Positions 1 through 64,000 of a stretch of DNA of 64,000 nt are shown one piece after another. Within the stretch, counting starts at the first letter, position 1; the number at the start of each line of letters is the position of its first letter. Below the pieces are notes generated by a model, which saw only the letters and a program-made list of their open reading frames with translations, made no database searches and was not told the DNA's origin. The position numbers and the translations under genes were made by a program. The DNA is from Phycisphaerales bacterium (GTDB lineage Bacteria > Planctomycetota > Phycisphaerae > Phycisphaerales > UBA1924), in contig JAJDDD010000020.1 in the NCBI GenBank assembly GCA_029260495.1, positions 124,001-188,000 of the forward strand, in the 5' to 3' direction.

Positions 1-1618
1 CGTCCTCGGCCTGAATGAGATCATCCTGCGAATCGGAGATGAGGTTGGCTTCCTCCTCCTTGATGATGAGCTCTTCAAGTTCCAGGCGGGTGGATTCGAC
101 GCGCTCTTCAGCGAGGATCAGGGTCAGACGCCGCTGATCAATCTCCCGACGCTGAGCGCGGGCGTCGAGGATGACATTATCGCGGAACTGGTCGTAGTTT
201 CGGATCTGGCGCTGCAGACCGATGATCGCCGAGCGCACGTTGAGATGCTCAATCTCTCGATCAAGGGGAAGGCTGAGCGTCAGGCCGAGCGCGTATCGGG
301 CGTCATCAAGGTCAAAACTCAACAACCCGCCAACACGATCCGTAGGATCGGTGTCAAAGTTAACCGAGCCGTCGAAATCGAGATCAGGCAAAAGTTGGTT
401 GTAGCTGTTGGCGACATCACGGCGGGCGTCATTGATCCGATCGCGCGAGTTTTGCAGATCAAGGCGATAGCGGAGGGCAAGCAGCGCGCTTTGGGCAGGC
501 GCAATCTCGGGCTCAGGTAGTTCCAGAGAGGTGGGATCGATGATGACCGGTGTTTCGACGGGCATGCCGAGACGGATCTTGAAGCGATCGAGCGCGACAA
601 GGTACGCCTCGCGGCGGTCGATCAGGGCGCTGCGGGCAGCGAGGACATCAGACTCAAGCCGGCGGGCCCGACTGGCGCTGACCTTCCCGGCTTCAAAGCG
701 GGCCTGCATACGGTCGAACTCATTGCGCCGGCTATCAAGCGAGCGCCTCTGGTTTTCGATCGAAGAAAGCTGGGCGACGAGGCCGAAGTAGTCCTGCGCG
801 ATATCGACGAGAAACTCCCGACGGAACCGCTCAAAATCGCGGGCAGCGTAGACGAGATCACGCTCAGCCTGAATGAGATCCTCGCGGGCGATCAGCCCCG
901 CGTCGCGCAGGAGCGGGATGTTGGCGCTGAGAACGAGCGAGGAGGACTGGGTGTAATCATCGGTGACGCTGGTGCGTAGCTGCTCGGTGGCGCGCCAGAT
1001 GAGGCGGGCTTCGACATCACCTCCATAGGGGAGCCTCTGGGTGACGCGCAAATCGTTGACGAGATTCAGCGCGGTTTCGGCGCCGCCCTCGAAGTCGCCA
1101 GCAATGTTGGCTGAAAGATCGTCGAAAAAGCGCGGACTCCAGCGATGGCGTTCGATCAGCAGCCGGATGGCCGCGAGAAGATAATCCTCCTCAGCGTTGC
1201 GGTACTCCCGGCTCGTCTCCTGAGCAATGCGGAATGAAGTTGTGAGATTAACGTGCATCGCGTCCGCAGGAATCTCCGCGTACTCATCGAGCTTGACAGC
1301 GACATCGCGATCTTCCGCCGCCATCGGGTAGGGCAGCTCATAGGCTGAGGGGTTGACTGTCTCGGGGTGGAGGTCCGCCTGACCTGGCGCTTGCCAGCGA
1401 CCCTGTTCTTCACTATCCACGCGCGGCGGGCGGGCGCCGGCGTTGAGAGAATCAGATCGATGTTGAACAAGAAGGTCAATTTTCTTATCAACATCGCGGA
1501 GGGAGGAGCAGGCCGGCGTCAGAGACGCTGCGGCAATGAGCAGGCCGGCGGCGAGCGCACGCCGCGAGTGCCCCTGGGGAATCGGAATCGACGGGGTGTG
1601 GGTGCGTGCGAGGAACAT
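1..1618 (-). CDS. TolC-family outer membrane efflux lipoprotein (C-terminus cut by window edge)
   Basis: The frame stays open for 539 codons from the ATG at 1618 to the window edge, so the C-terminus is missing. An N-terminal signal ends in lipobox L-T-P-A-C with Cys37, predicting a lipid-anchored protein. The rest is alpha-helical and shows the outer membrane efflux protein pattern: around residues 300-360 there is a helix with E-A-G-K-V-S and then L-G-M-P-V, and a second related repeat with a beta-rich L-P-D-L-D-F-D segment follows. Such proteins form the outer-membrane duct of tripartite efflux or type I export systems. No membrane fusion protein or pump gene is visible, but one could lie past the left edge. 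No other start lies upstream in frame before the divergent GH35 gene. Confidence 0.85.
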   Translation of the reverse strand, partial: MFLARTHTPSIPIPQGHSRRALAAGLLIAAASLTPACSSLRDVDKKIDLLVQHRSDSLNAGARPPRVDSEEQGRWQAPGQADLHPETVNPSAYELPYPMAAEDRDVAVKLDEYAEIPADAMHVNLTTSFRIAQETSREYRNAEEDYLLAAIRLLIERHRWSPRFFDDLSANIAGDFEGGAETALNLVNDLRVTQRLPYGGDVEARLIWRATEQLRTSVTDDYTQSSSLVLSANIPLLRDAGLIAREDLIQAERDLVYAARDFERFRREFLVDIAQDYFGLVAQLSSIENQRRSLDSRRNEFDRMQARFEAGKVSASRARRLESDVLAARSALIDRREAYLVALDRFKIRLGMPVETPVIIDPTSLELPEPEIAPAQSALLALRYRLDLQNSRDRINDARRDVANSYNQLLPDLDFDGSVNFDTDPTDRVGGLLSFDLDDARYALGLTLSLPLDREIEHLNVRSAIIGLQRQIRNYDQFRDNVILDARAQRREIDQRRLTLILAEERVESTRLELEELIIKEEEANLISDSQDDLIQAED

Positions 1619-1777
1619 GAACTCGGGAGTGTACCGAAGGGCGGTGGACGTCGTTGCAGGTTGGGAGCGGGTTCGTTGCGTGCCGTCGCGCCGGCATTTA
1701 TGGTTTGACCCCCCACTCATCTGACGAACGCCCGCAAGCCAGGCGGACGGGCAGTCATTTTCCGGACACACCTCTTC

Positions 1778-4513
1778 ATGGCTTCAATCACCTACGACGG
1801 ACAGAGCATCAGCATTGATGGTCGCCGGCGCTGGCTCGTCGCTGGGACGATCGACTACACCCGGATTCCGCCCGGGCAGTGGGCTGACCGCCTCGCGGAC
1901 GCCAAACAGCTCGGACTCAACACGATTTGTGCGCCCTTACGCTGGAGCGCCCATGAGCGGACGCCGGGCAAGTTCGACTTTGAAGGTGAGGACGGCGAGC
2001 TTGACATCGCGCAGTTCATCAAGCTGATCGACTCTGCGGGGATGCTCTGCATCCTTCGGGTGGGGCCCTACATTGATGGGGCCTTCGATCTGGGCGGGAT
2101 TCCGCCTGCGATCATGTTGAATGACGACGTGCAGCTGCGGGCGACCAATGAAGCGTACATGCGCGGCGCCTCCAAGTGGCTTTCGCAGGCGATGGGAAAG
2201 GTGCGCGAGCTCCAAGTGACGCGATCCGGCCCCATTGCGCTGATTCAGGTCGAACACAAGTGGTATTGCGGCGACGAAGAGGCAGCCTTGCATCTTGGCG
2301 CGCTGAACAAAACGCTGCGCGAACATGGCGCCTCCGTGCCCTTCGTGAACGCGAACAATCTCTACGCGCGAGCAGAAGGCGACATCGACGGCTGGAACGA
2401 CAGCGAAGCTTTGCTGCCAAAGCTGCGCCAGCTCGGAAGCGTCGCGCCTGATTCACCGCGCATTGTCACCGAAATGCTCATCGGCGATGTGGATGTGTGG
2501 GGCGCTGCTCGGCAAGCGCAGGCGCCGGAAGCTGTCATGGCGCGGCTCGCAGAAGCGCTGGCGGGAGGCGGGCAGTTCAATCTCTGGCCTTTGATCGCGG
2601 GCGTGAACTTCGGCTTTGACGGCGGACGCATTCGCGGGCGTGACGGAGGTCTGGTCGCGACGAGCGCTGGAGAAGCAGCGCCAATTGGTCCCGGCGGCGC
2701 CCGCGGTGAGCTTTTCGATTCGATCAAGCGCGTATGCATGTTCGCATCTTCTTTCGAGAGCGTGCTCGCGTCGTTTGATTCAGAACACCAGTGCATCGCG
2801 CTCTCGCCGCCAACAGCGGGGAAGGGCGTTTCGATTGCGCCGGTCATCGGCGCCCAGGGTGGGGCGATCTTTGTGTTTGGCGATCTTGACGCCAAAAAGC
2901 GCCCAGCGCAGGCTGAACTTGTGCTGCCTAACGGCAGGCAGATCACCGCAGACCTTCGCGATCAACCCGTAGCAATGTGCCTCTTTGATGTGCATCTCTC
3001 GGGACGGGCGAGACTGGATGTATGCTCCTTCAACGCATTTGCTTTGGTTGGGTCCGTCTTCGTCTGTTATGGACGAGCGGGCGCCACCGGCGTGATCTCT
3101 GTCAGCGATGTTGAAGTGGAGCTGTCGGCGCCAACCGGCAAGACGCCCGTTATCGAAGAGATCGAAGGCGCAACGATCGTCCTCTGCAACAAATCGCAAA
3201 TCGACGCAACCTGCATCCATGATGGCGCTATCTATGTGGGCGTGTCGCGCGTCACGCGCGATGGCGAGCCCATCGCGCACGATTCGTTCGCCAAGACACA
3301 TAAAATTTCACGCGAGGGTGTGGTGGAAATTATTCATCCATCCGCCGCCGCCAAGGCGCCTCGTTCGCGCACGTTTACAAGCTGGGAGCAGGCGAGCGTT
3401 GCAGAATATGTTGATGGATCAAGCGATCGCTTTGCCCGCATTGACGCGCCAGCCTCGCTTGAGGCGCTGGGGGCGCCATATGGATATGGCTGGCTGCGGG
3501 TCGAACTAAAAAACCAAAGCGCCAGGCAGATTCACGCAGGATTCCCATTGCTCCACGGGCGTTCGCATGTGTTTCTGGGCGGCAAGAGCGCAGCCTTGCT
3601 CGGAGCGGGCCCGGGCGCAACGGAGTTCCAGACGCCGCTCTCCCTCAAGAAGGGCGAGCAGACACTCACGCTGCTCCTTGAGAATCCCGGCCGATGGAGC
3701 GGCGGGCTGAATCTTGAAAAGCCGGCTGGGTTGCCGAGCCATGTCTACGCGATCAAGCCATTCAAAGCAGGACGGGCGACGCGAATCATCTCGGCGCCCG
3801 TTGATCCGCTCACATTTCGCTCCCCGCTCTGGGGCGTCTATGCGCAGGAGCGGACAGAGCCTGAGCGGATCACTTGGGAGTTTACGCATCGGAAGAAGTC
3901 GCCGATCATTCTTGAGGTGCAAACGCTCCCGCGCCTGGGCGTGCTCGGCGGACTTGTCATTCTTAATGACGAGCCGGTCTTTGTGTTCGATGATTCCGGC
4001 GGTATCGAACACTTCCTTTTGACTAACGAGCTTCTTCGCCGGGGAAAGAACATCGTGCAAATCGCACCGATGCATTGCGGCAAGGATGGAATCAACAAAC
4101 TCGAAAAAGGCGCGACCTTCTTCGAGGGAGTCGAAGCCTTGACGGACGGCGCTGCGCTCGCATTCGCACGGTGGGAGCCGCCGGCGTCGGGAGCGTTTAC
4201 GTCGGCAGCGCCCTCCGCAATGAGCAGGCACAAAGGCGTCCCCACGTGGTGGCGCACGAGCTTTAAGCTCACCAAGCTGGACGCGACGGTTTTCTTCGAT
4301 GCGAACGGACTGACCAAGGGGCAGCTCTATCTCAACGGGCGAAACCTGTGCCGATACTTTGTCGCGACGGAGACAGGGAAAAAAGTTCCGCCGCAAACCC
4401 GGTATGAGCTTCCAGCGCCTTGGTTGCGCACAGACAAGGTCAATGAGCTAATGATCTTTGATGAGAACGGGGCATCACCGGCCAAATGCCGGCTGGCCTT
4501 CGCGGGGGGCTGA
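1778..4513 (+). CDS. GH35-type beta-galactosidase homologue with altered catalytic site
   Basis: This 911-residue protein has an N-terminal TIM-barrel matching glycoside hydrolase family 35: the G-T-I-D-Y-x-R strand near residue 23, W-x-x-H-E-R-x-P-G-K-F-D-F near 56-68, and L-R-V-G-P-Y-I near 93-99. Later beta-sandwich regions fit the jelly-roll domains of large GH35 enzymes. The family nucleophile appears retained as Glu232 in T-E-M-L-I-G. The acid/base motif Q-V-E-N-E-Y-G reads Q-V-E-H-K-W-Y, so Lys161 replaces the catalytic Glu. No signal peptide is apparent, so it is probably cytoplasmic. Family membership is secure; galactosidase activity is doubtful. It is transcribed divergently from the TolC-like gene, with no obvious ribosome binding site. 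Confidence 0.8.
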   Translation: MASITYDGQSISIDGRRRWLVAGTIDYTRIPPGQWADRLADAKQLGLNTICAPLRWSAHERTPGKFDFEGEDGELDIAQFIKLIDSAGMLCILRVGPYIDGAFDLGGIPPAIMLNDDVQLRATNEAYMRGASKWLSQAMGKVRELQVTRSGPIALIQVEHKWYCGDEEAALHLGALNKTLREHGASVPFVNANNLYARAEGDIDGWNDSEALLPKLRQLGSVAPDSPRIVTEMLIGDVDVWGAARQAQAPEAVMARLAEALAGGGQFNLWPLIAGVNFGFDGGRIRGRDGGLVATSAGEAAPIGPGGARGELFDSIKRVCMFASSFESVLASFDSEHQCIALSPPTAGKGVSIAPVIGAQGGAIFVFGDLDAKKRPAQAELVLPNGRQITADLRDQPVAMCLFDVHLSGRARLDVCSFNAFALVGSVFVCYGRAGATGVISVSDVEVELSAPTGKTPVIEEIEGATIVLCNKSQIDATCIHDGAIYVGVSRVTRDGEPIAHDSFAKTHKISREGVVEIIHPSAAAKAPRSRTFTSWEQASVAEYVDGSSDRFARIDAPASLEALGAPYGYGWLRVELKNQSARQIHAGFPLLHGRSHVFLGGKSAALLGAGPGATEFQTPLSLKKGEQTLTLLLENPGRWSGGLNLEKPAGLPSHVYAIKPFKAGRATRIISAPVDPLTFRSPLWGVYAQERTEPERITWEFTHRKKSPIILEVQTLPRLGVLGGLVILNDEPVFVFDDSGGIEHFLLTNELLRRGKNIVQIAPMHCGKDGINKLEKGATFFEGVEALTDGAALAFARWEPPASGAFTSAAPSAMSRHKGVPTWWRTSFKLTKLDATVFFDANGLTKGQLYLNGRNLCRYFVATETGKKVPPQTRYELPAPWLRTDKVNELMIFDENGASPAKCRLAFAGG

Positions 4514-4534
4514 GAAGCTGATCCACCCTGGGAT

Positions 4535-5608
4535 TCAATCAAACAGCGCGGAATCTGTCGGCGAGGCCTGTGACAGCTTGGCTTCGACGATTGCGCGATC
4601 GAGCCCAAGATGATCCGCCGCTGAAGGCGTCAGCTCGCGCCCGCGCCGAGTGCGGGCGAGAAAGCCGATCTGCAACAGGAACGGCTCGACCACGTCTTCA
4701 AGCGTGCCCGAGTCTTCGCCCATCGTCGCAGCGAGCGCTTCGAGCCCCACGGGGCCTCCCTTGTAAGTGGTCGCAATTGTGCGCAGGTAGGAGCGATCAA
4801 GCTCATCCAATCCGAGCGTATCCACGCCTTCCAGCGCCAGCGCTTCAGCCACGACGCGCGCATCCACCCGCTCATCGGCGCGCACAAGCGAGTAGTCGCG
4901 CACGCGCCGCAGCAAGCGATTCGCGACGCGCGGCGTGCCGCGCGAGCGCGAGCTAATTTCACTGAGCGCGCCATCCAGCGCGCCGGTGGTCGCACCGACG
5001 CCAAACTCAAGCAGGTCGGCGCTGCGATGAAGGATAATGAGCAACTCATCAACATCGTAGTAGCGCATGTGGTGCGCAAGACCGAATCGCGCGCGCAGCG
5101 GCGAGGAAAGCAATCCCGCGCGGGTGGTGGCGCCAATGAGCGTGAACGGTTTCAGATTGATCGAAACAGTCCGCGCATGCATGCCGGAATCAACCGTCAC
5201 ATCAATCCGGCGATCTTCCATCGCGGGATAGAGAAACTCCTCAACGGCTGCGGGGAGGCGGTGAATCTCATCAATAAAGAGCACGTCGTTGGCGCCAAGC
5301 CTGGTGAGGGCGCCAACGAGATCGGAAGGCCGCGTCAGCGCGGGGCCGCTTGTCGCATGCACACGGGCGCCCATTTCCACTGCGATGACATGAGCCATCG
5401 TGGTTTTTCCGAGCCCCGGCGGGCCATCCAGCAGAACGTGCTCGACGGGTTCACTGCGCTTGCGGGCTGATTCGATGGTGATGCGAACACGTTCGATGAG
5501 GTCGGGCTGGCCGATGAACTCCTCGATGCTGCGCGGGCGCAGCGACCAGTTGGCCTGCTCATCGTCAGGGTTGGTCGATTGCGCCGTGATGATGCGCTCG
5601 GTCGCCAT
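4535..5608 (-). CDS. ruvB: Holliday junction branch migration ATPase RuvB
   Basis: This 357-residue AAA+ motor drives RuvA-bound Holliday junction migration during recombinational repair. Walker A is G-P-P-G-L-G-K-T-T at residues 62-70 and Walker B is F-I-D-E-I-H around 111-116. The sensor and arginine-finger region G-A-T-T-R-A-G-L-L-S follows, then a C-terminal winged-helix with G-P-V-G-L-E-A-L and a G-F-L-A-R-T-R-R-G-R segment. The length is usual for the family. ruvA and ruvC are not adjacent, unlike the common ruvABC order. A small membrane protein gene lies 49 bases upstream on the same strand and may share the transcript. Confidence 0.97.
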   Translation of the reverse strand: MATERIITAQSTNPDDEQANWSLRPRSIEEFIGQPDLIERVRITIESARKRSEPVEHVLLDGPPGLGKTTMAHVIAVEMGARVHATSGPALTRPSDLVGALTRLGANDVLFIDEIHRLPAAVEEFLYPAMEDRRIDVTVDSGMHARTVSINLKPFTLIGATTRAGLLSSPLRARFGLAHHMRYYDVDELLIILHRSADLLEFGVGATTGALDGALSEISSRSRGTPRVANRLLRRVRDYSLVRADERVDARVVAEALALEGVDTLGLDELDRSYLRTIATTYKGGPVGLEALAATMGEDSGTLEDVVEPFLLQIGFLARTRRGRELTPSAADHLGLDRAIVEAKLSQASPTDSALFD

Positions 5609-5657
5609 GAATCAGAGTGTACCCGGCGGCCTTGACTGGCGCACCCTCCGATCGTTC

Positions 5658-6038
5658 TCAGCGTGGAAAATACCGATGAATGTTCCGCACGATGAGAATC
5701 AGGACTACTGCATTCACCGCCATCGTTCCCCAGAAGGCAATGCCGAAGTTGTTGTTCCTGGTCGCCAGGTGCGTGCCGATCATGCTGTCTGCTGTCAGAA
5801 AAAGCACGAAGAGTGTCGAAAAGAAAGCGGTGCGATGCCAGAGCATGATCATGAAGGCGAGATAGCTGACCGCAAAGAAGATAAAGAGCGGTTTCATCTC
5901 AAGATTGATGACGAATCGCACCGCGAGAAACAGAAAGACCAGCGTGAGATCCCAATGCTCAATAAGTTTGTGCCAGCGCGGCAGGTTTGCAGATGGCTCA
6001 AGGGCGCTGTCGACTGATGGTGAAGCTTCATTCGTCAT
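5658..6038 (-). CDS. small integral membrane protein of unknown function
   Basis: A 126-residue hydrophobic protein with about four predicted membrane helices (roughly residues 30-45, 50-66, 70-88 and 100-120) and a short polar N-terminus. A longer frame reaching 6305 exists, but its extra 89 residues are low-complexity and run antisense into the neighbouring lipoprotein gene, so the ATG at 6038 is preferred. I do not recognise a family. It lies between a BamE-like lipoprotein gene and ruvB, all on the minus strand. An intrinsic terminator at 6080-6103 separates it from the lipoprotein gene, so it probably has its own promoter or depends on readthrough. Confidence 0.7.
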   Translation of the reverse strand: MTNEASPSVDSALEPSANLPRWHKLIEHWDLTLVFLFLAVRFVINLEMKPLFIFFAVSYLAFMIMLWHRTAFFSTLFVLFLTADSMIGTHLATRNNNFGIAFWGTMAVNAVVLILIVRNIHRYFPR

Positions 6039-6079
6039 GGAGAAGAGTGTATCGCATCCCTGCGATGCGCTCGCCCATG

Positions 6080-6103
6080 AAAAAAGCGCGCCGAAGCGCG
6101 CCT
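6080..6103 (-). terminator. intrinsic terminator after the BamE-like lipoprotein gene
   Basis: On the minus strand a GCGCGC / GCGCGC stem (6096-6101 with 6086-6091) closes on a TTCG tetraloop, extended by two weaker pairs, and is followed by a run of six T (6085-6080). This is a classic rho-independent terminator, placed just downstream of the gene ending at 6136. Confidence 0.85.
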
Positions 6104-6135
6104 GAATCTGAATTAAACTGTATTGCCAACTCTGT

Positions 6136-6522
6136 TCAGTCAGACCACACATCCTCCACGACATCGCCATCGAACTGGATATAGACGGTGCGCGTTGTCT
6201 CGGTGCGATCTGAGCCATGAAAGAGAAGGAAGACGGACCCACCGGACTTATGCACCTTGCGAGATTCATACCGCCAGATTTCAGCGCCATGCTGCTCGCC
6301 GGCATAGGTCATGCTGGATGGCTCGCCCAGCACCGCCCGCACCCAGTTCTTGTCTGTCTCGCCGGGCTTGACACGCTTGATGGTGTCACGACCGATGTAG
6401 CGGCCGCTTTCATACGTCTTGCTCGATCCGGCGACGAGACAGCCGGGCGTCAGCGTCGCGACGGAGCCCAGCGCGACGGCGGCGACGGCGGCTTTCACAA
6501 TCATCATGCGTTGCTTCATCAT
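6136..6522 (-). CDS. BamE/SmpA-like small outer membrane lipoprotein
   Basis: This 128-residue protein has a short positively charged start, a hydrophobic stretch and lipobox L-T-P-G-C, indicating lipid attachment at about Cys28. The mature part has the small alpha/beta pattern of the SmpA/OmlA (BamE-like) fold: an I-K-R-V-K-P-G-E-T helix start, a segment around V-L-G-E-P-S, and beta strands ending in V-Y-I-Q-F-D-G. The V-K-P-G-x-T then L-G-x-P spacing is typical of that superfamily. A role in the outer-membrane assembly machinery is possible but not shown, because no bam genes are nearby. It ends in an intrinsic terminator. Confidence 0.65.
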   Translation of the reverse strand: MMKQRMMIVKAAVAAVALGSVATLTPGCLVAGSSKTYESGRYIGRDTIKRVKPGETDKNWVRAVLGEPSSMTYAGEQHGAEIWRYESRKVHKSGGSVFLLFHGSDRTETTRTVYIQFDGDVVEDVWSD

Positions 6523-6621
6523 CCATTCTCCATGTGTTGGGACTGAGCGAGGAACACCCCCGGCGCTGGAGCGCGCAGAATCCGCGCCCGCCAGTTCATA
6601 CCGGATCAGCGCGCGAAGATT

Positions 6622-7368
6622 TCAGTCTTTCGGGGAACTGTCCTGATCGGCGCCCAACTCTTCCGGCCCGCGGGACTCATCGAGCGCCTGCTGAAGCAAC
6701 TCCCGAAGTCTGGTTCGACGATGCGACTCATCTGTAAAAACCGTCGGCACGCGAAGCTCAACATCTGACACACGCTCAAGTTGCGCGGTCGCGGCGCTCC
6801 GCCGGGCGCTTCGGTCGGAAATGGCGTAAATCGCGTTTGGCCTGTCTGGGCGCCGGGCGGATGAATCAGACACAGCGCCAGCCAAGCGCGGGGTGGCTTG
6901 TGTCGGCGCTCTCAAGCCGGCGAGCCGCTGGACACGCAAGAGCTCCGCTGTAGAACCCGGCGGCGGCGTCCACGGGTCGGGAACGAGCGGAGAGTCGAGT
7001 TGTTCGACGCCCCCAATGAGAAAGACCGTTCCCGCAGGGACGACGGGAATCTCGCCCTGCTTGCGCGTCAAAAAATATTCCGACCTCGGAAAGACCGCAG
7101 CGACGCCCCCATCAATCCGGACAAGCTGCCCCGGCGCCAGCGGCGTCTGGTACAGCCTGGCGAAGCGCGTCGGAGCGTTGGGCTGATCGAAAAGCACGCG
7201 GAGGCTTGTCGCCAGCTCGTCCCGATCGGTGACGCCCTGATCCACAAGCTCCAGCTGGCTTTCGGGCTGATCCGCAGCTTGGACGAACCCAACCGACGCG
7301 GTCAGGAAAACGCTGGCCAGCAAGATCGCGGATTGAGGCGTTGATGTGAACATGGCGTCTCGGACCAT
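6622..7368 (-). CDS. secreted protein of unknown function
   Basis: A 248-residue protein with an N-terminal signal peptide (hydrophobic core I-L-L-A-S-V-F-L-T-A-S-V, probable cleavage after V-Q-A). ATG 7368 is the first start; ATG 7353, five codons later, gives a more compact signal. The mature region is polar, rich in Arg and Pro, with a central hydrophobic strand near T-V-F-L-I-G-G-V and no repeats or cysteines that suggest a family. It may be periplasmic. It lies 99 bases upstream of the BamE-like gene on the same strand and is divergent from the TetR gene. Function unknown. Confidence 0.6.
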   Translation of the reverse strand: MVRDAMFTSTPQSAILLASVFLTASVGFVQAADQPESQLELVDQGVTDRDELATSLRVLFDQPNAPTRFARLYQTPLAPGQLVRIDGGVAAVFPRSEYFLTRKQGEIPVVPAGTVFLIGGVEQLDSPLVPDPWTPPPGSTAELLRVQRLAGLRAPTQATPRLAGAVSDSSARRPDRPNAIYAISDRSARRSAATAQLERVSDVELRVPTVFTDESHRRTRLRELLQQALDESRGPEELGADQDSSPKD

Positions 7369-7520
7369 AGTATCGGCCCGCAGAATCCCGATCGCACACC
7401 GCAGACGCAGATTTCCGTCGACGCTCGCATGCCAGACGTCCGGGAACCGCCCGACGATGCGAGCCGAGGCTGGCTGGCCTACGATTCATACTGCTGGGGG
7501 GCTGGACCGATGGGTCTATT

Positions 7521-7540
7521 GTGTGTATCTGAAGTCACAC
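7521..7540. promoter_or_regulatory. inverted repeat upstream of the TetR gene, possible operator
   Basis: GTGTG (7521-7525) and CACAC (7536-7540) flank a 10-base spacer, 27 bases before the TetR-family start codon. TetR regulators commonly bind such repeats to repress themselves. The arms are short, so this is only suggestive. Confidence 0.3.
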
Positions 7541-7567
7541 CAAGAACTGTGAGCGACGTTTTCAGGC

Positions 7568-8152
7568 ATGGCCCGCACCAAAGAATTCGATGTTGACGAA
7601 GCCCTGACCAAGGCGATGGAGATTTTCTGGGCCAAGGGCTTTGAAGCGACCTCCATCCAGGATCTTGTCGATCACACGGGCGTCAACCGATGCAGCCTGT
7701 ATTCAACCTTTGGCGACAAACACGCCCTCTACGTGCGCGCATTCAACCATTACGGCACGACCATCGTCGCTAATTTCGAAGCGATGCTCCACGCTGCCGA
7801 CTCCCCCCTCGAGGCCATTCACGCGATGTTCAACGCTCTGGTCGATCATGTGGATGGCGAGTGCAAGGGATGCCTGATCACGAACGCTGCGGTGGAGCTC
7901 GCGCCCCATGATCCAGTGGTGGCTGACTCTGTCCGCGGACTCATGCAGAAGGTCGAGGATGCGATCGAGGGAACACTTCAGCGGGCAGTCAACGCTGGCC
8001 AGCTTGAGGAAGCAACCAATACCCGAGCCCTGGCGCGGCAGCTCGCATGCGTTGCTCAGGGGATGATCGTGATGTCCAAGGCCTCACTGCCCAAGTCGAC
8101 TCTGAAAGACATCGCCGTCACCACACTCGCCTCATTCACTCCCGCCTCCTGA
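7568..8152 (+). CDS. TetR/AcrR-family transcriptional regulator
   Basis: A 194-residue regulator. The N-terminal helix-turn-helix covers about residues 8-55, with the family pattern A-M-E-I-F-W-x-K-G-F-E-A-T-S-I-Q-D-L and then G-V-N-R-C-S-L-Y-S-T-F-G-D-K. The rest is an alpha-helical ligand-binding domain resembling the TetR_C group, which includes a C-K-G-C-L-I motif near 98-103. It probably represses the AhpD-like gene 163 bases downstream on the same strand, in front of which an imperfect 16-base palindrome lies. Ligand unknown; the paired cysteines could be redox-sensitive. Confidence 0.9.
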   Translation: MARTKEFDVDEALTKAMEIFWAKGFEATSIQDLVDHTGVNRCSLYSTFGDKHALYVRAFNHYGTTIVANFEAMLHAADSPLEAIHAMFNALVDHVDGECKGCLITNAAVELAPHDPVVADSVRGLMQKVEDAIEGTLQRAVNAGQLEEATNTRALARQLACVAQGMIVMSKASLPKSTLKDIAVTTLASFTPAS

Positions 8153-8203
8153 ATAAGTAGGTTCCGGGACGAATACCTCAATATCGATTTTTTTCATTAT
8201 TTA

Positions 8204-8219
8204 CGAAACGCTCGTTCCG
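8204..8219. promoter_or_regulatory. imperfect palindrome upstream of AhpD-like gene, candidate TetR operator
   Basis: CGAAACG (8204-8210) and CGTTCCG (8213-8219) pair at six of seven positions around a two-base centre. Size and symmetry fit a TetR-type operator. It lies about 96 bases before the start codon at 8316, just after an AT-rich stretch that could hold the promoter. Confidence 0.4.
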
Positions 8220-8315
8220 CAAAGAGCATCTCATGTGGAGACGGGCAGCGGTGAAAATCAACGCTGGTCCACACATTCACGCATCAATGCCAGAGAGACA
8301 CAGAAAGGAATCACC

Positions 8316-8882
8316 ATGGCACAGTTCCAAACACACACCATCGAGACGGCGCCCGCAGATTCGAAGGAAATCCTGACAGCGGTCAACAAAAAGCTCGGCT
8401 TCATCCCCAATATGCTTGGAAAGCTCGCGGAAGCGCCCACTGCTGTAAAGGCGTATCTATCGCTCGCTGACATTTATGGCGAAACCTCCTTCACCCCGAC
8501 CGAGCGAGAGGTCGTAGCGATGACATCGAGCTTTGAGAACGAGTGCCACTACTGCATGGCGGCGCATTCCACCGCAGCCAAGGGCGCCGGCGTGCCGGGC
8601 GATGTGATCGAAGCGCTCCGCAGCGGCGAGAAACTCGCTGATAACAAACTCGAAGCATTACGGACCTTCGCTCGGAAGGTCGTCACTCGGCGCGGCTGGG
8701 TTGAGGATGCAGATGTCCAGGCCTTCAAGAACGCTGGGTACACAAATGCTCAGTCGCTGGAAGTGATTGTGGGCGTTGCGCTCAAGACCATCAGCAATTA
8801 TTCCAATCATCTTCTGGACACTCCCGTGGACGGCCCTTTTAAGACACAGACCTGGGAACCACCCGTCAAGGCGGGTGTCTAA
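8316..8882 (+). CDS. AhpD-like / carboxymuconolactone decarboxylase family peroxidase
   Basis: 188 residues, from the ATG at 8316 preceded by AGAAAGGAA. A GTG at 8235 would only add a poor N-terminus. The core carries E-C-H-Y-C-M-A-A-H with Cys77, Cys80 and His84, the C-x-x-C-x-x-x-H redox centre of AhpD-type alkylhydroperoxidases. The N-terminal G-F-I-P-N-M-L-G-K-L and T-P-T-E-R-E-V-V segments are typical of the peroxidase-related subgroup. It is likely a cytoplasmic thiol peroxidase or reductase. The upstream TetR gene and palindrome suggest local control, and a strong terminator lies downstream. Confidence 0.88.
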   Translation: MAQFQTHTIETAPADSKEILTAVNKKLGFIPNMLGKLAEAPTAVKAYLSLADIYGETSFTPTEREVVAMTSSFENECHYCMAAHSTAAKGAGVPGDVIEALRSGEKLADNKLEALRTFARKVVTRRGWVEDADVQAFKNAGYTNAQSLEVIVGVALKTISNYSNHLLDTPVDGPFKTQTWEPPVKAGV

Positions 8883-8936
8883 GGAAATGACTGGACGGAA
8901 TGCGGGTTTTCCGGGGGTCCGGGAAACTTCCGGGGA

Positions 8937-8962
8937 GGCCCGGTGAGGGAGCCGGGCCTTTT
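8937..8962 (+). terminator. intrinsic terminator after AhpD-like gene
   Basis: GGCCCGG (8937-8943) pairs with CCGGGCC (8952-8958) around an 8-base loop and is followed by TTTT. This closes the TetR/AhpD unit. Confidence 0.8.
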
Positions 8963-9289
8963 CCCCGACTTTGGACCTGAAGTGAACCTCATCCTCTTTT
9001 TCTCGTAAGGAGATAGAGAAAAACACCTCTGGACTCAACACACACTCGAACCATCTCTCTCTCTTTTCTCTGATTTCTATTTTCGCTTTTTCCTCCTACT
9101 GCATCTCTTGACCTCAGACCGGGACGCCGCAGTTTTCTCAGGATTTTCCGGGGATTGCGGCGTTCCTTTTTTTTGCGCCCGCACTCATCGCTGAGCTTCT
9201 GGGTTGGCGCCTTCCAGCCGCACGACACGTCCCGCTCACCCGGGATAAACTGCGCGCGGGTTCGCTTTCTAACTTGAAGGAGGATGACG
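8963..9289. other. AT-richer leader region before tpiA
   Basis: No credible gene. The stretch holds a purine block (about 9009-9025) and a long pyrimidine run (about 9052-9105) that are partly complementary, and then a normal GC-rich section. The strong ribosome binding sequence GAAGGAGG at 9276-9283 belongs to tpiA. The tpiA promoter probably lies here, but I could not pick convincing hexamers. Confidence 0.4.
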
Positions 9290-10060
9290 ATGCCCGAGCG
9301 CAGGCCGTTCGTGGGCGGCAACTGGAAAATGAACACGCACGCCTCTTCCGCGGCAGCGCTCGCGCAGCAGGTGGCGAGTGGCGTCGGAATAGACAGCGGC
9401 GCTGAAGTCGCGATCTTCCCGCCCTTCGTCTATCTCGACCGCGTCGGCGCCGCCCTGACAAAGACCGGCAGCCACGTCGCTCTGGGCGCCCAGAACTGCT
9501 TCCACGAACCCGATGGGGCGTACACGGGCGAAATCTCGCTCACCATGCTCAAGGACATCGGCGTCAAAACCGTCCTCACCGGGCATTCAGAGCGCCGGCA
9601 TGCCCTCGGTGAGAGCGATGAACTGGTCGGCTCCAAGACAGCGGCGGTGGTCAACGCGGGCCTCCTGTGCCTGCTGTGCGTCGGCGAGCAGCTTGAAGAA
9701 CGAAAGGCCGGCGCGACGGACGCTGTCAACGAGCGGCAGCTTCGGGCGGGGCTCGCGGACGTTTCAGCAGGGTCGATGGAGCAGCTCGTCATCGCGTATG
9801 AGCCCGTCTGGGCGATCGGGACAGGACTCACCGCGACGCCGCAGGACGCCCAGGCAGCCCACGCCCAGATTCGCGTGGTGCTGGAAGATTTGTACGATGT
9901 CTCAATCGCCTCGCGCGTTCGGGTGCTCTATGGTGGGTCCGTAAAGCCCGGGAACGCGGGCGAGTTGTTTTCGGCGCCTGATATCGACGGCGGGCTGATC
10001 GGCGGTGCGTCTTTGAACGCTGCGGATTTTCTGGCCATTGTCGCCGCCGCCGGCTCCTGA
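9290..10060 (+). CDS. tpiA: triosephosphate isomerase
   Basis: Interconverts dihydroxyacetone phosphate and glyceraldehyde 3-phosphate in the cytoplasm. Diagnostic residues are N-W-K-M-N near the N-terminus (substrate Asn/Lys), L-T-G-H-S-E-R-R with the catalytic His, A-Y-E-P-V-W-A-I-G-T-G with the catalytic Glu and loop 6, and Y-G-G-S-V for the phosphate. Length of 256 residues is normal. Another ATG at 9284 abuts the GAAGGAGG ribosome binding site, so the ATG at 9290, six bases after it, is favoured. It heads a tpiA-secG-yicC gene order; gapA and gpmI elsewhere in the window act in the same pathway. Confidence 0.97.
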   Translation: MPERRPFVGGNWKMNTHASSAAALAQQVASGVGIDSGAEVAIFPPFVYLDRVGAALTKTGSHVALGAQNCFHEPDGAYTGEISLTMLKDIGVKTVLTGHSERRHALGESDELVGSKTAAVVNAGLLCLLCVGEQLEERKAGATDAVNERQLRAGLADVSAGSMEQLVIAYEPVWAIGTGLTATPQDAQAAHAQIRVVLEDLYDVSIASRVRVLYGGSVKPGNAGELFSAPDIDGGLIGGASLNAADFLAIVAAAGS

Positions 10061-10129
10061 ACTTGGTTTTCTCTGAACTCCCACTGACACGCCGGTGGCT
10101 GTTCTGCTCTTTTCTTTGAAGGTCTTTCC

Positions 10130-10666
10130 ATGCTGACGCTTGCTGCTCTCAACAACATTGTTCCCGCTCTGGTCGTGGTTGTGTTCGTCATCGTGTCGAT
10201 TGTGCTGGTGCTGACAATTCTGGTCCAGCGCCCGCAAGGCGGCGGGCTTTCCAGCGCGTTCGGCGCCGGTGGAGGCTCGGGACAAACCGCCTTCGGCGCC
10301 AAGACAGGCGATGCGCTCACACTCGCCACCATTCTGATCTTCGTCACCTACCTCGGCGTCGCAATTGTGCTGAACTACATGGTCAGGCCCCCGACCGGCC
10401 TCGATGACGCCCCGGCAATCGTCGCAGGAGATGAAATTCCCCTGGACGCCGGCGCCGCCCCCGCTTTGGCGGACACGATCGACGAAGGGGCGATCACAAC
10501 GATCGACTCTCCATCAGAGGACGCCGAGGCGACTGATGAAGTATTCGAGGATATTCCTGGCGCGCTCTTTCCCAATGAGACGGAAACGCCGCCCGCGAAC
10601 GATTTGAACCTGCCGTCTTCGGCGACGGATTCAGAGCCCGCTTCCGATGAAGGCGGGATTGAATGA
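10130..10666 (+). CDS. secG: protein translocase subunit SecG with extended acidic tail
   Basis: SecG is the small accessory subunit of the SecYEG channel in the inner membrane. The N-terminal half shows both family helices (about residues 8-33 and 63-83) joined by the conserved Q-R-x-Q-G-G-G-L-S-S-A-F-G loop. After about residue 88 comes a 90-residue low-complexity tail rich in Asp, Glu, Ala and Pro that typical SecG lacks (usual length 75-110). The tpiA-secG order is common in bacteria. The stop overlaps a spurious upstream extension of yicC. Confidence 0.93.
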   Translation: MLTLAALNNIVPALVVVVFVIVSIVLVLTILVQRPQGGGLSSAFGAGGGSGQTAFGAKTGDALTLATILIFVTYLGVAIVLNYMVRPPTGLDDAPAIVAGDEIPLDAGAAPALADTIDEGAITTIDSPSEDAEATDEVFEDIPGALFPNETETPPANDLNLPSSATDSEPASDEGGIE

Positions 10667-10745
10667 GCCAGCCCCGCGTGCCAAGCGTTGTACCGATGTG
10701 CACCCGACGCGAGTTGCTCGCACCACACTTGGGAGCTGGGCGCTC

Positions 10746-11633
10746 GTGATTCGAAGCATGACCGGATTCGGTGAAGCCTCCGCACAGGAGGCCGGCGCGC
10801 ACTATTTTCTCGAGCTGCGCAGCCTGAACAACAAATACTTCAAGTCTGTGATTCGCCTCCCCGAAGAGTTGCAGGCGCTGGAGCCCGAGCTTGAAGCAGA
10901 GCTTCGTCGCAAGCTCACGCGCGGCACCGTCACACTGGTCGGCAAGTTTGTCGATTCATCAGAAGCCGCTGCTTATGAGATCAACAAGCAAGCGCTCGGG
11001 CGGTATGTCGAGCAGCTCCGCGATACGCCACAAATGAATGGCGGCGATGTTCGCGTCGATCTCGGGCCGCTGCTTGCCCTTCCCGGCGTGCTTCAGCCCC
11101 CTGCCGATGAAGAATCCAAACACGCCCGGGCCCGGGATGTGATGCTTGCGCTGCTGGCAAAAGCATGCGAGCAGCTGGTCCTGATGCGCCAGCGCGAAGG
11201 GGAGATGCTCCTCTCCGAGTTGATGTCCCAGCATGACGCGATCGTGGAAAGGCTTGAGCGTGTCGCGGTGCGCGTGCCCAACGTGGTCGAGGAATATCAC
11301 CAGAGGCTGCGCGCACGGGTGGAGACGATGCTGGCCAACGCCGGCGCCGCCGTGCAGGACGCAGACCTGGTGCGCGAGGTCGCGATCTATGCGGAGAAGA
11401 GCGACATCGCTGAAGAGGTGCAGCGGCTGAGCGCACATATGAAGCAGTACAAGGACCTGCTGGCGGGTGCAGAGCGACCTATTGGACGCACGCTGGACTT
11501 TCTAGCCCAGGAAATGCTCCGGGAAGCAAACACAATTGCTAGTAAATCCGGGGATGCTGAGATCTCGCGTGATATCGTTGAGATCAAAGGCGCTATTGAC
11601 CGGATCAAGGAGCAGGTCCAGAACGTCGAGTGA
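10746..11633 (+). CDS. yicC: YicC/YloC-family endoribonuclease
   Basis: 295 residues from the GTG at 10746, giving the family N-terminus V-I-R-S-M-T-G-F-G with GGGAG about 10 bases upstream. The YicC_N region includes L-E-L-R-S-L-N-N-K-Y-F-K. The C-terminal DUF1732 region includes E-V-A-I-Y-A-E-K-S-D-I-A-E-E and ends in E-A-N-T-I-A-S-K-S, V-E-I-K-G-A-I-D-R-I-K-E-Q-V-Q-N-V-E, a highly conserved tail. Family members are manganese-dependent endoribonucleases (YicC in E. coli, YloC in Bacillus). The next gene is an unrelated phosphotransferase, not the gmk often found beside yicC. Confidence 0.92.
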   Translation: MIRSMTGFGEASAQEAGAHYFLELRSLNNKYFKSVIRLPEELQALEPELEAELRRKLTRGTVTLVGKFVDSSEAAAYEINKQALGRYVEQLRDTPQMNGGDVRVDLGPLLALPGVLQPPADEESKHARARDVMLALLAKACEQLVLMRQREGEMLLSELMSQHDAIVERLERVAVRVPNVVEEYHQRLRARVETMLANAGAAVQDADLVREVAIYAEKSDIAEEVQRLSAHMKQYKDLLAGAERPIGRTLDFLAQEMLREANTIASKSGDAEISRDIVEIKGAIDRIKEQVQNVE

Positions 11634-11655
11634 TCGCCGGAAGGGGTAGGGCCCA

Positions 11656-12813
11656 ATGCCCGATCAGTCTGCCAACCCCAGCCCGAAAAGCCGCGCCATC
11701 GCTGCGGGTGGAATCAGTGTGGGTGTCGCAAGCTCTGGGGCCATGGGATCGGGGGTCGGTTCAAGCTCACAACTCAGCAAATCCAACATAAGCCGGGCGG
11801 GCTTTGACGCCTTCGAGTTGGCGACCGTCCTCTCCCACTACGACGTCGGCGTCATTCAGGGCCTCCACGAGTTTCGCAGAGGATCAACACGCTCGCCCAA
11901 AGTGGTGCTCAAATCAGAGCGGGGCGTCTACCTGCTCAAGCGCAGAGCGCCAGGGCGCGACAATGAACTCAAGGTCGCGTTTTGTCATGGGGTTCAGCTT
12001 CATCTCGCAGCCCGGCGTTTCCCACTGGCGCGGCTCATAGGGGATCGGCGCAGCAACAACTCGCTTGTTGTGCATGAAAAAAGCATTTACGAGCTCTTCG
12101 AGTATGTGCCTGGCAATAGCTACGACGGCTCGATTCCATCCACGCGCGCCGCCGGGCGGGCGCTGGCGCAGTTTCACAAGTGTCTGGCGGATCATCGCCC
12201 GACGTGGACGCCGCGCTCCGGCGGGTATCACAATGAAGCCAAGGTGCTCCCGCACCTGGATCGCATCCCCGAAAAGCTGGGCCTTTCCGAAGGGGACGGC
12301 GCCCACTGCTGTGAGGCCCTCCACAGCGCCTACGCCCGCGCTGCTGATCACGCCCGAGAAGCAGGGCTCGCGGACTGGCCGGCACAGGTTATTCACGGGG
12401 ACTGGCATCCCGGGAATATGCTCTTTCAGGCGAATGGCGAAATCGCCGCCGTCGTCGACTTTGATGCAGCCCGCGTCGAACCTCGGGCTCTGGACCTCGC
12501 CAACGGCGCCCTCCAGTTCAGCATCGTCAGACAGGGCGAAAACCCCGAAGATTGGCAGGATAACCTTGATGAGGACCGCCTCCAGGCCTTCTGTCGGGGG
12601 TATGATGAGGTCGAGGGCTGCACCATCAGCCTGGCTGAGATCAACCTGCTCCCCTGGCTCATGATTGAGGCGCTGATCGTCGAAGTGGTCGTGCCGATCG
12701 CAGCGACCGGGAGTTTCGGCCAGCTTGAGGGGTTGGGCTTCTTGCGAATGGTCCAGAGGAAAGTTGCGTGGATTGAGGAACACGCCCGGCGTCTGACCGA
12801 TCTAATCAGATAA
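11656..12813 (+). CDS. aminoglycoside-phosphotransferase-fold kinase (APH family)
   Basis: A 385-residue protein whose C-terminal two thirds has the APH/choline kinase fold. The catalytic loop is H-G-D-W-H-P-G-N-M-L-F (about residue 250) and the metal site is V-V-D-F-D-A-A-R (about 270), followed by A-L-D-L-A-N-G-A. The first about 50 residues are Ser/Gly-rich and probably disordered. Homologues phosphorylate small molecules or sugars (for example CotS-like or homoserine kinase-like proteins), and the substrate here cannot be told. It starts 22 bases after yicC behind a GGAAGGGG ribosome binding site, so it may be co-transcribed. Confidence 0.8.
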   Translation: MPDQSANPSPKSRAIAAGGISVGVASSGAMGSGVGSSSQLSKSNISRAGFDAFELATVLSHYDVGVIQGLHEFRRGSTRSPKVVLKSERGVYLLKRRAPGRDNELKVAFCHGVQLHLAARRFPLARLIGDRRSNNSLVVHEKSIYELFEYVPGNSYDGSIPSTRAAGRALAQFHKCLADHRPTWTPRSGGYHNEAKVLPHLDRIPEKLGLSEGDGAHCCEALHSAYARAADHAREAGLADWPAQVIHGDWHPGNMLFQANGEIAAVVDFDAARVEPRALDLANGALQFSIVRQGENPEDWQDNLDEDRLQAFCRGYDEVEGCTISLAEINLLPWLMIEALIVEVVVPIAATGSFGQLEGLGFLRMVQRKVAWIEEHARRLTDLIR

Positions 12814-12858
12814 GCTCACAGCTCCAGCGCCGCACACGACGAGAGGACACCCGCCAGC

Positions 12859-13986
12859 ATGATGACTTCCCGCACCTCCGCCCCGCGCTCAAGACCCCTC
12901 GCCCTGATGCTTGCGCTTTCTTTCGGCATTGGCGCGCTGATCAACTTCGATATCGCCTCCGCCCAGCAAGCCCAGCCAACGACCCAGCGCGATGCGACCC
13001 CCCGCCTGGTGCGTCTCATCGACAATCTGGATGACGATGACTTCGCTGTGCGCGAAAGCGCGACGCGGGCTCTCGAAAATCTCAAGGGGTCGCCGGAGGA
13101 TCTCGTCCGTTTGATTGAGTCGCCCTCTGATCTTTCGCTTGAACAGTGGCGTCGGCTTGACACGGTGCTGGAGCATCGTTTTCGGCGCACACCGCGCGCC
13201 GGGCTTGGTGTCGGGTTTGATCAGCAGCACGCTGGTCCGGGTGTCGCGCTCAACAATGTGCTGCCCAACTTTCCTGCCGCCGACTTCCTTCACAATCGCG
13301 ACATTATTCTGCAAGTCGATAAAATTGATCTTCACGCCCGCCCCGCCGCAAGCCAACTGCCAGCTGCGATTCTCTCGCACGATCCCGGCGAGACGATTGA
13401 ACTTGTCCTGCTGCGCGCTGATGCGAAACACGATGACCAGCCGACGGAGTTGACGCTCCGTGTGCCGCTCGGCGTCTACATTGATCTTGGAAACGGCGCC
13501 CCCGGGGAAGGACTGGTGCGCCAGGCGTGGCCGATTCGGCGAGATCGCATCGGCCTGCCGTGGCCAGCCCCCGAGCCCATTCTCGTCGCGCAGGCATTTC
13601 GCACAGAACAGCGGTCAACCGACAATAGCGTCTTTGCGATGGGCGCCGTCGCAGGCGGCCAGGCGCTCCCCCACGATTCCACCAATCGAAGAGCGCGGGC
13701 AACGAGGCGTCGGGTTGTTGATCTGCGGGCTCACGCGAAGAATAGGATTCTCCCAGTACAAATATTGACAAAGGGAGAGCCGCAAACTCAACTTGATGTT
13801 CAACTCAAAGCCCTCGCATCAACACTCGCCCAGCAACAACGCACACTGGAACTGCTTGAGAAGCGGCTCGAGCTTCGCACGCTGCCGGACATTCAGCGGG
13901 GCAACATCGAAGACGAGATTCAAAGAGTGAAAAAGCGGATTGGCCAGATCGCCGCTGCGATTGACGAGTTGAGCCCGGACGAATAA
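12859..13986 (+). CDS. secreted HEAT-like/PDZ-like protein with C-terminal coiled coil
   Basis: 375 residues. A signal peptide ends near A-S-A-Q-Q-A (about residue 36). Residues 45-110 resemble a short HEAT-like helical repeat (L-D-D-D-D-F-A-V-R-E-S-A-T-R-A-L), a pairing often seen in planctomycete secreted proteins. Residues about 113-210 resemble a PDZ domain (G-L-G-V-G-F, then N-R-D-I-I-L-Q-V-D-K-I-D, then P-G-E-T-I-E-L). Residues 310-370 form a probable coiled coil. Domain calls rest on pattern only and the function is unknown. It follows the phosphotransferase gene by 45 bases. Confidence 0.65.
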   Translation: MMTSRTSAPRSRPLALMLALSFGIGALINFDIASAQQAQPTTQRDATPRLVRLIDNLDDDDFAVRESATRALENLKGSPEDLVRLIESPSDLSLEQWRRLDTVLEHRFRRTPRAGLGVGFDQQHAGPGVALNNVLPNFPAADFLHNRDIILQVDKIDLHARPAASQLPAAILSHDPGETIELVLLRADAKHDDQPTELTLRVPLGVYIDLGNGAPGEGLVRQAWPIRRDRIGLPWPAPEPILVAQAFRTEQRSTDNSVFAMGAVAGGQALPHDSTNRRARATRRRVVDLRAHAKNRILPVQILTKGEPQTQLDVQLKALASTLAQQQRTLELLEKRLELRTLPDIQRGNIEDEIQRVKKRIGQIAAAIDELSPDE

Positions 13987-14043
13987 ACACCGTCGCGCAG
14001 CGCTTCGCCGGGCCGCCTCCCCATCGCACGGTAGCATGGCGCG

Positions 14044-15906
14044 ATGCGAACACGACCATTTGCCCTTTCGATCTGTGCTGCTGTTTTCCTCCTGCTGCCT
14101 CTGTGCGCCGGCGCTCAAACGCCCGCCGAAGCGCCGCCCGCATCAGCTCCGGCTGGCGCCCCAAACCCACCCGTTGACGAGCTCCAAAGCCCGCGCGACG
14201 CCATGCGCACATTCCTCGACGCTATGGGGCGGGCCCACGACAACCCGGAGGGATCCGCCGCTCGCACCGAAGCAATCCAACGAGCAATCTCGACTCTTCA
14301 GATTGATGGCCCAATGCGCGAAGCTGGAAGAACAGTCGCGACTCAGCTTCTTGGCGTCATCAATCGCATCGGCGACGTGAATCTCAACGACCTGCCTGAC
14401 GAACGATGGATCGCGCGAGAGAACGTAGCTTCATTCACGTTCTTTCCGCGGAGAAGACCGGGCGCCGACCGTATTCGCGAGTTGGCGCCGAACAAAATCA
14501 TCGAACTGGTGCAAGAGGCGCCGGGCGTGTGGAAGTTCTCAAAGCGCACAGTTCTTGAGATTGGTGAGTTTTACACGCTTATCGAAGATATCGATTCTGT
14601 CGCAGGCTTTGACGAAACCTCGCTCAGTTCCAATCTCACGATTCGCGGCCTGGTGCCGCATGGGCTCAAGGGCAATCTCATCCTGTCGTTGGAATACTGG
14701 CAATGGATTGGCCTATTCATCATCGCGTTTATCGCGGTGTTCATTGACTTCATCGTGCGATCCGTGCTGCGCGTGATTGCTCTAGCTGCGATTCGCAAAC
14801 GAGAAGGGCAAGCTGATCCCAAAACCCTCAAGCGCGCGCTGCGCCCCTTCGGGCTCTTTGCCGGCTCGCTCATGGCTCTTTCCACGATCTGGCTCCTTCT
14901 GCTCCCGCCGGACGCACTGGCGCTTCTCCTTGCCGGCATCCGCTTCCTGCTGACCATCGCCGGCGTCTGGGCGGCGTTTCGTGTCGCGGATCTCGCCTCC
15001 GAAGTCGCGATGAGCAAAGCGTCTGCGACGCGCACGAAAATCGACGATCTGCTCATACCACTGGTGCGCAAGAGCGCCAAAATTTTCATCGTCGCGTTCG
15101 GCGTCGTCTATCTTGCCAACTCCGTCGGTCTCAATATCCTCCCCCTGCTCACCGGGCTCGGCATCGGGGGCCTCGCGGTCGCCTTCGCCGCCAAGGACAC
15201 CATCGAAAACTTTTTTGGCTCCGTCGCCGTCATTGCAGATCACCCCTTCGAGGTTGGTGACTGGATCGTTGTGGGCGATGTGGAAGGCACCGTTGAAGAG
15301 CTTGGATTCCGATCGACGCGCGTGCGCACGTTCTATAACTCACTCGTCACCGTTCCAAATGCAACCCTAGTGCGCACCAACGTCGATAACTACGGCAAAC
15401 GGCGATACCGACGCTTTTCAACGCATCTGAGCATCGCCTACGAGACCCCGCCCGAGCGCATTGACGCATTCTGCGAGGGTGTGCGCGAGCTGGTTCGTCT
15501 TCATCCCTATATGCGCAAGGACTACTACCATGTCTATCTTCATAAAATGTCCGAGTTCAGCCTGGATGTGATGCTCTACGTTTTCTTCGATTGCCCAAAC
15601 TGGGAAACTGAGCTGCGCGAGCGTCACCGATTGCTGCTGGATATTTTGCGCCTGGCGGCGCAGCTTGGGGTTAATTTTGCGTATCCCACACAAACGCTGA
15701 TGCTCCACCGCGGCGCTGATACTTCCGAGCATACATCGCCAACAACGCCAGCGCATGACGCTGATGCAGACTCTGTGCGCACAGGGCTTCACGCCGTCAA
15801 CACAATCACAGCACATGCGCCGTGGCGCACCGAGAAACCTCACCCGGTCATCATCACGCGAACGCCACTATCTGAGGGAATGAAATTTGATGAAACGAGC
15901 GAATAG
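14044..15906 (+). CDS. MscS-family mechanosensitive channel with large periplasmic N-terminus
   Basis: 620 residues. A signal peptide (L-L-L-P-L-C-A-G-A-Q) precedes a periplasmic domain of about 180 residues. Membrane helices follow around residues 218-240, 275-300 and 340-370, with a Gly/Ala-rich pore helix near G-L-G-I-G-G-L-A-V-A-F-A-A-K-D. The MscS beta domain has D-W-I-V-V-G-D-V-E-G-T-V-E-E-L-G and V-P-N-A. Such channels open under membrane tension and release solutes on osmotic downshock. The long N-terminus resembles the MscK/YbdG-type larger variants. The about 50-residue C-terminal tail is polar and unconserved-looking. Confidence 0.92.
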   Translation: MRTRPFALSICAAVFLLLPLCAGAQTPAEAPPASAPAGAPNPPVDELQSPRDAMRTFLDAMGRAHDNPEGSAARTEAIQRAISTLQIDGPMREAGRTVATQLLGVINRIGDVNLNDLPDERWIARENVASFTFFPRRRPGADRIRELAPNKIIELVQEAPGVWKFSKRTVLEIGEFYTLIEDIDSVAGFDETSLSSNLTIRGLVPHGLKGNLILSLEYWQWIGLFIIAFIAVFIDFIVRSVLRVIALAAIRKREGQADPKTLKRALRPFGLFAGSLMALSTIWLLLLPPDALALLLAGIRFLLTIAGVWAAFRVADLASEVAMSKASATRTKIDDLLIPLVRKSAKIFIVAFGVVYLANSVGLNILPLLTGLGIGGLAVAFAAKDTIENFFGSVAVIADHPFEVGDWIVVGDVEGTVEELGFRSTRVRTFYNSLVTVPNATLVRTNVDNYGKRRYRRFSTHLSIAYETPPERIDAFCEGVRELVRLHPYMRKDYYHVYLHKMSEFSLDVMLYVFFDCPNWETELRERHRLLLDILRLAAQLGVNFAYPTQTLMLHRGADTSEHTSPTTPAHDADADSVRTGLHAVNTITAHAPWRTEKPHPVIITRTPLSEGMKFDETSE

Positions 15907-16023
15907 CCATCTGCTGTGCGCAAAGCGATGGTTCTTAACAAAATAGCTCTGCGCCACCAAAGATCACTGTGATAGGCTCGCGCCTGCCTCCGGAGAAGAT
16001 GGACTCATCTCGGAGGACTGGGC

Positions 16024-17043
16024 ATGATTGTCTTGGATGTTCGATCGCGGCGCGCTTTGGGAGAGCGCATCGCGGAAGGAAAGAATTTCACCTGTTTTTT
16101 TGCATTGCTTGTGTTGTCAACGCTCACGGGGTGCAGCCAGTGGTATCGCACGGCGGAGATTATACGTGACGACCCGGGGCTGACGACTATTGAGGCTGGC
16201 GCCATCAATCCTGCGCGGTACACGCTTTCTGGCATGTCGGCGCCGTTATATTCGTACGCGGTGGGCGCGACGCCGGCGCCAGCATCGATGACGCGAAAAG
16301 AAGCGCGCAATATTCTTCAGGCGACAATTCTCACTCTCTCCGATCGGGCGACCGAAGCCCATCTCGCGAGCATCTTCGCTACGGAAGACAGCGCCAATCT
16401 CAGCTTGGGGCTGACAACACTGGCGCTGAGCGCCACCGGGGCGGCTGCGGTCGGTGAAATGACGAAAACAGCGCTCGCGGCCGCCTCCACCGGAACGGCC
16501 GGCGCCAGGGCGCTCATCAGCGACGAGATTTACTCAGGCGCATTCGCGCCGGCGATCACCAAGGCGATCCGCACGTCGCGCCGCAAACGCGCGCTGGAGC
16601 TTGAACTCAAGCGGCGCGAGCTGGACATCACGACGTACACCGCGCAGGACGCTGTCAACGACGCGGTGCGCTATCACCAGCTTGGCTCCTTCTTTCACGG
16701 GCTTGAGCTGGTGCATCGGGCGACCGAGCGCGCCAATGAATTGATCGAGACGCAAGAAATCTCACCGCTTCGACGTCAGACTGATGCGCCAGCGAGCCTT
16801 GGATACACGCGCCATGAAAATACGCAACTGCGCCATGAACTCACCTTGCTATTAGCGCGCCGGCTTGACCCTGCCAAAACACCAATAGGCATCGACGCGA
16901 ATACTCTGACAACGGCGGAGTACACAGATCAAACACTGATTCCTGCAATTGACCCAACAGCGACGCGCCTGCAGATTCGCATCGAAGGCGGCGAAAAGCT
17001 CGCCATGCTTGTCGATGCTCTCCGGGCGGTTGCAGCAGAGTGA
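16024..17043 (+). CDS. predicted lipoprotein of unknown function
   Basis: 339 residues. The N-terminus is unusually long before the hydrophobic core, then lipobox L-T-G-C (Cys37) predicts lipidation. Most of the mature protein is alpha-helical: an Ala-rich stretch at about 125-165 (S-A-T-G-A-A-A-V-G-E) could be a membrane-interacting hairpin, and a helical charged section follows (K-R-R-E-L-D-I-T-T-Y). I do not recognise the family. It is probably a single-gene unit between the MscS channel and a 53-codon ORF. Confidence 0.65.
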   Translation: MIVLDVRSRRALGERIAEGKNFTCFFALLVLSTLTGCSQWYRTAEIIRDDPGLTTIEAGAINPARYTLSGMSAPLYSYAVGATPAPASMTRKEARNILQATILTLSDRATEAHLASIFATEDSANLSLGLTTLALSATGAAAVGEMTKTALAAASTGTAGARALISDEIYSGAFAPAITKAIRTSRRKRALELELKRRELDITTYTAQDAVNDAVRYHQLGSFFHGLELVHRATERANELIETQEISPLRRQTDAPASLGYTRHENTQLRHELTLLLARRLDPAKTPIGIDANTLTTAEYTDQTLIPAIDPTATRLQIRIEGGEKLAMLVDALRAVAAE

Positions 17044-17114
17044 TCGCTCGAAGCTGAAAACACATTCAGGAAGTCATTTTCCGCTCGGGAAGAAGCTGAC
17101 ACGAAAGGGTGACT

Positions 17115-17276
17115 ATGTATGAAGTGGCAATCATCCCGATGCCCACGGCTGCGGAGTTGCAGGCGATCCTCAATGAACGGGCGGATGAAGCGCGAGAGTT
17201 GCTTTTTCTCTCAGTGGATCCCGCATCGGGACGGCTTATTTTGATATTCGCTGCTGATGAGATTGATGCGCCGTAA
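17115..17276 (+). CDS. small DUF4177-like protein (53 residues)
   Basis: ATG 17115 to TAA 17276, with AAAGGGTGA upstream. The start M-Y-E-V-A-I-I-P-M-P-T-A-A-E-L-Q-A-I-L-N-E and the later strand G-R-L-I-L-I-F resemble the short beta-helix-beta DUF4177 pattern. No function is established for that family. It lies 71 bases after the lipoprotein gene and 124 before ppiC. Good start signals and protein-like composition support it; confirmation needs homologues. Confidence 0.5.
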   Translation: MYEVAIIPMPTAAELQAILNERADEARELLFLSVDPASGRLILIFAADEIDAP

Positions 17277-17400
17277 CTTCTCGGTCAAGGCGGCGCGCGT
17301 CGGCATGATGGTGTAAACTCGTTGGGCGCCGCCATGCGGGCGGACGCATCAAACTCATACGCGCGGCGAAGTGTCGCCGCTGCCAACGAAAGGAATTATC

Positions 17401-17688
17401 ATGCCTCGCGCCGTCGCCAGTCATATTCTTGTCGCCAGTGAAGCTGAAGCGGTCGATCTCAAGAACAAGATCGAGCAGGAGGGCGTTGAGTTCGCCGACC
17501 TGGCGAAGCAGCATTCCAAATGCCCCTCCGGATCAGGCGGCGGATCGCTTGGCGAGTTTGAAGTCGGCGCGATGGTTCCTGAGTTTGACAAGGTCGTCTT
17601 CTCAGACCTGCCGATCGGTCAGGTTTCCGAACCTGTGAAAACGCAGTTCGGATACCATCTGTTGATTGTCGAGAAGCGCATCGCGTGA
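17401..17688 (+). CDS. ppiC: parvulin-type peptidyl-prolyl isomerase (PpiC-like)
   Basis: 95 residues, a single parvulin domain of the same size as E. coli PpiC. Characteristic segments are A-S-H-I-L-V (first strand), F-A-D-L-A-K-Q-H-S-K-C-P-S-G, G-G-S-L-G-E-F, the M-V-P-E-F-D-K-V-V-F active-site segment and F-G-Y-H-L-L-I-V. There is no signal peptide, so it is cytoplasmic. The start is set by AAAGGAATTATC before the ATG at 17401. It is convergent with tag, with only nine bases between the two stops. Confidence 0.95.
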   Translation: MPRAVASHILVASEAEAVDLKNKIEQEGVEFADLAKQHSKCPSGSGGGSLGEFEVGAMVPEFDKVVFSDLPIGQVSEPVKTQFGYHLLIVEKRIA

Positions 17689-17697
17689 GCAGCTTGT

Positions 17698-18288
17698 TTA
17701 CGTGCTGCATGTATCCGGCGTGAGAACAATGCACGCCTGGCGCCTGGGGCAGGTGAGGAGATGGTCATTGACCATGCCTGTCGCCTGCATAAACGCATAG
17801 CAGATGGTCGGACCGACAAAGTTGAAGCCGCGTTTCTTGAGGGCTTTGCTCATGGCGGCGGATTCATCTGTTTGCGATGGGATTTTCTCTATCCGATCCC
17901 AACGATTCACGATTGGTTCGCCATCGACAAACCGCCAGATGTAGCGATCGAAGCTGGTGTATTCTTCGACAATTTGGAGAAACACCTGGGCGTTGCGAAC
18001 GGCTGATTCAACCTTTAATCGATTCCGAACGATGCCTGAGTTCTTGAGCAGCGAATCAACTTTGCGCTTCGTGTAGCGAGCAACGCGCTCGGGATTAAAC
18101 TCATCAAACGCCTGCGTGTAGGCGGCTCGTTTGTTCAGAATTATGTCCCAGCTTAGCCCCGCCTGAGCGCCTTCAAGAATCAGCAGCTCGAACAACGCAC
18201 GGTCGTCGTGGGTCGGCGCCCCCCACTCTTCATCATGGTATCGGATCGCAAGCTCGGATTTCGCCCACGGGCATCGAATGTCAGCCAT
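17698..18288 (-). CDS. tag: DNA-3-methyladenine glycosylase I
   Basis: About 196 residues. Excises 3-methyladenine from alkylated DNA. Family zinc ligands are visible: Cys6 in R-C-P-W, His in Y-H-D-E-E-W-G, and the C-terminal N-D-H-L-L-T-C His/Cys pair. The base-pocket segment is L-I-L-E-G-A-Q-A-G-L-S-W. The ATG at 18288 gives the family N-terminus; a longer frame would run into the lipoprotein gene upstream. The start is two bases from the stop of that lipoprotein gene, which implies co-transcription. Confidence 0.93.
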   Translation of the reverse strand: MADIRCPWAKSELAIRYHDEEWGAPTHDDRALFELLILEGAQAGLSWDIILNKRAAYTQAFDEFNPERVARYTKRKVDSLLKNSGIVRNRLKVESAVRNAQVFLQIVEEYTSFDRYIWRFVDGEPIVNRWDRIEKIPSQTDESAAMSKALKKRGFNFVGPTICYAFMQATGMVNDHLLTCPRRQACIVLTPDTCST

Positions 18289-18289
18289 C

Positions 18290-18469
18290 TCACCGTTTGC
18301 CCGAACGCTCATCTTCGCCGAAGATGAAGCTCTCGACCGGGCCGGATTTGTGAGTTTCGTACACTTCGGTGTCTTTGACGTTTGAACCAATGCCCTGCGA
18401 TCGCGTCACTCGCTGATAGCACCCGGGCAGCACGAGCGCAGCGCCAGCAACCGCTGCAAACATGAACAT
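18290..18469 (-). CDS. very small predicted lipoprotein (59 residues)
   Basis: ATG 18469 gives M-F-M-F-A-A-V-A-G-A-A-L-V-L-P-G-C, a compact signal with lipobox V-L-P-G-C. The mature part is only 42 residues, polar and charged, ending E-D-E-R-S-G-K-R. The frame continues upstream only as antisense or overlap with the DUF488 gene, which ends at 18495. It is tightly packed between DUF488 and tag. The lack of a positive n-region weakens the signal call. No family recognised. Confidence 0.5.
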   Translation of the reverse strand: MFMFAAVAGAALVLPGCYQRVTRSQGIGSNVKDTEVYETHKSGPVESFIFGEDERSGKR

Positions 18470-18494
18470 GCTGCGATGCGAATCCCAGCGGACT

Positions 18495-18872
18495 CTATTT
18501 GTTTTCGCTAAGAATATCGGCCAAAACGAGGGCATGATTGTGCTCCAGATCGCGGGATGCGTATAGAAGTGTGACCGTTTCGCCTGCATCCAGTTTCTCA
18601 CGGACCGGGGCGAGCGGCTCATCTCGCTCATCAAGCTCAGCTTGAAATCGCTCGCGGAACTCGGTCCATTTGACTGGGTCATGATTGAACCACTTACGAA
18701 GCTCGGTGCTGGGCGCCGCCGACTTCAGCCAGAGATCAATGCCGGCGTCCTCCTTGCGCACGCCGCGAGGCCAGAGCCGATCGACAAGCACGCGATACCC
18801 GTCGGTCCTGGCTTCGTCTTCATAGATACGCTTGGTGCGAATGGGCATATCTTTTGCGCTCAGCGCGTTCAT
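18495..18872 (-). CDS. DUF488-family protein (YeaO-like)
   Basis: 125 residues with the family signature R-V-L-V-D-R-L-W-P-R-G-V near residues 27-38 and L-R-K-W-F-N-H-D-P-V-K-W, and V-T-L-L-Y-A-S-R-D near the end. YeaO-type DUF488 proteins are widespread small cytoplasmic proteins without a settled function. A second start at 18848 (M-P-I-R-T-K-R) is nearer the usual family N-terminus; neither has a clear ribosome binding site. It starts 21 bases after the PpiD-like gene stop in a run of minus-strand genes. Confidence 0.88.
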   Translation of the reverse strand: MNALSAKDMPIRTKRIYEDEARTDGYRVLVDRLWPRGVRKEDAGIDLWLKSAAPSTELRKWFNHDPVKWTEFRERFQAELDERDEPLAPVREKLDAGETVTLLYASRDLEHNHALVLADILSENK

Positions 18873-18893
18873 ATACTTATAGGCTCGGCAAAC

Positions 18894-20855
18894 TTAGAGC
18901 CCAGCCTGAGTTGGCTTTTCTTCACTTTCACCAGCGGCTTCATCCGAGGCTGGAAGGTCGTCGTCACGATCAATCGAGACATAGCCCAAGCGTTCTGACA
19001 AGGTCTCAAAGCTGAAGGGCCAATCCTCGGCGCCGACGAATGCCTGCTTTGCGCTGAAGATGACATTCGGCACGACTCTGCGATATGACTCTATGTCGAG
19101 AGGCTCAAGTGAGTTGATGCGCACAATCGCCAGCGAAAGGGAATCTGGAAGCGGGATGGCGAGGTTGAGGTCGTCCAGCGAGTTGAAGGCGCCGACGGTG
19201 GGATCGAGCGTTTGGGCATGATCGAGGAGCACGTCACGCACTTCCTGATCGTTGAAATCCTCAAGGGCGGGCTGCCCGTCAGACATCATTGCGCCGGAAC
19301 GACGAACTTCAACATCCTTGACCGCGACTGCAAAATAATTCTGGGCGAAGGCGTCGAGATCCTCAGCGTACGTCGCCTCCTGACGCAGCTCCTCGATTTG
19401 CTCAAGCATGAGTTCATAGCCGGCGAGTCGCTTGAGATCGGTGATGAGATCGTTGCGCACCTGGGCAACAGAATCGGGCGGACCTTCTCGGCGAACGCGG
19501 TTGACGCGCCAGAAGAAGAGGTCGCCCGCGGGATTCTGCGTCGGCTTGGCGACAATGCCCGCTTGCAAACCATATGGCGACTCTGAATCGAGTTCTTTTG
19601 CACTGAACGCGAGCACAGCGAAGGGCACACTGTTTGGGCCGATGTCTCGCCGGGTGTCACCCAATACTTGCATCGAGATTGGAATTGCGTCCATCGTGCT
19701 GAGCCGATGCTGGACCGTGACAAACGCTGCGGTTGGGACGTTGTACTTTTCCTTGAGCTGGGTGGCGAGCGCATTCATGACCGTCTCAAAGCTTGGGCGA
19801 TTGATCGGCCAGTCAGCGGGCACAACTCGGAAGCCTTGATCCGATGGGAGCTTATCTTCACGTTTGAGAAACTCACGCGTCGCGATGCGCTCTGCGTCGC
19901 GCATGGCCTGATCGGTCGCTTTGTTGCGCAGCTGTTCTTCCACCTGCGCCTTCATCTCCTGGAACTCGCCGGCGTACCTGCCGCGATTGCGGTTGTATTC
20001 CGCAGCCACTTCGACGGGGTCAATCTCGATTGAACTCTTGATCGCTTCTCGATTGATCTGCAGATACTCCACTTCGATTGCAGGCTCAAGCATGTAGCCA
20101 AACCGATGCTCACCTTCGCCGTCACGCAGGTTGCGATACTGCTGAAAGTGGGCCTGAAGCTCCTCATCTGTGGGGAGAGGCGCTTCGGCTGAGAAGGAAA
20201 TTGCTGGAATGAGCGTGTAATCCACACGCACGGCGTCCCAGAAGCGTCGAGCTTCAGCGACTGCTTCGGGCGTCGAAGGCTGGAAGGAGTTCAGATACGC
20301 TCCGAGCATGCGGTTGACGCCTGCTGCGGTCGCCAGAGCGCGATCGATGGTCTCGGGTGTGAAACCTCGCCTGAGAAGGTCCGATCGCCCGTTTCGGAAC
20401 CGCTGGAGAGTCTGCGTGACAATGTCTTTATAGACATCGTCATAACTGCGCTGGAAACCAGCCTGGGAATAATACTGTGCGAATTGAATAGCGCTAGATC
20501 GCGCGATGTCTTCGGTGAAGGTTGATTCAAACGCCTGCCCATCCTGCTGACCACCGACAAAGCCGTTCTCACGCGCCAGCTTTGAGAGCATCAACCAGTG
20601 TCCTACAGCGTCATCATCACTGACGCCGAGCACAGGCATGATTTGTTCGTGCAGCTGACTCAGTATTTGAATTTCGCGCTGAGATTTATCAAACATCGCC
20701 GCGGTGACGGGGGCATCACCCATGCGCGCGATGACGCGCTTGGTTGGGCTGGAACCAAACCGCTGAATCGCCTGCGGCGCCAGAAATGCAACCATCAACA
20801 TCGAGCCGAGCACCGCCAGCAGAACCTTGGCGTATCTTCGGAGGAAGCGGATCAT
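18894..20855 (-). CDS. PpiD/SurA-like membrane-anchored periplasmic chaperone
   Basis: 653 residues from the ATG at 20855 (AGGAGC upstream). A single N-terminal membrane helix (R-F-L-R-R-Y-A-K-V-L-L-A-V-L-G) is followed by a SurA_N/PpiD-like helical region with V-I-A-R-M-G-D-A-P-V-T and a long periplasmic part with several Y-x-L-x-P-A-x-E strands. This is the PpiD layout, in which the protein sits by the Sec channel and helps newly exported proteins fold. I cannot place the hallmark residues of an active parvulin domain, so isomerase activity is uncertain. It follows rpsD, from which a terminator separates it. Confidence 0.75.
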   Translation of the reverse strand: MIRFLRRYAKVLLAVLGSMLMVAFLAPQAIQRFGSSPTKRVIARMGDAPVTAAMFDKSQREIQILSQLHEQIMPVLGVSDDDAVGHWLMLSKLARENGFVGGQQDGQAFESTFTEDIARSSAIQFAQYYSQAGFQRSYDDVYKDIVTQTLQRFRNGRSDLLRRGFTPETIDRALATAAGVNRMLGAYLNSFQPSTPEAVAEARRFWDAVRVDYTLIPAISFSAEAPLPTDEELQAHFQQYRNLRDGEGEHRFGYMLEPAIEVEYLQINREAIKSSIEIDPVEVAAEYNRNRGRYAGEFQEMKAQVEEQLRNKATDQAMRDAERIATREFLKREDKLPSDQGFRVVPADWPINRPSFETVMNALATQLKEKYNVPTAAFVTVQHRLSTMDAIPISMQVLGDTRRDIGPNSVPFAVLAFSAKELDSESPYGLQAGIVAKPTQNPAGDLFFWRVNRVRREGPPDSVAQVRNDLITDLKRLAGYELMLEQIEELRQEATYAEDLDAFAQNYFAVAVKDVEVRRSGAMMSDGQPALEDFNDQEVRDVLLDHAQTLDPTVGAFNSLDDLNLAIPLPDSLSLAIVRINSLEPLDIESYRRVVPNVIFSAKQAFVGAEDWPFSFETLSERLGYVSIDRDDDLPASDEAAGESEEKPTQAGL

Positions 20856-20948
20856 GTCGCTGCTCCTGTTGAGATGAGGAAACGAAGAAGAATGCGGACG
20901 ACTGGCGAGCCGAGATCGCAAACGGGAATGCCGCCGACCAAGTCGTAA

Positions 20949-20973
20949 GTAAAGGCGGCGCCGCGGCGCCGCC
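20949..20973 (-). terminator. intrinsic terminator after rpsD
   Basis: On the minus strand GGCGGCGC and GCGCCGCC (20973-20966 with 20961-20954) form a perfect 8-bp GC stem with a 4-base loop, followed by TTTACTT. The T-run is short, but the stem is very strong and correctly placed 32 bases after the rpsD stop. Confidence 0.7.
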
Positions 20974-21004
20974 CCACTCCTGCCGACCAGCGTCAACCTC
21001 TGGA

Positions 21005-21604
21005 TTAACGATAGAACTCGACGATCAGGTTGGTGTTCACATCGAAGGGCACCTGATCACTCGTCGGGGTTGAAACTGCCTTTACGGTCAGCTCCGATGG
21101 GTTGACATCGAGCCACTCTGGAACGATATGCCCAGCGAGTGACTCCATATTGTCCCGCGCGAGCACATGGATGCCATCCTTGAGTGAGATGGTGTCGCCG
21201 CTGGAAACCTGAGAGCTGGGGCGATCGCACTTTTTGCCGTTGACCAGCACATGCCCGTGAACAACCATCTGGCGGGCAGCCCAGATCGTTCGCACAAAGC
21301 CCGCGCGACGGACAACGTTGTCCAGCCGCTGCTCGAGTATTTGCAGCAGCACATCGCCGGTGTTGCCCTTGCGGCGGGTCGCTTCATCAACCGCGCGGCG
21401 GAACTGCTTCTCCATCACGTTGTAGTGGTAGCGGAGCTTCTGCTTCTCATTCAGGCGCACGCCATAATCGCGCAGCCGGCGACCGCGGTAGCCATGCATG
21501 CCCGGCGGGTTGAGCTGACGCTTAGCGGTGTGCTTGGGCACATCCGCGATCGGCACGCCAACACGGCGCGAGAGCTTGACCTTGGGACCAATGTAGTTCG
21601 CCAT
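21005..21604 (-). CDS. rpsD: 30S ribosomal protein S4
   Basis: 199 residues from the ATG at 21604, giving M-A-N-Y-I-G-P-K-V-K-L-S-R-R. It binds 16S rRNA early in small-subunit assembly. The N-terminal zinc cysteines found in some S4 proteins are absent. The S4 RNA-binding domain includes L-E-Q-R-L-D-N-V-V-R-R-A-G-F and G-H-V-L-V-N-G-K-K-C, and the C-terminus N-L-I-V-E-F-Y-R is typical. It stands alone and not in the alpha operon with rpsM, rpsK and rpoA. Confidence 0.97.
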   Translation of the reverse strand: MANYIGPKVKLSRRVGVPIADVPKHTAKRQLNPPGMHGYRGRRLRDYGVRLNEKQKLRYHYNVMEKQFRRAVDEATRRKGNTGDVLLQILEQRLDNVVRRAGFVRTIWAARQMVVHGHVLVNGKKCDRPSSQVSSGDTISLKDGIHVLARDNMESLAGHIVPEWLDVNPSELTVKAVSTPTSDQVPFDVNTNLIVEFYR

Positions 21605-21882
21605 TGTGTGTCTCCGTCTGTCGCCCGTGGATAGACATCCAGCGAGGCGCGGTGCTCCCAACCCCAAAGGCGAAACGGGGCCGGCGTAGGTGAGCGATCA
21701 AGCGTGAGACGCCGCGACTGCAGCTTCAGGCCGCCAGCCCGACACGGGCCAGCACGATCCGGTTTTGATGTATTCAGCAGCCCCCAATCTGGAAAACCGC
21801 CGAGCCGGGTATTGGAGCGAAGAATACAGCAGCCGTCAAGCTGGGAGGGGCTATCAACAGGCTGGACGTTATTCAGGCTGCT

Positions 21883-22680
21883 TTATCGCCGCCGACGGGC
21901 AAAAAACCCTGCCCCAATCGCCAGCGTCACCAATGCTGAGGGCGTCGGAATCTCCCGAACCACCCACACGATGCCAAGCTCATCAATCGGCGATCCCCCG
22001 ATCCCCAGCACGACGCCCGCGCTGGCGAGGCCGGTCTCAAACAAGTCCGCCGCGGTCGGGCCGACAAAAAGGGCGACGCCATCCACGAACACGACAAACT
22101 CAGCGGAGATGACTTCAAATGTGAGCCCGTCCCACTCGATGGGATCGCGCTCGGACAGATCATCCTCGAAAGCGCGGAACGAGCCGACATCCAGGCGCAG
22201 CGCCGTCAGCACGCCATTGCCGCCCGGCCCGTCGGGGTCGATGCCATGAGGCAACATCGGCGAACTGTCATTCGTGAACATATTGACCTGAATCTGCCTG
22301 AACTCCGGCCCGAGGTCCGGCCGCAAAATTTCCATATCGATCTTGCTGAACGATGCGTCGTTGATGGTTGAAGCGCCGGCAAACTCGGGATTTACACCGA
22401 AGGTGAAGCTCTTGTCGCCTTCATTCAAAATGAAAGAATCGGCCTGATTCTGCGTCAGGAGGGCGGCGGTGTAGATGTCCCCGGCGGCGGCGCGAGGTGT
22501 CGAAGACGGGGAAACGCTGCGCGCGGATAGGTAAGGGTCGTCACCCGTGATGACCCGGCCCCGTGTGACTGCCGAAGGATCGGCTGGGTCCATCGCGAAG
22601 AGCGGAGCCTCGTCCGCGAGCGCGCCGGACGGCGCGACCAACGCAAGACCGGTAAGAATGGCTATCGCACGACCTTTCAC
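21883..22680 (-). CDS. secreted protein with PEP-CTERM-like sorting tail
   Basis: 265 residues from the GTG at 22680, preceded by GGAGGAGGAAG. A signal peptide (I-A-I-L-T-G-L-A-L-V-A-P-S-G-A-L-A) is followed by a beta-rich extracellular-type domain with no catalytic motif I recognise. The C-terminus I-P-T-P-S-A-L-V-T-L-A-I-G-A-G-F-F-A-R-R-R-R is a PEP-CTERM-type signal: Pro-containing motif, one membrane helix and an Arg cluster, usually processed by an exosortase. No exosortase gene is in this window. The strong ribosome binding site suggests good expression. Confidence 0.75.
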   Translation of the reverse strand: MKGRAIAILTGLALVAPSGALADEAPLFAMDPADPSAVTRGRVITGDDPYLSARSVSPSSTPRAAAGDIYTAALLTQNQADSFILNEGDKSFTFGVNPEFAGASTINDASFSKIDMEILRPDLGPEFRQIQVNMFTNDSSPMLPHGIDPDGPGGNGVLTALRLDVGSFRAFEDDLSERDPIEWDGLTFEVISAEFVVFVDGVALFVGPTAADLFETGLASAGVVLGIGGSPIDELGIVWVVREIPTPSALVTLAIGAGFFARRRR

Positions 22681-22851
22681 AGTCTTCCTCCTCCACGTGA
22701 CATCCCCAGCGAGCGACTGATGCTCTCGAATAGTCTACCCCGCTGCGTCCGGATGGGCGTTGAAAAATGCGACGATTCAACGCCCTGCAGGACTGAAGAT
22801 CGCCCTGCAGGTCCGGAAAGCCCTACCCGAAACAAGCTTCGACGGCGGTGC

Positions 22852-25101
22852 TCACTGAAGATGCGCTTTGAAGAAATCGACGATCCGCGAGTACAGCCGC
22901 TCCGTCACCTCGGGCTCTGCGACCATGTGCGTGAAGTTTGAGAGCGGGAGAAAATCGAAATCCTTCCCCGCGCGGAAGAGTGCGTCCGCTGTCTTGAGGG
23001 AGTGAACGAAGAAGACATTGTCATCCGCCGTGCCGTGCATGAGCAGGAGCGGCCTTTCCAGGTTGGCGGCGTGGGTCAGCGCGTTGGCGTCGTGGTAGCC
23101 ATCGGGGTTTTCCCCTGGTAGACCCATGTATCGCTCGGTGTAATGCGTGTCGTAATCCTCCCACGCAGCGACCGGGGCGCCGGCGACGGCGGCATGAAAC
23201 ACATCGGGCTCGCGCATGACAGCATGCAACGCGAAGTATCCGCCGAAGGACCAGCCGTAGATGCCCACTCGGGAAATGTCCATCTCGGGGAATCGCTCGC
23301 CGAGCGCGCGCAGCCCGCGCGCCTGATCTTCAAGGGGAAGCTTGATGAGATTGTTCTTGGTGGCGCGCTCCCAATCGCGGCCGCGCCCGGGTGTGCCTCG
23401 CCCGTCGATGCTGACGACGATGAATCCGTGATCTGCGATCCACTGGTTCATTGCGCCGCCTGAGCGCCCCGGCGTGACGACCTGCACATGCGGCCCGCCA
23501 TACACCGAAACAATAACCGGGTACTTCTTCGATGAATCAAAGTCGCGCGGGCGAATGACAAGCGCATTGAGCTGTGGATTCCGACCCACCGCAACGCGCT
23601 CAATGTTTGGCTCAAAGGCAGGTTTCTCAGCAACGGATGCGATGTGCCCAAGCTCCTGCCCGCGAGCGCTGCGAATCGAGCGCTCCTGCTCGCCGGCGCC
23701 CCAGGGATTAAATGTATGAATGTAAACCGGCGCTTCTTTCGCGAAGCTGGCGCTGTGGGCGCCTGGACGGTGCGTGAGCTGTTCCGCCTCGCCGGAGCCA
23801 TCAAGCGCTACACGAAAGATATGGCGCTCCGTCGGATCGGGTGAAGCTGCGACGTACGCGACGCCGCGCTCTTCATCCACATGCAGCAGGTTGCGGAAGT
23901 TGAGCCCTGCTGGCGTGATCGGGCGCACGAGGCCGCCGCCCGCGCTGCGCAGCTCAAGCTGACCTTCTCCTGATCGTTCGCTGGTCCAAAGAAACCCCGA
24001 GCCATCCTCAAGCCAGCGCGGGACGGACTGATCAAGATTCAGCCACGCATCGTCACGCTCGGCGTACAGCGTTGTTGTGTATCCCGTCTCCTGGTCGACC
24101 GCCAGGATGAGTTCTTCGGTTTGTCTGCGATTCTGCACCACGATGGTGAGCGGCGCGTTTTCGCTCCATTTAACGGTCGCAAGATACGGATAGGCTTCGT
24201 GATCCCACTGGATCCACGTCGGCTCGCCGCCCTGCGCATCGATGATCGCGAGTTGCACTTCAGCGTTCTTCTTGCCCGGCCTGGGGTAAGGCCACGCCGC
24301 CGGCTCGCGCTCGGGGTGATCCGCGTCGGGAATGTGCATCTGCTCCATGCCCGCGGTGTTGGTTTGCTGATAGACAATGCGGGCAGAGTCCGGCGACCAC
24401 CAGAACCCGTGAAGACGATCCATCTCTTCCTGCGCGACGAACTCTGAGAGGCCGTTGGTGATGCTCCCGCCGGCGCCTTTCGTGACGCGCCACTCCTGAC
24501 CGGCCGAGAGATCGCTGACATAGACCTCGCCGTTGCGCACGGTTGCGATGCGCTCGCCATCCGGCGAAAATTGCGGATCTATGGGAAAGCCTGCATCGGA
24601 ATCGAGCTTTCGTGTATCACCTGTATCACGGTCGTAGACGTATAAGGCGCCGGAGAGGGAAGTGAGAACTCGATTGCCATCGCGAGAGAGTTGGTAGGTC
24701 GCCAGCCCGCGGGCTGACAAACGCATGCGCTCGCGCCTGGCGAGTTCTTCTTCAGTAAGATGCTCCTCGGCGCCGCCAAGAAGCTGGGCCGCCGTGAGCA
24801 GCACGCGCTCCTCGCCGCCAACGGGCTGTTCATAAAGATTGCGCACACGATCGCGCGGGCCGGAGCGCAGAAAGAGCACCGATTCGCCATCGGGCGTCAG
24901 CTTGATTGAAGAAGGGGCGCCATTTCGGAATCGTCCTGTTTCGGCGTATTGGCGCAGGAAGCCGGAGTCGGGACCAGTGCGAGCTGGCACAGGGCAGATG
25001 GTTTTCTCCGACCTTCCCACGCACGCACTCAAGATCATGGCTACGACAGGCGCCAGACTCGCCGTCACGAGAAGCGGAAGTTGTGAACGTCGCGTGCGCA
25101 T
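22852..25101 (-). CDS. S9-family (DPP IV-like) serine peptidase lipoprotein
   Basis: 749 residues from the ATG at 25101; a signal with lipobox I-L-S-A-C predicts lipid anchoring in the envelope. The first about 480 residues form a DPPIV_N beta-propeller with repeated strands such as S-P-D-G-E-R-I-A and S-P-D-S-A-R-I-V. The C-terminal alpha/beta-hydrolase has the triad Ser618 in G-W-S-F-G-G-Y, Asp693 in H-G-T-A-D-D-N-V and His725 in S-N-F-T-H-M-V. It should release dipeptides from peptide N-termini outside the cytoplasm. It is divergent from the POT peptide transporter, which fits a peptide-scavenging pair. Confidence 0.93.
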   Translation of the reverse strand: MRTRRSQLPLLVTASLAPVVAMILSACVGRSEKTICPVPARTGPDSGFLRQYAETGRFRNGAPSSIKLTPDGESVLFLRSGPRDRVRNLYEQPVGGEERVLLTAAQLLGGAEEHLTEEELARRERMRLSARGLATYQLSRDGNRVLTSLSGALYVYDRDTGDTRKLDSDAGFPIDPQFSPDGERIATVRNGEVYVSDLSAGQEWRVTKGAGGSITNGLSEFVAQEEMDRLHGFWWSPDSARIVYQQTNTAGMEQMHIPDADHPEREPAAWPYPRPGKKNAEVQLAIIDAQGGEPTWIQWDHEAYPYLATVKWSENAPLTIVVQNRRQTEELILAVDQETGYTTTLYAERDDAWLNLDQSVPRWLEDGSGFLWTSERSGEGQLELRSAGGGLVRPITPAGLNFRNLLHVDEERGVAYVAASPDPTERHIFRVALDGSGEAEQLTHRPGAHSASFAKEAPVYIHTFNPWGAGEQERSIRSARGQELGHIASVAEKPAFEPNIERVAVGRNPQLNALVIRPRDFDSSKKYPVIVSVYGGPHVQVVTPGRSGGAMNQWIADHGFIVVSIDGRGTPGRGRDWERATKNNLIKLPLEDQARGLRALGERFPEMDISRVGIYGWSFGGYFALHAVMREPDVFHAAVAGAPVAAWEDYDTHYTERYMGLPGENPDGYHDANALTHAANLERPLLLMHGTADDNVFFVHSLKTADALFRAGKDFDFLPLSNFTHMVAEPEVTERLYSRIVDFFKAHLQ

Positions 25102-25313
25102 AGCGAAAAACTCCGGGGGAATCAGCGGAATCGAAATTGGCTCAACAATCAGCATCCTACCGGCAGGGCCGTCTCCGGCTGCCTGATCGAGCAGTGAGTG
25201 CCGCAGATGGCAATTTCGCAGGTGGCGCCGGCCGGCGGTATCCTTGCTCCCGCCGTCCGTGAGCAGCATGGTCCAGCACAGACAGAAGTCCGACACCGAG
25301 TGAGCGAAGCGAC

Positions 25314-27515
25314 ATGAGCGATCAAAATAATCCCCCCAATCCCCACGAACCCCACGAAGAGCTTGAAAAGCTGGCCCAGCCACACCCAGACTCAGAGTTC
25401 CAGCAGGTGGCGATGGAAGAGCTCGGCCACGGCCCAACGGGGCCCGTGAAACTGAGCCACCCGCCCGGACTGGCGCTGCTCTTTGTCACAGAGATGTGGG
25501 AGCGCTTCAGCTATTACGGGATGCGCGGGCTGCTCGTGCTCTTTCTCATCGCTGAAGTGTCAGGCAACGGCATCGGTGGCTCCGGTGGCGGCTTCGGGCT
25601 TGATCGATCAGAGGCAGGCAAAATTTACGGCTGGTACACGTCGCTCGTCTACCTGCTGCCTGTCTTTGGCGGCATGCTCGCGGACAAGCTGATCGGCACG
25701 CATCGCTCCATGGTGATCGGTGGAATCATCATCGCGCTGGGACACGGCGCCCTTGGGATGATGGACATCTTCCATGTTGAAGGCGAAACAGTCTCGACAA
25801 TGCAGCAGGTCGCTTTTTACTCGGGGCTCGGTCTCATCATCATCGGCACCGGCTTTTTCAAACCATGTGTCTCTGTGATGGTCGGACAACTCTACGAAGA
25901 AGGCGACCCACGGCGCGACGCAGGATTCACCATTTTCTATATGGGCATTAACGCTGGCGCTGTGGGTGGAGGGATTCTGTGCGGCGCGTTGGCGACGAAA
26001 TACGGCTGGTGGGCCGGCTTCGGAGCCGCGGGCGTGGGCATGGTGCTCGGTCTTATCGTCTACATCATCGGGCGTCCGAAGCTTCTGAAAGGGATCGGTC
26101 TGCCACCCAAAGATCATGATCCTGCGATGCGCGTCATCGGAAAGATTTTGGCTGCAATGGGAGGACTTGCGATTCCGGTCGCCATTTACGCCCTGCTTGG
26201 CATCCTTGCCAAGACGCCTGTAGACGCACGGCCAAGCTGGCTTCAGTTCGCCAGCAGCCTTGAGCCCGGCACGGCTGAAGTGTTCAAGCTCGGATTCTTC
26301 GTGTTCCTCATCGCCGCTGTGCTTGTGGGCGTCGTCTGGTTCACAATGGCTCAGGAAAAACACGAACGAGGCCCAACCGCAGCGCTCTTCATCATTGCGC
26401 TCTTTGTCATCTTCTTCTGGTACGCCTTTGAGCAAGCCGGCTCGTCCATGAACGTCTTCGCCCAGCAGCGCACGGATCGCATATACGCCCTTCACGATGC
26501 AGACGGCGTCATCGAATCGAAGGCCATCGGAGAAAAATGGAAAGGTCTTGCGGAAACGACCTTTGGAGAGCTGCATGCGACAATCGGCGATGGCGGCGGC
26601 GCCCACGGGGGCGGCGGTGCAGAATCAGGTGAGGAAAAGCCCCAAATCATCGCTGCTCGCAAGAATCCGTACAACGTCGGCGCAGGAATCATCCACGTTC
26701 ACCTCAAGGATGGATCGGATCTCACCTTTAATATCAATCCGGAGACGACCGTCGCCGAACTCGCCGCCAACATGGCCGCGAAGTCTGATGGTTCCTTGAC
26801 GCTCGCGGAAAATGACGACCAGGACGGCGTCATCATCACAGACACGACACAAGGCAAAGGGACGTTGATCGTCGATGAGCGCGGCGCCGCGGCGCGAGAT
26901 TTGCGTATTCTCAGCGCCAAGGAGTTCCCCGCAACCTGGTACCAGTCAGTCAATCCAACCTATATTCTTCTCTTCGCCCCCGTCTTTGCCATCGCATGGG
27001 TCAAGCTCGCCAAACGCGGACTTGAACCAAGCACACCCGTCAAGATGGCCTACGGGCTTTTGATGCTCGGCCTGGGCTTTGTCTTCATGGTTGTCGCAGC
27101 CAAGTCCAGCGATTCGGGCGTCTTCATGCCTCCCAATGCGACCGAATCAGCCGACGGCGCCCATCTGCTTGTCAGGGTGGCGCCCTACTGGCTAGCCCTC
27201 GCCTACCTCCTGCACACCTGGGGCGAGCTCTGCCTCTCTCCCATCGGCCTCTCCCTCACCACCAAGCTCGCACCCAAGAAATGGGTTTCTTTCATGATGG
27301 GCGTCTGGTTCCTTTCGCCCTCTATCGCCCAGCTCATCGGCGGGTACACCTTCGCCTACATCGAGCCCATCGAAGCAGGCGACGCCGCCGGCTTCCCGAT
27401 TCTTGGCGGGCAGGCGGACTTCTTCCTCATCTTCATTATCACCAGCGTCGGCGCCGGACTCGTGCTGCTGCTCATCTCGCCGATCATGAAGAAGCTCATC
27501 GGCGGACGCGGCTAA
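25314..27515 (+). CDS. POT-family proton-coupled peptide transporter with a large inserted domain
   Basis: 733 residues with the family motif [10 protein letters not shown] at 60-69 (E-x-x-E-R proton-coupling motif) and F-Y-M-G-I-N-A-G-A near 208-216, the PTR2 signature. Twelve or more membrane helices are predicted. Between F-E-Q-A-G-S-S (about 372-378) and Q-S-V-N-P (about 544-548) lies a soluble insert of roughly 150 residues, including a Gly/His-rich linker and a beta-rich segment. Typical bacterial POT proteins (about 500 residues) have only a short loop here. Probably imports di- and tripeptides. Confidence 0.92.
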
Positions 27516-27567
27516 CCATGTTGGAATTGCTCGCGGAAAGACGAGCACGGAGGGCGCCGCTTACGCC

Positions 27568-28962
27568 ATGTTCTCGGTTCTGACCATTGCTTCAGAGCAA
27601 GCTGCGCACGCAGGGGAGCTCGGGGATTCCGGGGGAGCCGGTGTTGCGCACACGATCGAGCTCACGGTCGCGCTGCTCTCCGTCGCAGCTCTTGTGTGCG
27701 TGCTGGCGAAGTTCGCCCGCGTGCCATACACACTCGCGCTTGTTGTCGCCGGGCTCGCCTTGGCGATTTCAGGCATCGCCCCCGACGGCGCGCGGCTCAC
27801 GCAAGACCTTGTCCTTCTGCTCTTTCTGCCGCCCCTGCTCTTTCAAGCCGGGCTGCACCTTGATCTTTCACACCTGAAATGCGTCTGGGTCCCCGTGCTG
27901 CTCAAGGCATTTCCCGGCGTCGCGCTCACCAGCTTCGCTGTCGCACTCGCCGCGCGCCCCTTCCTCGTCAACGAGCTCGGCGTCGACGCCGCCACCTGGC
28001 AGGTCGCGCTCCTCTTCGGTGTCGTCCTCGCGCCGACCGATCCCATCTCCGTGCTCGCAACCTTCAAAACCGCTGGCGTTCCCAAACGACTCAAAACCCT
28101 TGTCGAAGGTGAATCGCTCTTCAATGATGGCACCGCAGTCGCTTTCTTTGCTGTGCTCAAGACGGCCGTCTTTGCCGGCGGCGCGGTCGGACTCGGCGCC
28201 GGAGAGGCCATCGGTGACGCTGCACACACCGTCCCTGAAGCAGGCCTCTCCATCGCCAGCGTTCTTATCGAGTTTGTGCGCGTCGCTGGCCTCGGCACAA
28301 TTCTTGGCTTGGCGCTCGGCCTCGCCGCCTTCGCGCTCCTTCGCGTTCTCAACGATCACACGCTTGAAACCGGCATCACCGTCGCGCTCGCCTGGGGCTC
28401 CTTCATCCTGGCGGAATCAATCCACGCTTCCGGCGTGATCGCGGTGGTCGTCGCCGGCCTGATCATGGGCAACTACGGCAAGGCCTTCTCCATGTCCCGC
28501 GAGACTCGCCGAACACTCACCGGCTTCTGGGACGGCGTCGATTTTCTCATCAACGCGCTGCTTTTCCTGCTCATCGGCTTTGAGCTCAGCGACCCCGCGG
28601 TGGGCGGCGCGAGCCGGCTGCTCGATCCGTCCGTCTTCGGCGCCGCCTTCGCAGTGCTTGGCGCGATGTTCCTGGCGCGGGCTGTGCTCGTGTACCCCAT
28701 CGCGCGCGTCTTTGGAAGAGATTGGCCAACCGGCTGGAAACACGTTGTCTTCTGGGCCGGCCTGCGTGGCAGCTTGTCACTCGCGCTCGTGCTTGGCCTG
28801 CCCACCGGCGAGCTGCGCATCTACCTCGTGCCCGTCGCGTTCCTCGTTGTGCTTCTGTCGCTCTTCGGACAGGGAGTCACCATGCCCTTCCTGATTCGAG
28901 CCGTCAACATGGGCGATGACGATGACACAGAAGACGATGACATGGAGAACACACATGGATAA
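27568..28962 (+). CDS. CPA1-type monovalent cation/proton antiporter
   Basis: 464 residues with about twelve membrane helices. Hallmarks are F-L-P-P-L-L-F-Q-A-G near residue 91, A-P-T-D-P-I-S-V-L near 151, and G-E-S-L-F-N-D-G-T-A-V-A near 180 (the ion-binding Asp region). The highly acidic C-terminus (D-D-D-D-T-E-D-D-D) is cytoplasmic. It likely exchanges Na+ or K+ for H+ in pH and salt control, which suits a marine habitat. It lies 52 bases after the POT gene and its last 8 bases overlap the following lipoprotein start. Confidence 0.92.
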   Translation: MFSVLTIASEQAAHAGELGDSGGAGVAHTIELTVALLSVAALVCVLAKFARVPYTLALVVAGLALAISGIAPDGARLTQDLVLLLFLPPLLFQAGLHLDLSHLKCVWVPVLLKAFPGVALTSFAVALAARPFLVNELGVDAATWQVALLFGVVLAPTDPISVLATFKTAGVPKRLKTLVEGESLFNDGTAVAFFAVLKTAVFAGGAVGLGAGEAIGDAAHTVPEAGLSIASVLIEFVRVAGLGTILGLALGLAAFALLRVLNDHTLETGITVALAWGSFILAESIHASGVIAVVVAGLIMGNYGKAFSMSRETRRTLTGFWDGVDFLINALLFLLIGFELSDPAVGGASRLLDPSVFGAAFAVLGAMFLARAVLVYPIARVFGRDWPTGWKHVVFWAGLRGSLSLALVLGLPTGELRIYLVPVAFLVVLLSLFGQGVTMPFLIRAVNMGDDDDTEDDDMENTHG

Positions 28963-29350
28963 TCGCACCGCCGCTTTCGCTCTTTCGATCATCGTGCTCA
29001 GTGTCGGCGGCTGCGCATCCGTCAACGCCCCGGCGCCGCGCACTGCGCTCATCAGCCACATCGTCTTCTTCGATCTGCAGGACCCGATAGACGCAGACGA
29101 TCTCATCCGCGACTGCGATGATCTCATCGCCAATATCCCGACAGTTTCGACATACACCGCTGGCAGGCACATTGACACCGGACGCCCGACGATTGACGCC
29201 AACTACGACGTCGGGCTCTATGTGGGCTTTAATTCACTTGAGGATTATGCGCAGTACGTCGAACACCCCGTGCACAAATCGCTTGTCGAAAAATGGACGC
29301 CGAGATTGATGAGCTTCACAGTGCGCGATGTGCTCGACGATACGCCGTGA
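28955..29350 (+). CDS. lipoprotein with Dabb (stress-responsive A/B barrel) domain
   Basis: 131 residues from ATG 28955, which overlaps the antiporter stop by 8 bases, implying translational coupling. Lipobox S-V-G-G-C predicts lipidation. The mature part opens I-S-H-I-V-F-F-D-L and has Y-D-V-G-L-Y-V-G-F-N-S-L-E-D-Y-A-Q-Y-V-E-H-P-V-H, a clear Dabb-domain pattern. Dabb domains form ferredoxin-like dimers found in stress proteins and some cyclases; no activity is assigned to exported ones. Its function beside an antiporter is unknown. Confidence 0.85.
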   Translation: MDNRTAAFALSIIVLSVGGCASVNAPAPRTALISHIVFFDLQDPIDADDLIRDCDDLIANIPTVSTYTAGRHIDTGRPTIDANYDVGLYVGFNSLEDYAQYVEHPVHKSLVEKWTPRLMSFTVRDVLDDTP

Positions 29351-29365
29351 CTTTTTCGCGATCGC

Positions 29366-30025
29366 CTACTGTCCCATTTCTTCAATAAACGCATTCGCCT
29401 CAGCGATCGAAGCCTCCATCTCCTGAATCAGCACAGCGATCTCCCGCTCCAGCGACGCCACGCTCTGATCCAGCGACGCGATCGCTCGGGCGTTCAGGTT
29501 GTGCTTAAGAAAGAGCACTTGATCGTTAAATGCCGCCAGCACCGGCGCCATCTTCGATTCCGCCCGCTTCATCGCAGCAAGCAGATCGCCATACCGATCG
29601 CGCGTGTCATCAAGCTGCTTTTCGCTCGCCCGCTGCAGCTCCGCGTTCTGATATTCGCCAAGTTCGTTCTCCCACTCCTCAAACAGCGCTCCCGCGACGC
29701 GCTCGATCGACTGAATTTTCTTGCCGACGGCATCCGCCCGGTTTTCCGCCCGCTCAAACTCCCGATTCAGCCGCCGATACACCTTCTCAAGATCCCCACC
29801 ATCAGCCCCGGTGAGCGCCAGAAACTCATCCAGAGCGCTCGCGAACTGCTCCTTCGCCTTCTCCTGCTCATCGCGCGCATCCTGCACGCGATCAACAAGC
29901 TGTTCGCGCTTCGCGTACCCCATCCGCTCGGCCAGCTCGATCCGCGTCCCCGCGCACGATGCAGTACACAACGCCAACAAAACCATGACAGCGCTCATCA
30001 AAATCGTTTTCATAGCAGCCATCAT
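29366..30025 (-). CDS. DUF2959-family lipoprotein
   Basis: 219 residues. Two or three Met near the start; ATG 30025 has GAGGCG six bases upstream, ATG 30013 gives a shorter signal. Lipobox C-T-A-S-C predicts lipidation. The mature part is a long helical, charged protein with K-R-E-Q-L-V-D-R-V-Q-D-A-R-D-E-Q-E-K-A-K, the DUF2959 signature, and probable coiled coil throughout. No role is established for DUF2959. Convergent with the Dabb gene, 15 bases apart. Confidence 0.88.
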   Translation of the reverse strand: MMAAMKTILMSAVMVLLALCTASCAGTRIELAERMGYAKREQLVDRVQDARDEQEKAKEQFASALDEFLALTGADGGDLEKVYRRLNREFERAENRADAVGKKIQSIERVAGALFEEWENELGEYQNAELQRASEKQLDDTRDRYGDLLAAMKRAESKMAPVLAAFNDQVLFLKHNLNARAIASLDQSVASLEREIAVLIQEMEASIAEANAFIEEMGQ

Positions 30026-30034
30026 ACCGACGCC

Positions 30035-31375
30035 TCAATCCGCCGTCCCCACGATGGAAACTGACAGTATCTCCCGAATATGCGCCTCAAACTCCTGGCG
30101 CACTTGCTCATGCGCCTCCCCCGTCGCCGGCCCGCTAAAGCCCGTGTGCACTGCGCGCACAACTCCATCACGCCCCACAAAGACCGTTGTCGGAAAACAC
30201 TTGATCCGCGTCAAGCTCGGCAACGTCGCCGAAGCCTGCTCCGTGTCGCTCGTCCCCACGATCAGAATCTCCCACGGAATCGCATACCTTTCGCGGAACC
30301 GCGCCACCTGGGCCCGGCTGCGCTCGTCGTCACCCGTGTGTTCGTACGCCAGCGACAGAATCTCAAGCCCCTCATCGTGATGCTTCTCATAGAGCTTGCG
30401 CAGGAAAGGCGCTTCATCGTGACAGTTCGGACACCACGTTCCGAAGATGTTCACCAGAACAGCCTTCCCCTGATACTGAGCGTTCTCCAGCGCCGGAAGG
30501 CGCAGCCGTTGGTCGCCTGCGGTCACATTCGTCTCAGAAAATGCATCGGGCAGCTCAAACGTCTCGCCCTCCCCAAGGCGCGACGCAACAAACTCTTCGC
30601 GCCACCAGTTGCCCGAGTAAAACGTTCCCGCCATCACATCCCCAAGAATCGCCCCTGTAAACAAAAACGCATGCGCTCCGTCAAAAACAGACAGCCCAAA
30701 CTCCCTGCGATGCACGTTCGATTCCCGCTTCACAAGAGACCCCGCGAGAAATCGGTAGTCGCCCGTCGGTGTCAGAATCGTTCCCTGAAGAACACTCCCC
30801 TGCGCATCTTCCCCAGTGAAATGCGCCACCTCCGCAAAAACACCCTTGGCAGGCCCGGAGTCCTCAAAATCCATGCTCCAAATCGATTCGCGCGCCGGCT
30901 CGACCTTCTCCGCTGAAACGCCAGCGCCCCAGTCACCCATCCCCATGCGCGCCAGCGGCAAATACGCATCCAATTGCTTCGCAGCGAACGCGACATGCTT
31001 GACACCATCGCGCCGAGTGATCGTCCATTCGCCTTCTAGATCGCCCTCGCTCGTCAGCTGCGCTTCCACCCTCGAGTCGTAATGGGGAAACTCAAGCACA
31101 AGCGACTGCCCATCCCATGCGCACGCAACCGGAATATCTTCAACCCCATTGCGAATGACTGCCCCCTCGCCGCTCTCGAACTCAGGCAGATTCACAAAAA
31201 ATGGAATCACCCGCTCTTCATCAATCGAAAGCGCCGCGCGCCACCACGCACCCTCAACACGCTCAGAACTCTCAGCAATCACAACGGCCTCGGTGAGTGT
31301 CTCCTCGCGTTCACACCCAGCGAGTGACACACATAGCGGAGCCGCGATCGCAACCTGCGCAAGCTTCTTTTTCAT
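30035..31375 (-). CDS. TlpA-like thioredoxin-fold lipoprotein with large N-terminal domain
   Basis: 446 residues from ATG 31375; lipobox S-L-A-G-C marks it as a lipoprotein. A beta-rich domain of about 270 residues comes first, resembling the N-terminal domain seen in some bacterial TlpA relatives. The C-terminal thioredoxin domain has active site W-C-P-N-C (Cys315, Cys318) and the cis-Pro region I-K-C-F-P-T-T. It likely acts as an extracytoplasmic thiol-disulfide reductase. The DUF2959 gene starts ten bases downstream, so the two may be co-transcribed. Confidence 0.9.
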   Translation of the reverse strand: MKKKLAQVAIAAPLCVSLAGCEREETLTEAVVIAESSERVEGAWWRAALSIDEERVIPFFVNLPEFESGEGAVIRNGVEDIPVACAWDGQSLVLEFPHYDSRVEAQLTSEGDLEGEWTITRRDGVKHVAFAAKQLDAYLPLARMGMGDWGAGVSAEKVEPARESIWSMDFEDSGPAKGVFAEVAHFTGEDAQGSVLQGTILTPTGDYRFLAGSLVKRESNVHRREFGLSVFDGAHAFLFTGAILGDVMAGTFYSGNWWREEFVASRLGEGETFELPDAFSETNVTAGDQRLRLPALENAQYQGKAVLVNIFGTWCPNCHDEAPFLRKLYEKHHDEGLEILSLAYEHTGDDERSRAQVARFRERYAIPWEILIVGTSDTEQASATLPSLTRIKCFPTTVFVGRDGVVRAVHTGFSGPATGEAHEQVRQEFEAHIREILSVSIVGTAD

Positions 31376-31419
31376 GCTTGAAGTGTAGCTGCGCCTGCGC
31401 ACACAAGCGCCCGGCCCTT

Positions 31420-32217
31420 CTACTCGGCGCCCTCTTCCTCATCCCCGCCTTCCGGCTTCCCAAACAAGGCTGTCCCGACGCGCACACAGTTGGACCCATG
31501 CTCAATCGCGAGTTCGTAATCGTTGCTCATGCCCATCGAGAGAATCGTAAAGCAGTCCTCCGAAAACCCAGCCCGACGGATGTCGTCAAACGTCTCTTTC
31601 CCGCGATCGAAGAAAATACGAAGCTCATCCTGCGTCGCATCAAGTGGCGCCATCGCCATCAACCCGCACAATCGCACGTTCACCATCGTGCAGATCTGCT
31701 CAGCGACATGCGGCGCCGCCGGCGTTGTAATCCCCTGCTTCCCCGGCTCGCCCGAGCAGTTCACCTGCAAAAGCAAGTCTACCGTCTTGTCCATGCGCAG
31801 CGCCGTTTGCTGAATGTCCTCCGCCAGGCGCAGCGAATGAACACTGTGAATCAGCCGGGCATGCTCCATCGCCTTCTTCACCTTGTTGCGCTGTAGGTGC
31901 CCAATCATGTGCCAGCGAACGCTCTCCGGAACCTTTCCCGCCGTCTCATCGTGCGCCTCAGCGACACTCGGGGCGGTGTGAATGCGGTCCAGATACTCAT
32001 GCGCCAAAGAAGCTCGCTGCACCAACTGCTGAACTCGGCTTTCGCCAAAGTCAATATGCCCAAGGTGCATCAGCTCGCGCACCTGCTCGGGCTCGGCGTA
32101 CTTCGTCACTGCGACGAACAGAATTTCCGATTGTGATCGCCCCGATCGGCGGGCGGCTTCATCGATTCGACCTCGAACCTCAGCGTAGCGATCAGTTAGC
32201 GTCGTTGCGGTCGTCAT
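31420..32217 (-). CDS. YggS-family pyridoxal-phosphate homeostasis protein
   Basis: 265 residues with the alanine racemase N-terminal fold and no C-terminal racemase domain. PLP Lys is in F-V-A-V-T-K-Y (about residue 39). Other family segments are D-F-G-E-S-R-V-Q, W-H-M-I-G-H-L-Q-R-N-K, C-G-L-M-A-M-A-P, and S-M-G-M-S-N-D-Y-E-L-A-I with the phosphate loop. YggS/PLPBP proteins carry and balance PLP rather than catalyse a reaction. The C-terminus is an acidic tail. It ends 45 bases before the TlpA-like start. Confidence 0.95.
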   Translation of the reverse strand: MTTATTLTDRYAEVRGRIDEAARRSGRSQSEILFVAVTKYAEPEQVRELMHLGHIDFGESRVQQLVQRASLAHEYLDRIHTAPSVAEAHDETAGKVPESVRWHMIGHLQRNKVKKAMEHARLIHSVHSLRLAEDIQQTALRMDKTVDLLLQVNCSGEPGKQGITTPAAPHVAEQICTMVNVRLCGLMAMAPLDATQDELRIFFDRGKETFDDIRRAGFSEDCFTILSMGMSNDYELAIEHGSNCVRVGTALFGKPEGGDEEEGAE

Positions 32218-32478
32218 CCATCACTCTCCTTCACGCAGGCCTCCTGCCTCAGCGGTCGCACGACTCGACACTCAGGATACGCTCCCCGACCCTGCTGCAC
32301 CAATCCCCCGTCAGAGTATCCTCATGCGCTATCCTTCTTTTATGCTGTGTCGCCACGCGCCGCGCGGACCCACGCATCGCCGCCGGAGGCGCCGGCGAAC
32401 ACCGCACCCCAGCCGAGTTTGAACCCCTCCGATTCTTCAAGAGAAGCAAAGCCCTCAAAACTCAGGAGAGCAACCACC

Positions 32479-32961
32479 ATGACCATGACCACCGAACTCC
32501 CCATCCGCCGCTCCCCCATCGAGCCCGGCGAAACCGCTCCCGACTTCACACTGATGGATCAGGACCGCAACGAAGTCTCTCTGAAAGACCTCCTCGCCAG
32601 GGGCGGCGACGTCGTGCTCAGTTTCTACCCCTTCGCCTTCACCGGCGTGTGCAGCACCGAGATGAAATGCTACACACAGGACGCGCCCAAGTTCACGAGC
32701 AAGGACGCCACCGTCGTCGGCATCTCCTGCGATTCGTTCGCTGCCAACAAAGCCTGGAGCGAGCAAGAAAGCATCACCACCCCACTGCTCGCCGACCTCC
32801 ACCGCGCCGTCTGCAAGGCCTACGGCTTTCACTGGGCGGATATGAATGTCGCGAGCCGGGGAACCGTCGTCATCAACCCCGATGGCAAGGTGAAGTGGGT
32901 CTCATCACGCGAGCCCGGGCAGGCGATCGAAAACAAAAACGTGCTGGCGGAGTTGGGATAA
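32479..32961 (+). CDS. peroxiredoxin (AhpC/TSA family, BCP/AhpE-like)
   Basis: 160 residues from ATG 32479 with CAGGAGAG upstream; a GTG farther upstream adds only disordered sequence. The peroxidatic Cys58 sits in P-F-A-F-T-G-V-C-S-T-E, the P-x-x-x-T-x-x-C motif; Cys64 is a possible partner. The N-terminal G-E-T-A-P-D-F-T-L and strand V-V-L-S-F-Y are family standards. Cytoplasmic; reduces hydrogen peroxide or organic hydroperoxides. No reductase gene is adjacent. Confidence 0.93.
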   Translation: MTMTTELPIRRSPIEPGETAPDFTLMDQDRNEVSLKDLLARGGDVVLSFYPFAFTGVCSTEMKCYTQDAPKFTSKDATVVGISCDSFAANKAWSEQESITTPLLADLHRAVCKAYGFHWADMNVASRGTVVINPDGKVKWVSSREPGQAIENKNVLAELG

Positions 32962-33053
32962 AACGCGGTGAGCGTCTTCGGTTGGGCATGGTTATATCGC
33001 ATGCGAGTTTCGTAGGTCACTCACGCCCCCACTGTTGAAAGAAGAGAACTCCG

Positions 33054-34697
33054 ATGGCCGCGCCCGTCAATACACCCTGCGTTCTCATCATCCGCGATGG
33101 CTGGGGGCGCAATCCAAACGCAGCGCACGATTCATTTAACGCAGTCAAGCTCGCCCAAACTCCTATCGCAGACATGCTCGAAGCGGACTGGCCCACCACG
33201 CTCATCCGAACCTCCGGCGAAGATGTCGGCCTCCCCGATGGAACGATGGGCAACTCCGAAGTTGGGCATCAAAATATCGGCGCCGGCCGGATCGTTGCGC
33301 AGGACTCTGTGCGCATCAGCCAGAGCATTCGCGACGGTTCGTTCTTCAAAAATGGGCCGCTTGTGGCTGCTATCCAAGCTGCAAAGGAAACGAACAACGC
33401 GGTCCACATCATGGGCCTCGCTTCAGACGCCGGTGTGCATTCCCGGCTCGACCATCTCTACGCCTGTGTGCAGCTCTGCAAACAGCTTGGCCAGCAGCGC
33501 GTGTTCATTCACTGCTTCACCGACGGCAGGGACACCGGCCCCTTCACCGGCAAGGGGTTTCTCGAAGATGTCGAGCACACCTGCAGCCACATCGGCGTGG
33601 GCAAAATCGCCTCCGTCATGGGCCGGTACTACGCGATGGACCGGGACAACCGCTGGGAGCGCGTCCAGCTCGCGTACGGCTGCCTCACCGGGCGGAGTGA
33701 AAACTCGAACAACGCGCCCAGTGCGCACACCGCCGCCGAAGCTGCCCAATGCTACTACGACGCGCCAACAGGCAAGAGCATGGCAGGCGACGAGTTCATC
33801 ACGCCCACCATCATCGCCGGCTCTCCCGCACACGCTGAAGAAACGCGCATCACGGATGGCGACACCGTCATCTTCTTCAACTACCGCGGCGATCGACCCC
33901 GCGAAATCACGCGCGCTTTCGTCCTCCCCGAGTTCGAGGGTCATGTCAAACCTTCACCCGATTCCGGCAAGCAGGGCTTTGCTCGCGGCCCGCGCCTTTC
34001 ACTCAACTATGTCACCATGACAAGCTACGAAGAAGCCCTCGCCCCCTACGTCCATATCGCCTTCCCCAAGCCGCCCAAGTTGGCGAACATCATGGGCGCC
34101 CATCTCTCAGCACAAAACCTCACCCAGTTCCGATGCGCCGAAACAGAAAAATTTCCCCATGTCACCTTCTTCTTTAATGACTATCGCGACGAGCCCTTTG
34201 CCGGTGAAAGCCGCGAGATTATCCAGTCGCCCCGCGTCGCGACGTACGACCAGCAACCAGAAATGAGCGCCGCCGGCGTGCTCAACGCCGTGCTGGAGCG
34301 CCTCGCTGACAAAGACTGCGAATCCTTCATCGTTGTCAACTTTGCGAATCCCGACATGGTCGGGCACACCGGAAGCCTCGAAGCCGCCATCCACGCCTGC
34401 CAGACGGTGGACGCCTGCGTCGGAAAAATTATGAACGCCACCCTCGCCCGCGCCGGGTCGCTCATCATCACCGCCGATCATGGCAACGCCGAGCAATTGT
34501 GGAACCCCGAGACCGGCTCGCCCCACACCGCCCACACCACCTACGATGTCCCGCTCCACGTCGTAGGCGAGCGTTTCCAGGGCAGGAGCCTCCGCGAATC
34601 AGGCCGCCTCGCCGACCTCGCCCCGACCGCTCTCGACATGATGGGCCTCCCCAGGCCGCCCGAAATGACCGGCGAATCACTACTCGCCTCACCCTGA
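33054..34697 (+). CDS. gpmI: 2,3-bisphosphoglycerate-independent phosphoglycerate mutase
   Basis: 547 residues. Interconverts 3- and 2-phosphoglycerate using two metal ions and a phosphoserine. N-terminal I-R-D-G-W-G with metal-binding Asp15, and phosphorylatable Ser68 in M-G-N-S-E-V-G-H. F-T-D-G-R-D-T and F-N-Y-R-G-D-R-P-R-E are in the transferase domain, and F-A-N-P-D-M-V-G-H-T-G and I-T-A-D-H-G-N-A-E in the phosphatase domain. Length is as expected. It is followed by the promoter of the fatty-acid cluster, so it probably ends its own transcript. Confidence 0.96.
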   Translation: MAAPVNTPCVLIIRDGWGRNPNAAHDSFNAVKLAQTPIADMLEADWPTTLIRTSGEDVGLPDGTMGNSEVGHQNIGAGRIVAQDSVRISQSIRDGSFFKNGPLVAAIQAAKETNNAVHIMGLASDAGVHSRLDHLYACVQLCKQLGQQRVFIHCFTDGRDTGPFTGKGFLEDVEHTCSHIGVGKIASVMGRYYAMDRDNRWERVQLAYGCLTGRSENSNNAPSAHTAAEAAQCYYDAPTGKSMAGDEFITPTIIAGSPAHAEETRITDGDTVIFFNYRGDRPREITRAFVLPEFEGHVKPSPDSGKQGFARGPRLSLNYVTMTSYEEALAPYVHIAFPKPPKLANIMGAHLSAQNLTQFRCAETEKFPHVTFFFNDYRDEPFAGESREIIQSPRVATYDQQPEMSAAGVLNAVLERLADKDCESFIVVNFANPDMVGHTGSLEAAIHACQTVDACVGKIMNATLARAGSLIITADHGNAEQLWNPETGSPHTAHTTYDVPLHVVGERFQGRSLRESGRLADLAPTALDMMGLPRPPEMTGESLLASP

Positions 34698-34735
34698 AAC
34701 TGGCCCTTCCCCGGGACAGAACAGTTCCCGAACTA

Positions 34736-34764
34736 TTGACACCGGCAGCCCCGCTGAGTACCTT
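34736..34764 (+). promoter_or_regulatory. sigma-70-like promoter for the rpmF-fab cluster
   Basis: TTGACA (34736-34741) is a perfect -35 hexamer; after exactly 17 bases comes TACCTT (34759-34764), which matches three of six -10 positions. It lies 58 bases before rpmF. A CGGGA / TCCCG inverted repeat (34722-34740 area) sits just upstream and could be an operator. Confidence 0.6.
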
Positions 34765-34821
34765 TCTCCGTCGTTTTCAGCGTGGGTCGTGCCGCGTTCT
34801 TTGCTCAAAAAAAGGTATGTG

Positions 34822-35004
34822 ATGCTTCCTACACACAGACAAAGCCACGGCAGGTCGCGGCGGCGCCGTTCGCATCTTGCGATCAAACCAACGCAGACCG
34901 TCTCATGCCCGAACTGCGGGTCGAATAAAATGCCGCACCGCGCATGCAGAGTTTGCGGTTACTTCCGTCCCGGGCTGAAACTGGCGACACCGGAACAGGA
35001 CTAA
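34822..35004 (+). CDS. rpmF: 50S ribosomal protein L32
   Basis: 60 residues with the L32 layout: a basic N-terminus (R-S-R-R-R-R-S-H) and a zinc ribbon with Cys29, Cys32, Cys42 and Cys45 in C-P-N-C and C-R-V-C, ending G-Y-F-R-P. It is the cysteine-containing (zinc) form. It starts at ATG 34822 behind AAAGGT and is followed after seven bases by plsX. The rpmF-plsX-fab order is widely conserved in bacteria and supports co-transcription. Confidence 0.95.
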   Translation: MLPTHRQSHGRSRRRRSHLAIKPTQTVSCPNCGSNKMPHRACRVCGYFRPGLKLATPEQD

Positions 35005-35011
35005 GCCCACC

Positions 35012-36061
35012 ATGAGGCTAGCTATCGACGTCATGGGAGGCGACAACGCCCCCGACGCGATTCTTAAGGGCTGCATCGATGCGCTCCCGCATCTCGCGCC
35101 GGAGGATTCTCTCGTCCTCGTCGGCGATGCCGCACTCATCCGCGACGCCCTCCACGAACACAACGTCTCCGATTCGCGCCTCGATCTCGAAGACGCCCTC
35201 GACACCATCGGCATGCACGAATCCCCCGTCGAGGCTGTCCGCCAGAAGACAGGCTCCTCCATCGTGCGCATGTGTGTGCTCGGTAGCTCCCGCAAGTCAA
35301 AAAATCCTGTAGACGCAGTCCTCAGCGCTGGAAACACCGGTGCCTGTGTCTCCGCTGCAACCATGCAGATGCGCCGCCTCCCCGGCGCCCATCGACCGGG
35401 CATCGCTGTCACCATGCCCAGCTTCCATGGGCCCGTCGTCCTCTGCGACGCCGGCGCCAACCCCGAGCCACGCCCCATCCACATCGCCCAATACGCCGTC
35501 ATGGCCGATGTCTACGCCTCGCATGTTCTGGGAATCAAAAAGCCGCGCGTCGCGCAGATCAATATCGGCGCCGAGGAAGGCAAGGGCACCGGAATCATCA
35601 AGCAGGTCCGCGATCTGCTCCAAACCACCCCCGGGCTCAACTACATCGGATACATCGAAGGCCGGGATTTTCTCGAAGGCGCCGCTGATGTTGTCGTCAC
35701 CGATGGTTTCGTCGGCAACACCATGCTCAAGCTCGCCGAGGGCATGGCCGGCTCCCTCTTCCGAGGCCTCGCCCACGCGATCTTTGAGCATGATCCCGAA
35801 CTGGCGATTCGCTTTGAGCCCATCCTCAAGTCGATCATGAAGAAGAACGACTACAACGAATACGGCGGCGCCCCGCTGCTCGGCGTCAATGGTGTATGCT
35901 TCATCTGTCACGGCTCAAGCAAGCCCCGCGCCATCACCTGCGCCATTCGAGGTATGCGCGAGTTCGTGAAAACAGGCGTAAACGACGCTATCCGTGAGCG
36001 TCTGGCGGAAATCGCTCCTGCGATCGAGCCGGGCGCCCGTGCTGCAGAATCTTCTGCCTGA
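35012..36061 (+). CDS. plsX: phosphate acyltransferase PlsX
   Basis: 349 residues. Converts acyl-ACP to acyl-phosphate for phospholipid synthesis. The N-terminus R-L-A-I-D-V-M-G-G-D-N-A-P and segments A-V-L-S-A-G-N-T-G-A-C-V, L-C-D-A-G-A-N-P, and V-V-T-D-G-F-V-G-N-T-M-L-K are family signatures. A peripheral cytoplasmic enzyme. Second gene of the rpmF-plsX-fabH cluster, with fabH ten bases after. Confidence 0.97.
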   Translation: MRLAIDVMGGDNAPDAILKGCIDALPHLAPEDSLVLVGDAALIRDALHEHNVSDSRLDLEDALDTIGMHESPVEAVRQKTGSSIVRMCVLGSSRKSKNPVDAVLSAGNTGACVSAATMQMRRLPGAHRPGIAVTMPSFHGPVVLCDAGANPEPRPIHIAQYAVMADVYASHVLGIKKPRVAQINIGAEEGKGTGIIKQVRDLLQTTPGLNYIGYIEGRDFLEGAADVVVTDGFVGNTMLKLAEGMAGSLFRGLAHAIFEHDPELAIRFEPILKSIMKKNDYNEYGGAPLLGVNGVCFICHGSSKPRAITCAIRGMREFVKTGVNDAIRERLAEIAPAIEPGARAAESSA

Positions 36062-36071
36062 GGCGCGCCAT

Positions 36072-37106
36072 ATGAGTACGAGCTCCAACAACATGCCGAC
36101 ACCGGCGCTTCCGTCAACGTTCGGCGTGCGCATCGCCGGCACAGGATCCTGTGTCCCCGATCGCGTCCTCTCAAACAAAGACCTCGAGAAGATGCTCGAC
36201 ACCTCCGACGAATGGATCGTCCAGCGCACTGGCATCCGTGAGCGACGCATCTGCGACCCTGAAAAGGGTGAATCCAATCGCACGCTCTGCGTCAAAGCGC
36301 TCGGCCGCGCTCTCGAAGATGCGCACATGCAGGCCAGCGAGCTCGACCTCATCATCATCGCCACCTGCACCGGGGAATCGACCGTCCCCGCCGTCGCATG
36401 CAGAGTCGCCGCAGAACTGGGCGCCGAGGGCGCCGCCGCCTTTGATCTAGTCGCCGCCTGCTCAGGCTTTGTCTTTGCGCTCAATACGGCGCACGCCCTC
36501 GTCCGCGCCGGCGCGTTCAACACTGTCGGCGTCGTCGGGTGTGATCAGATGAGTTCAATCCTTGACTACACAGATCGCAGCGTCTGCATCCTTTTTGGCG
36601 ACGCCGCCGGCGCCGCCGTCGTTCGCGTCACCGATGATCCCGCCAAGGGCCTCATCACCCAGTGCATGCACGCCGATGGCACAGGCTGGCCCGATCTCTA
36701 CCTACCGCGCCACGCCGAACAGCTCATCGCCGCCGGCGCCAGTGAAGATACGCCACTGGGCAAACTCAAAATGAACGGCCGCGCCGTCTATAAGTTCGCT
36801 GTCAGTCGTTTCAGCGAACTCATCGAGGAAACGCTCCAAAAAGCCAACCTCACCGTCGAACAGATCGATCATTTCGTCTGCCATCAGTCCAACGCTCGCA
36901 TTCTCGAATCCGCCCGCGAACGCTTCGGCATCCCCGAAGAAAAGATGTATGTCAACATTGACCATTACGGCAACAGCTCGGCCGGCTCCGTCCCGCTCTG
37001 CTTCGATCAGCTTCGCCAGGCAGGCAAAATCACCGATGGTCAGCTTGTCATGTTTCTCGCCTTTGGCGCCGGCTTAACATGGGGCAGCAGTCTGTGGCGC
37101 CTGTGA
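36072..37106 (+). CDS. fabH: beta-ketoacyl-ACP synthase III
   Basis: 344 residues from ATG 36072. Starts fatty-acid chains by condensing acetyl-CoA with malonyl-ACP. The catalytic triad is visible: Cys130 in V-A-A-C-S-G-F, His in F-V-C-H-Q-S-N-A-R and Asn in H-Y-G-N-S-S-A-G-S. The N-terminus has a family G-T-G-S-C-V-P-D-R and R-T-G-I-R-E-R-R. A frame from 35994 would overlap plsX. Followed 31 bases later by fabD. Confidence 0.97.
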   Translation: MSTSSNNMPTPALPSTFGVRIAGTGSCVPDRVLSNKDLEKMLDTSDEWIVQRTGIRERRICDPEKGESNRTLCVKALGRALEDAHMQASELDLIIIATCTGESTVPAVACRVAAELGAEGAAAFDLVAACSGFVFALNTAHALVRAGAFNTVGVVGCDQMSSILDYTDRSVCILFGDAAGAAVVRVTDDPAKGLITQCMHADGTGWPDLYLPRHAEQLIAAGASEDTPLGKLKMNGRAVYKFAVSRFSELIEETLQKANLTVEQIDHFVCHQSNARILESARERFGIPEEKMYVNIDHYGNSSAGSVPLCFDQLRQAGKITDGQLVMFLAFGAGLTWGSSLWRL

Positions 37107-37137
37107 TGCGCCGCCAGCCACGCACGAGGCGCCTGAT

Positions 37138-38094
37138 ATGAGCACACGACGAATCATGCTCTGCCCCGGCCAGGGCGCGCAAAAACCAGACATGGGTCAC
37201 GCCTGGTTTGATGCGTCAGCAGAAGCAGCCCAAACATTCGGCGCCGCCGACCAAATCCTCAAAGACCAACTCGGAGCCCGCCTCAGCGAAATCTGCTTCT
37301 CCGCGGACGCTGAAACAATCAACCGCACCGACATCGCCCAGCCGGCTATCTTCACCGTCTCTGTCGCCTGCTATCAGGCCCTCGTCGCCCGTGAGCCTGA
37401 GGACGACCGCGCCGAACTCGCCGCCACAGCTGGCCTCAGTCTCGGCGAATACACCGCCCTCCATATCGCCGGCGCCATGTCATTTGCCGACGCCCTACAG
37501 GTCGTCGCTCTCCGTGGAAAGGCGATGCAGGAAGCCGCCGAAGCCCAAGAAAGCAGCATGGTCGCCCTCATCGGCGCCGACGAGGAGCAAGCCAGCACAC
37601 TCTGCGAGACAGCCGCCCACGGGGGCGTCCTCGTCCCCGCCAACTACAATGCTCCGGGCCAAATTGTCATCTCAGGCGACAACGACGCCTGCGATCGCGC
37701 CGTCGAGCAAGCCGGAAACTTGGGTCTCCGCGCCCAGAAGCTGGCTGTCGCTGGGGCGTTTCACTCACCCCTCATGGCCCCCGCCGCCGAAGCCCTCGAG
37801 GCTGCCCTCCAGCGCGTCGAACTCAGCGTCCCGCTTTGTCCTGTCCTCTCCAATGTCACAGGCATGCCCCATGGGCACGACGAGCCCGATCAGGCGTCTA
37901 TCATCTCAAGCATCCGACGCCGACTCGTCGAGCAACTCACAAGCCCCGTCCGCTGGGCCCAAGGGTGCCGCTGGCTCGCGGACAACATTGAAGGTGAAAT
38001 GCACGAGCTGGCGCCCGGAAAAACGCTCGCGGGACTCATGCGAAGAATCGAACGCAGCATAAAGGTGACCACCCATGACATACCAGAAGCGTAA
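37138..38094 (+). CDS. fabD: malonyl-CoA:ACP transacylase
   Basis: 318 residues. Loads malonyl groups on ACP. The P-G-Q-G-A-Q oxyanion segment is at 10-15, the nucleophile is Ser101 in A-G-L-S-L-G-E-Y, and the catalytic His is in G-A-F-H-S-P-L-M. Its last 20 bases overlap the start of an unrelated lipoprotein gene in another frame, implying that gene is part of the same transcript. Confidence 0.96.
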   Translation: MSTRRIMLCPGQGAQKPDMGHAWFDASAEAAQTFGAADQILKDQLGARLSEICFSADAETINRTDIAQPAIFTVSVACYQALVAREPEDDRAELAATAGLSLGEYTALHIAGAMSFADALQVVALRGKAMQEAAEAQESSMVALIGADEEQASTLCETAAHGGVLVPANYNAPGQIVISGDNDACDRAVEQAGNLGLRAQKLAVAGAFHSPLMAPAAEALEAALQRVELSVPLCPVLSNVTGMPHGHDEPDQASIISSIRRRLVEQLTSPVRWAQGCRWLADNIEGEMHELAPGKTLAGLMRRIERSIKVTTHDIPEA

Positions 38095-38809
38095 CCCAGC
38101 CCAGGCAGCCCGAACTGCCGTTTTGTTCCTCAGCGCCGCGGTGATCCTTATGACACCGACCGGCTGCAATGATTCTGAACCACAGCAGGCCGCCGCCCCC
38201 GCTCCAGTCATGCCAGCCCCGGCCCCCCGCATTGACCCCCTCGATAATCTCGACATGGACCCGCGAGTCCAGTTTCCGGAATCGCGCACGCCTCAAACCA
38301 AGGCCTTCGCCCAGGCCGTCGCGACACTTGCGACCGCCATCGCCACCGGCGACTCCGACCAGATGGACGCCATGCTCGATCCATCAGCCCGCGCTGTCCT
38401 TGAGAAACTTCGCGCAAGCGGCAGTTGGAGCGAACAGACCGCCGGCGTAGAAACCGTCCGCGTCGTCGCGATTGAAGAAACTGAAGATGTTGGCAAAGTC
38501 GCCCTCGCGATTCAGGATCCCGCCGGCGCTTACGCGCTTGCATGGGACGCAAAGAACGTCGGAGACCAATGGCTCTTCACCGGGCTCAAGCTCGCAGAAG
38601 ACAACCTCATCGCATCTCGCGCCAGTGAGTTTGACGGCCTGACCCTCTCAGAAGCGTCACTCCCCGAACTCCTGCCCGAGCCCCCACCTCTTCCCGCCGC
38701 CGACGCGGATGACAGAAGCCCAAACAAGAAACGCGCGAAAAAACGCTCGGGCAGCAAACGCCAAAGAACAGGCGTTCCAGGGCGAAGAAATCCGCTTCGA
38801 CCGGGCTGA
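38075..38809 (+). CDS. predicted lipoprotein inserted in the fab cluster
   Basis: 244 residues. Lipobox T-P-T-G-C (Cys31) after a hydrophobic core predicts lipidation. A Pro/Ala-rich linker is followed by a compact domain (about 70-190) with a helix T-L-A-T-A-I-A-T-G-D-S-D-Q-M and strands V-V-A-I-E-E and W-L-F-T-G-L-K-L, loosely like the NTF2/SnoaL-type small-fold proteins. The last about 30 residues are strongly basic. I do not recognise a family. It overlaps fabD by 20 bases and precedes fabG by 51. Confidence 0.7.
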   Translation: MTYQKRNPAQAARTAVLFLSAAVILMTPTGCNDSEPQQAAAPAPVMPAPAPRIDPLDNLDMDPRVQFPESRTPQTKAFAQAVATLATAIATGDSDQMDAMLDPSARAVLEKLRASGSWSEQTAGVETVRVVAIEETEDVGKVALAIQDPAGAYALAWDAKNVGDQWLFTGLKLAEDNLIASRASEFDGLTLSEASLPELLPEPPPLPAADADDRSPNKKRAKKRSGSKRQRTGVPGRRNPLRPG

Positions 38810-38860
38810 TTCAAAACCAACACCACCAAAGCCAGCTCCCCATAAGGAACCACTCTCACT

Positions 38861-39619
38861 ATGGCTCCCGCAACCACTCAGGACTTCAAGCGCGTCGCAG
38901 TCGTCACCGGCGCCAGCCGCGGCATTGGCAAAGCGATCGCTGAGCGCCTCGCCGCCGACGGACGCCACGTCGTTCTCGCCAGCCGCAGCGAAGGACCGCT
39001 GAGCGAAGTTCGATCAGCCATTGAGAGCGCCGGCGGGTCCGCCAGCATTTGCGCCACCGACATGTCCAACGCTGACGCCGTTCAGAAAATGATCGACGAC
39101 ACCGCCACCGAGTTCGGTCGCCTTGACATTCTCGTCAACAACGCCGGTGTCACGCGCGACAACCTTGCGCTGCGTATGAGTGATGAAGAGTTTGATTCTG
39201 TCCTGAATATCAATCTGCGCGGCGTCTTCATCGCCTGCCGCGCCGCCGCCCGCCCCATGATGCGCGGCAAGTTCGGACGCATTATCAACATCGGCTCCAC
39301 CTCCGGCGTCGTCGGCAACGCCGGCCAGGCCAACTACGCCGCCGCCAAAGCCGGGGTCATCGGCCTCACCAAGTCCTTCGCCCGCGAGCTCGGCGCCAAA
39401 AACATCACCGCCAATGTGATCGCGCCCGGCTTCATCCAGACGGACATGACCTCGGGCCTGCCCGACTCCGTCACAGACAAGGTGCTCGCCGCGATGGCCG
39501 TCCGCCGCCTCGGAATCCCCGAGGACATCGCCTCCGCCGTCGCCTATGTTTCCTCCGATGAGGCTGGATATCTGACAGGCCAGGTCATCTGTGTGGATGG
39601 CGGGCTGACAATGTGCTGA
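38861..39619 (+). CDS. fabG: 3-oxoacyl-ACP reductase
   Basis: 252 residues, short-chain dehydrogenase fold. NADPH-binding T-G-A-S-R-G-I-G near residue 18, N-N-A-G-V near 91, and the Ser/Tyr/Lys active site in N-I-G-S-T-S and N-Y-A-A-A-K. It reduces beta-ketoacyl-ACP in chain elongation. AAGGAA lies before the ATG. Fits the cluster between fabD and acpP. Confidence 0.96.
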   Translation: MAPATTQDFKRVAVVTGASRGIGKAIAERLAADGRHVVLASRSEGPLSEVRSAIESAGGSASICATDMSNADAVQKMIDDTATEFGRLDILVNNAGVTRDNLALRMSDEEFDSVLNINLRGVFIACRAAARPMMRGKFGRIINIGSTSGVVGNAGQANYAAAKAGVIGLTKSFARELGAKNITANVIAPGFIQTDMTSGLPDSVTDKVLAAMAVRRLGIPEDIASAVAYVSSDEAGYLTGQVICVDGGLTMC

Positions 39620-39641
39620 ATGAACCGCCGCCCCACGCCCG

Positions 39642-39668
39642 ATCGAGGCCCCAAAAAATCGCCTCGAT
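39642..39668 (+). repeat. inverted repeat between fabG and acpP
   Basis: ATCGAGGC (39642-39649) and GCCTCGAT (39661-39668) form a perfect 8-bp stem with an 11-base loop containing six A. There is no following T-run, so it may be a partial terminator, an RNA-processing site or an operator next to the acpP promoter. Confidence 0.55.
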
Positions 39669-39674
39669 TCGTCA

Positions 39675-39703
39675 GTGGCAGCGGGGGTGATAGCCTGTAT
39701 AGT
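39675..39703 (+). promoter_or_regulatory. likely promoter in front of acpP
   Basis: GTGGCA (39675-39680, four of six to consensus) and TATAGT (39698-39703, five of six) are spaced by 17 bases. It could give acpP extra transcription, as is usual for this abundant protein, 74 bases before its GTG start. Confidence 0.55.
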
Positions 39704-39777
39704 CGAAACCTTCAACGGGCTTCGCATCGCCGCCGAGCTTGGGCTTGGAGCGATCGGCCTGCGACGGAGAATAAGTC

Positions 39778-40032
39778 GTGACGGCAGAAGAAATTGAATC
39801 GAAGGTGTTTGATATTGTCTCCGAGCAGATGGGCGTTGAACGCACCGAGTTGACACTCGAGACCAGCTTCGTCAATGACCTAAACGCCGACAGTCTCGAC
39901 ACCGTCGAGTTGGTCATGGAGCTCGAAGACGAGTTTGAAACAACCATCCCCGACGAAGAGGCGGAGAAAATTCAAACCGTCGGACAGGCGGTGGATTTCA
40001 TCCTCCAGGCGCACCAGAAACAAAACGCCTGA
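39778..40032 (+). CDS. acpP: acyl carrier protein
   Basis: 84 residues from a GTG start with GACGGAGA upstream. The phosphopantetheine attachment Ser is in [12 protein letters not shown]. The acidic four-helix composition is standard (V-M-E-L-E-D-E-F then I-P-D-E-E-A-E-K). It carries growing chains for the Fab enzymes coded around it. The 158-base gap before it holds a hairpin and a candidate promoter. Confidence 0.97.
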
Positions 40033-40160
40033 TTGTTCCTGTTCGCAAGGGCGCTCGCCGCGCTGTTGGACCTGGAACAACCGCTCAGACGGATTGAGGA
40101 AGTCCACTCCCGAATCTTCCCTTGTCCCCGGGTCACCCGCAGGCTGTGGATATTGTCCGC

Positions 40161-41447
40161 ATGACAACACACCCCACACATCCGGTTCGAGTTGTCTGCA
40201 CAGGCATGGGCGCCGTCACCAACCTCGGCGCCGACTGCCCCTCCACCTGGGACGCGATGGTCGCCGGCAAGTCCGGCATCAGCGCCATCCGCAATGAAGC
40301 CTTTGCGCCCTGGGAAGGCAAGTGGGACGTTCGAATCGCCGGCTCCGTTCACGAACTCAACATCGAAGGCGCTTTCGAAAAACGCGAAGCCAAACGCATC
40401 GATCGCAACGCTCAGCTCGGCCTCGTCGCCGCCCACGAGTCCGTCAACAACTCCGGCATCGACTTCTCCAAGGAAGACACCACCCGCTGCGGCGTTGTCA
40501 TCGGCTCCGGCGTCGGAGGCATCGGAACAATTGAAGAAGGCGTCCATGTCCTGATCAATCGCGGGCCCAGCCGCATGAGCCCCTTCACCGTCCCCAAGCT
40601 CATGGTTAACAGCTGCGCCGGTCACGTTTCAATCAAGTACGGTCTCCGCGGCCCCTCCACTGCTCACGCCACCGCCTGCGCCTCCTCAGGACACTCCATC
40701 GCCGACGCCATGCACATCATCCAGCGCGGCGAAGCCGATGTCATGATCGCCGGCGGCTGCGAAGGCGCCATCACACCCGTCGCTGTCTCCGCCTTCTCAA
40801 CAATGAAGGCCCTCAGCACACGCAACGACGAACCCGAAAAGGCCTCCCGCCCCTTCGATGTTGATCGCGATGGCTTCGTCCTCGCCGAAGGCGCTGCATG
40901 CTTTCTCCTCGAATCAGAAGCCCACGCCAAAGCCCGCGGCGCCAACATCCACTGCGAACTCGTCGGCGCCGGCGCCTCCAGCGACGCTGGGCACATCACC
41001 GCCCCCGATCCCCAAGGCCAGGGCGCAGCCCGCTCCATGCAAGGCGCCCTCAAACACGCCCGCCTCAACCCCAACGACATCGACTACATCAACGCACACG
41101 GCACATCCACTCCCCTCGGCGACGCCGCAGAAGTCGCCGCCGTCTTCTCCGTCTTCGGCGACTACGCGCGCAAATCCGCCGGCGGCCCCCTCCTCATGTC
41201 CTCCACCAAGTCAATGCACGGCCATTGCCTCGGCGCCTCCGGCGGCGTCGAAATGGTCGCCTGTATCAACGCGATCAAACACAGCGTCGTCCCTCCCACG
41301 ATCAATCTCGATCAGCCCGACGAGGGCTTCGATCTTGACTTTGTCCCCCATACCGCCCGCGACGCACGCGTCCGGCGCGTCATGAACAACACCTTCGGCT
41401 TCGGCGGCCACAATGTCACACTCATCCTCGCCGCCTATCAGGGCTAA
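40161..41447 (+). CDS. fabF: beta-ketoacyl-ACP synthase II
   Basis: 428 residues from ATG 40161; a start at 40122 would add 13 residues and neither has a strong ribosome binding site. Elongates acyl-ACP by condensation with malonyl-ACP. Catalytic Cys173 in T-A-C-A-S-S, His in N-A-H-G-T-S-T-P-L-G-D, and a second His in K-S-M-H-G-H-C-L-G-A-S-G. The C-terminal F-G-F-G-G-H-N is typical. Last gene of the cluster. Confidence 0.96.
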   Translation: MTTHPTHPVRVVCTGMGAVTNLGADCPSTWDAMVAGKSGISAIRNEAFAPWEGKWDVRIAGSVHELNIEGAFEKREAKRIDRNAQLGLVAAHESVNNSGIDFSKEDTTRCGVVIGSGVGGIGTIEEGVHVLINRGPSRMSPFTVPKLMVNSCAGHVSIKYGLRGPSTAHATACASSGHSIADAMHIIQRGEADVMIAGGCEGAITPVAVSAFSTMKALSTRNDEPEKASRPFDVDRDGFVLAEGAACFLLESEAHAKARGANIHCELVGAGASSDAGHITAPDPQGQGAARSMQGALKHARLNPNDIDYINAHGTSTPLGDAAEVAAVFSVFGDYARKSAGGPLLMSSTKSMHGHCLGASGGVEMVACINAIKHSVVPPTINLDQPDEGFDLDFVPHTARDARVRRVMNNTFGFGGHNVTLILAAYQG

Positions 41448-41515
41448 GCCCCGCACGCTCACCTTAAAAACTCCCCTTTGAGCCCCAGCCGCCGGATCGC
41501 CGATACAAACCCGGC

Positions 41516-41848
41516 GTGTCCGATCTTCAATCCATCCTGACGCTTGAGGTTCCCATCGTCGTCGTCATCGGCGAGCGGGAGATGCCCCTCAAAAGCGTGC
41601 TCAACCTCATCCCCGGCGCCATCATCGACCTGCCCAAAACCGCAGACGAAGAGCTTGATATCCGCGTCAACAACAAAACCATCGGCACAGGCATCGCCGT
41701 CAAAGTCTGCGAAAACTTCGGCATCCAGATCACATTCATCGGCGACGCCCGCGCCCGCATTGAAGCCCTCGGCGCCACGGCAAACGCTCAGGTCTCAAAT
41801 GCAGAAGCCGACGCCCTCGCCGATGCGCTCCTGGCACGCCAGCTCTGA
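41516..41848 (+). CDS. fliN: FliN-like flagellar switch (SpoA-domain) protein
   Basis: 110 residues from GTG 41516. The C-terminal SpoA/FliMN_C fold is clear: V-P-I-V-V-V-I-G, then L-K-S-V-L-N-L-I-P-G-A-I-I-D-L and I-R-V-N-N-K-T-I-G-T-G-I-A-V. Flagellar FliN joins the C-ring that switches motor direction; the same fold also occurs in type III secretion C-ring proteins. No other C-ring or export genes are near, though a FlgM-like gene lies 14.5 kb away. Symbol given by fold only. Confidence 0.75.
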   Translation: MSDLQSILTLEVPIVVVIGEREMPLKSVLNLIPGAIIDLPKTADEELDIRVNNKTIGTGIAVKVCENFGIQITFIGDARARIEALGATANAQVSNAEADALADALLARQL

Positions 41849-42014
41849 CACATTGTTCGCGACCTCGATCTCGTCGCGGCCTCTCGCAACTCGGCATGAC
41901 GGCTTCAACCTCCTCGCGGCGCCTGCCTTCAACCGGAGGCCCGACCACTTCGATTACGGATGCCCACGCCGCCAGACGCCAGACCGACTTGTCACTCGAT
42001 CTTGCAGATATTGA

Positions 42015-42042
42015 TTGACTGCACGATCGCCACCGATAGGCT
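42015..42042 (+). promoter_or_regulatory. possible promoter for the FG-GAP/dockerin gene at 42086
   Basis: TTGACT (42015-42020) and TAGGCT (42037-42042) are separated by 16 bases, 44 bases before the start codon. The -35 matches five of six; the -10 keeps only T-A and final T. Confidence 0.4.
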
Positions 42043-42085
42043 TACTTTCGTAGGGAGCTGACAATCCATTGCGAAAGGGCTCTCG

Positions 42086-43417
42086 ATGAGGAAACGAACA
42101 ACTTGGGTGTGTGGAGGATTCTTCGCAGTGATAGCAGTGGCTGCGTCAGCACAGACCGAAGTCAAACAAGAGCTTCGCCGACTAAACCTAATTGAGTTGA
42201 TTCGAGGAGTCTATGTCGAAGATGTTGCTTTGAATGGATCGACCGCACTGGCGTCCGGTTCAAGATTTGCTCCATTGGGTTCAAGTATAACTGGATTTGT
42301 TCGCGTCTACGACGTGACGACCGGGGAGTTTCACTTTGAACTCCTCCCAGACGGCGCTTCTGGCGAAGCCAGCTTCGGTGTCTCAGTCGCTGTCAGCGGC
42401 GCGAACATTGTTGTTGGCGCGCCCTTTGAAAGTGACAACGGCAGCTCTTCCGGATCAATATACGTCTTCGATGCTACAACGGGAGAGCGTCTGCTCAGGC
42501 TGCTTCCGAATGACAACGCCGAAGGAGACCAGTTTGGCTCCACCGTAGCGGTGAGCGGGACGATCGCTGTGGTTGGCGCCCCCAGAGACATCGACAAGAG
42601 TGTTCGATCCGGCTCAGCCTATGTCTTCGACATCACCACCGGCCAGCAACTCCACAAGCTCCTGCCCAATGACGGCGCGGCGGATGATTCCTTCGGCAGA
42701 GCTGTCGCCATCAACGGGAAGACGGCCGTCGTCGGCGCCTTGGGCTCATCTCGGAGCGCCGCATACGTTTTCGACCTGGATTCGGGCCAGCAACTATTCA
42801 AGTTGCTGCCCGGAGATCCAACCGGCGGATTTGCCACGACCGTTGCGTTAAACGATTCAATGATTCTCGTCGGTTCGTCAAGTGACGACGACAATGGTGT
42901 GGGATCCGGCTCAGTGTATGTTTTTGATAAAGTGACCGGCCAGCAACTCTTTAAGCTGCTCGCAAGCGATGGAGCCTCCCGGGATCTCTTCGGCTCGTCT
43001 GTTGCTGTCGATGGAAATGTAGCTGTCGTTGCAGCAGCACAGGCTACCGGATACGGTTTCGACGGCGCCGCATATATCTTTGATCTGACGACCAAGCAAG
43101 AGCTCTTCAAACTAATTCCAAGCGACGACCCGGATACGGAATTTGGCGAGTCCGTCGCTGTCGACAAGGGAACAGTTGTCGTGGGCGCCAGGGACAGCTT
43201 TACGCCAATTATAAGTCCCGCCATCGGCGCCGCCTACGTCTACAACATCCAATCTGCCACAACATCCGCCGACCTCAACGGCGACGGCTGCGTCAACCAG
43301 ACAGACCTCGCCAAACTCCTCGGCGCCTGGGGAACAGCCGATCTCAACGCCGATGGTCTTTCCAACGCCGCCGACCTCGCCTTCCTCCTCGGCTCCTGGG
43401 ACGCCGGCTGCTTCTAA
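42086..43417 (+). CDS. secreted FG-GAP-type beta-propeller with C-terminal dockerin-like domain
   Basis: 443 residues. A signal peptide ends near A-S-A-Q. About seven repeats of about 55 residues follow, each with F-G-x-S-V-A-V and V-V-G-A-P then G-S-x-Y-V-F-D, the FG-GAP propeller pattern. At the C-terminus two Ca-loop units, A-D-L-N-G-D-G-C-V-N and A-D-L-N-A-D-G-L-S-N, end in L-L-G-A-W and L-L-G-S-W; this is the dockerin-like tail common in Phycisphaerae secreted proteins, here with Cys residues. GAAAGGGC lies before the ATG. Exact role unknown. Confidence 0.8.
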   Translation: MRKRTTWVCGGFFAVIAVAASAQTEVKQELRRLNLIELIRGVYVEDVALNGSTALASGSRFAPLGSSITGFVRVYDVTTGEFHFELLPDGASGEASFGVSVAVSGANIVVGAPFESDNGSSSGSIYVFDATTGERLLRLLPNDNAEGDQFGSTVAVSGTIAVVGAPRDIDKSVRSGSAYVFDITTGQQLHKLLPNDGAADDSFGRAVAINGKTAVVGALGSSRSAAYVFDLDSGQQLFKLLPGDPTGGFATTVALNDSMILVGSSSDDDNGVGSGSVYVFDKVTGQQLFKLLASDGASRDLFGSSVAVDGNVAVVAAAQATGYGFDGAAYIFDLTTKQELFKLIPSDDPDTEFGESVAVDKGTVVVGARDSFTPIISPAIGAAYVYNIQSATTSADLNGDGCVNQTDLAKLLGAWGTADLNADGLSNAADLAFLLGSWDAGCF

Positions 43418-43532
43418 TACCCCACCGCCCTCCTCCAAATCCCCCTCCCGCTTGTGTTCGCGCCACAATCCCACCATCATGCCTCACCCCGTCCGTCCAT
43501 GACTCCTCGCGGACTCCCAGGAGGCGATCCAG

Positions 43533-46172
43533 ATGCCCGACACACCCGGCCCTACTCCCCCACCAGGCTCAGACGGCGACCATCTTGAGCACGTCACCCC
43601 CGGCCTCGGCTCTCGCGCCGATATGAAACGCGCCGAGGCGGAGCTCGATCAGGGGCTCTTCCAAACCCGCTACCGTGAGGTCACGCTCGCAGCCATCATT
43701 TTCGGCGTCATCGTCGGCGTCGTCATGAACGCCGCCATCACCTACGCCGGACTCAAAATCGGCTTCACCATCGTCGGCTCATCCATCGCCGCCGTCCTCG
43801 GTTTCGGCGTCCTCCGCGGCCTCCTCCGCAAGGGCTCCATCCTCGAAGTCAACATCGGCCAGACCATCGGCTCCGCCGTCAACACACCCAACTCCGGCGT
43901 CATCTTCACCGTCCCCGTCCTCTTTCTCATCGGCGTCCCACTCGTCGACGGCCGCGCCCCCAACACCAACTTCTGGCTCCTCACCATCGCCTGCGTCACC
44001 GGCGCGATACTCGGCGGCGCGTTCATCATCCCCTTGCGAAAACAAATGCTCGATATCGAGCGCCTCCGCTTTCCCAGCGCCACCGCTGTCGGCGCCATCC
44101 TCAAAAGCCCGGGCGCCGGCGCCAAAAAATCCATCGTCCTCGTCGTGGGCATTCTCATCTCCGCCCTGCTCGCGGCGCCCTACGCACTCCCCGCCATCAC
44201 GCGTCCCGCTGCCCAGGAAGAACTCACAACACTCGTTGAAGAAGAAAAGTTCGACTACGAAGCCCTCCTCCGCACAGAGATGATCGCTTCCTGGATTGAG
44301 AATGAAGCCGCCCCGCCTGAGGTCATCAAGCACGCCACGCTTATCGGCGATCTCAAACTCGCCCGCGCCGCCGTCAACGCGGACTGCGAAGATCCGTCAA
44401 TCAGCCCCGCTAATCGCGAAGCACAACTCGACGCCGCCCGCGCCAACGAAGCCAATGTTGAGCGGGAGCTCGAAAACGCCAAGAAGGCCGCCTTCGCCGC
44501 CGTCGCAGCTGCCACAAAGAGCGGGCCCTACGCCGTCACGAACTACCAGGATGAACTCGCCAACCGCGCCCTCGCTGCAACCAACGGCGAACTCGAATGG
44601 GACGCACTCCACGCCACCCAGGCCGGCTGGGCTGCCCACCCCCTCCCCGGCTACGCCGATGTCAACATGCGCATGGGCGCCCAGGAAGAAGCCGACGTCG
44701 ATCACGTCGATTACGCCTACAACGGACTCGGCGGCGGCGACCCGGTCCTCTCCCGCAAGGTTGATCGCGATGGCAACGGCAAGCCCGACCTCCTCATCGA
44801 CGACGAAAACATCGACGCCGGCAGGATCTTCGGCCTCCCCGATGACATGCAACTTCTCTTCGCGCTCGCCCCCTTCGCGCTCGGCGCCGGCTACCTCACA
44901 GGTCGCGCCGGCCTCTACGTCCTCGCCGGCGGCGTACTCAGCTACCTCATCATCAACCCCGCACTCTTCAGCTTCCTCGGCGTCGTCCCCGAAACAATCT
45001 CCGCAGACCAGGCGCCCGCATTCCTCTATCGCGGCGTCAACCGACCACTCGGCATCGGACTCCTTCTCGGCGGCGCCATGATGGGCGTCATGGCCTCCGC
45101 GCCCGCAATCAAAGAAGCACTCAAAAGCATCGCCGCATCAGGCGGCGGAAAAGCCGCTCGCGATGAGCTCGGCATCAAAGTCCTCATCACCGCAGTCGTC
45201 CTCGGCGCCATCTTCCTCTTCGGCGCCGCAGACTTCCTCGCCGGCCGCCCAATCAACACCGCAGATCCCGTCTCCAATCAGGGCCCCGTCTGCGTTATGA
45301 CCTCAGTCAATGGCTACACCGTCGGCTTTGAATCTGAAGAAACGCTCAGCCAGTTCAATAACTTCTCGCAAGACGAGCAAAACCAACTCCTCAAACCACT
45401 CAAAGCAGACTCCCCAGGCCTCCTCGCAAAGTTCGGCCTCAACCGCCACATGCGCGCACTCATCATCGCGCTCATCGGCGCCGGATGGATATGGTTCGCC
45501 GGCATCATCATCGCCCAGTGCACAGGTATGACAGACTGGTCGCCTATATCAGGCATGGCGCTCATCACTGTTGTCCTTGTGCTCGTCTTAGCAGGAGTCG
45601 GAGATCAGCTCGGCGCCGTCATGATCGGAGCGGCGCTCTGCGTCGCCATCACCTGTGCCGCAGACATGATGGCTGACCTCAAAACCGGCTACATCGTCGG
45701 CGCTCAACCCAAACGACAACAAATCGTCGAACTCGTCTCCACAGGCGTCGGCCCCATCATCTCCATGTTCGTTCTCCTTCTCATCGCCGCCGCCAACATG
45801 GAGAAGTTCGGCATCCCCATGGGCGAGGGCACCGACACCACCGCCCCCCAGGCCCAGGCCCTTCAGGCTGTCATCACCGGCGTTCAAGGTGGCGAAATGC
45901 CTTACATGCTCTACGGACTCGGCGCCCTCGCAGGAGCTCTCCTCGGACTCGGCTCTTTCTCAGGGCTCGGCGTCCTCGTCGGACTCTCCATGTATCTCCC
46001 CATGAACTACATCGCCACCTACGGCCTCGGCTGCATCATCAACATGATCGTCGTCAAAGTGAAAGGCCGGACGTGGGCAGAAGAATGGGGCGTCCCACTC
46101 GCTGCCGGCTTCATCGTCGGAGATGCGCTGCTCGGCCTCTCAGTCAACTTCATCGTCCTCTTGCAAAGCTAA
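43533..46172 (+). CDS. OPT-family oligopeptide transporter with large soluble insert
   Basis: 879 residues with about 14-16 membrane helices, in the range of OPT transporters. Typical parts are N-A-A-I-T-Y-A-G-L-K-I-G-F-T-I near residue 69, N-I-G-Q-T-I-G-S-A-V-N near 107 and R-F-P-S-A-T-A-V-G near 180. About residues 230-440 form a soluble, mostly helical insert with E/A-rich segments and D-R-D-G-N-G-K-P-D, an EF-hand-like loop. Family members import oligopeptides or metal chelates. AGGAGGCG precedes the ATG. The next gene, a small membrane protein, is 22 bases away. Confidence 0.92.
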   Translation: MPDTPGPTPPPGSDGDHLEHVTPGLGSRADMKRAEAELDQGLFQTRYREVTLAAIIFGVIVGVVMNAAITYAGLKIGFTIVGSSIAAVLGFGVLRGLLRKGSILEVNIGQTIGSAVNTPNSGVIFTVPVLFLIGVPLVDGRAPNTNFWLLTIACVTGAILGGAFIIPLRKQMLDIERLRFPSATAVGAILKSPGAGAKKSIVLVVGILISALLAAPYALPAITRPAAQEELTTLVEEEKFDYEALLRTEMIASWIENEAAPPEVIKHATLIGDLKLARAAVNADCEDPSISPANREAQLDAARANEANVERELENAKKAAFAAVAAATKSGPYAVTNYQDELANRALAATNGELEWDALHATQAGWAAHPLPGYADVNMRMGAQEEADVDHVDYAYNGLGGGDPVLSRKVDRDGNGKPDLLIDDENIDAGRIFGLPDDMQLLFALAPFALGAGYLTGRAGLYVLAGGVLSYLIINPALFSFLGVVPETISADQAPAFLYRGVNRPLGIGLLLGGAMMGVMASAPAIKEALKSIAASGGGKAARDELGIKVLITAVVLGAIFLFGAADFLAGRPINTADPVSNQGPVCVMTSVNGYTVGFESEETLSQFNNFSQDEQNQLLKPLKADSPGLLAKFGLNRHMRALIIALIGAGWIWFAGIIIAQCTGMTDWSPISGMALITVVLVLVLAGVGDQLGAVMIGAALCVAITCAADMMADLKTGYIVGAQPKRQQIVELVSTGVGPIISMFVLLLIAAANMEKFGIPMGEGTDTTAPQAQALQAVITGVQGGEMPYMLYGLGALAGALLGLGSFSGLGVLVGLSMYLPMNYIATYGLGCIINMIVVKVKGRTWAEEWGVPLAAGFIVGDALLGLSVNFIVLLQS

Positions 46173-46194
46173 GGCAGCACACGGAGATACACCA

Positions 46195-47046
46195 ATGAAA
46201 CTCATCGGCAACCTGCTCCTCACCATCTGCCTCATCTCAGGCATGATCTCCGCCGCCACCGCATACTTCGCCAGCACCGACCTCGACCCCAGCGCTTTCG
46301 AAGAATCCAAAGACTCCGCCGGCGTCGTTCACTACGCACGCCTCGCCGCCCCCGCCGGCGCTCAGAAAATCACACAGGAAACACTCGACAACCTCCGCGC
46401 CCAATACGAAGCCGGCGATCTCACCGCCGAGGAATACACCAACAAGCGCCGCACGCCAGAACCTATCCTCAAAGATGATCTCCATAAAGATGGAACAGAG
46501 CTCACACCCGAGCGCCTCGAAGAACTCAAAGACGCTAAAGTCAAACACGTCTTCCTCAAGGAGTTCAGCTTCGCGCGCTGGACTTACTGGTGGGTCTTCG
46601 CCATCTCCGCCGTAGGTCTCTTCGTTGGCTCCATGCTCGTCCGCACTGCAAGCAAACGCGAAATCGCCGCCGCCGCAGTCAGCGCTCCCGGCGGCGGCGC
46701 TGCGATGACGCCCGAAGCCTCTCTTGATTCCATCCATGAAATCATCGCGAAGCTCCGCCGCGACCTCCCCGGCATCTCAGATGAACGCGAACGCCTCCGC
46801 ACCATCATCGCTCGTCTCGATGAAGCGCAGAAAACCCACATCGTCGCCTTCATCGACGCCCGCCCCCTCCTCGTCAGCAAAATGGGCTTGGGCGGCTACT
46901 CAGAGCTCATGGACCAGTTCGCCGCAGCAGAGCGCCAAATCAACCGCGCCTGGTCCGCCGCAGCAGACAACGTCTACATCGAATCCGAAATCTGCCTCGC
47001 CCGCGCCGACGAACTTCTCGAAGAAACCAAAAAGAAGATCCGCTGA
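46195..47046 (+). CDS. two-helix membrane protein linked to the OPT transporter
   Basis: 283 residues from ATG 46195 (CGGAGATACACCA upstream). One N-terminal helix (L-L-L-T-I-C-L-I-S-G-M) and one near residue 125 (W-V-F-A-I-S-A-V-G-L-F-V-G) enclose an external domain of about 95 residues that mentions tandem L-T-P-E-R-L-E-E-L-type helices. The C-terminal half is a charged cytoplasmic helical domain. No family recognised. Tight spacing after the OPT gene suggests an accessory or regulatory subunit, an inference only. Confidence 0.75.
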   Translation: MKLIGNLLLTICLISGMISAATAYFASTDLDPSAFEESKDSAGVVHYARLAAPAGAQKITQETLDNLRAQYEAGDLTAEEYTNKRRTPEPILKDDLHKDGTELTPERLEELKDAKVKHVFLKEFSFARWTYWWVFAISAVGLFVGSMLVRTASKREIAAAAVSAPGGGAAMTPEASLDSIHEIIAKLRRDLPGISDERERLRTIIARLDEAQKTHIVAFIDARPLLVSKMGLGGYSELMDQFAAAERQINRAWSAAADNVYIESEICLARADELLEETKKKIR

Positions 47047-47101
47047 GTCATAGCGTAATGACGGAGCGGTGCAGTTTGGTCAGCCGCGCCATCAGCAACT
47101 T

Positions 47102-49417
47102 CTACTTGAGTTCCCGCTCCACACGTTCAATTCGTGCCTGATACGGGCTCCCCCCAAGCGACTCATCAAGAAATCGCAGCCGGCGCACTTCGCGCAGAAT
47201 CATCTCGGTCCGCTCGCCATCATCATTGCGCTTCGCCAGCAGCTCCAGCATCCGGCTCCAACACGCCCAGTACGCCGCCGACCGATCCCCCGACGCCTCC
47301 AGCGCGCCGGCCAGATCGCGAAACTGACTGAACGCCTCTTCATCTTCGCCGCACGCCAAAAGCGCCTCGCCGCGCCACAGCAAATGCTCGCGCACCCGTC
47401 CCTGTTGCGCGATGAGTTCGTCGTAGAGTTCAACAGCCCGACACCCATCGCCCGCAAGTGTCAGCGCCAGCGCCAGGTCCGTGAGTGATGCAATTTTGCG
47501 CGCCTTGGGCGCGTCAGCCCCGCTCGCGAGCCGCGCGTCGATCGTCGCTGTTTGTAGGAATACCGGGGCAAGCGACCCATGTTTGCCCCCTCCATCTTCT
47601 GCCAGCGCGCGCACAACATTCTCACGAAGCGCGCTGGTGAGCGCACGCGAAGACCTAATTTCGCGCCCCTCCCCCCCTTTCGCCCACTCGGCTGCGCGCG
47701 CCAAAACACGCGCCGCCTCCTCAATTTGACCGAGCTCCGTCAGCGCCGCCACCTCCGCGTCAGCAGCCAACGTGCGCATGTCAATCGTCGTCACCGACAC
47801 CTGCGCTGTTCGTGCGCGCTCAAGCAACTCAACCGCAAGCTCCTCTCGCTGCTCACCTGACGAGCGCATCAACCGCTCGCGCGCGCGCTGCACCAGCCGC
47901 GCCTGCGCCGCAGCGGCGTGCTCTGATCCCGGCCCGATCGCCGTAAGCGCCGCTTCAGCCTCAGGTTCAGCGGCGTCAAGAAGGTCAGCAAGTTGCAAAC
48001 GCCACACATCAACCTCAGGCAAATGCGCAAACCGACTCGTACCAACGCGCAGCGCCCGCAAACGCACCGCTCCCGCCGTCTCGCCCGCCGCCGCCGTCAA
48101 ACTGCAAGCCGCGCGAATCGCGTCGACCGCAAAAGGATGGCCAGGCCCAAGATCGGCCAGATCGGCGAGCAGAGTTGCAGCGTCGAGCTGGTCCTGGAGC
48201 GGGGAGAGGGCGCCGGGCGATTGGGCGCTGCGCAGGAGGATGCGGGCGCGTTCCCAGCGGATGTCGGGGGCGACGGGGCCGAGGTCTTCATCCGTGCGCG
48301 CGAGAAGCGCGTCGAGCATCTTGATGGCTGCGGATGTTTCACTTGCGCGGGCGTGGGCGAGAGCGAGTATTGGCGGTGTCTGGGTAGATTCTGTGTCCAG
48401 ATGAATGGATGCGACTTTGTCGAGGACGAGGGCGCGGCGGGCGGCGTAGTCGCCGGCGATGCGCTCGTCGGTGAGCAGTTGCTCGTAGCGCGCGAAGGCT
48501 TCGGCGACGACTCGACGACGACCTGCTTCAGAACTGAGCCCGGCGGCGCGCTCGATGGTGAGCTGGAAGAGTGCGTCGGTGGCGGCGAGGCGCGCGATGA
48601 CGCCGTCAGCGGCGGTGAGGGTTGCTGTCTGCGGCGCATCGAGGGCTTGCTCGAGGAGGCGCACACCAGCCTCGGCATCCTGGGTGCGCCCCAAGGCGAG
48701 GCTGAGACCGATTGAGCTTTCGAGCAGAAGCCTACTGGCGCCGGCGCTGTTGGCATTCGTTCGAGCTTGTTCAAAGGCGGCGCGGGCTCGGTCCGGATCG
48801 CTCAGGATGAGAAGGGCAGCGCCGACGATCAAGAGCCTTTGCGCATCAGTGCGATCATCAAAGGGAGGCATCTCGCCGACGAAGACGATTGCCTGGCGCG
48901 CGTGCTCCTGGGCCATGGTTGCATCTGCGACGGAGCTGGCGAGGAGGATTGCTGAACGGGCTCGCACGAGCGGCAGGCGGCGCTCACCGAGATCGACGAG
49001 CAGTTCGCTGACGCGCTGCTGCGATTTTGGACTCTCTGCATAGTCCGGTTGACGCTGGATCGCGGCGGCGGCGGCTTCGAGTTGATCTCTGGCGCTCTCG
49101 AGGGCGCCAGCTTGACGGGCTGCCTGCTCGACACGAGCGATGTCTTCGGCGCTGGGGACGCCGAAGAGAAGGGTGAGGTCGAGCCCTTCGCCGGCGAGCT
49201 GGGCAAGGATTGCTTCGGCGAGTTCGATGCGAGCCTGGCCGATCCGGGCTGTGCCCGCAGTGGAAACGGCGCTCCGCAGTTCATCAATATGAGATGAAGC
49301 GTCTAATGTGTCTGTCGTTGTTGTCTGCGCAGAAGCATGTGCCATGAAGCCCGCGAAGATGCAAACACTCTGCGCCAAGCTACAAAAGGTGCGACGCGCC
49401 TTGCGCGAGCTGATCAT
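47102..49417 (-). CDS. secreted alpha-helical TPR-like repeat protein
   Basis: 771 residues with a signal peptide (C-I-F-A-G-F-M-A-H-A-S-A-Q). The mature protein is almost wholly helical, Ala/Glu/Arg-rich, with repeated A-R-A-A-F-E-Q-A-R and L-x-x-A-L-x-L-x-x-x-G-D-x-x-R-A-type units that fit tetratricopeptide or solenoid repeats. Its ATG overlaps the stop of the second ExbD by four bases (ATGA) behind GAGGCAAACC, so it is coupled to the ExbBD genes. It is probably the periplasmic partner of that motor-like complex. No enzymatic motif seen. Confidence 0.75.
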   Translation of the reverse strand: MISSRKARRTFCSLAQSVCIFAGFMAHASAQTTTTDTLDASSHIDELRSAVSTAGTARIGQARIELAEAILAQLAGEGLDLTLLFGVPSAEDIARVEQAARQAGALESARDQLEAAAAAIQRQPDYAESPKSQQRVSELLVDLGERRLPLVRARSAILLASSVADATMAQEHARQAIVFVGEMPPFDDRTDAQRLLIVGAALLILSDPDRARAAFEQARTNANSAGASRLLLESSIGLSLALGRTQDAEAGVRLLEQALDAPQTATLTAADGVIARLAATDALFQLTIERAAGLSSEAGRRRVVAEAFARYEQLLTDERIAGDYAARRALVLDKVASIHLDTESTQTPPILALAHARASETSAAIKMLDALLARTDEDLGPVAPDIRWERARILLRSAQSPGALSPLQDQLDAATLLADLADLGPGHPFAVDAIRAACSLTAAAGETAGAVRLRALRVGTSRFAHLPEVDVWRLQLADLLDAAEPEAEAALTAIGPGSEHAAAAQARLVQRARERLMRSSGEQREELAVELLERARTAQVSVTTIDMRTLAADAEVAALTELGQIEEAARVLARAAEWAKGGEGREIRSSRALTSALRENVVRALAEDGGGKHGSLAPVFLQTATIDARLASGADAPKARKIASLTDLALALTLAGDGCRAVELYDELIAQQGRVREHLLWRGEALLACGEDEEAFSQFRDLAGALEASGDRSAAYWACWSRMLELLAKRNDDGERTEMILREVRRLRFLDESLGGSPYQARIERVERELK

Positions 49418-49932
49418 TGGTTTGCCTCAATGACCGCATCGTTTGGCTTGTCAAAGGAAACGCTGGTGAATCCTGCCTGGCGAATCGCGTTCATCGCGCC
49501 AAGAGCATGCTCCCAGCGGGAGCCGGGTTCGGGGACAACGATGAAGCGTTGATCCAGATCAATGAGCGATCCACGAAGCGAGGTGAGCCCCTGGGTGAGG
49601 GCTGCGAATGTGCCGAACCCCTGCACATAGGGTGAATCGCTGGCGAGCGCGTATGCGTTCGGACTGTCGCTCACCGAATGCACGGCGATGCGGATGGGCG
49701 TTACGGGAAGCGAAAAGGGATCGGTCTGCTCGGCGATCTCCTGGGGGGCGGCGTCGGTTGGCATGGCGCGTTCGCGCGGGCGAAACTGAGCGACGAGCAT
49801 GAAATAGACGAGCAGGAGGAAGACGACATCAATCATCGCAGTGACGCTGAGCGTGAGCCTGGCGGCGCGTGCGAAGGTTCGGCGGCGCGAGCGCGGCGCT
49901 CGTGAGTGAGATCGACGCGTGCGTGCGCTCAT
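49414..49932 (-). CDS. ExbD/TolR-type proton channel subunit (second copy)
   Basis: 172 residues: a basic, Arg-rich N-terminus, one membrane helix with the ion-coupling Asp in V-T-A-M-I-D-V-V-F-L-L-L-V-Y-F, and a periplasmic domain. The domain is longer than the standard ExbD by a Ser/Pro linker. It overlaps the first ExbD gene by four bases (ATGA, with GAGGAG as ribosome binding site) and the following TPR gene by four bases. Confidence 0.9.
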   Translation of the reverse strand: MSARTRRSHSRAPRSRRRTFARAARLTLSVTAMIDVVFLLLVYFMLVAQFRPRERAMPTDAAPQEIAEQTDPFSLPVTPIRIAVHSVSDSPNAYALASDSPYVQGFGTFAALTQGLTSLRGSLIDLDQRFIVVPEPGSRWEHALGAMNAIRQAGFTSVSFDKPNDAVIEANQ

Positions 49933-50393
49933 GGCGCGAGCTCCTCAGCCTCGGGCGCCGTGACGAGATCAACCTGCATGACGCCCGCGAGCGAGCAGGC
50001 GGCGATGACCGGATGCACATTTTGATAGCGCTCATCCCGGGCTGCGCGGATCACCGCGACGAGATCGACATCACGAGCGCGCAGGGTTTGGATGAGATCG
50101 GTCAGGGCGGCGATTCCGGGTTCACTCCCTGCGAATGTGCGCACGCCGACGCGGTAGGCGCCGCCGAGTTGACCCTGCATATGCCGGGGAATAACGCTGA
50201 TCGTGATTTTTCCATCGGCTGGAATTTCGATGGTTTCGGCGTTTTGAACGGTTGGCAGATTCAGCTCAAAGTGCTCGGCGTTGGTGAGCTGCGCGACGAG
50301 GACGAAGAAGACAATGAGCAAAAAAACGACATCGACGAGGGGCGTGAGATTCGCTTCGATCGTGACGGGTCCGAGTTTTTGTGTGCGGGCCAT
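49929..50393 (-). CDS. ExbD/TolR-type proton channel subunit (first copy)
   Basis: 154 residues with the usual ExbD layout: short cytoplasmic start, helix N-L-T-P-L-V-D-V-V-F-L-L-I-V-F-F with the conserved Asp, and a periplasmic alpha/beta domain with G-K-I-T-I-S-V. Two ExbD genes in a row with one ExbB is a common planctomycete arrangement. Starts 26 bases after the ExbB stop. Confidence 0.93.
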   Translation of the reverse strand: MARTQKLGPVTIEANLTPLVDVVFLLIVFFVLVAQLTNAEHFELNLPTVQNAETIEIPADGKITISVIPRHMQGQLGGAYRVGVRTFAGSEPGIAALTDLIQTLRARDVDLVAVIRAARDERYQNVHPVIAACSLAGVMQVDLVTAPEAEELAP

Positions 50394-50419
50394 GCGTAGT
50401 TCTCGTCAAGCGAAGATGT

Positions 50420-51271
50420 TTATGCCGCCTCGGCGCCGTTGGTTGAGCGCACGGCGCTGCGCGGGGATGGCTTGGTGGCTGCGGCGTTGTCAGTTTCGGT
50501 TGTCAGGTTTCCGATGAGTCGCTCTGCGGCGAGGGCTGCTTCTGCGGTGAGTGCGTCGATGGTGTTGCGCACAAGCGCGTGGCCGGCGAGCGCGGGGATG
50601 GCGACGACGAGCCCCCAGAAGGTTGTGGTGAGGGCGGTGCCGATGCCGGCGGCGAGGCCGACGGGTTCGGGTGAGCCTCCGGCGCGAACGATTTCCTGGA
50701 AGGCGATGATCATGCCGTAGACGGTGCCGAACAGACCAATCATGGGTGCGACGGCGCCGATGATGTTGAGGGGTTCGATGCGGCGAAATCGCTTCATGGC
50801 GAACTCATCGGCGGCGTTGTCGAGGGCGCGGCGCATGGCTTCGACGCCGTGCTCGGATTCGGCGAGCGCCTCGAGAAGCACGCTCGCGAAGTATGAATCA
50901 TCCTGCTGAAGAAGCGCGACGACTTCATCAGTTTTTCCGTCGGCGAGAAGAGATGCGGCACGATCGTGGGTTTCGTCGGGCATGATGTCCTGGCGACGGT
51001 TTGTCAGCGACATGGCGGCGAGCAAGCCGAGCGAACTGAGTGAGAGCGCGAGCAGGAACCAGATGATGAGGCTTCCGAGCCATTCGATGCTGCCGTCGCG
51101 TGCGTCGTGCTGGATGAAGAAGGCCTGGGCGAAACTGGTGGACTGGCTGGAAGTCTGCGCGAAGGCTGAATGCGCGAACATGAATGCGCCTGAGCTGATG
51201 ATGAGCGCGAGACGAAGTGTTCGGGTGGTGCGGGGGTTGGAAGAGAGTTGAGTTCTTGAGTGAAAGTTCAT
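50420..51271 (-). CDS. MotA/TolQ/ExbB proton channel protein
   Basis: 283 residues from ATG 51271, which has GAGGTGA five bases upstream; the GTG at 51280 overlaps the vWA stop but lacks such a site. A signal-like N-terminal helix precedes a helix near residue 66-88, and the C-terminal part holds the two conserved helices with G-A-V-A-P-M-I-G-L-F-G-T-V-Y-G-M-I (MotA_ExbB signature) and A-L-T-T-T-F-W-G-L-V-V-A-I-P. It should form the pentameric proton channel with the two ExbD proteins. Confidence 0.93.
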   Translation of the reverse strand: MNFHSRTQLSSNPRTTRTLRLALIISSGAFMFAHSAFAQTSSQSTSFAQAFFIQHDARDGSIEWLGSLIIWFLLALSLSSLGLLAAMSLTNRRQDIMPDETHDRAASLLADGKTDEVVALLQQDDSYFASVLLEALAESEHGVEAMRRALDNAADEFAMKRFRRIEPLNIIGAVAPMIGLFGTVYGMIIAFQEIVRAGGSPEPVGLAAGIGTALTTTFWGLVVAIPALAGHALVRNTIDALTAEAALAAERLIGNLTTETDNAAATKPSPRSAVRSTNGAEAA

Positions 51272-51276
51272 CGGCG

Positions 51277-52281
51277 TCACCTCATGCCCGGGTTTGTTGG
51301 TTGGTTGAACTCTGAAGCGCTGATGAATCGGTAGCCGTCTTCGCCGCCGTGAAGGCCCCCGATGGCGCGGAGGAGGCTGCGTTCGTCCTGGCGGAGTATT
51401 TGTATCGCCTTGATGACGACTCGGCGATTATTCGCGCTGGGGCGAACGGGATTGAGCTCATCGAGGAAGGAGAGGATGGCTTGCGCGTCGAGGGGTTTAC
51501 CGTCAGGGCCGGTGAGCGCGCCGGCGGAGAGGAGGAAGATGGCGTCGGGCTTCATAGTGAAGGCGGCGCGGAGTGCGGGGCGCGGATCCGAGGCGCCGCC
51601 GAGGGGAGCGCGATCGAGCCAGTCGAAGATGTGCTTTTTGTGTCTGCGGGTGGCGTCGAGAAGGAGCGGGCGCGTTGAGCCCGGAGGGAGATTGGCGCGG
51701 ATGAAGCCGGCGCCGTCTGCGTTTTGGAAGAGCAGGACATTAAAGCGCTGTGTGGGGTGGAGCGCGGTGATTGATCGTTTGAGTTCGTCCAGGACTGCGG
51801 GCATGGATGTGACCATGGAGCCGGAAGCGTCGACGACGTAGAGGATGTCGCGGGCATCTGTAGCGCCGAGCCCGGAGAAGTTGACGGTGCGGCTGCGCTC
51901 GGGTGGCGCGGCGCGGAGCGGGTCGGCGTCGTCGAGTGTTGTTTGAGAAGGCGCTGCGATGCGGCGCGGTGCGGCGGTTTCGTTGAGAAGGGCTGAGAGA
52001 TCGACAGGCGGCGCGGTGGGTGCGGGGAGGGGGACGGCTTGTTGGGTGGTTTGGGAGTCCGCGGGTTCGGGGGCTGCTTCGACGACGGGGGCGTAGCTTG
52101 GCGCCTCGAAGCTGACCATTGAGGGAGGAGGCGCGGGGGGAGCGAGTGCGGTGGACCAGACGATGAAAAAGGCAGCGACAGCGAGGGCAGCATGGATGGC
52201 GGCGGAGAGGAGCCAGCCGGCGGCGAACTTGCGGGCGGCGCGACTGGAACGGGGCTTATTGGGGGGGCTGGCTGTGTTCAT
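51277..52281 (-). CDS. TonB-like anchored von Willebrand factor A domain protein
   Basis: About 334 residues from ATG 52281 (a GTG at 52293 adds four). A single membrane helix near residue 22-42 is followed by a Pro/Ala-rich linker of about 80 residues, as in TonB, but the C-terminus is a vWA domain: V-V-D-A-S-G-S-M gives the D-x-S-x-S metal site (about residue 151), and strands I-F-L-L-S-A-G follow. vWA domains bind protein ligands through a metal ion. Its stop nearly touches ExbB. A TonB/TolA-like role with a different output domain is inferred. Confidence 0.82.
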   Translation of the reverse strand: MNTASPPNKPRSSRAARKFAAGWLLSAAIHAALAVAAFFIVWSTALAPPAPPPSMVSFEAPSYAPVVEAAPEPADSQTTQQAVPLPAPTAPPVDLSALLNETAAPRRIAAPSQTTLDDADPLRAAPPERSRTVNFSGLGATDARDILYVVDASGSMVTSMPAVLDELKRSITALHPTQRFNVLLFQNADGAGFIRANLPPGSTRPLLLDATRRHKKHIFDWLDRAPLGGASDPRPALRAAFTMKPDAIFLLSAGALTGPDGKPLDAQAILSFLDELNPVRPSANNRRVVIKAIQILRQDERSLLRAIGGLHGGEDGYRFISASEFNQPTNPGMR

Positions 52282-52313
52282 GTGTCTGAGCACAGCTTAT
52301 CGGCGGGATGGAG

Positions 52314-53264
52314 TCAGTCGGTGTTGGCTTCCTGGATCTCGGTGGTGGGCTTTTTGCGCTTTTTTCCGAAGAAGAGGCCGTCGAGAGAGAGGATGCCTGG
52401 GCCTGAGATGAACGCGGCGAGGCCCATGGTGAGCAGGGCGAGCTGCCAAAGAAGACTGCTCCAGGCATTGAAGGAAGCGCCAGCTTCCGCGCCGGTGTAG
52501 GCAAGGTTGGGGAGGAAGCCGAGGAATGAGCCGGCGCTCACGCCTGCTGCGGGGAAAACGATGGGGCCGATGGCGGTGAGCCAGATGGCGCCAGCCATGA
52601 CGCCGACGAGGGCGAGGCCGGAGAGGCGGGTGAGCAGGCCGATGAGGAGGAGGACGCCGGCGAGGAACTCTGTGTAGCCGACGGCTTGACCGAGGAGGGA
52701 AGGCCAGGGATTTTTACTGAACATGTCGGGGAGGAGAGAGGCGGCGCCGTCTTCGCGATGGGTGGCGTGATAGACGAGCAGTGCGACCTGGCGATGGCCT
52801 CGTGCGGTGATGGGTCCGCTGAAGTCGGCGGCGGTGTAGTGATGAGCCATGGGTGGTGCGGCGGCTGGCGCGTTGGCGTCGGGGTTTGGTTTGTTGGGGG
52901 ATGTGTCGTCGGGAGATGATGCCTCGGGCTCTGCGGGTTTATCTGCGAGGCTGTTTTGGGCGAGCATGAAGATGGCGCCGGCGGCCATGTCTTCCAAGTC
53001 ATCCAAGTCTGCATTGACGTTGGAATCGACGACGCGGGGTGGATCGTCGGCGGCGGGGGCTGCTTCTTCGGGGCGGTTGGAGCCCATGATGGCTTGGTTC
53101 TGGACGTGCTCGACTCCCAGGTTGGCGAGGGTCGCCGCCTGGGCGGGCGTGTATTCAGGGGAAGTGAATATCTTTCCGTACCCGGCCCAGAGGAATGTGG
53201 CAGCGAGCACGAGCCTGATGATGCAAGGCGTGCAGCAGAGGCAGAGTTTGTCACGGAACCGCAT
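52314..53264 (-). CDS. DoxX-family membrane protein with large inserted loop
   Basis: 316 residues from ATG 53264. The N-terminus is cysteine-rich (C-L-C-C-T-P-C), followed by a helix with F-L-W-A-G-Y-G-K-I-F, the DoxX signature. An insert of about 120 Pro/Ala/Asp-rich residues separates it from three more helices (L-A-G-V-L-L-L-I-G-L-L-T-R-L is typical). DoxX proteins are membrane parts of various oxidoreductase-type complexes. It ends 32 bases before the vWA start on the same strand and may be the first gene of the ExbBD operon. Confidence 0.8.
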   Translation of the reverse strand: MRFRDKLCLCCTPCIIRLVLAATFLWAGYGKIFTSPEYTPAQAATLANLGVEHVQNQAIMGSNRPEEAAPAADDPPRVVDSNVNADLDDLEDMAAGAIFMLAQNSLADKPAEPEASSPDDTSPNKPNPDANAPAAAPPMAHHYTAADFSGPITARGHRQVALLVYHATHREDGAASLLPDMFSKNPWPSLLGQAVGYTEFLAGVLLLIGLLTRLSGLALVGVMAGAIWLTAIGPIVFPAAGVSAGSFLGFLPNLAYTGAEAGASFNAWSSLLWQLALLTMGLAAFISGPGILSLDGLFFGKKRKKPTTEIQEANTD

Positions 53265-53450
53265 AGCGCGTCCTCTCACAAGACAAGATGGGATCAGGGC
53301 GCCTTGGGGCGCCGTCCCTTTCAATCATTCCGATGCGCAGTCAACGTGTTGCACCTCGACGAATCGCCGGGCTTGACCATTTGGGCGATTGATGTAGAAA
53401 ACATCGACCATCGGGGGGCCTGGCATGGATATCGTATGGGAGAACAATGC

Positions 53451-53534
53451 GCGGGCGTGGCGGAATTGGCAGACGCGCGGGATTTAGGTTCCCGTGTCCA
53501 TTTGGACGTGGAGGTTCGAGCCCTCTCGCCCGCA
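53451..53534 (+). tRNA. tRNA-Leu, anticodon UAG
   Basis: The cloverleaf closes: acceptor GCGGGCG (53451-53457) pairs with CGCCCGC (53527-53533) and discriminator A at 53534. The anticodon stem CGGGA / TCCCG encloses loop TTTAGGT with anticodon TAG at 53485-53487. The long variable arm (GTCCATTTGGAC) is a type II feature of leucine tRNA. T-arm contains GTTCGAGCC. CCA is not encoded. Confidence 0.95.
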
Positions 53535-53691
53535 TTTTCGGACGTAGCTGTGAGTTTGCAGGTATGCAGGTTCCGGGCTGTGCTTGCGGTCTTTTTAGGA
53601 CGTGTTCATCTTTGTACGCCGCTGGAGCGGGGTTGTCCGAAGCACGGCTGGTCGGGATGAAAAAAACGCCCATTTCAGGAGTTGATCGCTT

Positions 53692-54018
53692 GTGAACGTT
53701 TCCGGCCCGAACATGCCGCTGAGTATTGCCAGGGCCTACGGGCTGGCGCCGGCGGATCGGGTGCGAGTTGCGGCGCCGACTGTGGAGGCGCGGGCGGGCA
53801 GGAAGATTGATTCGGCAGAGCTATCCGGCGCGGCGGCGGCGGGGATTGCGCAGGCTGCGGGGAAGCTGGTGGCAGCGAAGGTGCCCGGTGGGATTGACTT
53901 CAGTGCTGCGGAGCCGGCGCCACGCGCGCCAACACTGGCGCTGTACAGCCACCCGGCGGATCGGAATGTGGCAGCGACGAAGGTGGCGCTGGGGCGGTCG
54001 CTTGATGTGACGGGGTAA
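53692..54018 (+). CDS. small protein of unknown function
   Basis: 108 residues from GTG 53692 with CAGGAG eight bases upstream. Ala-rich, with no signal peptide or membrane helix. The C-terminal stretch L-A-L-Y-S-H-P-A-D-R-N-V-A-A-T-K looks structured. The short start-to-start gap after the tRNA and the good ribosome binding site support a real gene. No family recognised. Confidence 0.6.
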   Translation: MNVSGPNMPLSIARAYGLAPADRVRVAAPTVEARAGRKIDSAELSGAAAAGIAQAAGKLVAAKVPGGIDFSAAEPAPRAPTLALYSHPADRNVAATKVALGRSLDVTG

Positions 54019-54154
54019 GCGGGCGGAGCCGGGAAAACCACGGTTCTCGGTGTTATAAGCAGCTGCCGCTCCGAATACCAAGATTTTGCTATCAAAGCGA
54101 GTTTCCCTGCGAATACGATGTGGTCATCGCACATTTTTTTTCGGAGGATCTCCC

Positions 54155-55891
54155 ATGAAGAAGCATGCGTTGAGCTCCGCTGCTGTTCTTGTTGTTGTGG
54201 CTGGGTCGACGCAGGCACTCGGAGCGGGGCCGTTTGGCGCGGTGTTCGAGCTGTCGAGCCTGAACGGCGCCAACGGCTTTGTTATCAACGGCATCGACGC
54301 AGACGACCGCAGTGGTCGTTCTGTTTCCGCTGCCGGCGATGTGAACGGCGACGGTGTGGACGACCTCATCATCGGGACTCGCTTCGCTGATCCGAACGGC
54401 TTCTCCAGCGGCGAGAGCTATGTGGTCTTCGGCGGCGCGGGCGTCGGCGCGAAGGGCGCTGTCGAGTTCTCCAGCCTGAACGGAACCGACGGCTTTGTTC
54501 TCAATGGCATCGACGCCTACGACTACAGCGGCCGTTCTGTCTCCGCTGCTGGCGATATGAATGGGGACGGCTTCGACGACGTCATCATCGGGGCATTCCA
54601 CGCCGATCCGAACGGCTTCTACAGCGGTGAGAGCTATGTTGTCTTTGGCGGCGCGAGTGTGGGCGCAGGCGGCGCCATTGAACTTTCCAACCTGAACGGA
54701 ACGAACGGATTCGTCCTCTTCGGGGTCGGACCGAGCGACCGCAGCGGCGGTTCCGTCTCCTCGGCCGGCGACGTGAACGGCGATGGCATGGACGATGTCA
54801 TCATCGGAGCCCATGGCAAGAGCTATGTGGTCTTCGGTGGCGAAAGCGTTGGCGCGGATGGGTTCATTCTGCTCTCCAACCTCAACGGAACCAACGGTTA
54901 TGTCATCAACGGCATTGACGCGGGCGACGGTAGCGGCGGTTCCGTCTCCGCCGCCGACGACGTGAACGGTGACGGCGTCGACGACGTCATCATCGGGGCC
55001 CACTTCGCTGATCCGAATGGCTTCTCCAGCGGCGAGAGCTATGTGGTCTTCGGCGGCGCGGGTGTGGGCGCGAGCGGCGCCTTCGAACTCTCCAGCTTGA
55101 ACGGAACCAACGGCTACGTCATCAACGGCGTCGACGAGGGCGATTTCAGTGGCGTTTCCGTCTCTCTGGCGGGAGACGTGAACGGTGACGGCGACGGCGA
55201 TCTCATCATCGGGGCCTCCGCCGCCGATCCGTGCGATGTCTTGAATAGCGGCGCGAGCTATGTGATCTTCGGCGGGGCCAATGTTGGCGCGAGCGGGACC
55301 GTTGCTCTCTCCTTCCTGACCGGATTCAACGGCTACGTCCTCAAGGGCGTCGATGCCTTCGACCGCAGTGGCAATTCCGTCTCCGCCGCTGGTGATGTCA
55401 ACGGTGACGGCATTGACGATGTCATCGTCGGCGCCTATCTCGCCGATCCGAACGGCGGCGCTTCAGGGGAGACGTATGTGGTTTTCGGCAGAACGAGTGT
55501 GGTCTATGGCGGCGCCATCGAACTTTCTTCCCTGGACGGAACCAACGGCTTCGTCCTCAACGGCGTCGACGCGGGCGACGAAAGTGGTTTTTCCGTTTCC
55601 GAAGCTGGGGACATCAACGGCGATGGAATTGACGACCTCATCATCGGGGCCCTCTACGCAGCCCCGAACAGCATGAACTCAGCAGGCGAGAGTTATGTGG
55701 TGTTCGGCAGGAGGTTCAATCCTGCAGACTTGAATTGCGACGGCGTTGTGAACGCCTTTGACCTCGCGACATTGCTGGGGAGTTGGGGTCCGTGCCCGCC
55801 GGCGCCGAACGCGTGCGCTGCTGATCTTAATGGCGACGGCGTCGTGAACGCATTTGACCTGGCGCTACTGTTTGGTTCGTGGGGCTCTTGA
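54155..55891 (+). CDS. secreted FG-GAP repeat protein with C-terminal dockerin-like domain
   Basis: 578 residues from ATG 54155, with CGGAGGATCT upstream; the frame opens earlier at 54086 without support. A signal peptide ends near A-L-G-A-G. Seven tandem units of about 73 residues follow, each with G-R-S-V-S-A-A-G-D-V-N-G-D-G-V-D-D and then E-S-Y-V-V-F-G-G, the FG-GAP/integrin-alpha propeller pattern with Ca-binding D-x-N-x-D-G loops. Unit three lacks about ten residues. The C-terminus has two dockerin-like loops, A-D-L-N-C-D-G-V-V-N and A-D-L-N-G-D-G-V-V-N. Probably an exported or surface protein. Confidence 0.85.
   Translation: MKKHALSSAAVLVVVAGSTQALGAGPFGAVFELSSLNGANGFVINGIDADDRSGRSVSAAGDVNGDGVDDLIIGTRFADPNGFSSGESYVVFGGAGVGAKGAVEFSSLNGTDGFVLNGIDAYDYSGRSVSAAGDMNGDGFDDVIIGAFHADPNGFYSGESYVVFGGASVGAGGAIELSNLNGTNGFVLFGVGPSDRSGGSVSSAGDVNGDGMDDVIIGAHGKSYVVFGGESVGADGFILLSNLNGTNGYVINGIDAGDGSGGSVSAADDVNGDGVDDVIIGAHFADPNGFSSGESYVVFGGAGVGASGAFELSSLNGTNGYVINGVDEGDFSGVSVSLAGDVNGDGDGDLIIGASAADPCDVLNSGASYVIFGGANVGASGTVALSFLTGFNGYVLKGVDAFDRSGNSVSAAGDVNGDGIDDVIVGAYLADPNGGASGETYVVFGRTSVVYGGAIELSSLDGTNGFVLNGVDAGDESGFSVSEAGDINGDGIDDLIIGALYAAPNSMNSAGESYVVFGRRFNPADLNCDGVVNAFDLATLLGSWGPCPPAPNACAADLNGDGVVNAFDLALLFGSWGS
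54242..55718 (+). repeat. seven tandem coding repeats of about 219 bp
   Basis: These are the FG-GAP units of the gene above. The repeated core reads, in protein, S-L-N-G-T-N-G-F-V-x-N-G near the start of each unit and D-D-x-I-I-G-A in the middle. Unit 3 is about 30 bp shorter. High internal identity between units suggests recent duplication or gene conversion. Confidence 0.75.
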
Positions 55892-55944
55892 GCGAAGCGG
55901 GTCGGGTTGAGGCCTTCATTCAAAATAAAAAACAACCCTCGCGT

Positions 55945-55970
55945 GTGCGAAGGCTATTTTTAAGTGATGA
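55945..55970 (+). terminator. possible weak terminator after the FG-GAP gene
   Basis: CCCTCGC and GCGAAGG form a bulged stem around GTGT, followed by CTATTTTTAAG. Imperfect stem and interrupted T-run, so confidence is limited. Confidence 0.4.
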
Positions 55971-56057
55971 ACTCAGTGAATATTTTGTTTTTTTCCCGGG
56001 CTATTTTTATTGACGCTTCCCAAGCCGTAAGCGCTCAGGCGTCAACCAGAGAAAAAC

Positions 56058-56360
56058 TTAGAGGATGTCGGCGGCGAGGTTGTCCAGGGCGATGTTGAGT
56101 GTTTCGTCGCTGGGGTAGTCGCTGTCTGCGATTTGGGCGCGGACGCGATCGACCACATCCGTGCGCACGTCAGGCTGTTCGCGCAGCTGGGAGAGGAGCA
56201 GGGCGCGATCCGAAAGCTCCAGGCGGTCGGAGGGGCGTTTGGCGGCCGTCGCGGCGGGGTGGCCGTTGAGGGAGCCGTTGCGCTGGGCGGATTCGAGTGG
56301 GGCTGCCTGAAGGGCGCCGTTGGTATTGATGTTGATTGGGTTGAAGTCGTTCATGGTCAT
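56058..56360 (-). CDS. flgM: FlgM-like anti-sigma-28 factor
   Basis: 100 residues. A disordered Asn/Pro/Ala-rich start is followed by the FlgM family C-terminal region: D-R-L-E-L-S-D-R-A-L-L-L (about residue 45), P-D-V-R-T-D-V-V-D-R-V-R-A-Q-I and S-D-Y-P-S-D-E-T-L-N-I-A-L-D-N-L, the classic three-helix signature. FlgM holds the flagellar sigma factor inactive until the hook is built. Convergent with the preceding gene and divergent from a SPOR-like lipoprotein gene. Confidence 0.85.
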   Translation of the reverse strand: MTMNDFNPININTNGALQAAPLESAQRNGSLNGHPAATAAKRPSDRLELSDRALLLSQLREQPDVRTDVVDRVRAQIADSDYPSDETLNIALDNLAADIL

Positions 56361-56683
56361 TTCTCAAACAAGTAGGGGTTCAAAGGACACTGGGGACATG
56401 CGCTTCGACAGCTCGGGCGAGGCAGGCGGGCTTCTCCATCGTTGTGGAAAGAAGAAGCGCGCACGACCAGCGCGTGCTGGCGACAAATCGGTGCTCTCAT
56501 CCGTGGGTGCGTTGTGGGCTTGAGTCGCTCGCAAGTCATGGCGAGTGTGAGGGAACCTCCAAGTTGTTCCCTCCGAAAATGAGTATCGTCGGTCGGAGTT
56601 GATTTCCTTGAGCTTTCGATGTTCGGGGGGTGAAATTGCTCTTTCCTTCTTCAATGCTGCGAACTAGAACGATTGATAAACTC
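56361..56683. other. divergent intergenic region between flgM-like and SPOR-like genes
   Basis: No gene seen. The main structure is the inverted repeat at 56549-56573. A second weaker repeat, GATAAA ... TTTATC, spans the start codon at 56684 and could affect translation. No sigma-28 type promoter was recognised. Confidence 0.45.
56549..56573. repeat. 8-bp inverted repeat in the flgM/SPOR intergenic region
   Basis: GAGGGAAC (56549-56556) and GTTCCCTC (56566-56573) match exactly, with a nine-base spacer. No T-run follows, so it is more like an operator or an RNA hairpin than a terminator. Confidence 0.6.
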
Positions 56684-57595
56684 ATGCATAAAAGATATTT
56701 ATCGACTGAGCTCCGCTGCGCGGCCATTGCTGGGGTCGCTGCTATTTTGTTAGGGTTGCTGGGCGGATGCGCTGGTCCCTCGGATAAGGGAATTGATGGA
56801 TCGGTGCGGGCGGAGGGGGCGCAGGTCTTCGGCGCGGGGGAGTCGAGAGTGGCTGATCGTGTCGAACGCCCTGCAGGCGAGCGGCGGCAGGGGGCGCCCG
56901 AGGCGAGGGCCGGCGAGACGGGGACAGCTGGGCGATCATCGGGAGATCGCCAGTGGTCGATCGTGCTGGAGGTGTTTCGCGGGGCTGATGCTCTGAGCGA
57001 GGCGCGGGCGGAGCAGGCGAACGTTGTGGCGAAGAGCGGGTTTCAGAATGTGTTCGTTGAACAGCGACCCGGCGGGGCGGTGATCGCGATGGGGGCGTAC
57101 GAATCGCGGATTCATCCTGATGCTCAGCGGGATATTGCGAGTGTGCGCTCATTGACGGGCAGTGACGGGACGCTGTTGTTTCCGCAGGCGTTCATCGGGC
57201 CAAGGAAGTTTATTGCTCGGGGGGGCTCGAATCCGGAGCTTGATCTTGCCCGGGCGAAAGAGATTCATGGGAAAAACGCGTTGTATACGCTGCAGGTGGG
57301 TGTGTATGAGACGCCGGATCGCACTGAGGCGAGGCAGAAAGCTGAGGAAGCGGCCCAGATTTTGCGCACCGAGGGGGAGCTAGCGTTTTATTACCACGGC
57401 CCGACGCGGAGCATGGTGACGGTGGGCGTGTTTGGGTCGCTCGATCTGGATCTTTCGACGGGGCTGATGAGCCCGGAGCTTGAGGCGTTGCGGCGTCGGC
57501 ATCCGCACAATCTGTACAACGGAGCAGGGATTCGGCAGCGATCTGCCGGAGGGGGGGCAAGTTTGCAGCCCAGCGGGCTGGTGCAGATTCCGTAG
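56684..57595 (+). CDS. lipoprotein with two SPOR-like domains
   Basis: 303 residues from ATG 56684, giving a signal with lipobox L-L-G-G-C (Cys29); earlier starts at 56630 and 56654 would place the lipobox too far in. After a charged linker, two alpha/beta units are visible: Q-W-S-I-V-L-E-V-F with a following helix and V-F-V-E-Q-R, and A-L-Y-T-L-Q-V-G-V-Y with a helix R-Q-K-A-E-E-A-A-Q-I-L-R. Both are of SPOR type (peptidoglycan binding) by pattern only. The intergenic inverted repeat lies upstream. Confidence 0.7.
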   Translation: MHKRYLSTELRCAAIAGVAAILLGLLGGCAGPSDKGIDGSVRAEGAQVFGAGESRVADRVERPAGERRQGAPEARAGETGTAGRSSGDRQWSIVLEVFRGADALSEARAEQANVVAKSGFQNVFVEQRPGGAVIAMGAYESRIHPDAQRDIASVRSLTGSDGTLLFPQAFIGPRKFIARGGSNPELDLARAKEIHGKNALYTLQVGVYETPDRTEARQKAEEAAQILRTEGELAFYYHGPTRSMVTVGVFGSLDLDLSTGLMSPELEALRRRHPHNLYNGAGIRQRSAGGGASLQPSGLVQIP

Positions 57596-58123
57596 GGAAT
57601 CGGGACCGCGTGAGATGTCTGCGGGCATGTAAGTTGGGGTGAGGACGGGGACTACGGCTGGCGGCGGTGGGGCGTTTTGCGTTCTCCAGTTTCCGCAGGG
57701 CCCCCGTGTTGACTGATTGCAAGCGGAATTGCAGGATTTTCCAGAGGAAATCCTTGCAGAAGATTCGTCCGCCGGTATTATCTGAGGCAACGCACGTTGA
57801 CTTGCACAGGAGACGTTGCGGACTTGGTTTGAATAATTCTCGATTTGTCCATGCGTTTTTGGCTGCGCTTGCAGTCGTTTGTGATGGATAGATCGCTCTG
57901 CGGAATGAGCGTTGGGGAACGCCACCCGCTTGAGAGGAATGGTCGTCCTTGCGTTGCGGCTTGGGCGGCTTTGGAACTGGTGAGTTTGCGAAAGCGAGCC
58001 TTGCCGGTTTGGTCATTTTGGCGAGTAAGCGAGGGGCGTTGGAGTCTGGCGACAGACAGTAAGAGGGATGCCGCGCATACCCCAAGTCTCGAACTACGCA
58101 AGACGCCGACATGACCGCCAATC
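57596..58123 (+). ncRNA. candidate structured non-coding RNA ahead of a strong terminator
   Basis: A 530-base stretch without a convincing reading frame; short frames on both strands have poor composition. Several hairpins are visible: GTCTG-GCGA-CAGAC (58046-58059), TTGC-GAAA-GCGA (57986-57997), GCAACG with CGTTGC (57787-57820) and a bulged GCAGGATTTTCC/GGAAATCCTTGC hairpin (57731-57757). Two loops are GNRA tetraloops, common in folded RNAs. A possible promoter is TTGACT (57709-57714), 17 bases, CAGGAT (57732-57737). It lacks the conserved motifs of RNase P RNA, tmRNA and SRP RNA. Boundaries and class are unknown. Confidence 0.45.
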
Positions 58124-58161
58124 CCGCTCGTCGCCTGGAAACAGGCGCGAGCGGTTTTTTT
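58124..58161 (+). terminator. strong intrinsic terminator with no adjacent gene
   Basis: CCGCTCG and CGCCTG (with one bulged T) pair with CAGGCG and CGAGCGG around a GAAA loop, a 13-bp stem, followed by seven T (58155-58161). This is the strongest terminator in the window. The nearest coding gene on this strand ends at 57595, over 500 bases before. Confidence 0.9.
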
Positions 58162-58275
58162 GTTGCGCGGGTGCGGCGCCCAACTGTGATGATGTCTCGG
58201 TGAATGCATAGAATCGGTCGCGCCACTTTTTCGCCATGCTCAATGGCGCCAGTGAACGTTTGCAGGAATCATCCC

Positions 58276-58509
58276 ATGACTGACACATTCCACTGGCTGG
58301 ATGTTGATCGCATTGGCGAAGAGCTGGCTGACGTTCATCCTGAGCAATACCCTGATGCGATTTCATTCCCCGAGCTGCGCCGGCTTGTTGAAGCATTGCC
58401 TGGGTTTGAAGAACGGGCTGGGCATCCGGTGAATGAGCGCATCCTGGAAGCGATTCAGCAGCATTGGATCAACGAGCGCGATGATCTGGATGATGACGAC
58501 GACGAATGA
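58276..58509 (+). CDS. iscX: IscX-like Fe-S cluster assembly protein
   Basis: 77 residues from ATG 58276 (AGGAATC upstream). It matches E. coli IscX along its length: F-H-W-L-D-x-x-R-I-G-E-E-L, P-D-A-I-S-F-P-E-L and N-E-R-I-L-E-A-I-Q-Q-H-W-I-N-E. IscX binds IscS and modulates iron-sulfur cluster synthesis. Here no isc or suf gene is adjacent, and the C-terminus has an added acidic tail D-D-L-D-D-D-D-D-E. E. coli IscX is 66 residues. Confidence 0.85.
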   Translation: MTDTFHWLDVDRIGEELADVHPEQYPDAISFPELRRLVEALPGFEERAGHPVNERILEAIQQHWINERDDLDDDDDE

Positions 58510-58529
58510 TTCACCAGTTCAGCATGCAC

Positions 58530-60128
58530 TTATCTCTCGTAGAGCTCCAGGCGATGGTTGGCGGTTGTTTCGTTTGATATCAAACGGAATTGGTTCGCCA
58601 TCTCAGCGCGGATGGCGCCAAATCCTTGTTCTTCAGGCAGGTCGATTGTTGGCGTGATTTCCGTAAGCAGCCAGATGCGATCGGCATTCGCGACACGGTC
58701 AGGAAGCTGGCTGCGAGGAATCCATTCGCCGCCGAACCACGGCTCAAGTTGATTGCGATGGTCGTCGTAGGTCATGAAGAGCAGTTGATCGGGAAGCGGG
58801 GAATGGCGAGCGAGATACTGCAGGTTCATCAATGCTGAGGGCGGGGCGACGACGAGGGCGTCGTTGGTGTCGGCGCGCTGCGCGAGCGAGGCAGCGAGGG
58901 GCGCGAGATCATGGGACTGGCGCTGGCTTGGATAGCTCAGGCGAACTTCGAAGAGTTGTATGAACATGGTGACAGCGAGGACGGCGAAGAGCATGGGGGC
59001 TCGCTTGATGTTGGCGATCGCGACGCCGGCGCAAATGAAGAAGAAGACCGTCGCCCACGCGAGGACATTGACGGTGAAGATGGGTCGGTAGAGGCTGAAG
59101 AGATATGTCAGCAGCGGCTGGCCGGCGAGAAAGAGAAGGACGATGGCGAGCGACCAACGGCGCCGGCGCAGGGCCCATAGGCCGAAAGGCGCGAGCAGGT
59201 ACATGAAGGGTTTGCCCCAGATGGGGTAGGTGTAGACGCCGGTCATTTGTGAGTAGATCCAGTGAAGATCGGGTGGAGGCACCCACCAGCGATCATCAAG
59301 AATCTTTGAAGCCTGGTTCAAGACGATTGGCGCCCAGATGGCAAAGAGGAGCGAGCCGGGCGCGGTGGCGATCGCCCAGCGCCAGACGAAACTCCACGAG
59401 ATGCTCTTCGTGAAGAGCCAGAGAGTGACAATCCAGAGGCCGATCAAGGGGAGAATGAGGACGGATGTGTTGTGGGCGACGAGCATGACCGCGAGTGAGA
59501 AGCTGTAGGCGATCCAGAGCAGTGCGCGCCGGGTGCGGGAGTTTGATTCTGTTTGCGAAGTCAGATCACTGGAAGCGGCGCCAGGCTCGCGGAAGAGTGT
59601 GTGCGGGAGCAGCCAGCAGAGGGCTGTGACGGCGGAGGTTGCGGCGAGAATCTGCAACGAATAGACGCGGGCATTGCGAGCGAGCGCGATATGAACGGGC
59701 GCTGTCGCGAAGAGGAAGGCTGCGATCAACGCTGCCCGGCGGCCGGCAAGACGCCTGGCTAGAAAATAAACGATGGGTATTGTTGCGAGGCTGAGCACAA
59801 GCGGCAGGCTGCGCATCGCGGCGCGGGAGTCTCCAAAGATGAACCAGAGTCGCTGGAGCGCATAGTGCGTTGGGGGGTTTGTTTCGACGAGATAGTCGCG
59901 CGAGAAAAGGCGACTGAACGATTGGCTGGAAAAGCGATATGTCGCAAACTCATCAGGCGAGAGGGTTGCCCACCCCAAGCGCCACATGCGAAGCGCGGCG
60001 GCGAGAACCGTGATGGCGATCAACGCAAAAAATGCACTGAGTCTGTTTGTTTGAGGTGACTCTTTTGGCGCCTTGGCCTGAGCTCGCGCGGGCGGTTCCT
60101 GTGTTGGGCGCTTTGAACCAGTGCTCAT
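58530..60128 (-). CDS. GT-C fold membrane glycosyltransferase (GT39/ArnT-like)
   Basis: 532 residues with about 11-12 membrane helices. The first external loop has W-A-T-L-S-P-D-E-F-A (acidic D-E near residue 57), the metal/substrate site of GT-C enzymes, and P-P-T-H-Y-A-L typical of the PMT_2 pattern. Such enzymes move sugars from polyprenyl-phosphate donors to acceptors outside the cytoplasmic membrane. The donor-maker is probably the gene just upstream, because their coding regions overlap by four bases (ATGA). Confidence 0.85.
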   Translation of the reverse strand: MSTGSKRPTQEPPARAQAKAPKESPQTNRLSAFFALIAITVLAAALRMWRLGWATLSPDEFATYRFSSQSFSRLFSRDYLVETNPPTHYALQRLWFIFGDSRAAMRSLPLVLSLATIPIVYFLARRLAGRRAALIAAFLFATAPVHIALARNARVYSLQILAATSAVTALCWLLPHTLFREPGAASSDLTSQTESNSRTRRALLWIAYSFSLAVMLVAHNTSVLILPLIGLWIVTLWLFTKSISWSFVWRWAIATAPGSLLFAIWAPIVLNQASKILDDRWWVPPPDLHWIYSQMTGVYTYPIWGKPFMYLLAPFGLWALRRRRWSLAIVLLFLAGQPLLTYLFSLYRPIFTVNVLAWATVFFFICAGVAIANIKRAPMLFAVLAVTMFIQLFEVRLSYPSQRQSHDLAPLAASLAQRADTNDALVVAPPSALMNLQYLARHSPLPDQLLFMTYDDHRNQLEPWFGGEWIPRSQLPDRVANADRIWLLTEITPTIDLPEEQGFGAIRAEMANQFRLISNETTANHRLELYER

Positions 60129-61333
60129 TGGGGGGTGTCGCTGGGCTGCTTGTGAGCGGCGGTCGATTGACTGCGGAAGACCACGAATCTGCTGGCGAGG
60201 AAGTTGAAACCCATTCCAGCAGCGATGCCCGCGATCGCTGCTACTTCAAGCGGCAGGTCTGGCGCCGCGCTGTGTACGAGCATTGTTGTGATGAAGTTCA
60301 CACCGGCGCCGATCGAACATGCGGTGCAGAAGCCGAAAAACTGCTTGACGATGGATTGGTCGCGTGCGTAGCTGAATGTGAAGCGGCGATTGAGCATAAA
60401 GTTGCTCGCCATGCTCAGCGTGATGGCGGCTGCGACCGCGAGGGGCTTCGGTGTTGTCAGGAGTCGTGTCAGGAGCATCAGAACGCTGAGATTAACGAGC
60501 ACGCCCGAGGCGCCGACAGCGAGAAACTGCACGAGGTGCGACCATGTGCCAAACTTAAAGATGTAGAGACGGCGGAGATGCTGGATGTATTTGAGCTGTT
60601 CTTTAAGTGAGAGCTTGCTTTGGCCGAGCTCGCGGTCAGCGAAGTGGATGGGCGTTTCCGCGACGTGATCGAACCTGCACTTGACGATGAGCTCCAACGC
60701 GATCTTGTAGCCAATCGGGTTGAGTCCGTCAGCGCGATTGAAGTCTTCCCGGCGCATCGCGAAGAAGCCGGACATCGGATCCTTCGCATTGGTGAGGGGG
60801 CGGGCCAAGAGCGTTGCCGCCTTGCTGTTGAGCCAGCGGAAGACTCCCCAAGCAGCGTCGGTCGATCCGCCTGGAACGTAGCGCGACCCAAGGACAAAGG
60901 GGGCGCCAGCGCGGAGCGATGCGATCATCTCGGGAATCTTTTCTGGAGGGTGTGAAAGGTCCGCGTCCATGACGATGAGGATGTCACCTGTCGCGGCGCG
61001 CATTCCGTCGATGACGGCGGGGCTCAGGCCGCGGTTGGTCGTGCGCACATGAATGGTGGCCCAGCTTTGTTTTGCGCGCTCGACTGCTTCGACGCTGCCA
61101 TCGTCGCTGTCGTCATCCATGATGAGCAGTTCAAGGTCAAGCTCGCCGGCGTGGCGAACTTTTTCGAGGCGCTCGATCAGCGTGGGCAGATTCTCCGCCT
61201 CGCGGTAGGTCGGGACGATGACGGAGACAGAGCTCAACGCGGTGACGGTTTCCATACTGGGCGCCGGAGCGGGGTGAATAAGCGTGGACGGCATCGTGAC
61301 TGCAACATCGGCTGGGGAGCGCTGGGGATGCAT
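60125..61333 (-). CDS. polyprenyl-phosphate glycosyltransferase fused to GtrA domain
   Basis: 402 residues. Residues about 35-265 are a GT2 domain like dolichol-phosphate mannose synthase: V-I-V-P-T-Y-R-E-A-E-N-L-P near 40, M-D-A-D-L-S-H-P-P (D-x-D site) and D-P-M-S-G-F-F-A-M-R. The C-terminal about 130 residues hold four membrane helices of GtrA type (V-G-A-S-G-V-L-V-N), thought to flip or bind lipid-linked sugar. Start 61333 lacks a ribosome binding site; Met14 or Met27 are alternatives. Makes the donor for the GT-C partner, by context. Confidence 0.93.
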   Translation of the reverse strand: MHPQRSPADVAVTMPSTLIHPAPAPSMETVTALSSVSVIVPTYREAENLPTLIERLEKVRHAGELDLELLIMDDDSDDGSVEAVERAKQSWATIHVRTTNRGLSPAVIDGMRAATGDILIVMDADLSHPPEKIPEMIASLRAGAPFVLGSRYVPGGSTDAAWGVFRWLNSKAATLLARPLTNAKDPMSGFFAMRREDFNRADGLNPIGYKIALELIVKCRFDHVAETPIHFADRELGQSKLSLKEQLKYIQHLRRLYIFKFGTWSHLVQFLAVGASGVLVNLSVLMLLTRLLTTPKPLAVAAAITLSMASNFMLNRRFTFSYARDQSIVKQFFGFCTACSIGAGVNFITTMLVHSAAPDLPLEVAAIAGIAAGMGFNFLASRFVVFRSQSTAAHKQPSDTPQ

Positions 61334-61443
61334 AAGAACGCGGGCCAGCCACCGCGAGGTGGCGACAATGGGGTGAAAAACCCGCTTCTGGAGGTCATGT
61401 ACGGGGTTGGAGGGGCTTTGGCCAGCAAGCTCAGAAAAGATTG

Positions 61444-61481
61444 TTGACCCGAGGCGAACACCCCCGCTATTCTAAGGGGGT
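61444..61481 (+). promoter_or_regulatory. promoter with overlapping inverted repeat for the PEP-CTERM gene
   Basis: TTGACC (61444-61449, five of six) and TATTCT (61468-61473, four of six) with an 18-base spacer. The ACCCCC / GGGGGT repeat (61460-61465 and 61476-61481) encloses the -10, so a bound protein would block transcription. The start codon is about 65 bases on. Confidence 0.55.
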
Positions 61482-61545
61482 ACAGGAGAAGAGAGTCTTG
61501 CGCTGGCGGCCTGCACCGTTGCCAGCGTTCAGAGGAGTCATTCCG

Positions 61546-62241
61546 ATGCGATTTTGCCTTTTTGTGGGCGCGGTTGTGCTGCTAGCGTGCGCACCGCTCA
61601 CCTTTGGCGCGATGATGTTGACCGAAGGCTGGGACAACGGCCAGCTCAACGGATTTGACACCATTGACGCTGAACAGGTGACAGTCTTGCCTTCGGGCGG
61701 GAATCCGGATGGCTTTGTTCGGCTGTACTACTGGGGCCCGGCCTTTCCGCTCACGGGACTAACAACCGAGCGCGACGATGTGACGGGCGACTACGCAGCT
61801 TCGGGAGTGAATGAGTTGAGCATTGACGTGCGCTTTTTCGATCCGCGGGCTGACATAATTGAGCTTCAGTTCATTGAAGCGACCGAGCGGCTTGCGAAGG
61901 CGACCTTCCAACTTTCCGTGGACGAGATCGTTCGTGGTGAGCCGATCTGGACGACGTTCAGCTTTCTTTTTGATCCCAACTGGTCGACGGATGAAGCTCA
62001 GGCTGCAGGATGGGTCGTTTCCGTTGCGGGAGAGGACGCTGAAACTGTTGAGTTCAATGAGATTCTCAGTAATGTCGGGCGAGTCAATATCACAGCGCAG
62101 TGGGACATCTTTGAAGAGTCCGACACACGCGTGGGCTTTGATAACTTCACGATGGCGCCCACGCCGGGCGCGATTGCGGTGTTTGCCTTCGCACTGAGCT
62201 CTCTGGTTTCCCGGCGTCGGCAGCGACACCCAGCTTATTGA
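61546..62241 (+). CDS. secreted protein with PEP-CTERM-like tail
   Basis: 231 residues from ATG 61546, with AGAGGAGT upstream. Signal peptide (A-C-A-P-L-T-F-G-A). The mature domain is beta-rich with Trp/Asp, like the beta-sandwich domains of many PEP-CTERM proteins. The tail [22 protein letters not shown] is the exosortase-type signal: P-T-P, hydrophobic helix, Arg cluster. Its last seven bases overlap the convergent gapA stop. Function unknown. Confidence 0.78.
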
Positions 62242-63251
62242 TCCTTCGAACCGATATAGCGCAACATATCTACACACCGGCTGGCGTAGCCCATCTCGTT
62301 GTCGTACCAACTGATGATTTTGAAGAAATGATCGTTCAGCTCGATTCCTGCGGTGGCGTCGAAGATGGAGCTGTGGGGATCGGAGATGAAATCGCTGGAA
62401 ACGACAGGCTCCTCGGTGTAGGCGAGCACCCCTTTCATCGAAGTCTCCGAAGCGCGCTTCATCGCGGCGTTGATCTTCGCCAGACTTGTGCTTTTTTCAG
62501 TGCGGAAGGTGAGATCGACAACTGAAACATCCACGGTGGGAACTCGCAGCGCCATGCCTGTGAGCTTGCCTTTGAGATCCGGGATGCAAAGGGCGACGGC
62601 TTTGGCCGCGCCGGTGCTGGCGGGGATGATATTCATGTAGCCGTTGCGTCCGCCGCGGAGGTCTTTTTTGCTAGGGCCATCCTGGGTTGGCTGGGTGGCG
62701 GTGACGGCGTGGACGGTGGTCATCAGCCCTTCTTCCAGGCCGAACTCGTCGTTGATGACCTTCGCTACAGGCGCGAGGCAGTTGGTGGTGCAACTGGCAT
62801 TGGAGATGATGTAGTCGGAAGATGGGTTGTACTGCTCGTGGTTCACTTTGTAAGCAAAGGTATTGACGACATCCGTCGTCTTTGTTGGAGCTGAGATCAG
62901 CACGCGCTTGGCGCCGGCGTCCAGATGTTTGTGCGCATCGTCGTACGACGTGAAAAACCCTGTGGACTCAAGCACATAGTCGACGTTGAGCTTACCCCAG
63001 GGAAGCGCGCCGGGGTCGCGCTCTGCGAGTGTTTTCGTGGTTTTACCGTCAACGGTGATGGAGTTTTCGCTGGCTGTCACTTTCTCGCCAAACTTTCCGT
63101 GCGCGGTGTCATATTTCAGCATGTAGGCAAGATTGGGCGCCGGGACGAGGTCGTTGATCGCGACGATTTCAATTTGCGGATCATCGTGGGCGGCGCGGTA
63201 GAAGAGGCGACCAATCCGACCAAAGCCATTAATGCCGACACGGATAGCCAT
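62235..63251 (-). CDS. gapA: glyceraldehyde-3-phosphate dehydrogenase (type I)
   Basis: 338 residues. NAD-binding [10 protein letters not shown] at 6-15, catalytic Cys154 in [12 protein letters not shown], and the phosphate segment A-S-T-G-A-A-K-A. The Asp in A-I-N-D-L after strand two favours NAD over NADP. Oxidises glyceraldehyde 3-phosphate to 1,3-bisphosphoglycerate. GAAAGGATC lies before the ATG. A TACAAT hexamer on this strand (63366-63371) could be a -10, without a clear -35. Confidence 0.97.
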
Positions 63252-63465
63252 AGGTTGATCCTTTCAAGTGTCCAAAGAAAACAAGGCGAGCGGGTTTGTT
63301 GCGTCGCGTTCTGACTGGCGGAGATGAACTCGAAGAGCTCGCCTTCGGCGACGTTCACCGTGCTGATTGTACTCCAGCCAATGGGTTTGCGTCTCTTGCC
63401 CCTCCTTCGGGAGAGCGGGCCGGTCCGGCCGGTGGCTTGCCCATGCTGCTGGAAGTAGATCGATC

Positions 63466-64000
63466 CTATCCTCGGAGCAGGTCCACCAGCGCCGCGACGC
63501 CGCGTTCGAGCCGTGCTTCATCAGCGGCGTAGCTGATGCGGAAGTGGGTGTCCCGGGCGCTGAAGACGCCGCCGTTGATGACGAGGACGTTGCGCTCGAT
63601 CGCCCGCTCGATGAACTGGGCGCCGGTGAGCCCGAGGCGGTCTGGAATCTTGGGAAAGACGAAGAAGGCTCCGCCGGGGGTCGCAACTTCGGTGACGGAC
63701 TGGAGTTCCTCGATCACCATGTCCCGCCGCTTTTGGAATCGTGCGACTGTTTCGGAGACATCGCACTCAAAAGCGGGGACGCACCCCCACTGCGCCGGCG
63801 TGGGCGGGCAGACATAGGTGTACTGCTGCACCTTGATCATCGCAGAGATGAGCGACGCCGACCCGACGGCGTAGCCCATGCGCCAGCCAGTGCAGCCATA
63901 TGACTTGCCGAATCCGCGAACGACGAGCACGCTGGCGCTGGCGCCGGCCCATCGAGCCGGGCTGGGGCAGTTTCCTGTTTTGGGATCCCGGCCTTCTGCG
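63466..64000 (-). CDS. class I PLP-dependent aminotransferase (N-terminus cut by window edge)
   Basis: The frame is open to the window end, so only the C-terminal 177 residues are seen. The PLP-binding Lys is in R-G-F-G-K-S-Y-G-C-T-G-W-R-M-G-Y, the AspC/AAT type I signature. F-R-I-S-Y-A near the C-terminus carries the carboxylate-binding Arg. Likely an aspartate or related amino-acid aminotransferase; substrate cannot be told. It lies upstream of gapA on the same strand with a 214-base gap. Confidence 0.9.
   Translation of the reverse strand, partial: AEGRDPKTGNCPSPARWAGASASVLVVRGFGKSYGCTGWRMGYAVGSASLISAMIKVQQYTYVCPPTPAQWGCVPAFECDVSETVARFQKRRDMVIEELQSVTEVATPGGAFFVFPKIPDRLGLTGAQFIERAIERNVLVINGGVFSARDTHFRISYAADEARLERGVAALVDLLRG

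Follow-up and report, generated by a model that had tools for sequence, protein, structure and literature searches.

A candidate vWA-type force transducer encoded with an ExbB/ExbD motor and a TPR protein in a Phycisphaerales bacterium

Six minus-strand genes for DoxX, vWA, ExbB, ExbD1, ExbD2 and TPR proteins, identified by open reading frame coordinates and Pfam at 47102-53264 of the 64,000-nucleotide stretch of DNA that was analysed (the window), probably encode a periplasmic force transducer of the vWA class that is driven by the proton motive force (Table 1). The class itself was published previously, and the value added here is comparative. Williams-Jones et al. 2025 predicted vWA force transducers with the same partners in Planctomycetes; the available part of their report describes an anchor helix with a conserved Ser and His, a Pro-rich linker and a vWA end domain, encoded beside a TolQ-like gene, two TolR-like genes and a TPR gene (PMC12204202). 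The window joins this class on every testable feature in that part of the report, since the Ser/His helix, the Pro-rich disordered linker, the vWA domain, the motor genes and the adjacent TPR gene were all found. We infer the complex, its stoichiometry, its force and its target as follows. ExbB, probably as a pentamer, and an ExbD1-ExbD2 pair would constitute the motor; the vWA protein would dock on ExbB through its Ser26-x3-His30 helix, like TonB and TolA, and its Pro/Ala-rich linker would span the periplasm. The vWA domain and the TPR solenoid would be coupled into one periplasmic arm for which a complete metal site is not needed, and proton flow would set this arm moving or pulling on a target in the envelope, other than a TonB-dependent receptor or TolB.

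Table 1. Features of the gene cluster and its flanks (positions in the window)
Feature	Position	Strand	Evidence or remark
DoxX-family membrane protein, 316 aa	52314..53264	-	Pfam DoxX 2.3e-12
vWA force-transducer candidate, 334 aa, ATG start	51277..52281	-	Predicted structure, Foldseek, alignment
ExbB/TolQ-type motor subunit, 283 aa, ATG start	50420..51271	-	Pfam MotA_ExbB 4.4e-26
ExbD1, 154 aa	49929..50393	-	Pfam ExbD 1.1e-18
ExbD2, 172 aa	49414..49932	-	Pfam ExbD 6.1e-11
TPR-solenoid protein, 771 aa	47102..49417	-	Family profile E 1.5e-163
tRNA-Leu	53451-53534	+	Directly upstream of the operon, opposite strand
Secreted-looking protein	42086-43417	+	FG-GAP-like repeats (by eye), dockerin-like C-terminus
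OPT oligopeptide transporter	43533-46172	+	Pfam 3e-48
Secreted-looking protein	54086-55891	+	FG-GAP-like repeats (by eye), dockerin-like C-terminus

The tight packing of the six genes was as originally predicted in coordinates, strand, gaps and overlaps: 32 bases separated DoxX from vWA, 5 bases vWA from ExbB and 26 bases ExbB from ExbD1, while ExbD1/ExbD2 and ExbD2/TPR overlapped by 4 bases each. The DoxX protein carried a long Ala/Pro-rich insert behind its first helix, ExbB a signal-like segment at its N-terminus, and the TPR protein an N-terminal signal-like sequence (by eye). Pfam matches of the vWA gene product (VWA_3, 0.005) and of the TPR protein (TPR_16, 0.012) were below the cut-off; the latter was placed in its family by profiles of its relatives and by the Pfam TPR matches of those relatives. 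One of the two secreted-looking proteins lay on either side of the region, and a 307-aa frame downstream, with a weak SHOCT match, overlapped the OPT transporter gene. None of the six proteins matched PADLOC anti-phage models (e.g., Zorya) at E 0.01, and a role in anti-phage defence was rejected on that basis.

The vWA protein consisted of an anchor helix (residues 13-46), a linker (about 47-131) with 19 Pro and 18 Ala in 85 residues, and a vWA domain (about 132-325). In the structure model the helix and the domain had pLDDT values mostly of about 90-98, the linker had low pLDDT and was disordered, and Foldseek retrieved vWA domains. The anchor helix contained Ser26-x3-His30, a motif of the TonB/TolA type. 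When 63 homologues were aligned, only His30 and the start Met were invariant beyond the vWA domain, and Ser26 was present in at least 90% of them. Of the motor-adjacent vWA proteins that could be read at this site, 76 of 78 had Ser-x3-His; in the control set, other hydrophobic segments at protein N-termini encoded in the same loci, it was present in 5 of 431. The TonB-like topology of the original prediction (an anchor helix, then a Pro-rich linker and a globular domain at the end) was supported. In E. coli, Ser16 and His20 of TonB contact Ser34 and Trp38 of ExbB, linked to Pro190 (PMC12215075), and in the AF3 model presented in the available part of the class report the helix docks on the side of the motor through the conserved His (PMC12204202). 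A point against the transducer reading is that the Leu and second Ser of the SHLS motif were both absent in the window, their positions being taken by Ala37 and Val41; these two residues are described as less well conserved in Ton (PMC12215075).

Residues of the proton channel were retained in the motor proteins, in agreement with the earlier assignment of ExbB/ExbD as a motor. Thr183, Thr217 and Pro226 were kept in all 78 ExbB orthologues, and Thr212 in 74 of 78. Among the equivalents of the TonB-docking residues, Pro226 and also Trp71 (69/78) were kept; the docking Ser was kept in only 36 of 78, another point against the transducer reading. The proton-site Asp was present in 74 of 74 ExbD1 and 73 of 74 ExbD2 homologues (147 of 148 together). 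ExbD1 and ExbD2 formed separate clades across families, and the best branch of the ExbD tree grouped 73 ExbD1 rows with none from ExbD2, at a support of 0.977. The clade split and the retained Asp fit a conserved pair of unlike ExbDs.

Motor subunits, a Ser-x3-His helix and a Pro-rich linker are common to this cluster and TonB-ExbB-ExbD, and an ordinary TonB uptake system working through TonB-dependent receptors would account for them. However, the vWA domain stands in place of the TonB C-terminal domain (no TonB match in the cluster at E 0.1 in Pfam), the two ExbDs differ from each other, and no PF00593 receptor match was obtained in this genome, which is 96.8% complete. Across the order, receptors were present in 57 of 151 genomes, whereas a vWA match, in some cases to a paralogue, was present in 142 of 151. 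A separate TonB_2-like protein is also encoded elsewhere in the genome. The uptake reading is very improbable, being nearly refuted by the absence of receptors and of the TonB C-terminal domain. This TonB_2-like protein, encoded near a lone ExbD at locus L164 (G000:C16:84000-103000, positions 7421-8437, minus strand), has 338 aa and a Ser-x3-His helix, and its TonB_2 match is weak; it is possibly the real TonB of a genome without TonB-dependent receptors.

The best solved relatives of the window ExbB were TolQ and ExbB, with TolQ the closest, which is in line with a replacement of Tol-Pal: at division the machine would pull on a partner in the outer membrane or the peptidoglycan, and the TPR protein would stand in for CpoB. 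Like Tol-Pal (TolQ-TolR-TolA-TolB-Pal-CpoB), the cluster has a TolQ-like motor and a TPR gene in last position, and the genome had no PF04052 match for the TolB N-terminal domain (TolB_N) and contained three genes with OmpA-like domains, one of them adjoining an ExbB/MotA gene. However, none of the three lay in the cluster, which was also without TolB, Pal and the TolA C-terminal domain, and the TPR proteins tested against Pfam matched generic TPR families only. We regard this role as rather unlikely; it is a guess at the target and is compatible with the force-transducer reading.

Gene neighbourhoods were compared in 119 loci fetched from one order, the window counted, which belonged to families f1-f6; the named relatives were mostly Phycisphaerae/Phycisphaerales bins. 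Profiles of vWA were built from unfused proteins, as fused ones carry their TPR part into the profile. A scan of the genome contigs with the single vWA sequence of the window gave no match; an alignment-based vWA scan gave 80 loci. ExbB/ExbD genes adjoined the vWA gene in 79 of the 119 loci, and vWA, ExbB, at least two ExbDs and TPR occurred together in 71, so that the synteny check proposed with the original prediction came out positive. DoxX was directly upstream of vWA in 24/39 f1, 34/36 f2, 1/1 f3, 6/6 f4 and 0/37 f5-f6 loci, that is, beside the vWA gene in 65 of 82 fetched loci when f1-f4 were pooled. Many f2-f6 loci, but no f1 locus, had an additional gene between vWA and ExbB, its product of about 350 aa giving weak TPR matches. 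The operon was split in f4, where the ExbB orthologue was elsewhere in the genome (324-334 bits). In one f2 genus, the three genomes without any vWA match were also without an ExbB orthologue, which speaks for the transducer reading. Chance neighbourhood, in which the genes would not make up one system, could be argued from the variable presence of DoxX and the 350-aa gene. However, the same order was kept in 71 of 119 loci and the two ExbD clades were kept in order; synteny refutes this explanation, to which we assign practically no probability.

The vWA domain had been predicted to replace the TonB fold and to carry a metal site with which it gripped a periplasmic partner. The predicted structure and Foldseek upheld the fold, but the metal site (MIDAS) was incomplete: D-A-S-G-S was present in the window, Thr was replaced by Ser and the last Asp ('TDG') by Ala ('LLSAG'). 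In the motor-adjacent proteins, D-x-S-x-S was kept in 76 of 79 with Thr mostly Ser, and the last Asp in 36 of 79, mainly in families f5 and f6. In f1 vWA proteins without a motor, the third residue of D-x-S-x-S was mostly Ala/Pro and the last Asp mostly Arg. An independent-pairs test of metal-site decay against motor loss yielded one pair only and had no power, the loss being a single change on the tree. Because the site is incomplete in the window, degenerate in relatives and lost across most of its family, a metal-dependent grip is unlikely as a general mechanism, and that part of the prediction was not supported.

Loss of the motor was extensive in f1, the family of the window. An ExbB orthologue was present in 13 of 61 f1 genomes, the window counted (at least 200 bits; 47-60% identity among the other 12), and the remaining f1 genomes had only ExbB paralogues of at most 114 bits. 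When 20 f1 genomes lacking the motor or vWA were searched by profile, again only paralogues (at most 174 bits) were recovered, and the ExbB orthologues in f4 and in genome G082 scored at least 324 bits in the same search. The dedicated ExbB was thus absent genome-wide in most f1 genera. Where the motor was gone in f1, vWA and TPR were adjacent in 11 fetched loci and a single protein in 12 (23 genomes); the TPR part of these 12 fusions was recognized by profile in 11 and by length alone in 1. On the vWA tree, in which many forks were weak, a single change was required for motor loss and five for the fusion state.

A classic sign that two proteins act jointly is their fusion in some genomes when others encode them apart. 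The region homologous to the TPR protein in a fused relative was predicted to be a helical solenoid; the model of the fused protein had a pTM of 0.50 and establishes no vWA-TPR interface, and Foldseek retrieved generic TPR scaffolds only (TM-scores about 0.1-0.27). A vWA-TPR partnership is supported since the two proteins remain adjacent or fused where the motor is gone, and this part of the predicted grip on a periplasmic partner, perhaps the TPR protein, stood. Given that vWA and TPR can occur as a single polypeptide, the TPR solenoid seems closer to a fixed extension of the arm than to a remote partner to be seized.

That many relatives retain vWA-TPR but not the dedicated motor is a further point against the transducer reading and may favor a motor-independent vWA-TPR scaffold of the envelope, with the motor as an accessory that can be dropped. 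Compared by architecture, the Bat operon (BatA/B vWA, BatC TPR) shares with these relatives a membrane vWA protein, a TPR protein and vWA-TPR fusions; to our knowledge, Bat operons have no ExbB/ExbD. The vWA-TPR combination is also found among Bat proteins, and Leptospira biflexa has a batB-batC fusion (PMC3557215). However, a scaffold would not need Ser-x3-His, yet each of the 36 vWA proteins that could be read and had no motor beside them kept this motif (among them five from f4 and one from f6 with an orthologous motor elsewhere), and in motorless proteins it persisted over long branches of the tree with other helix positions varying. Moreover, all searched genomes held ExbDs, and nearly all, every named motorless one included, held at least one ExbB paralogue; the motorless genome G092 has just one. 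A pure scaffold is therefore judged improbable.

The conservation of Ser-x3-His suggests that the helix of motorless vWA proteins may still dock on some ExbB; in the ExbB paralogues of these genomes the first helix aligned poorly and the docking site was unreadable. E. coli Ton and Tol motors partly substitute for each other (PMC12215075), so sharing of a motor has precedent. We tentatively propose, with slightly less than even confidence, that most of f1 lost the dedicated motor and kept the docking Ser/His, and so would be driven in trans by shared or paralogous ExbB-ExbD; several lineages would have fused transducer and TPR effector into a natural single-protein arm, and the window would represent the form before the loss. 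As judged from the compared sequences, the constant core is the vWA-TPR pair; metal is not required, and loss of the dedicated motor can leave the docking residues in place. Overall, topology, motor residues, synteny and the vWA-TPR partnership spoke for the proton-driven machine that had been predicted, apart from its metal-dependent grip. Unlike the class account in the available part of its report, the loci compared here included a DoxX neighbour in four families, the extra 350-aa TPR-like gene in others, a degenerate metal site and, in f1, motor loss, vWA-TPR fusion and retained docking residues (PMC12204202).

Two further motor clusters were observed in the genome. The first, at locus L161 (G000:C9:680000-699000, positions 4076-13533), is paralogous to that of the window and contains, in order, a vWA protein with Ser-x3-His, a 417-aa protein, ExbB, two ExbDs and proteins of 920 and 941 aa; similar clusters were found in genomes G036, G143 and G095. 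The second, at locus L162 (G000:C5:1-20000, positions 6118-15405), has a 1177-aa TPR protein, ExbB, ExbD and a 1413-aa PD40 beta-propeller in a row and is perhaps Tol-like.

Among machines passing proton energy from the inner membrane to the outer envelope, Ton and Tol have been studied best. The motorless and fused relatives are natural experiments that point to the TPR protein as the partner and argue against a metal-binding mechanism, and the motorless ones make motor sharing testable by a single His mutation. Planctomycetes are a phylum with a poorly understood cell envelope, and another widespread class of such machines, largely apart from TonB receptors and TolB, would explain some of their many ExbB/ExbD genes.
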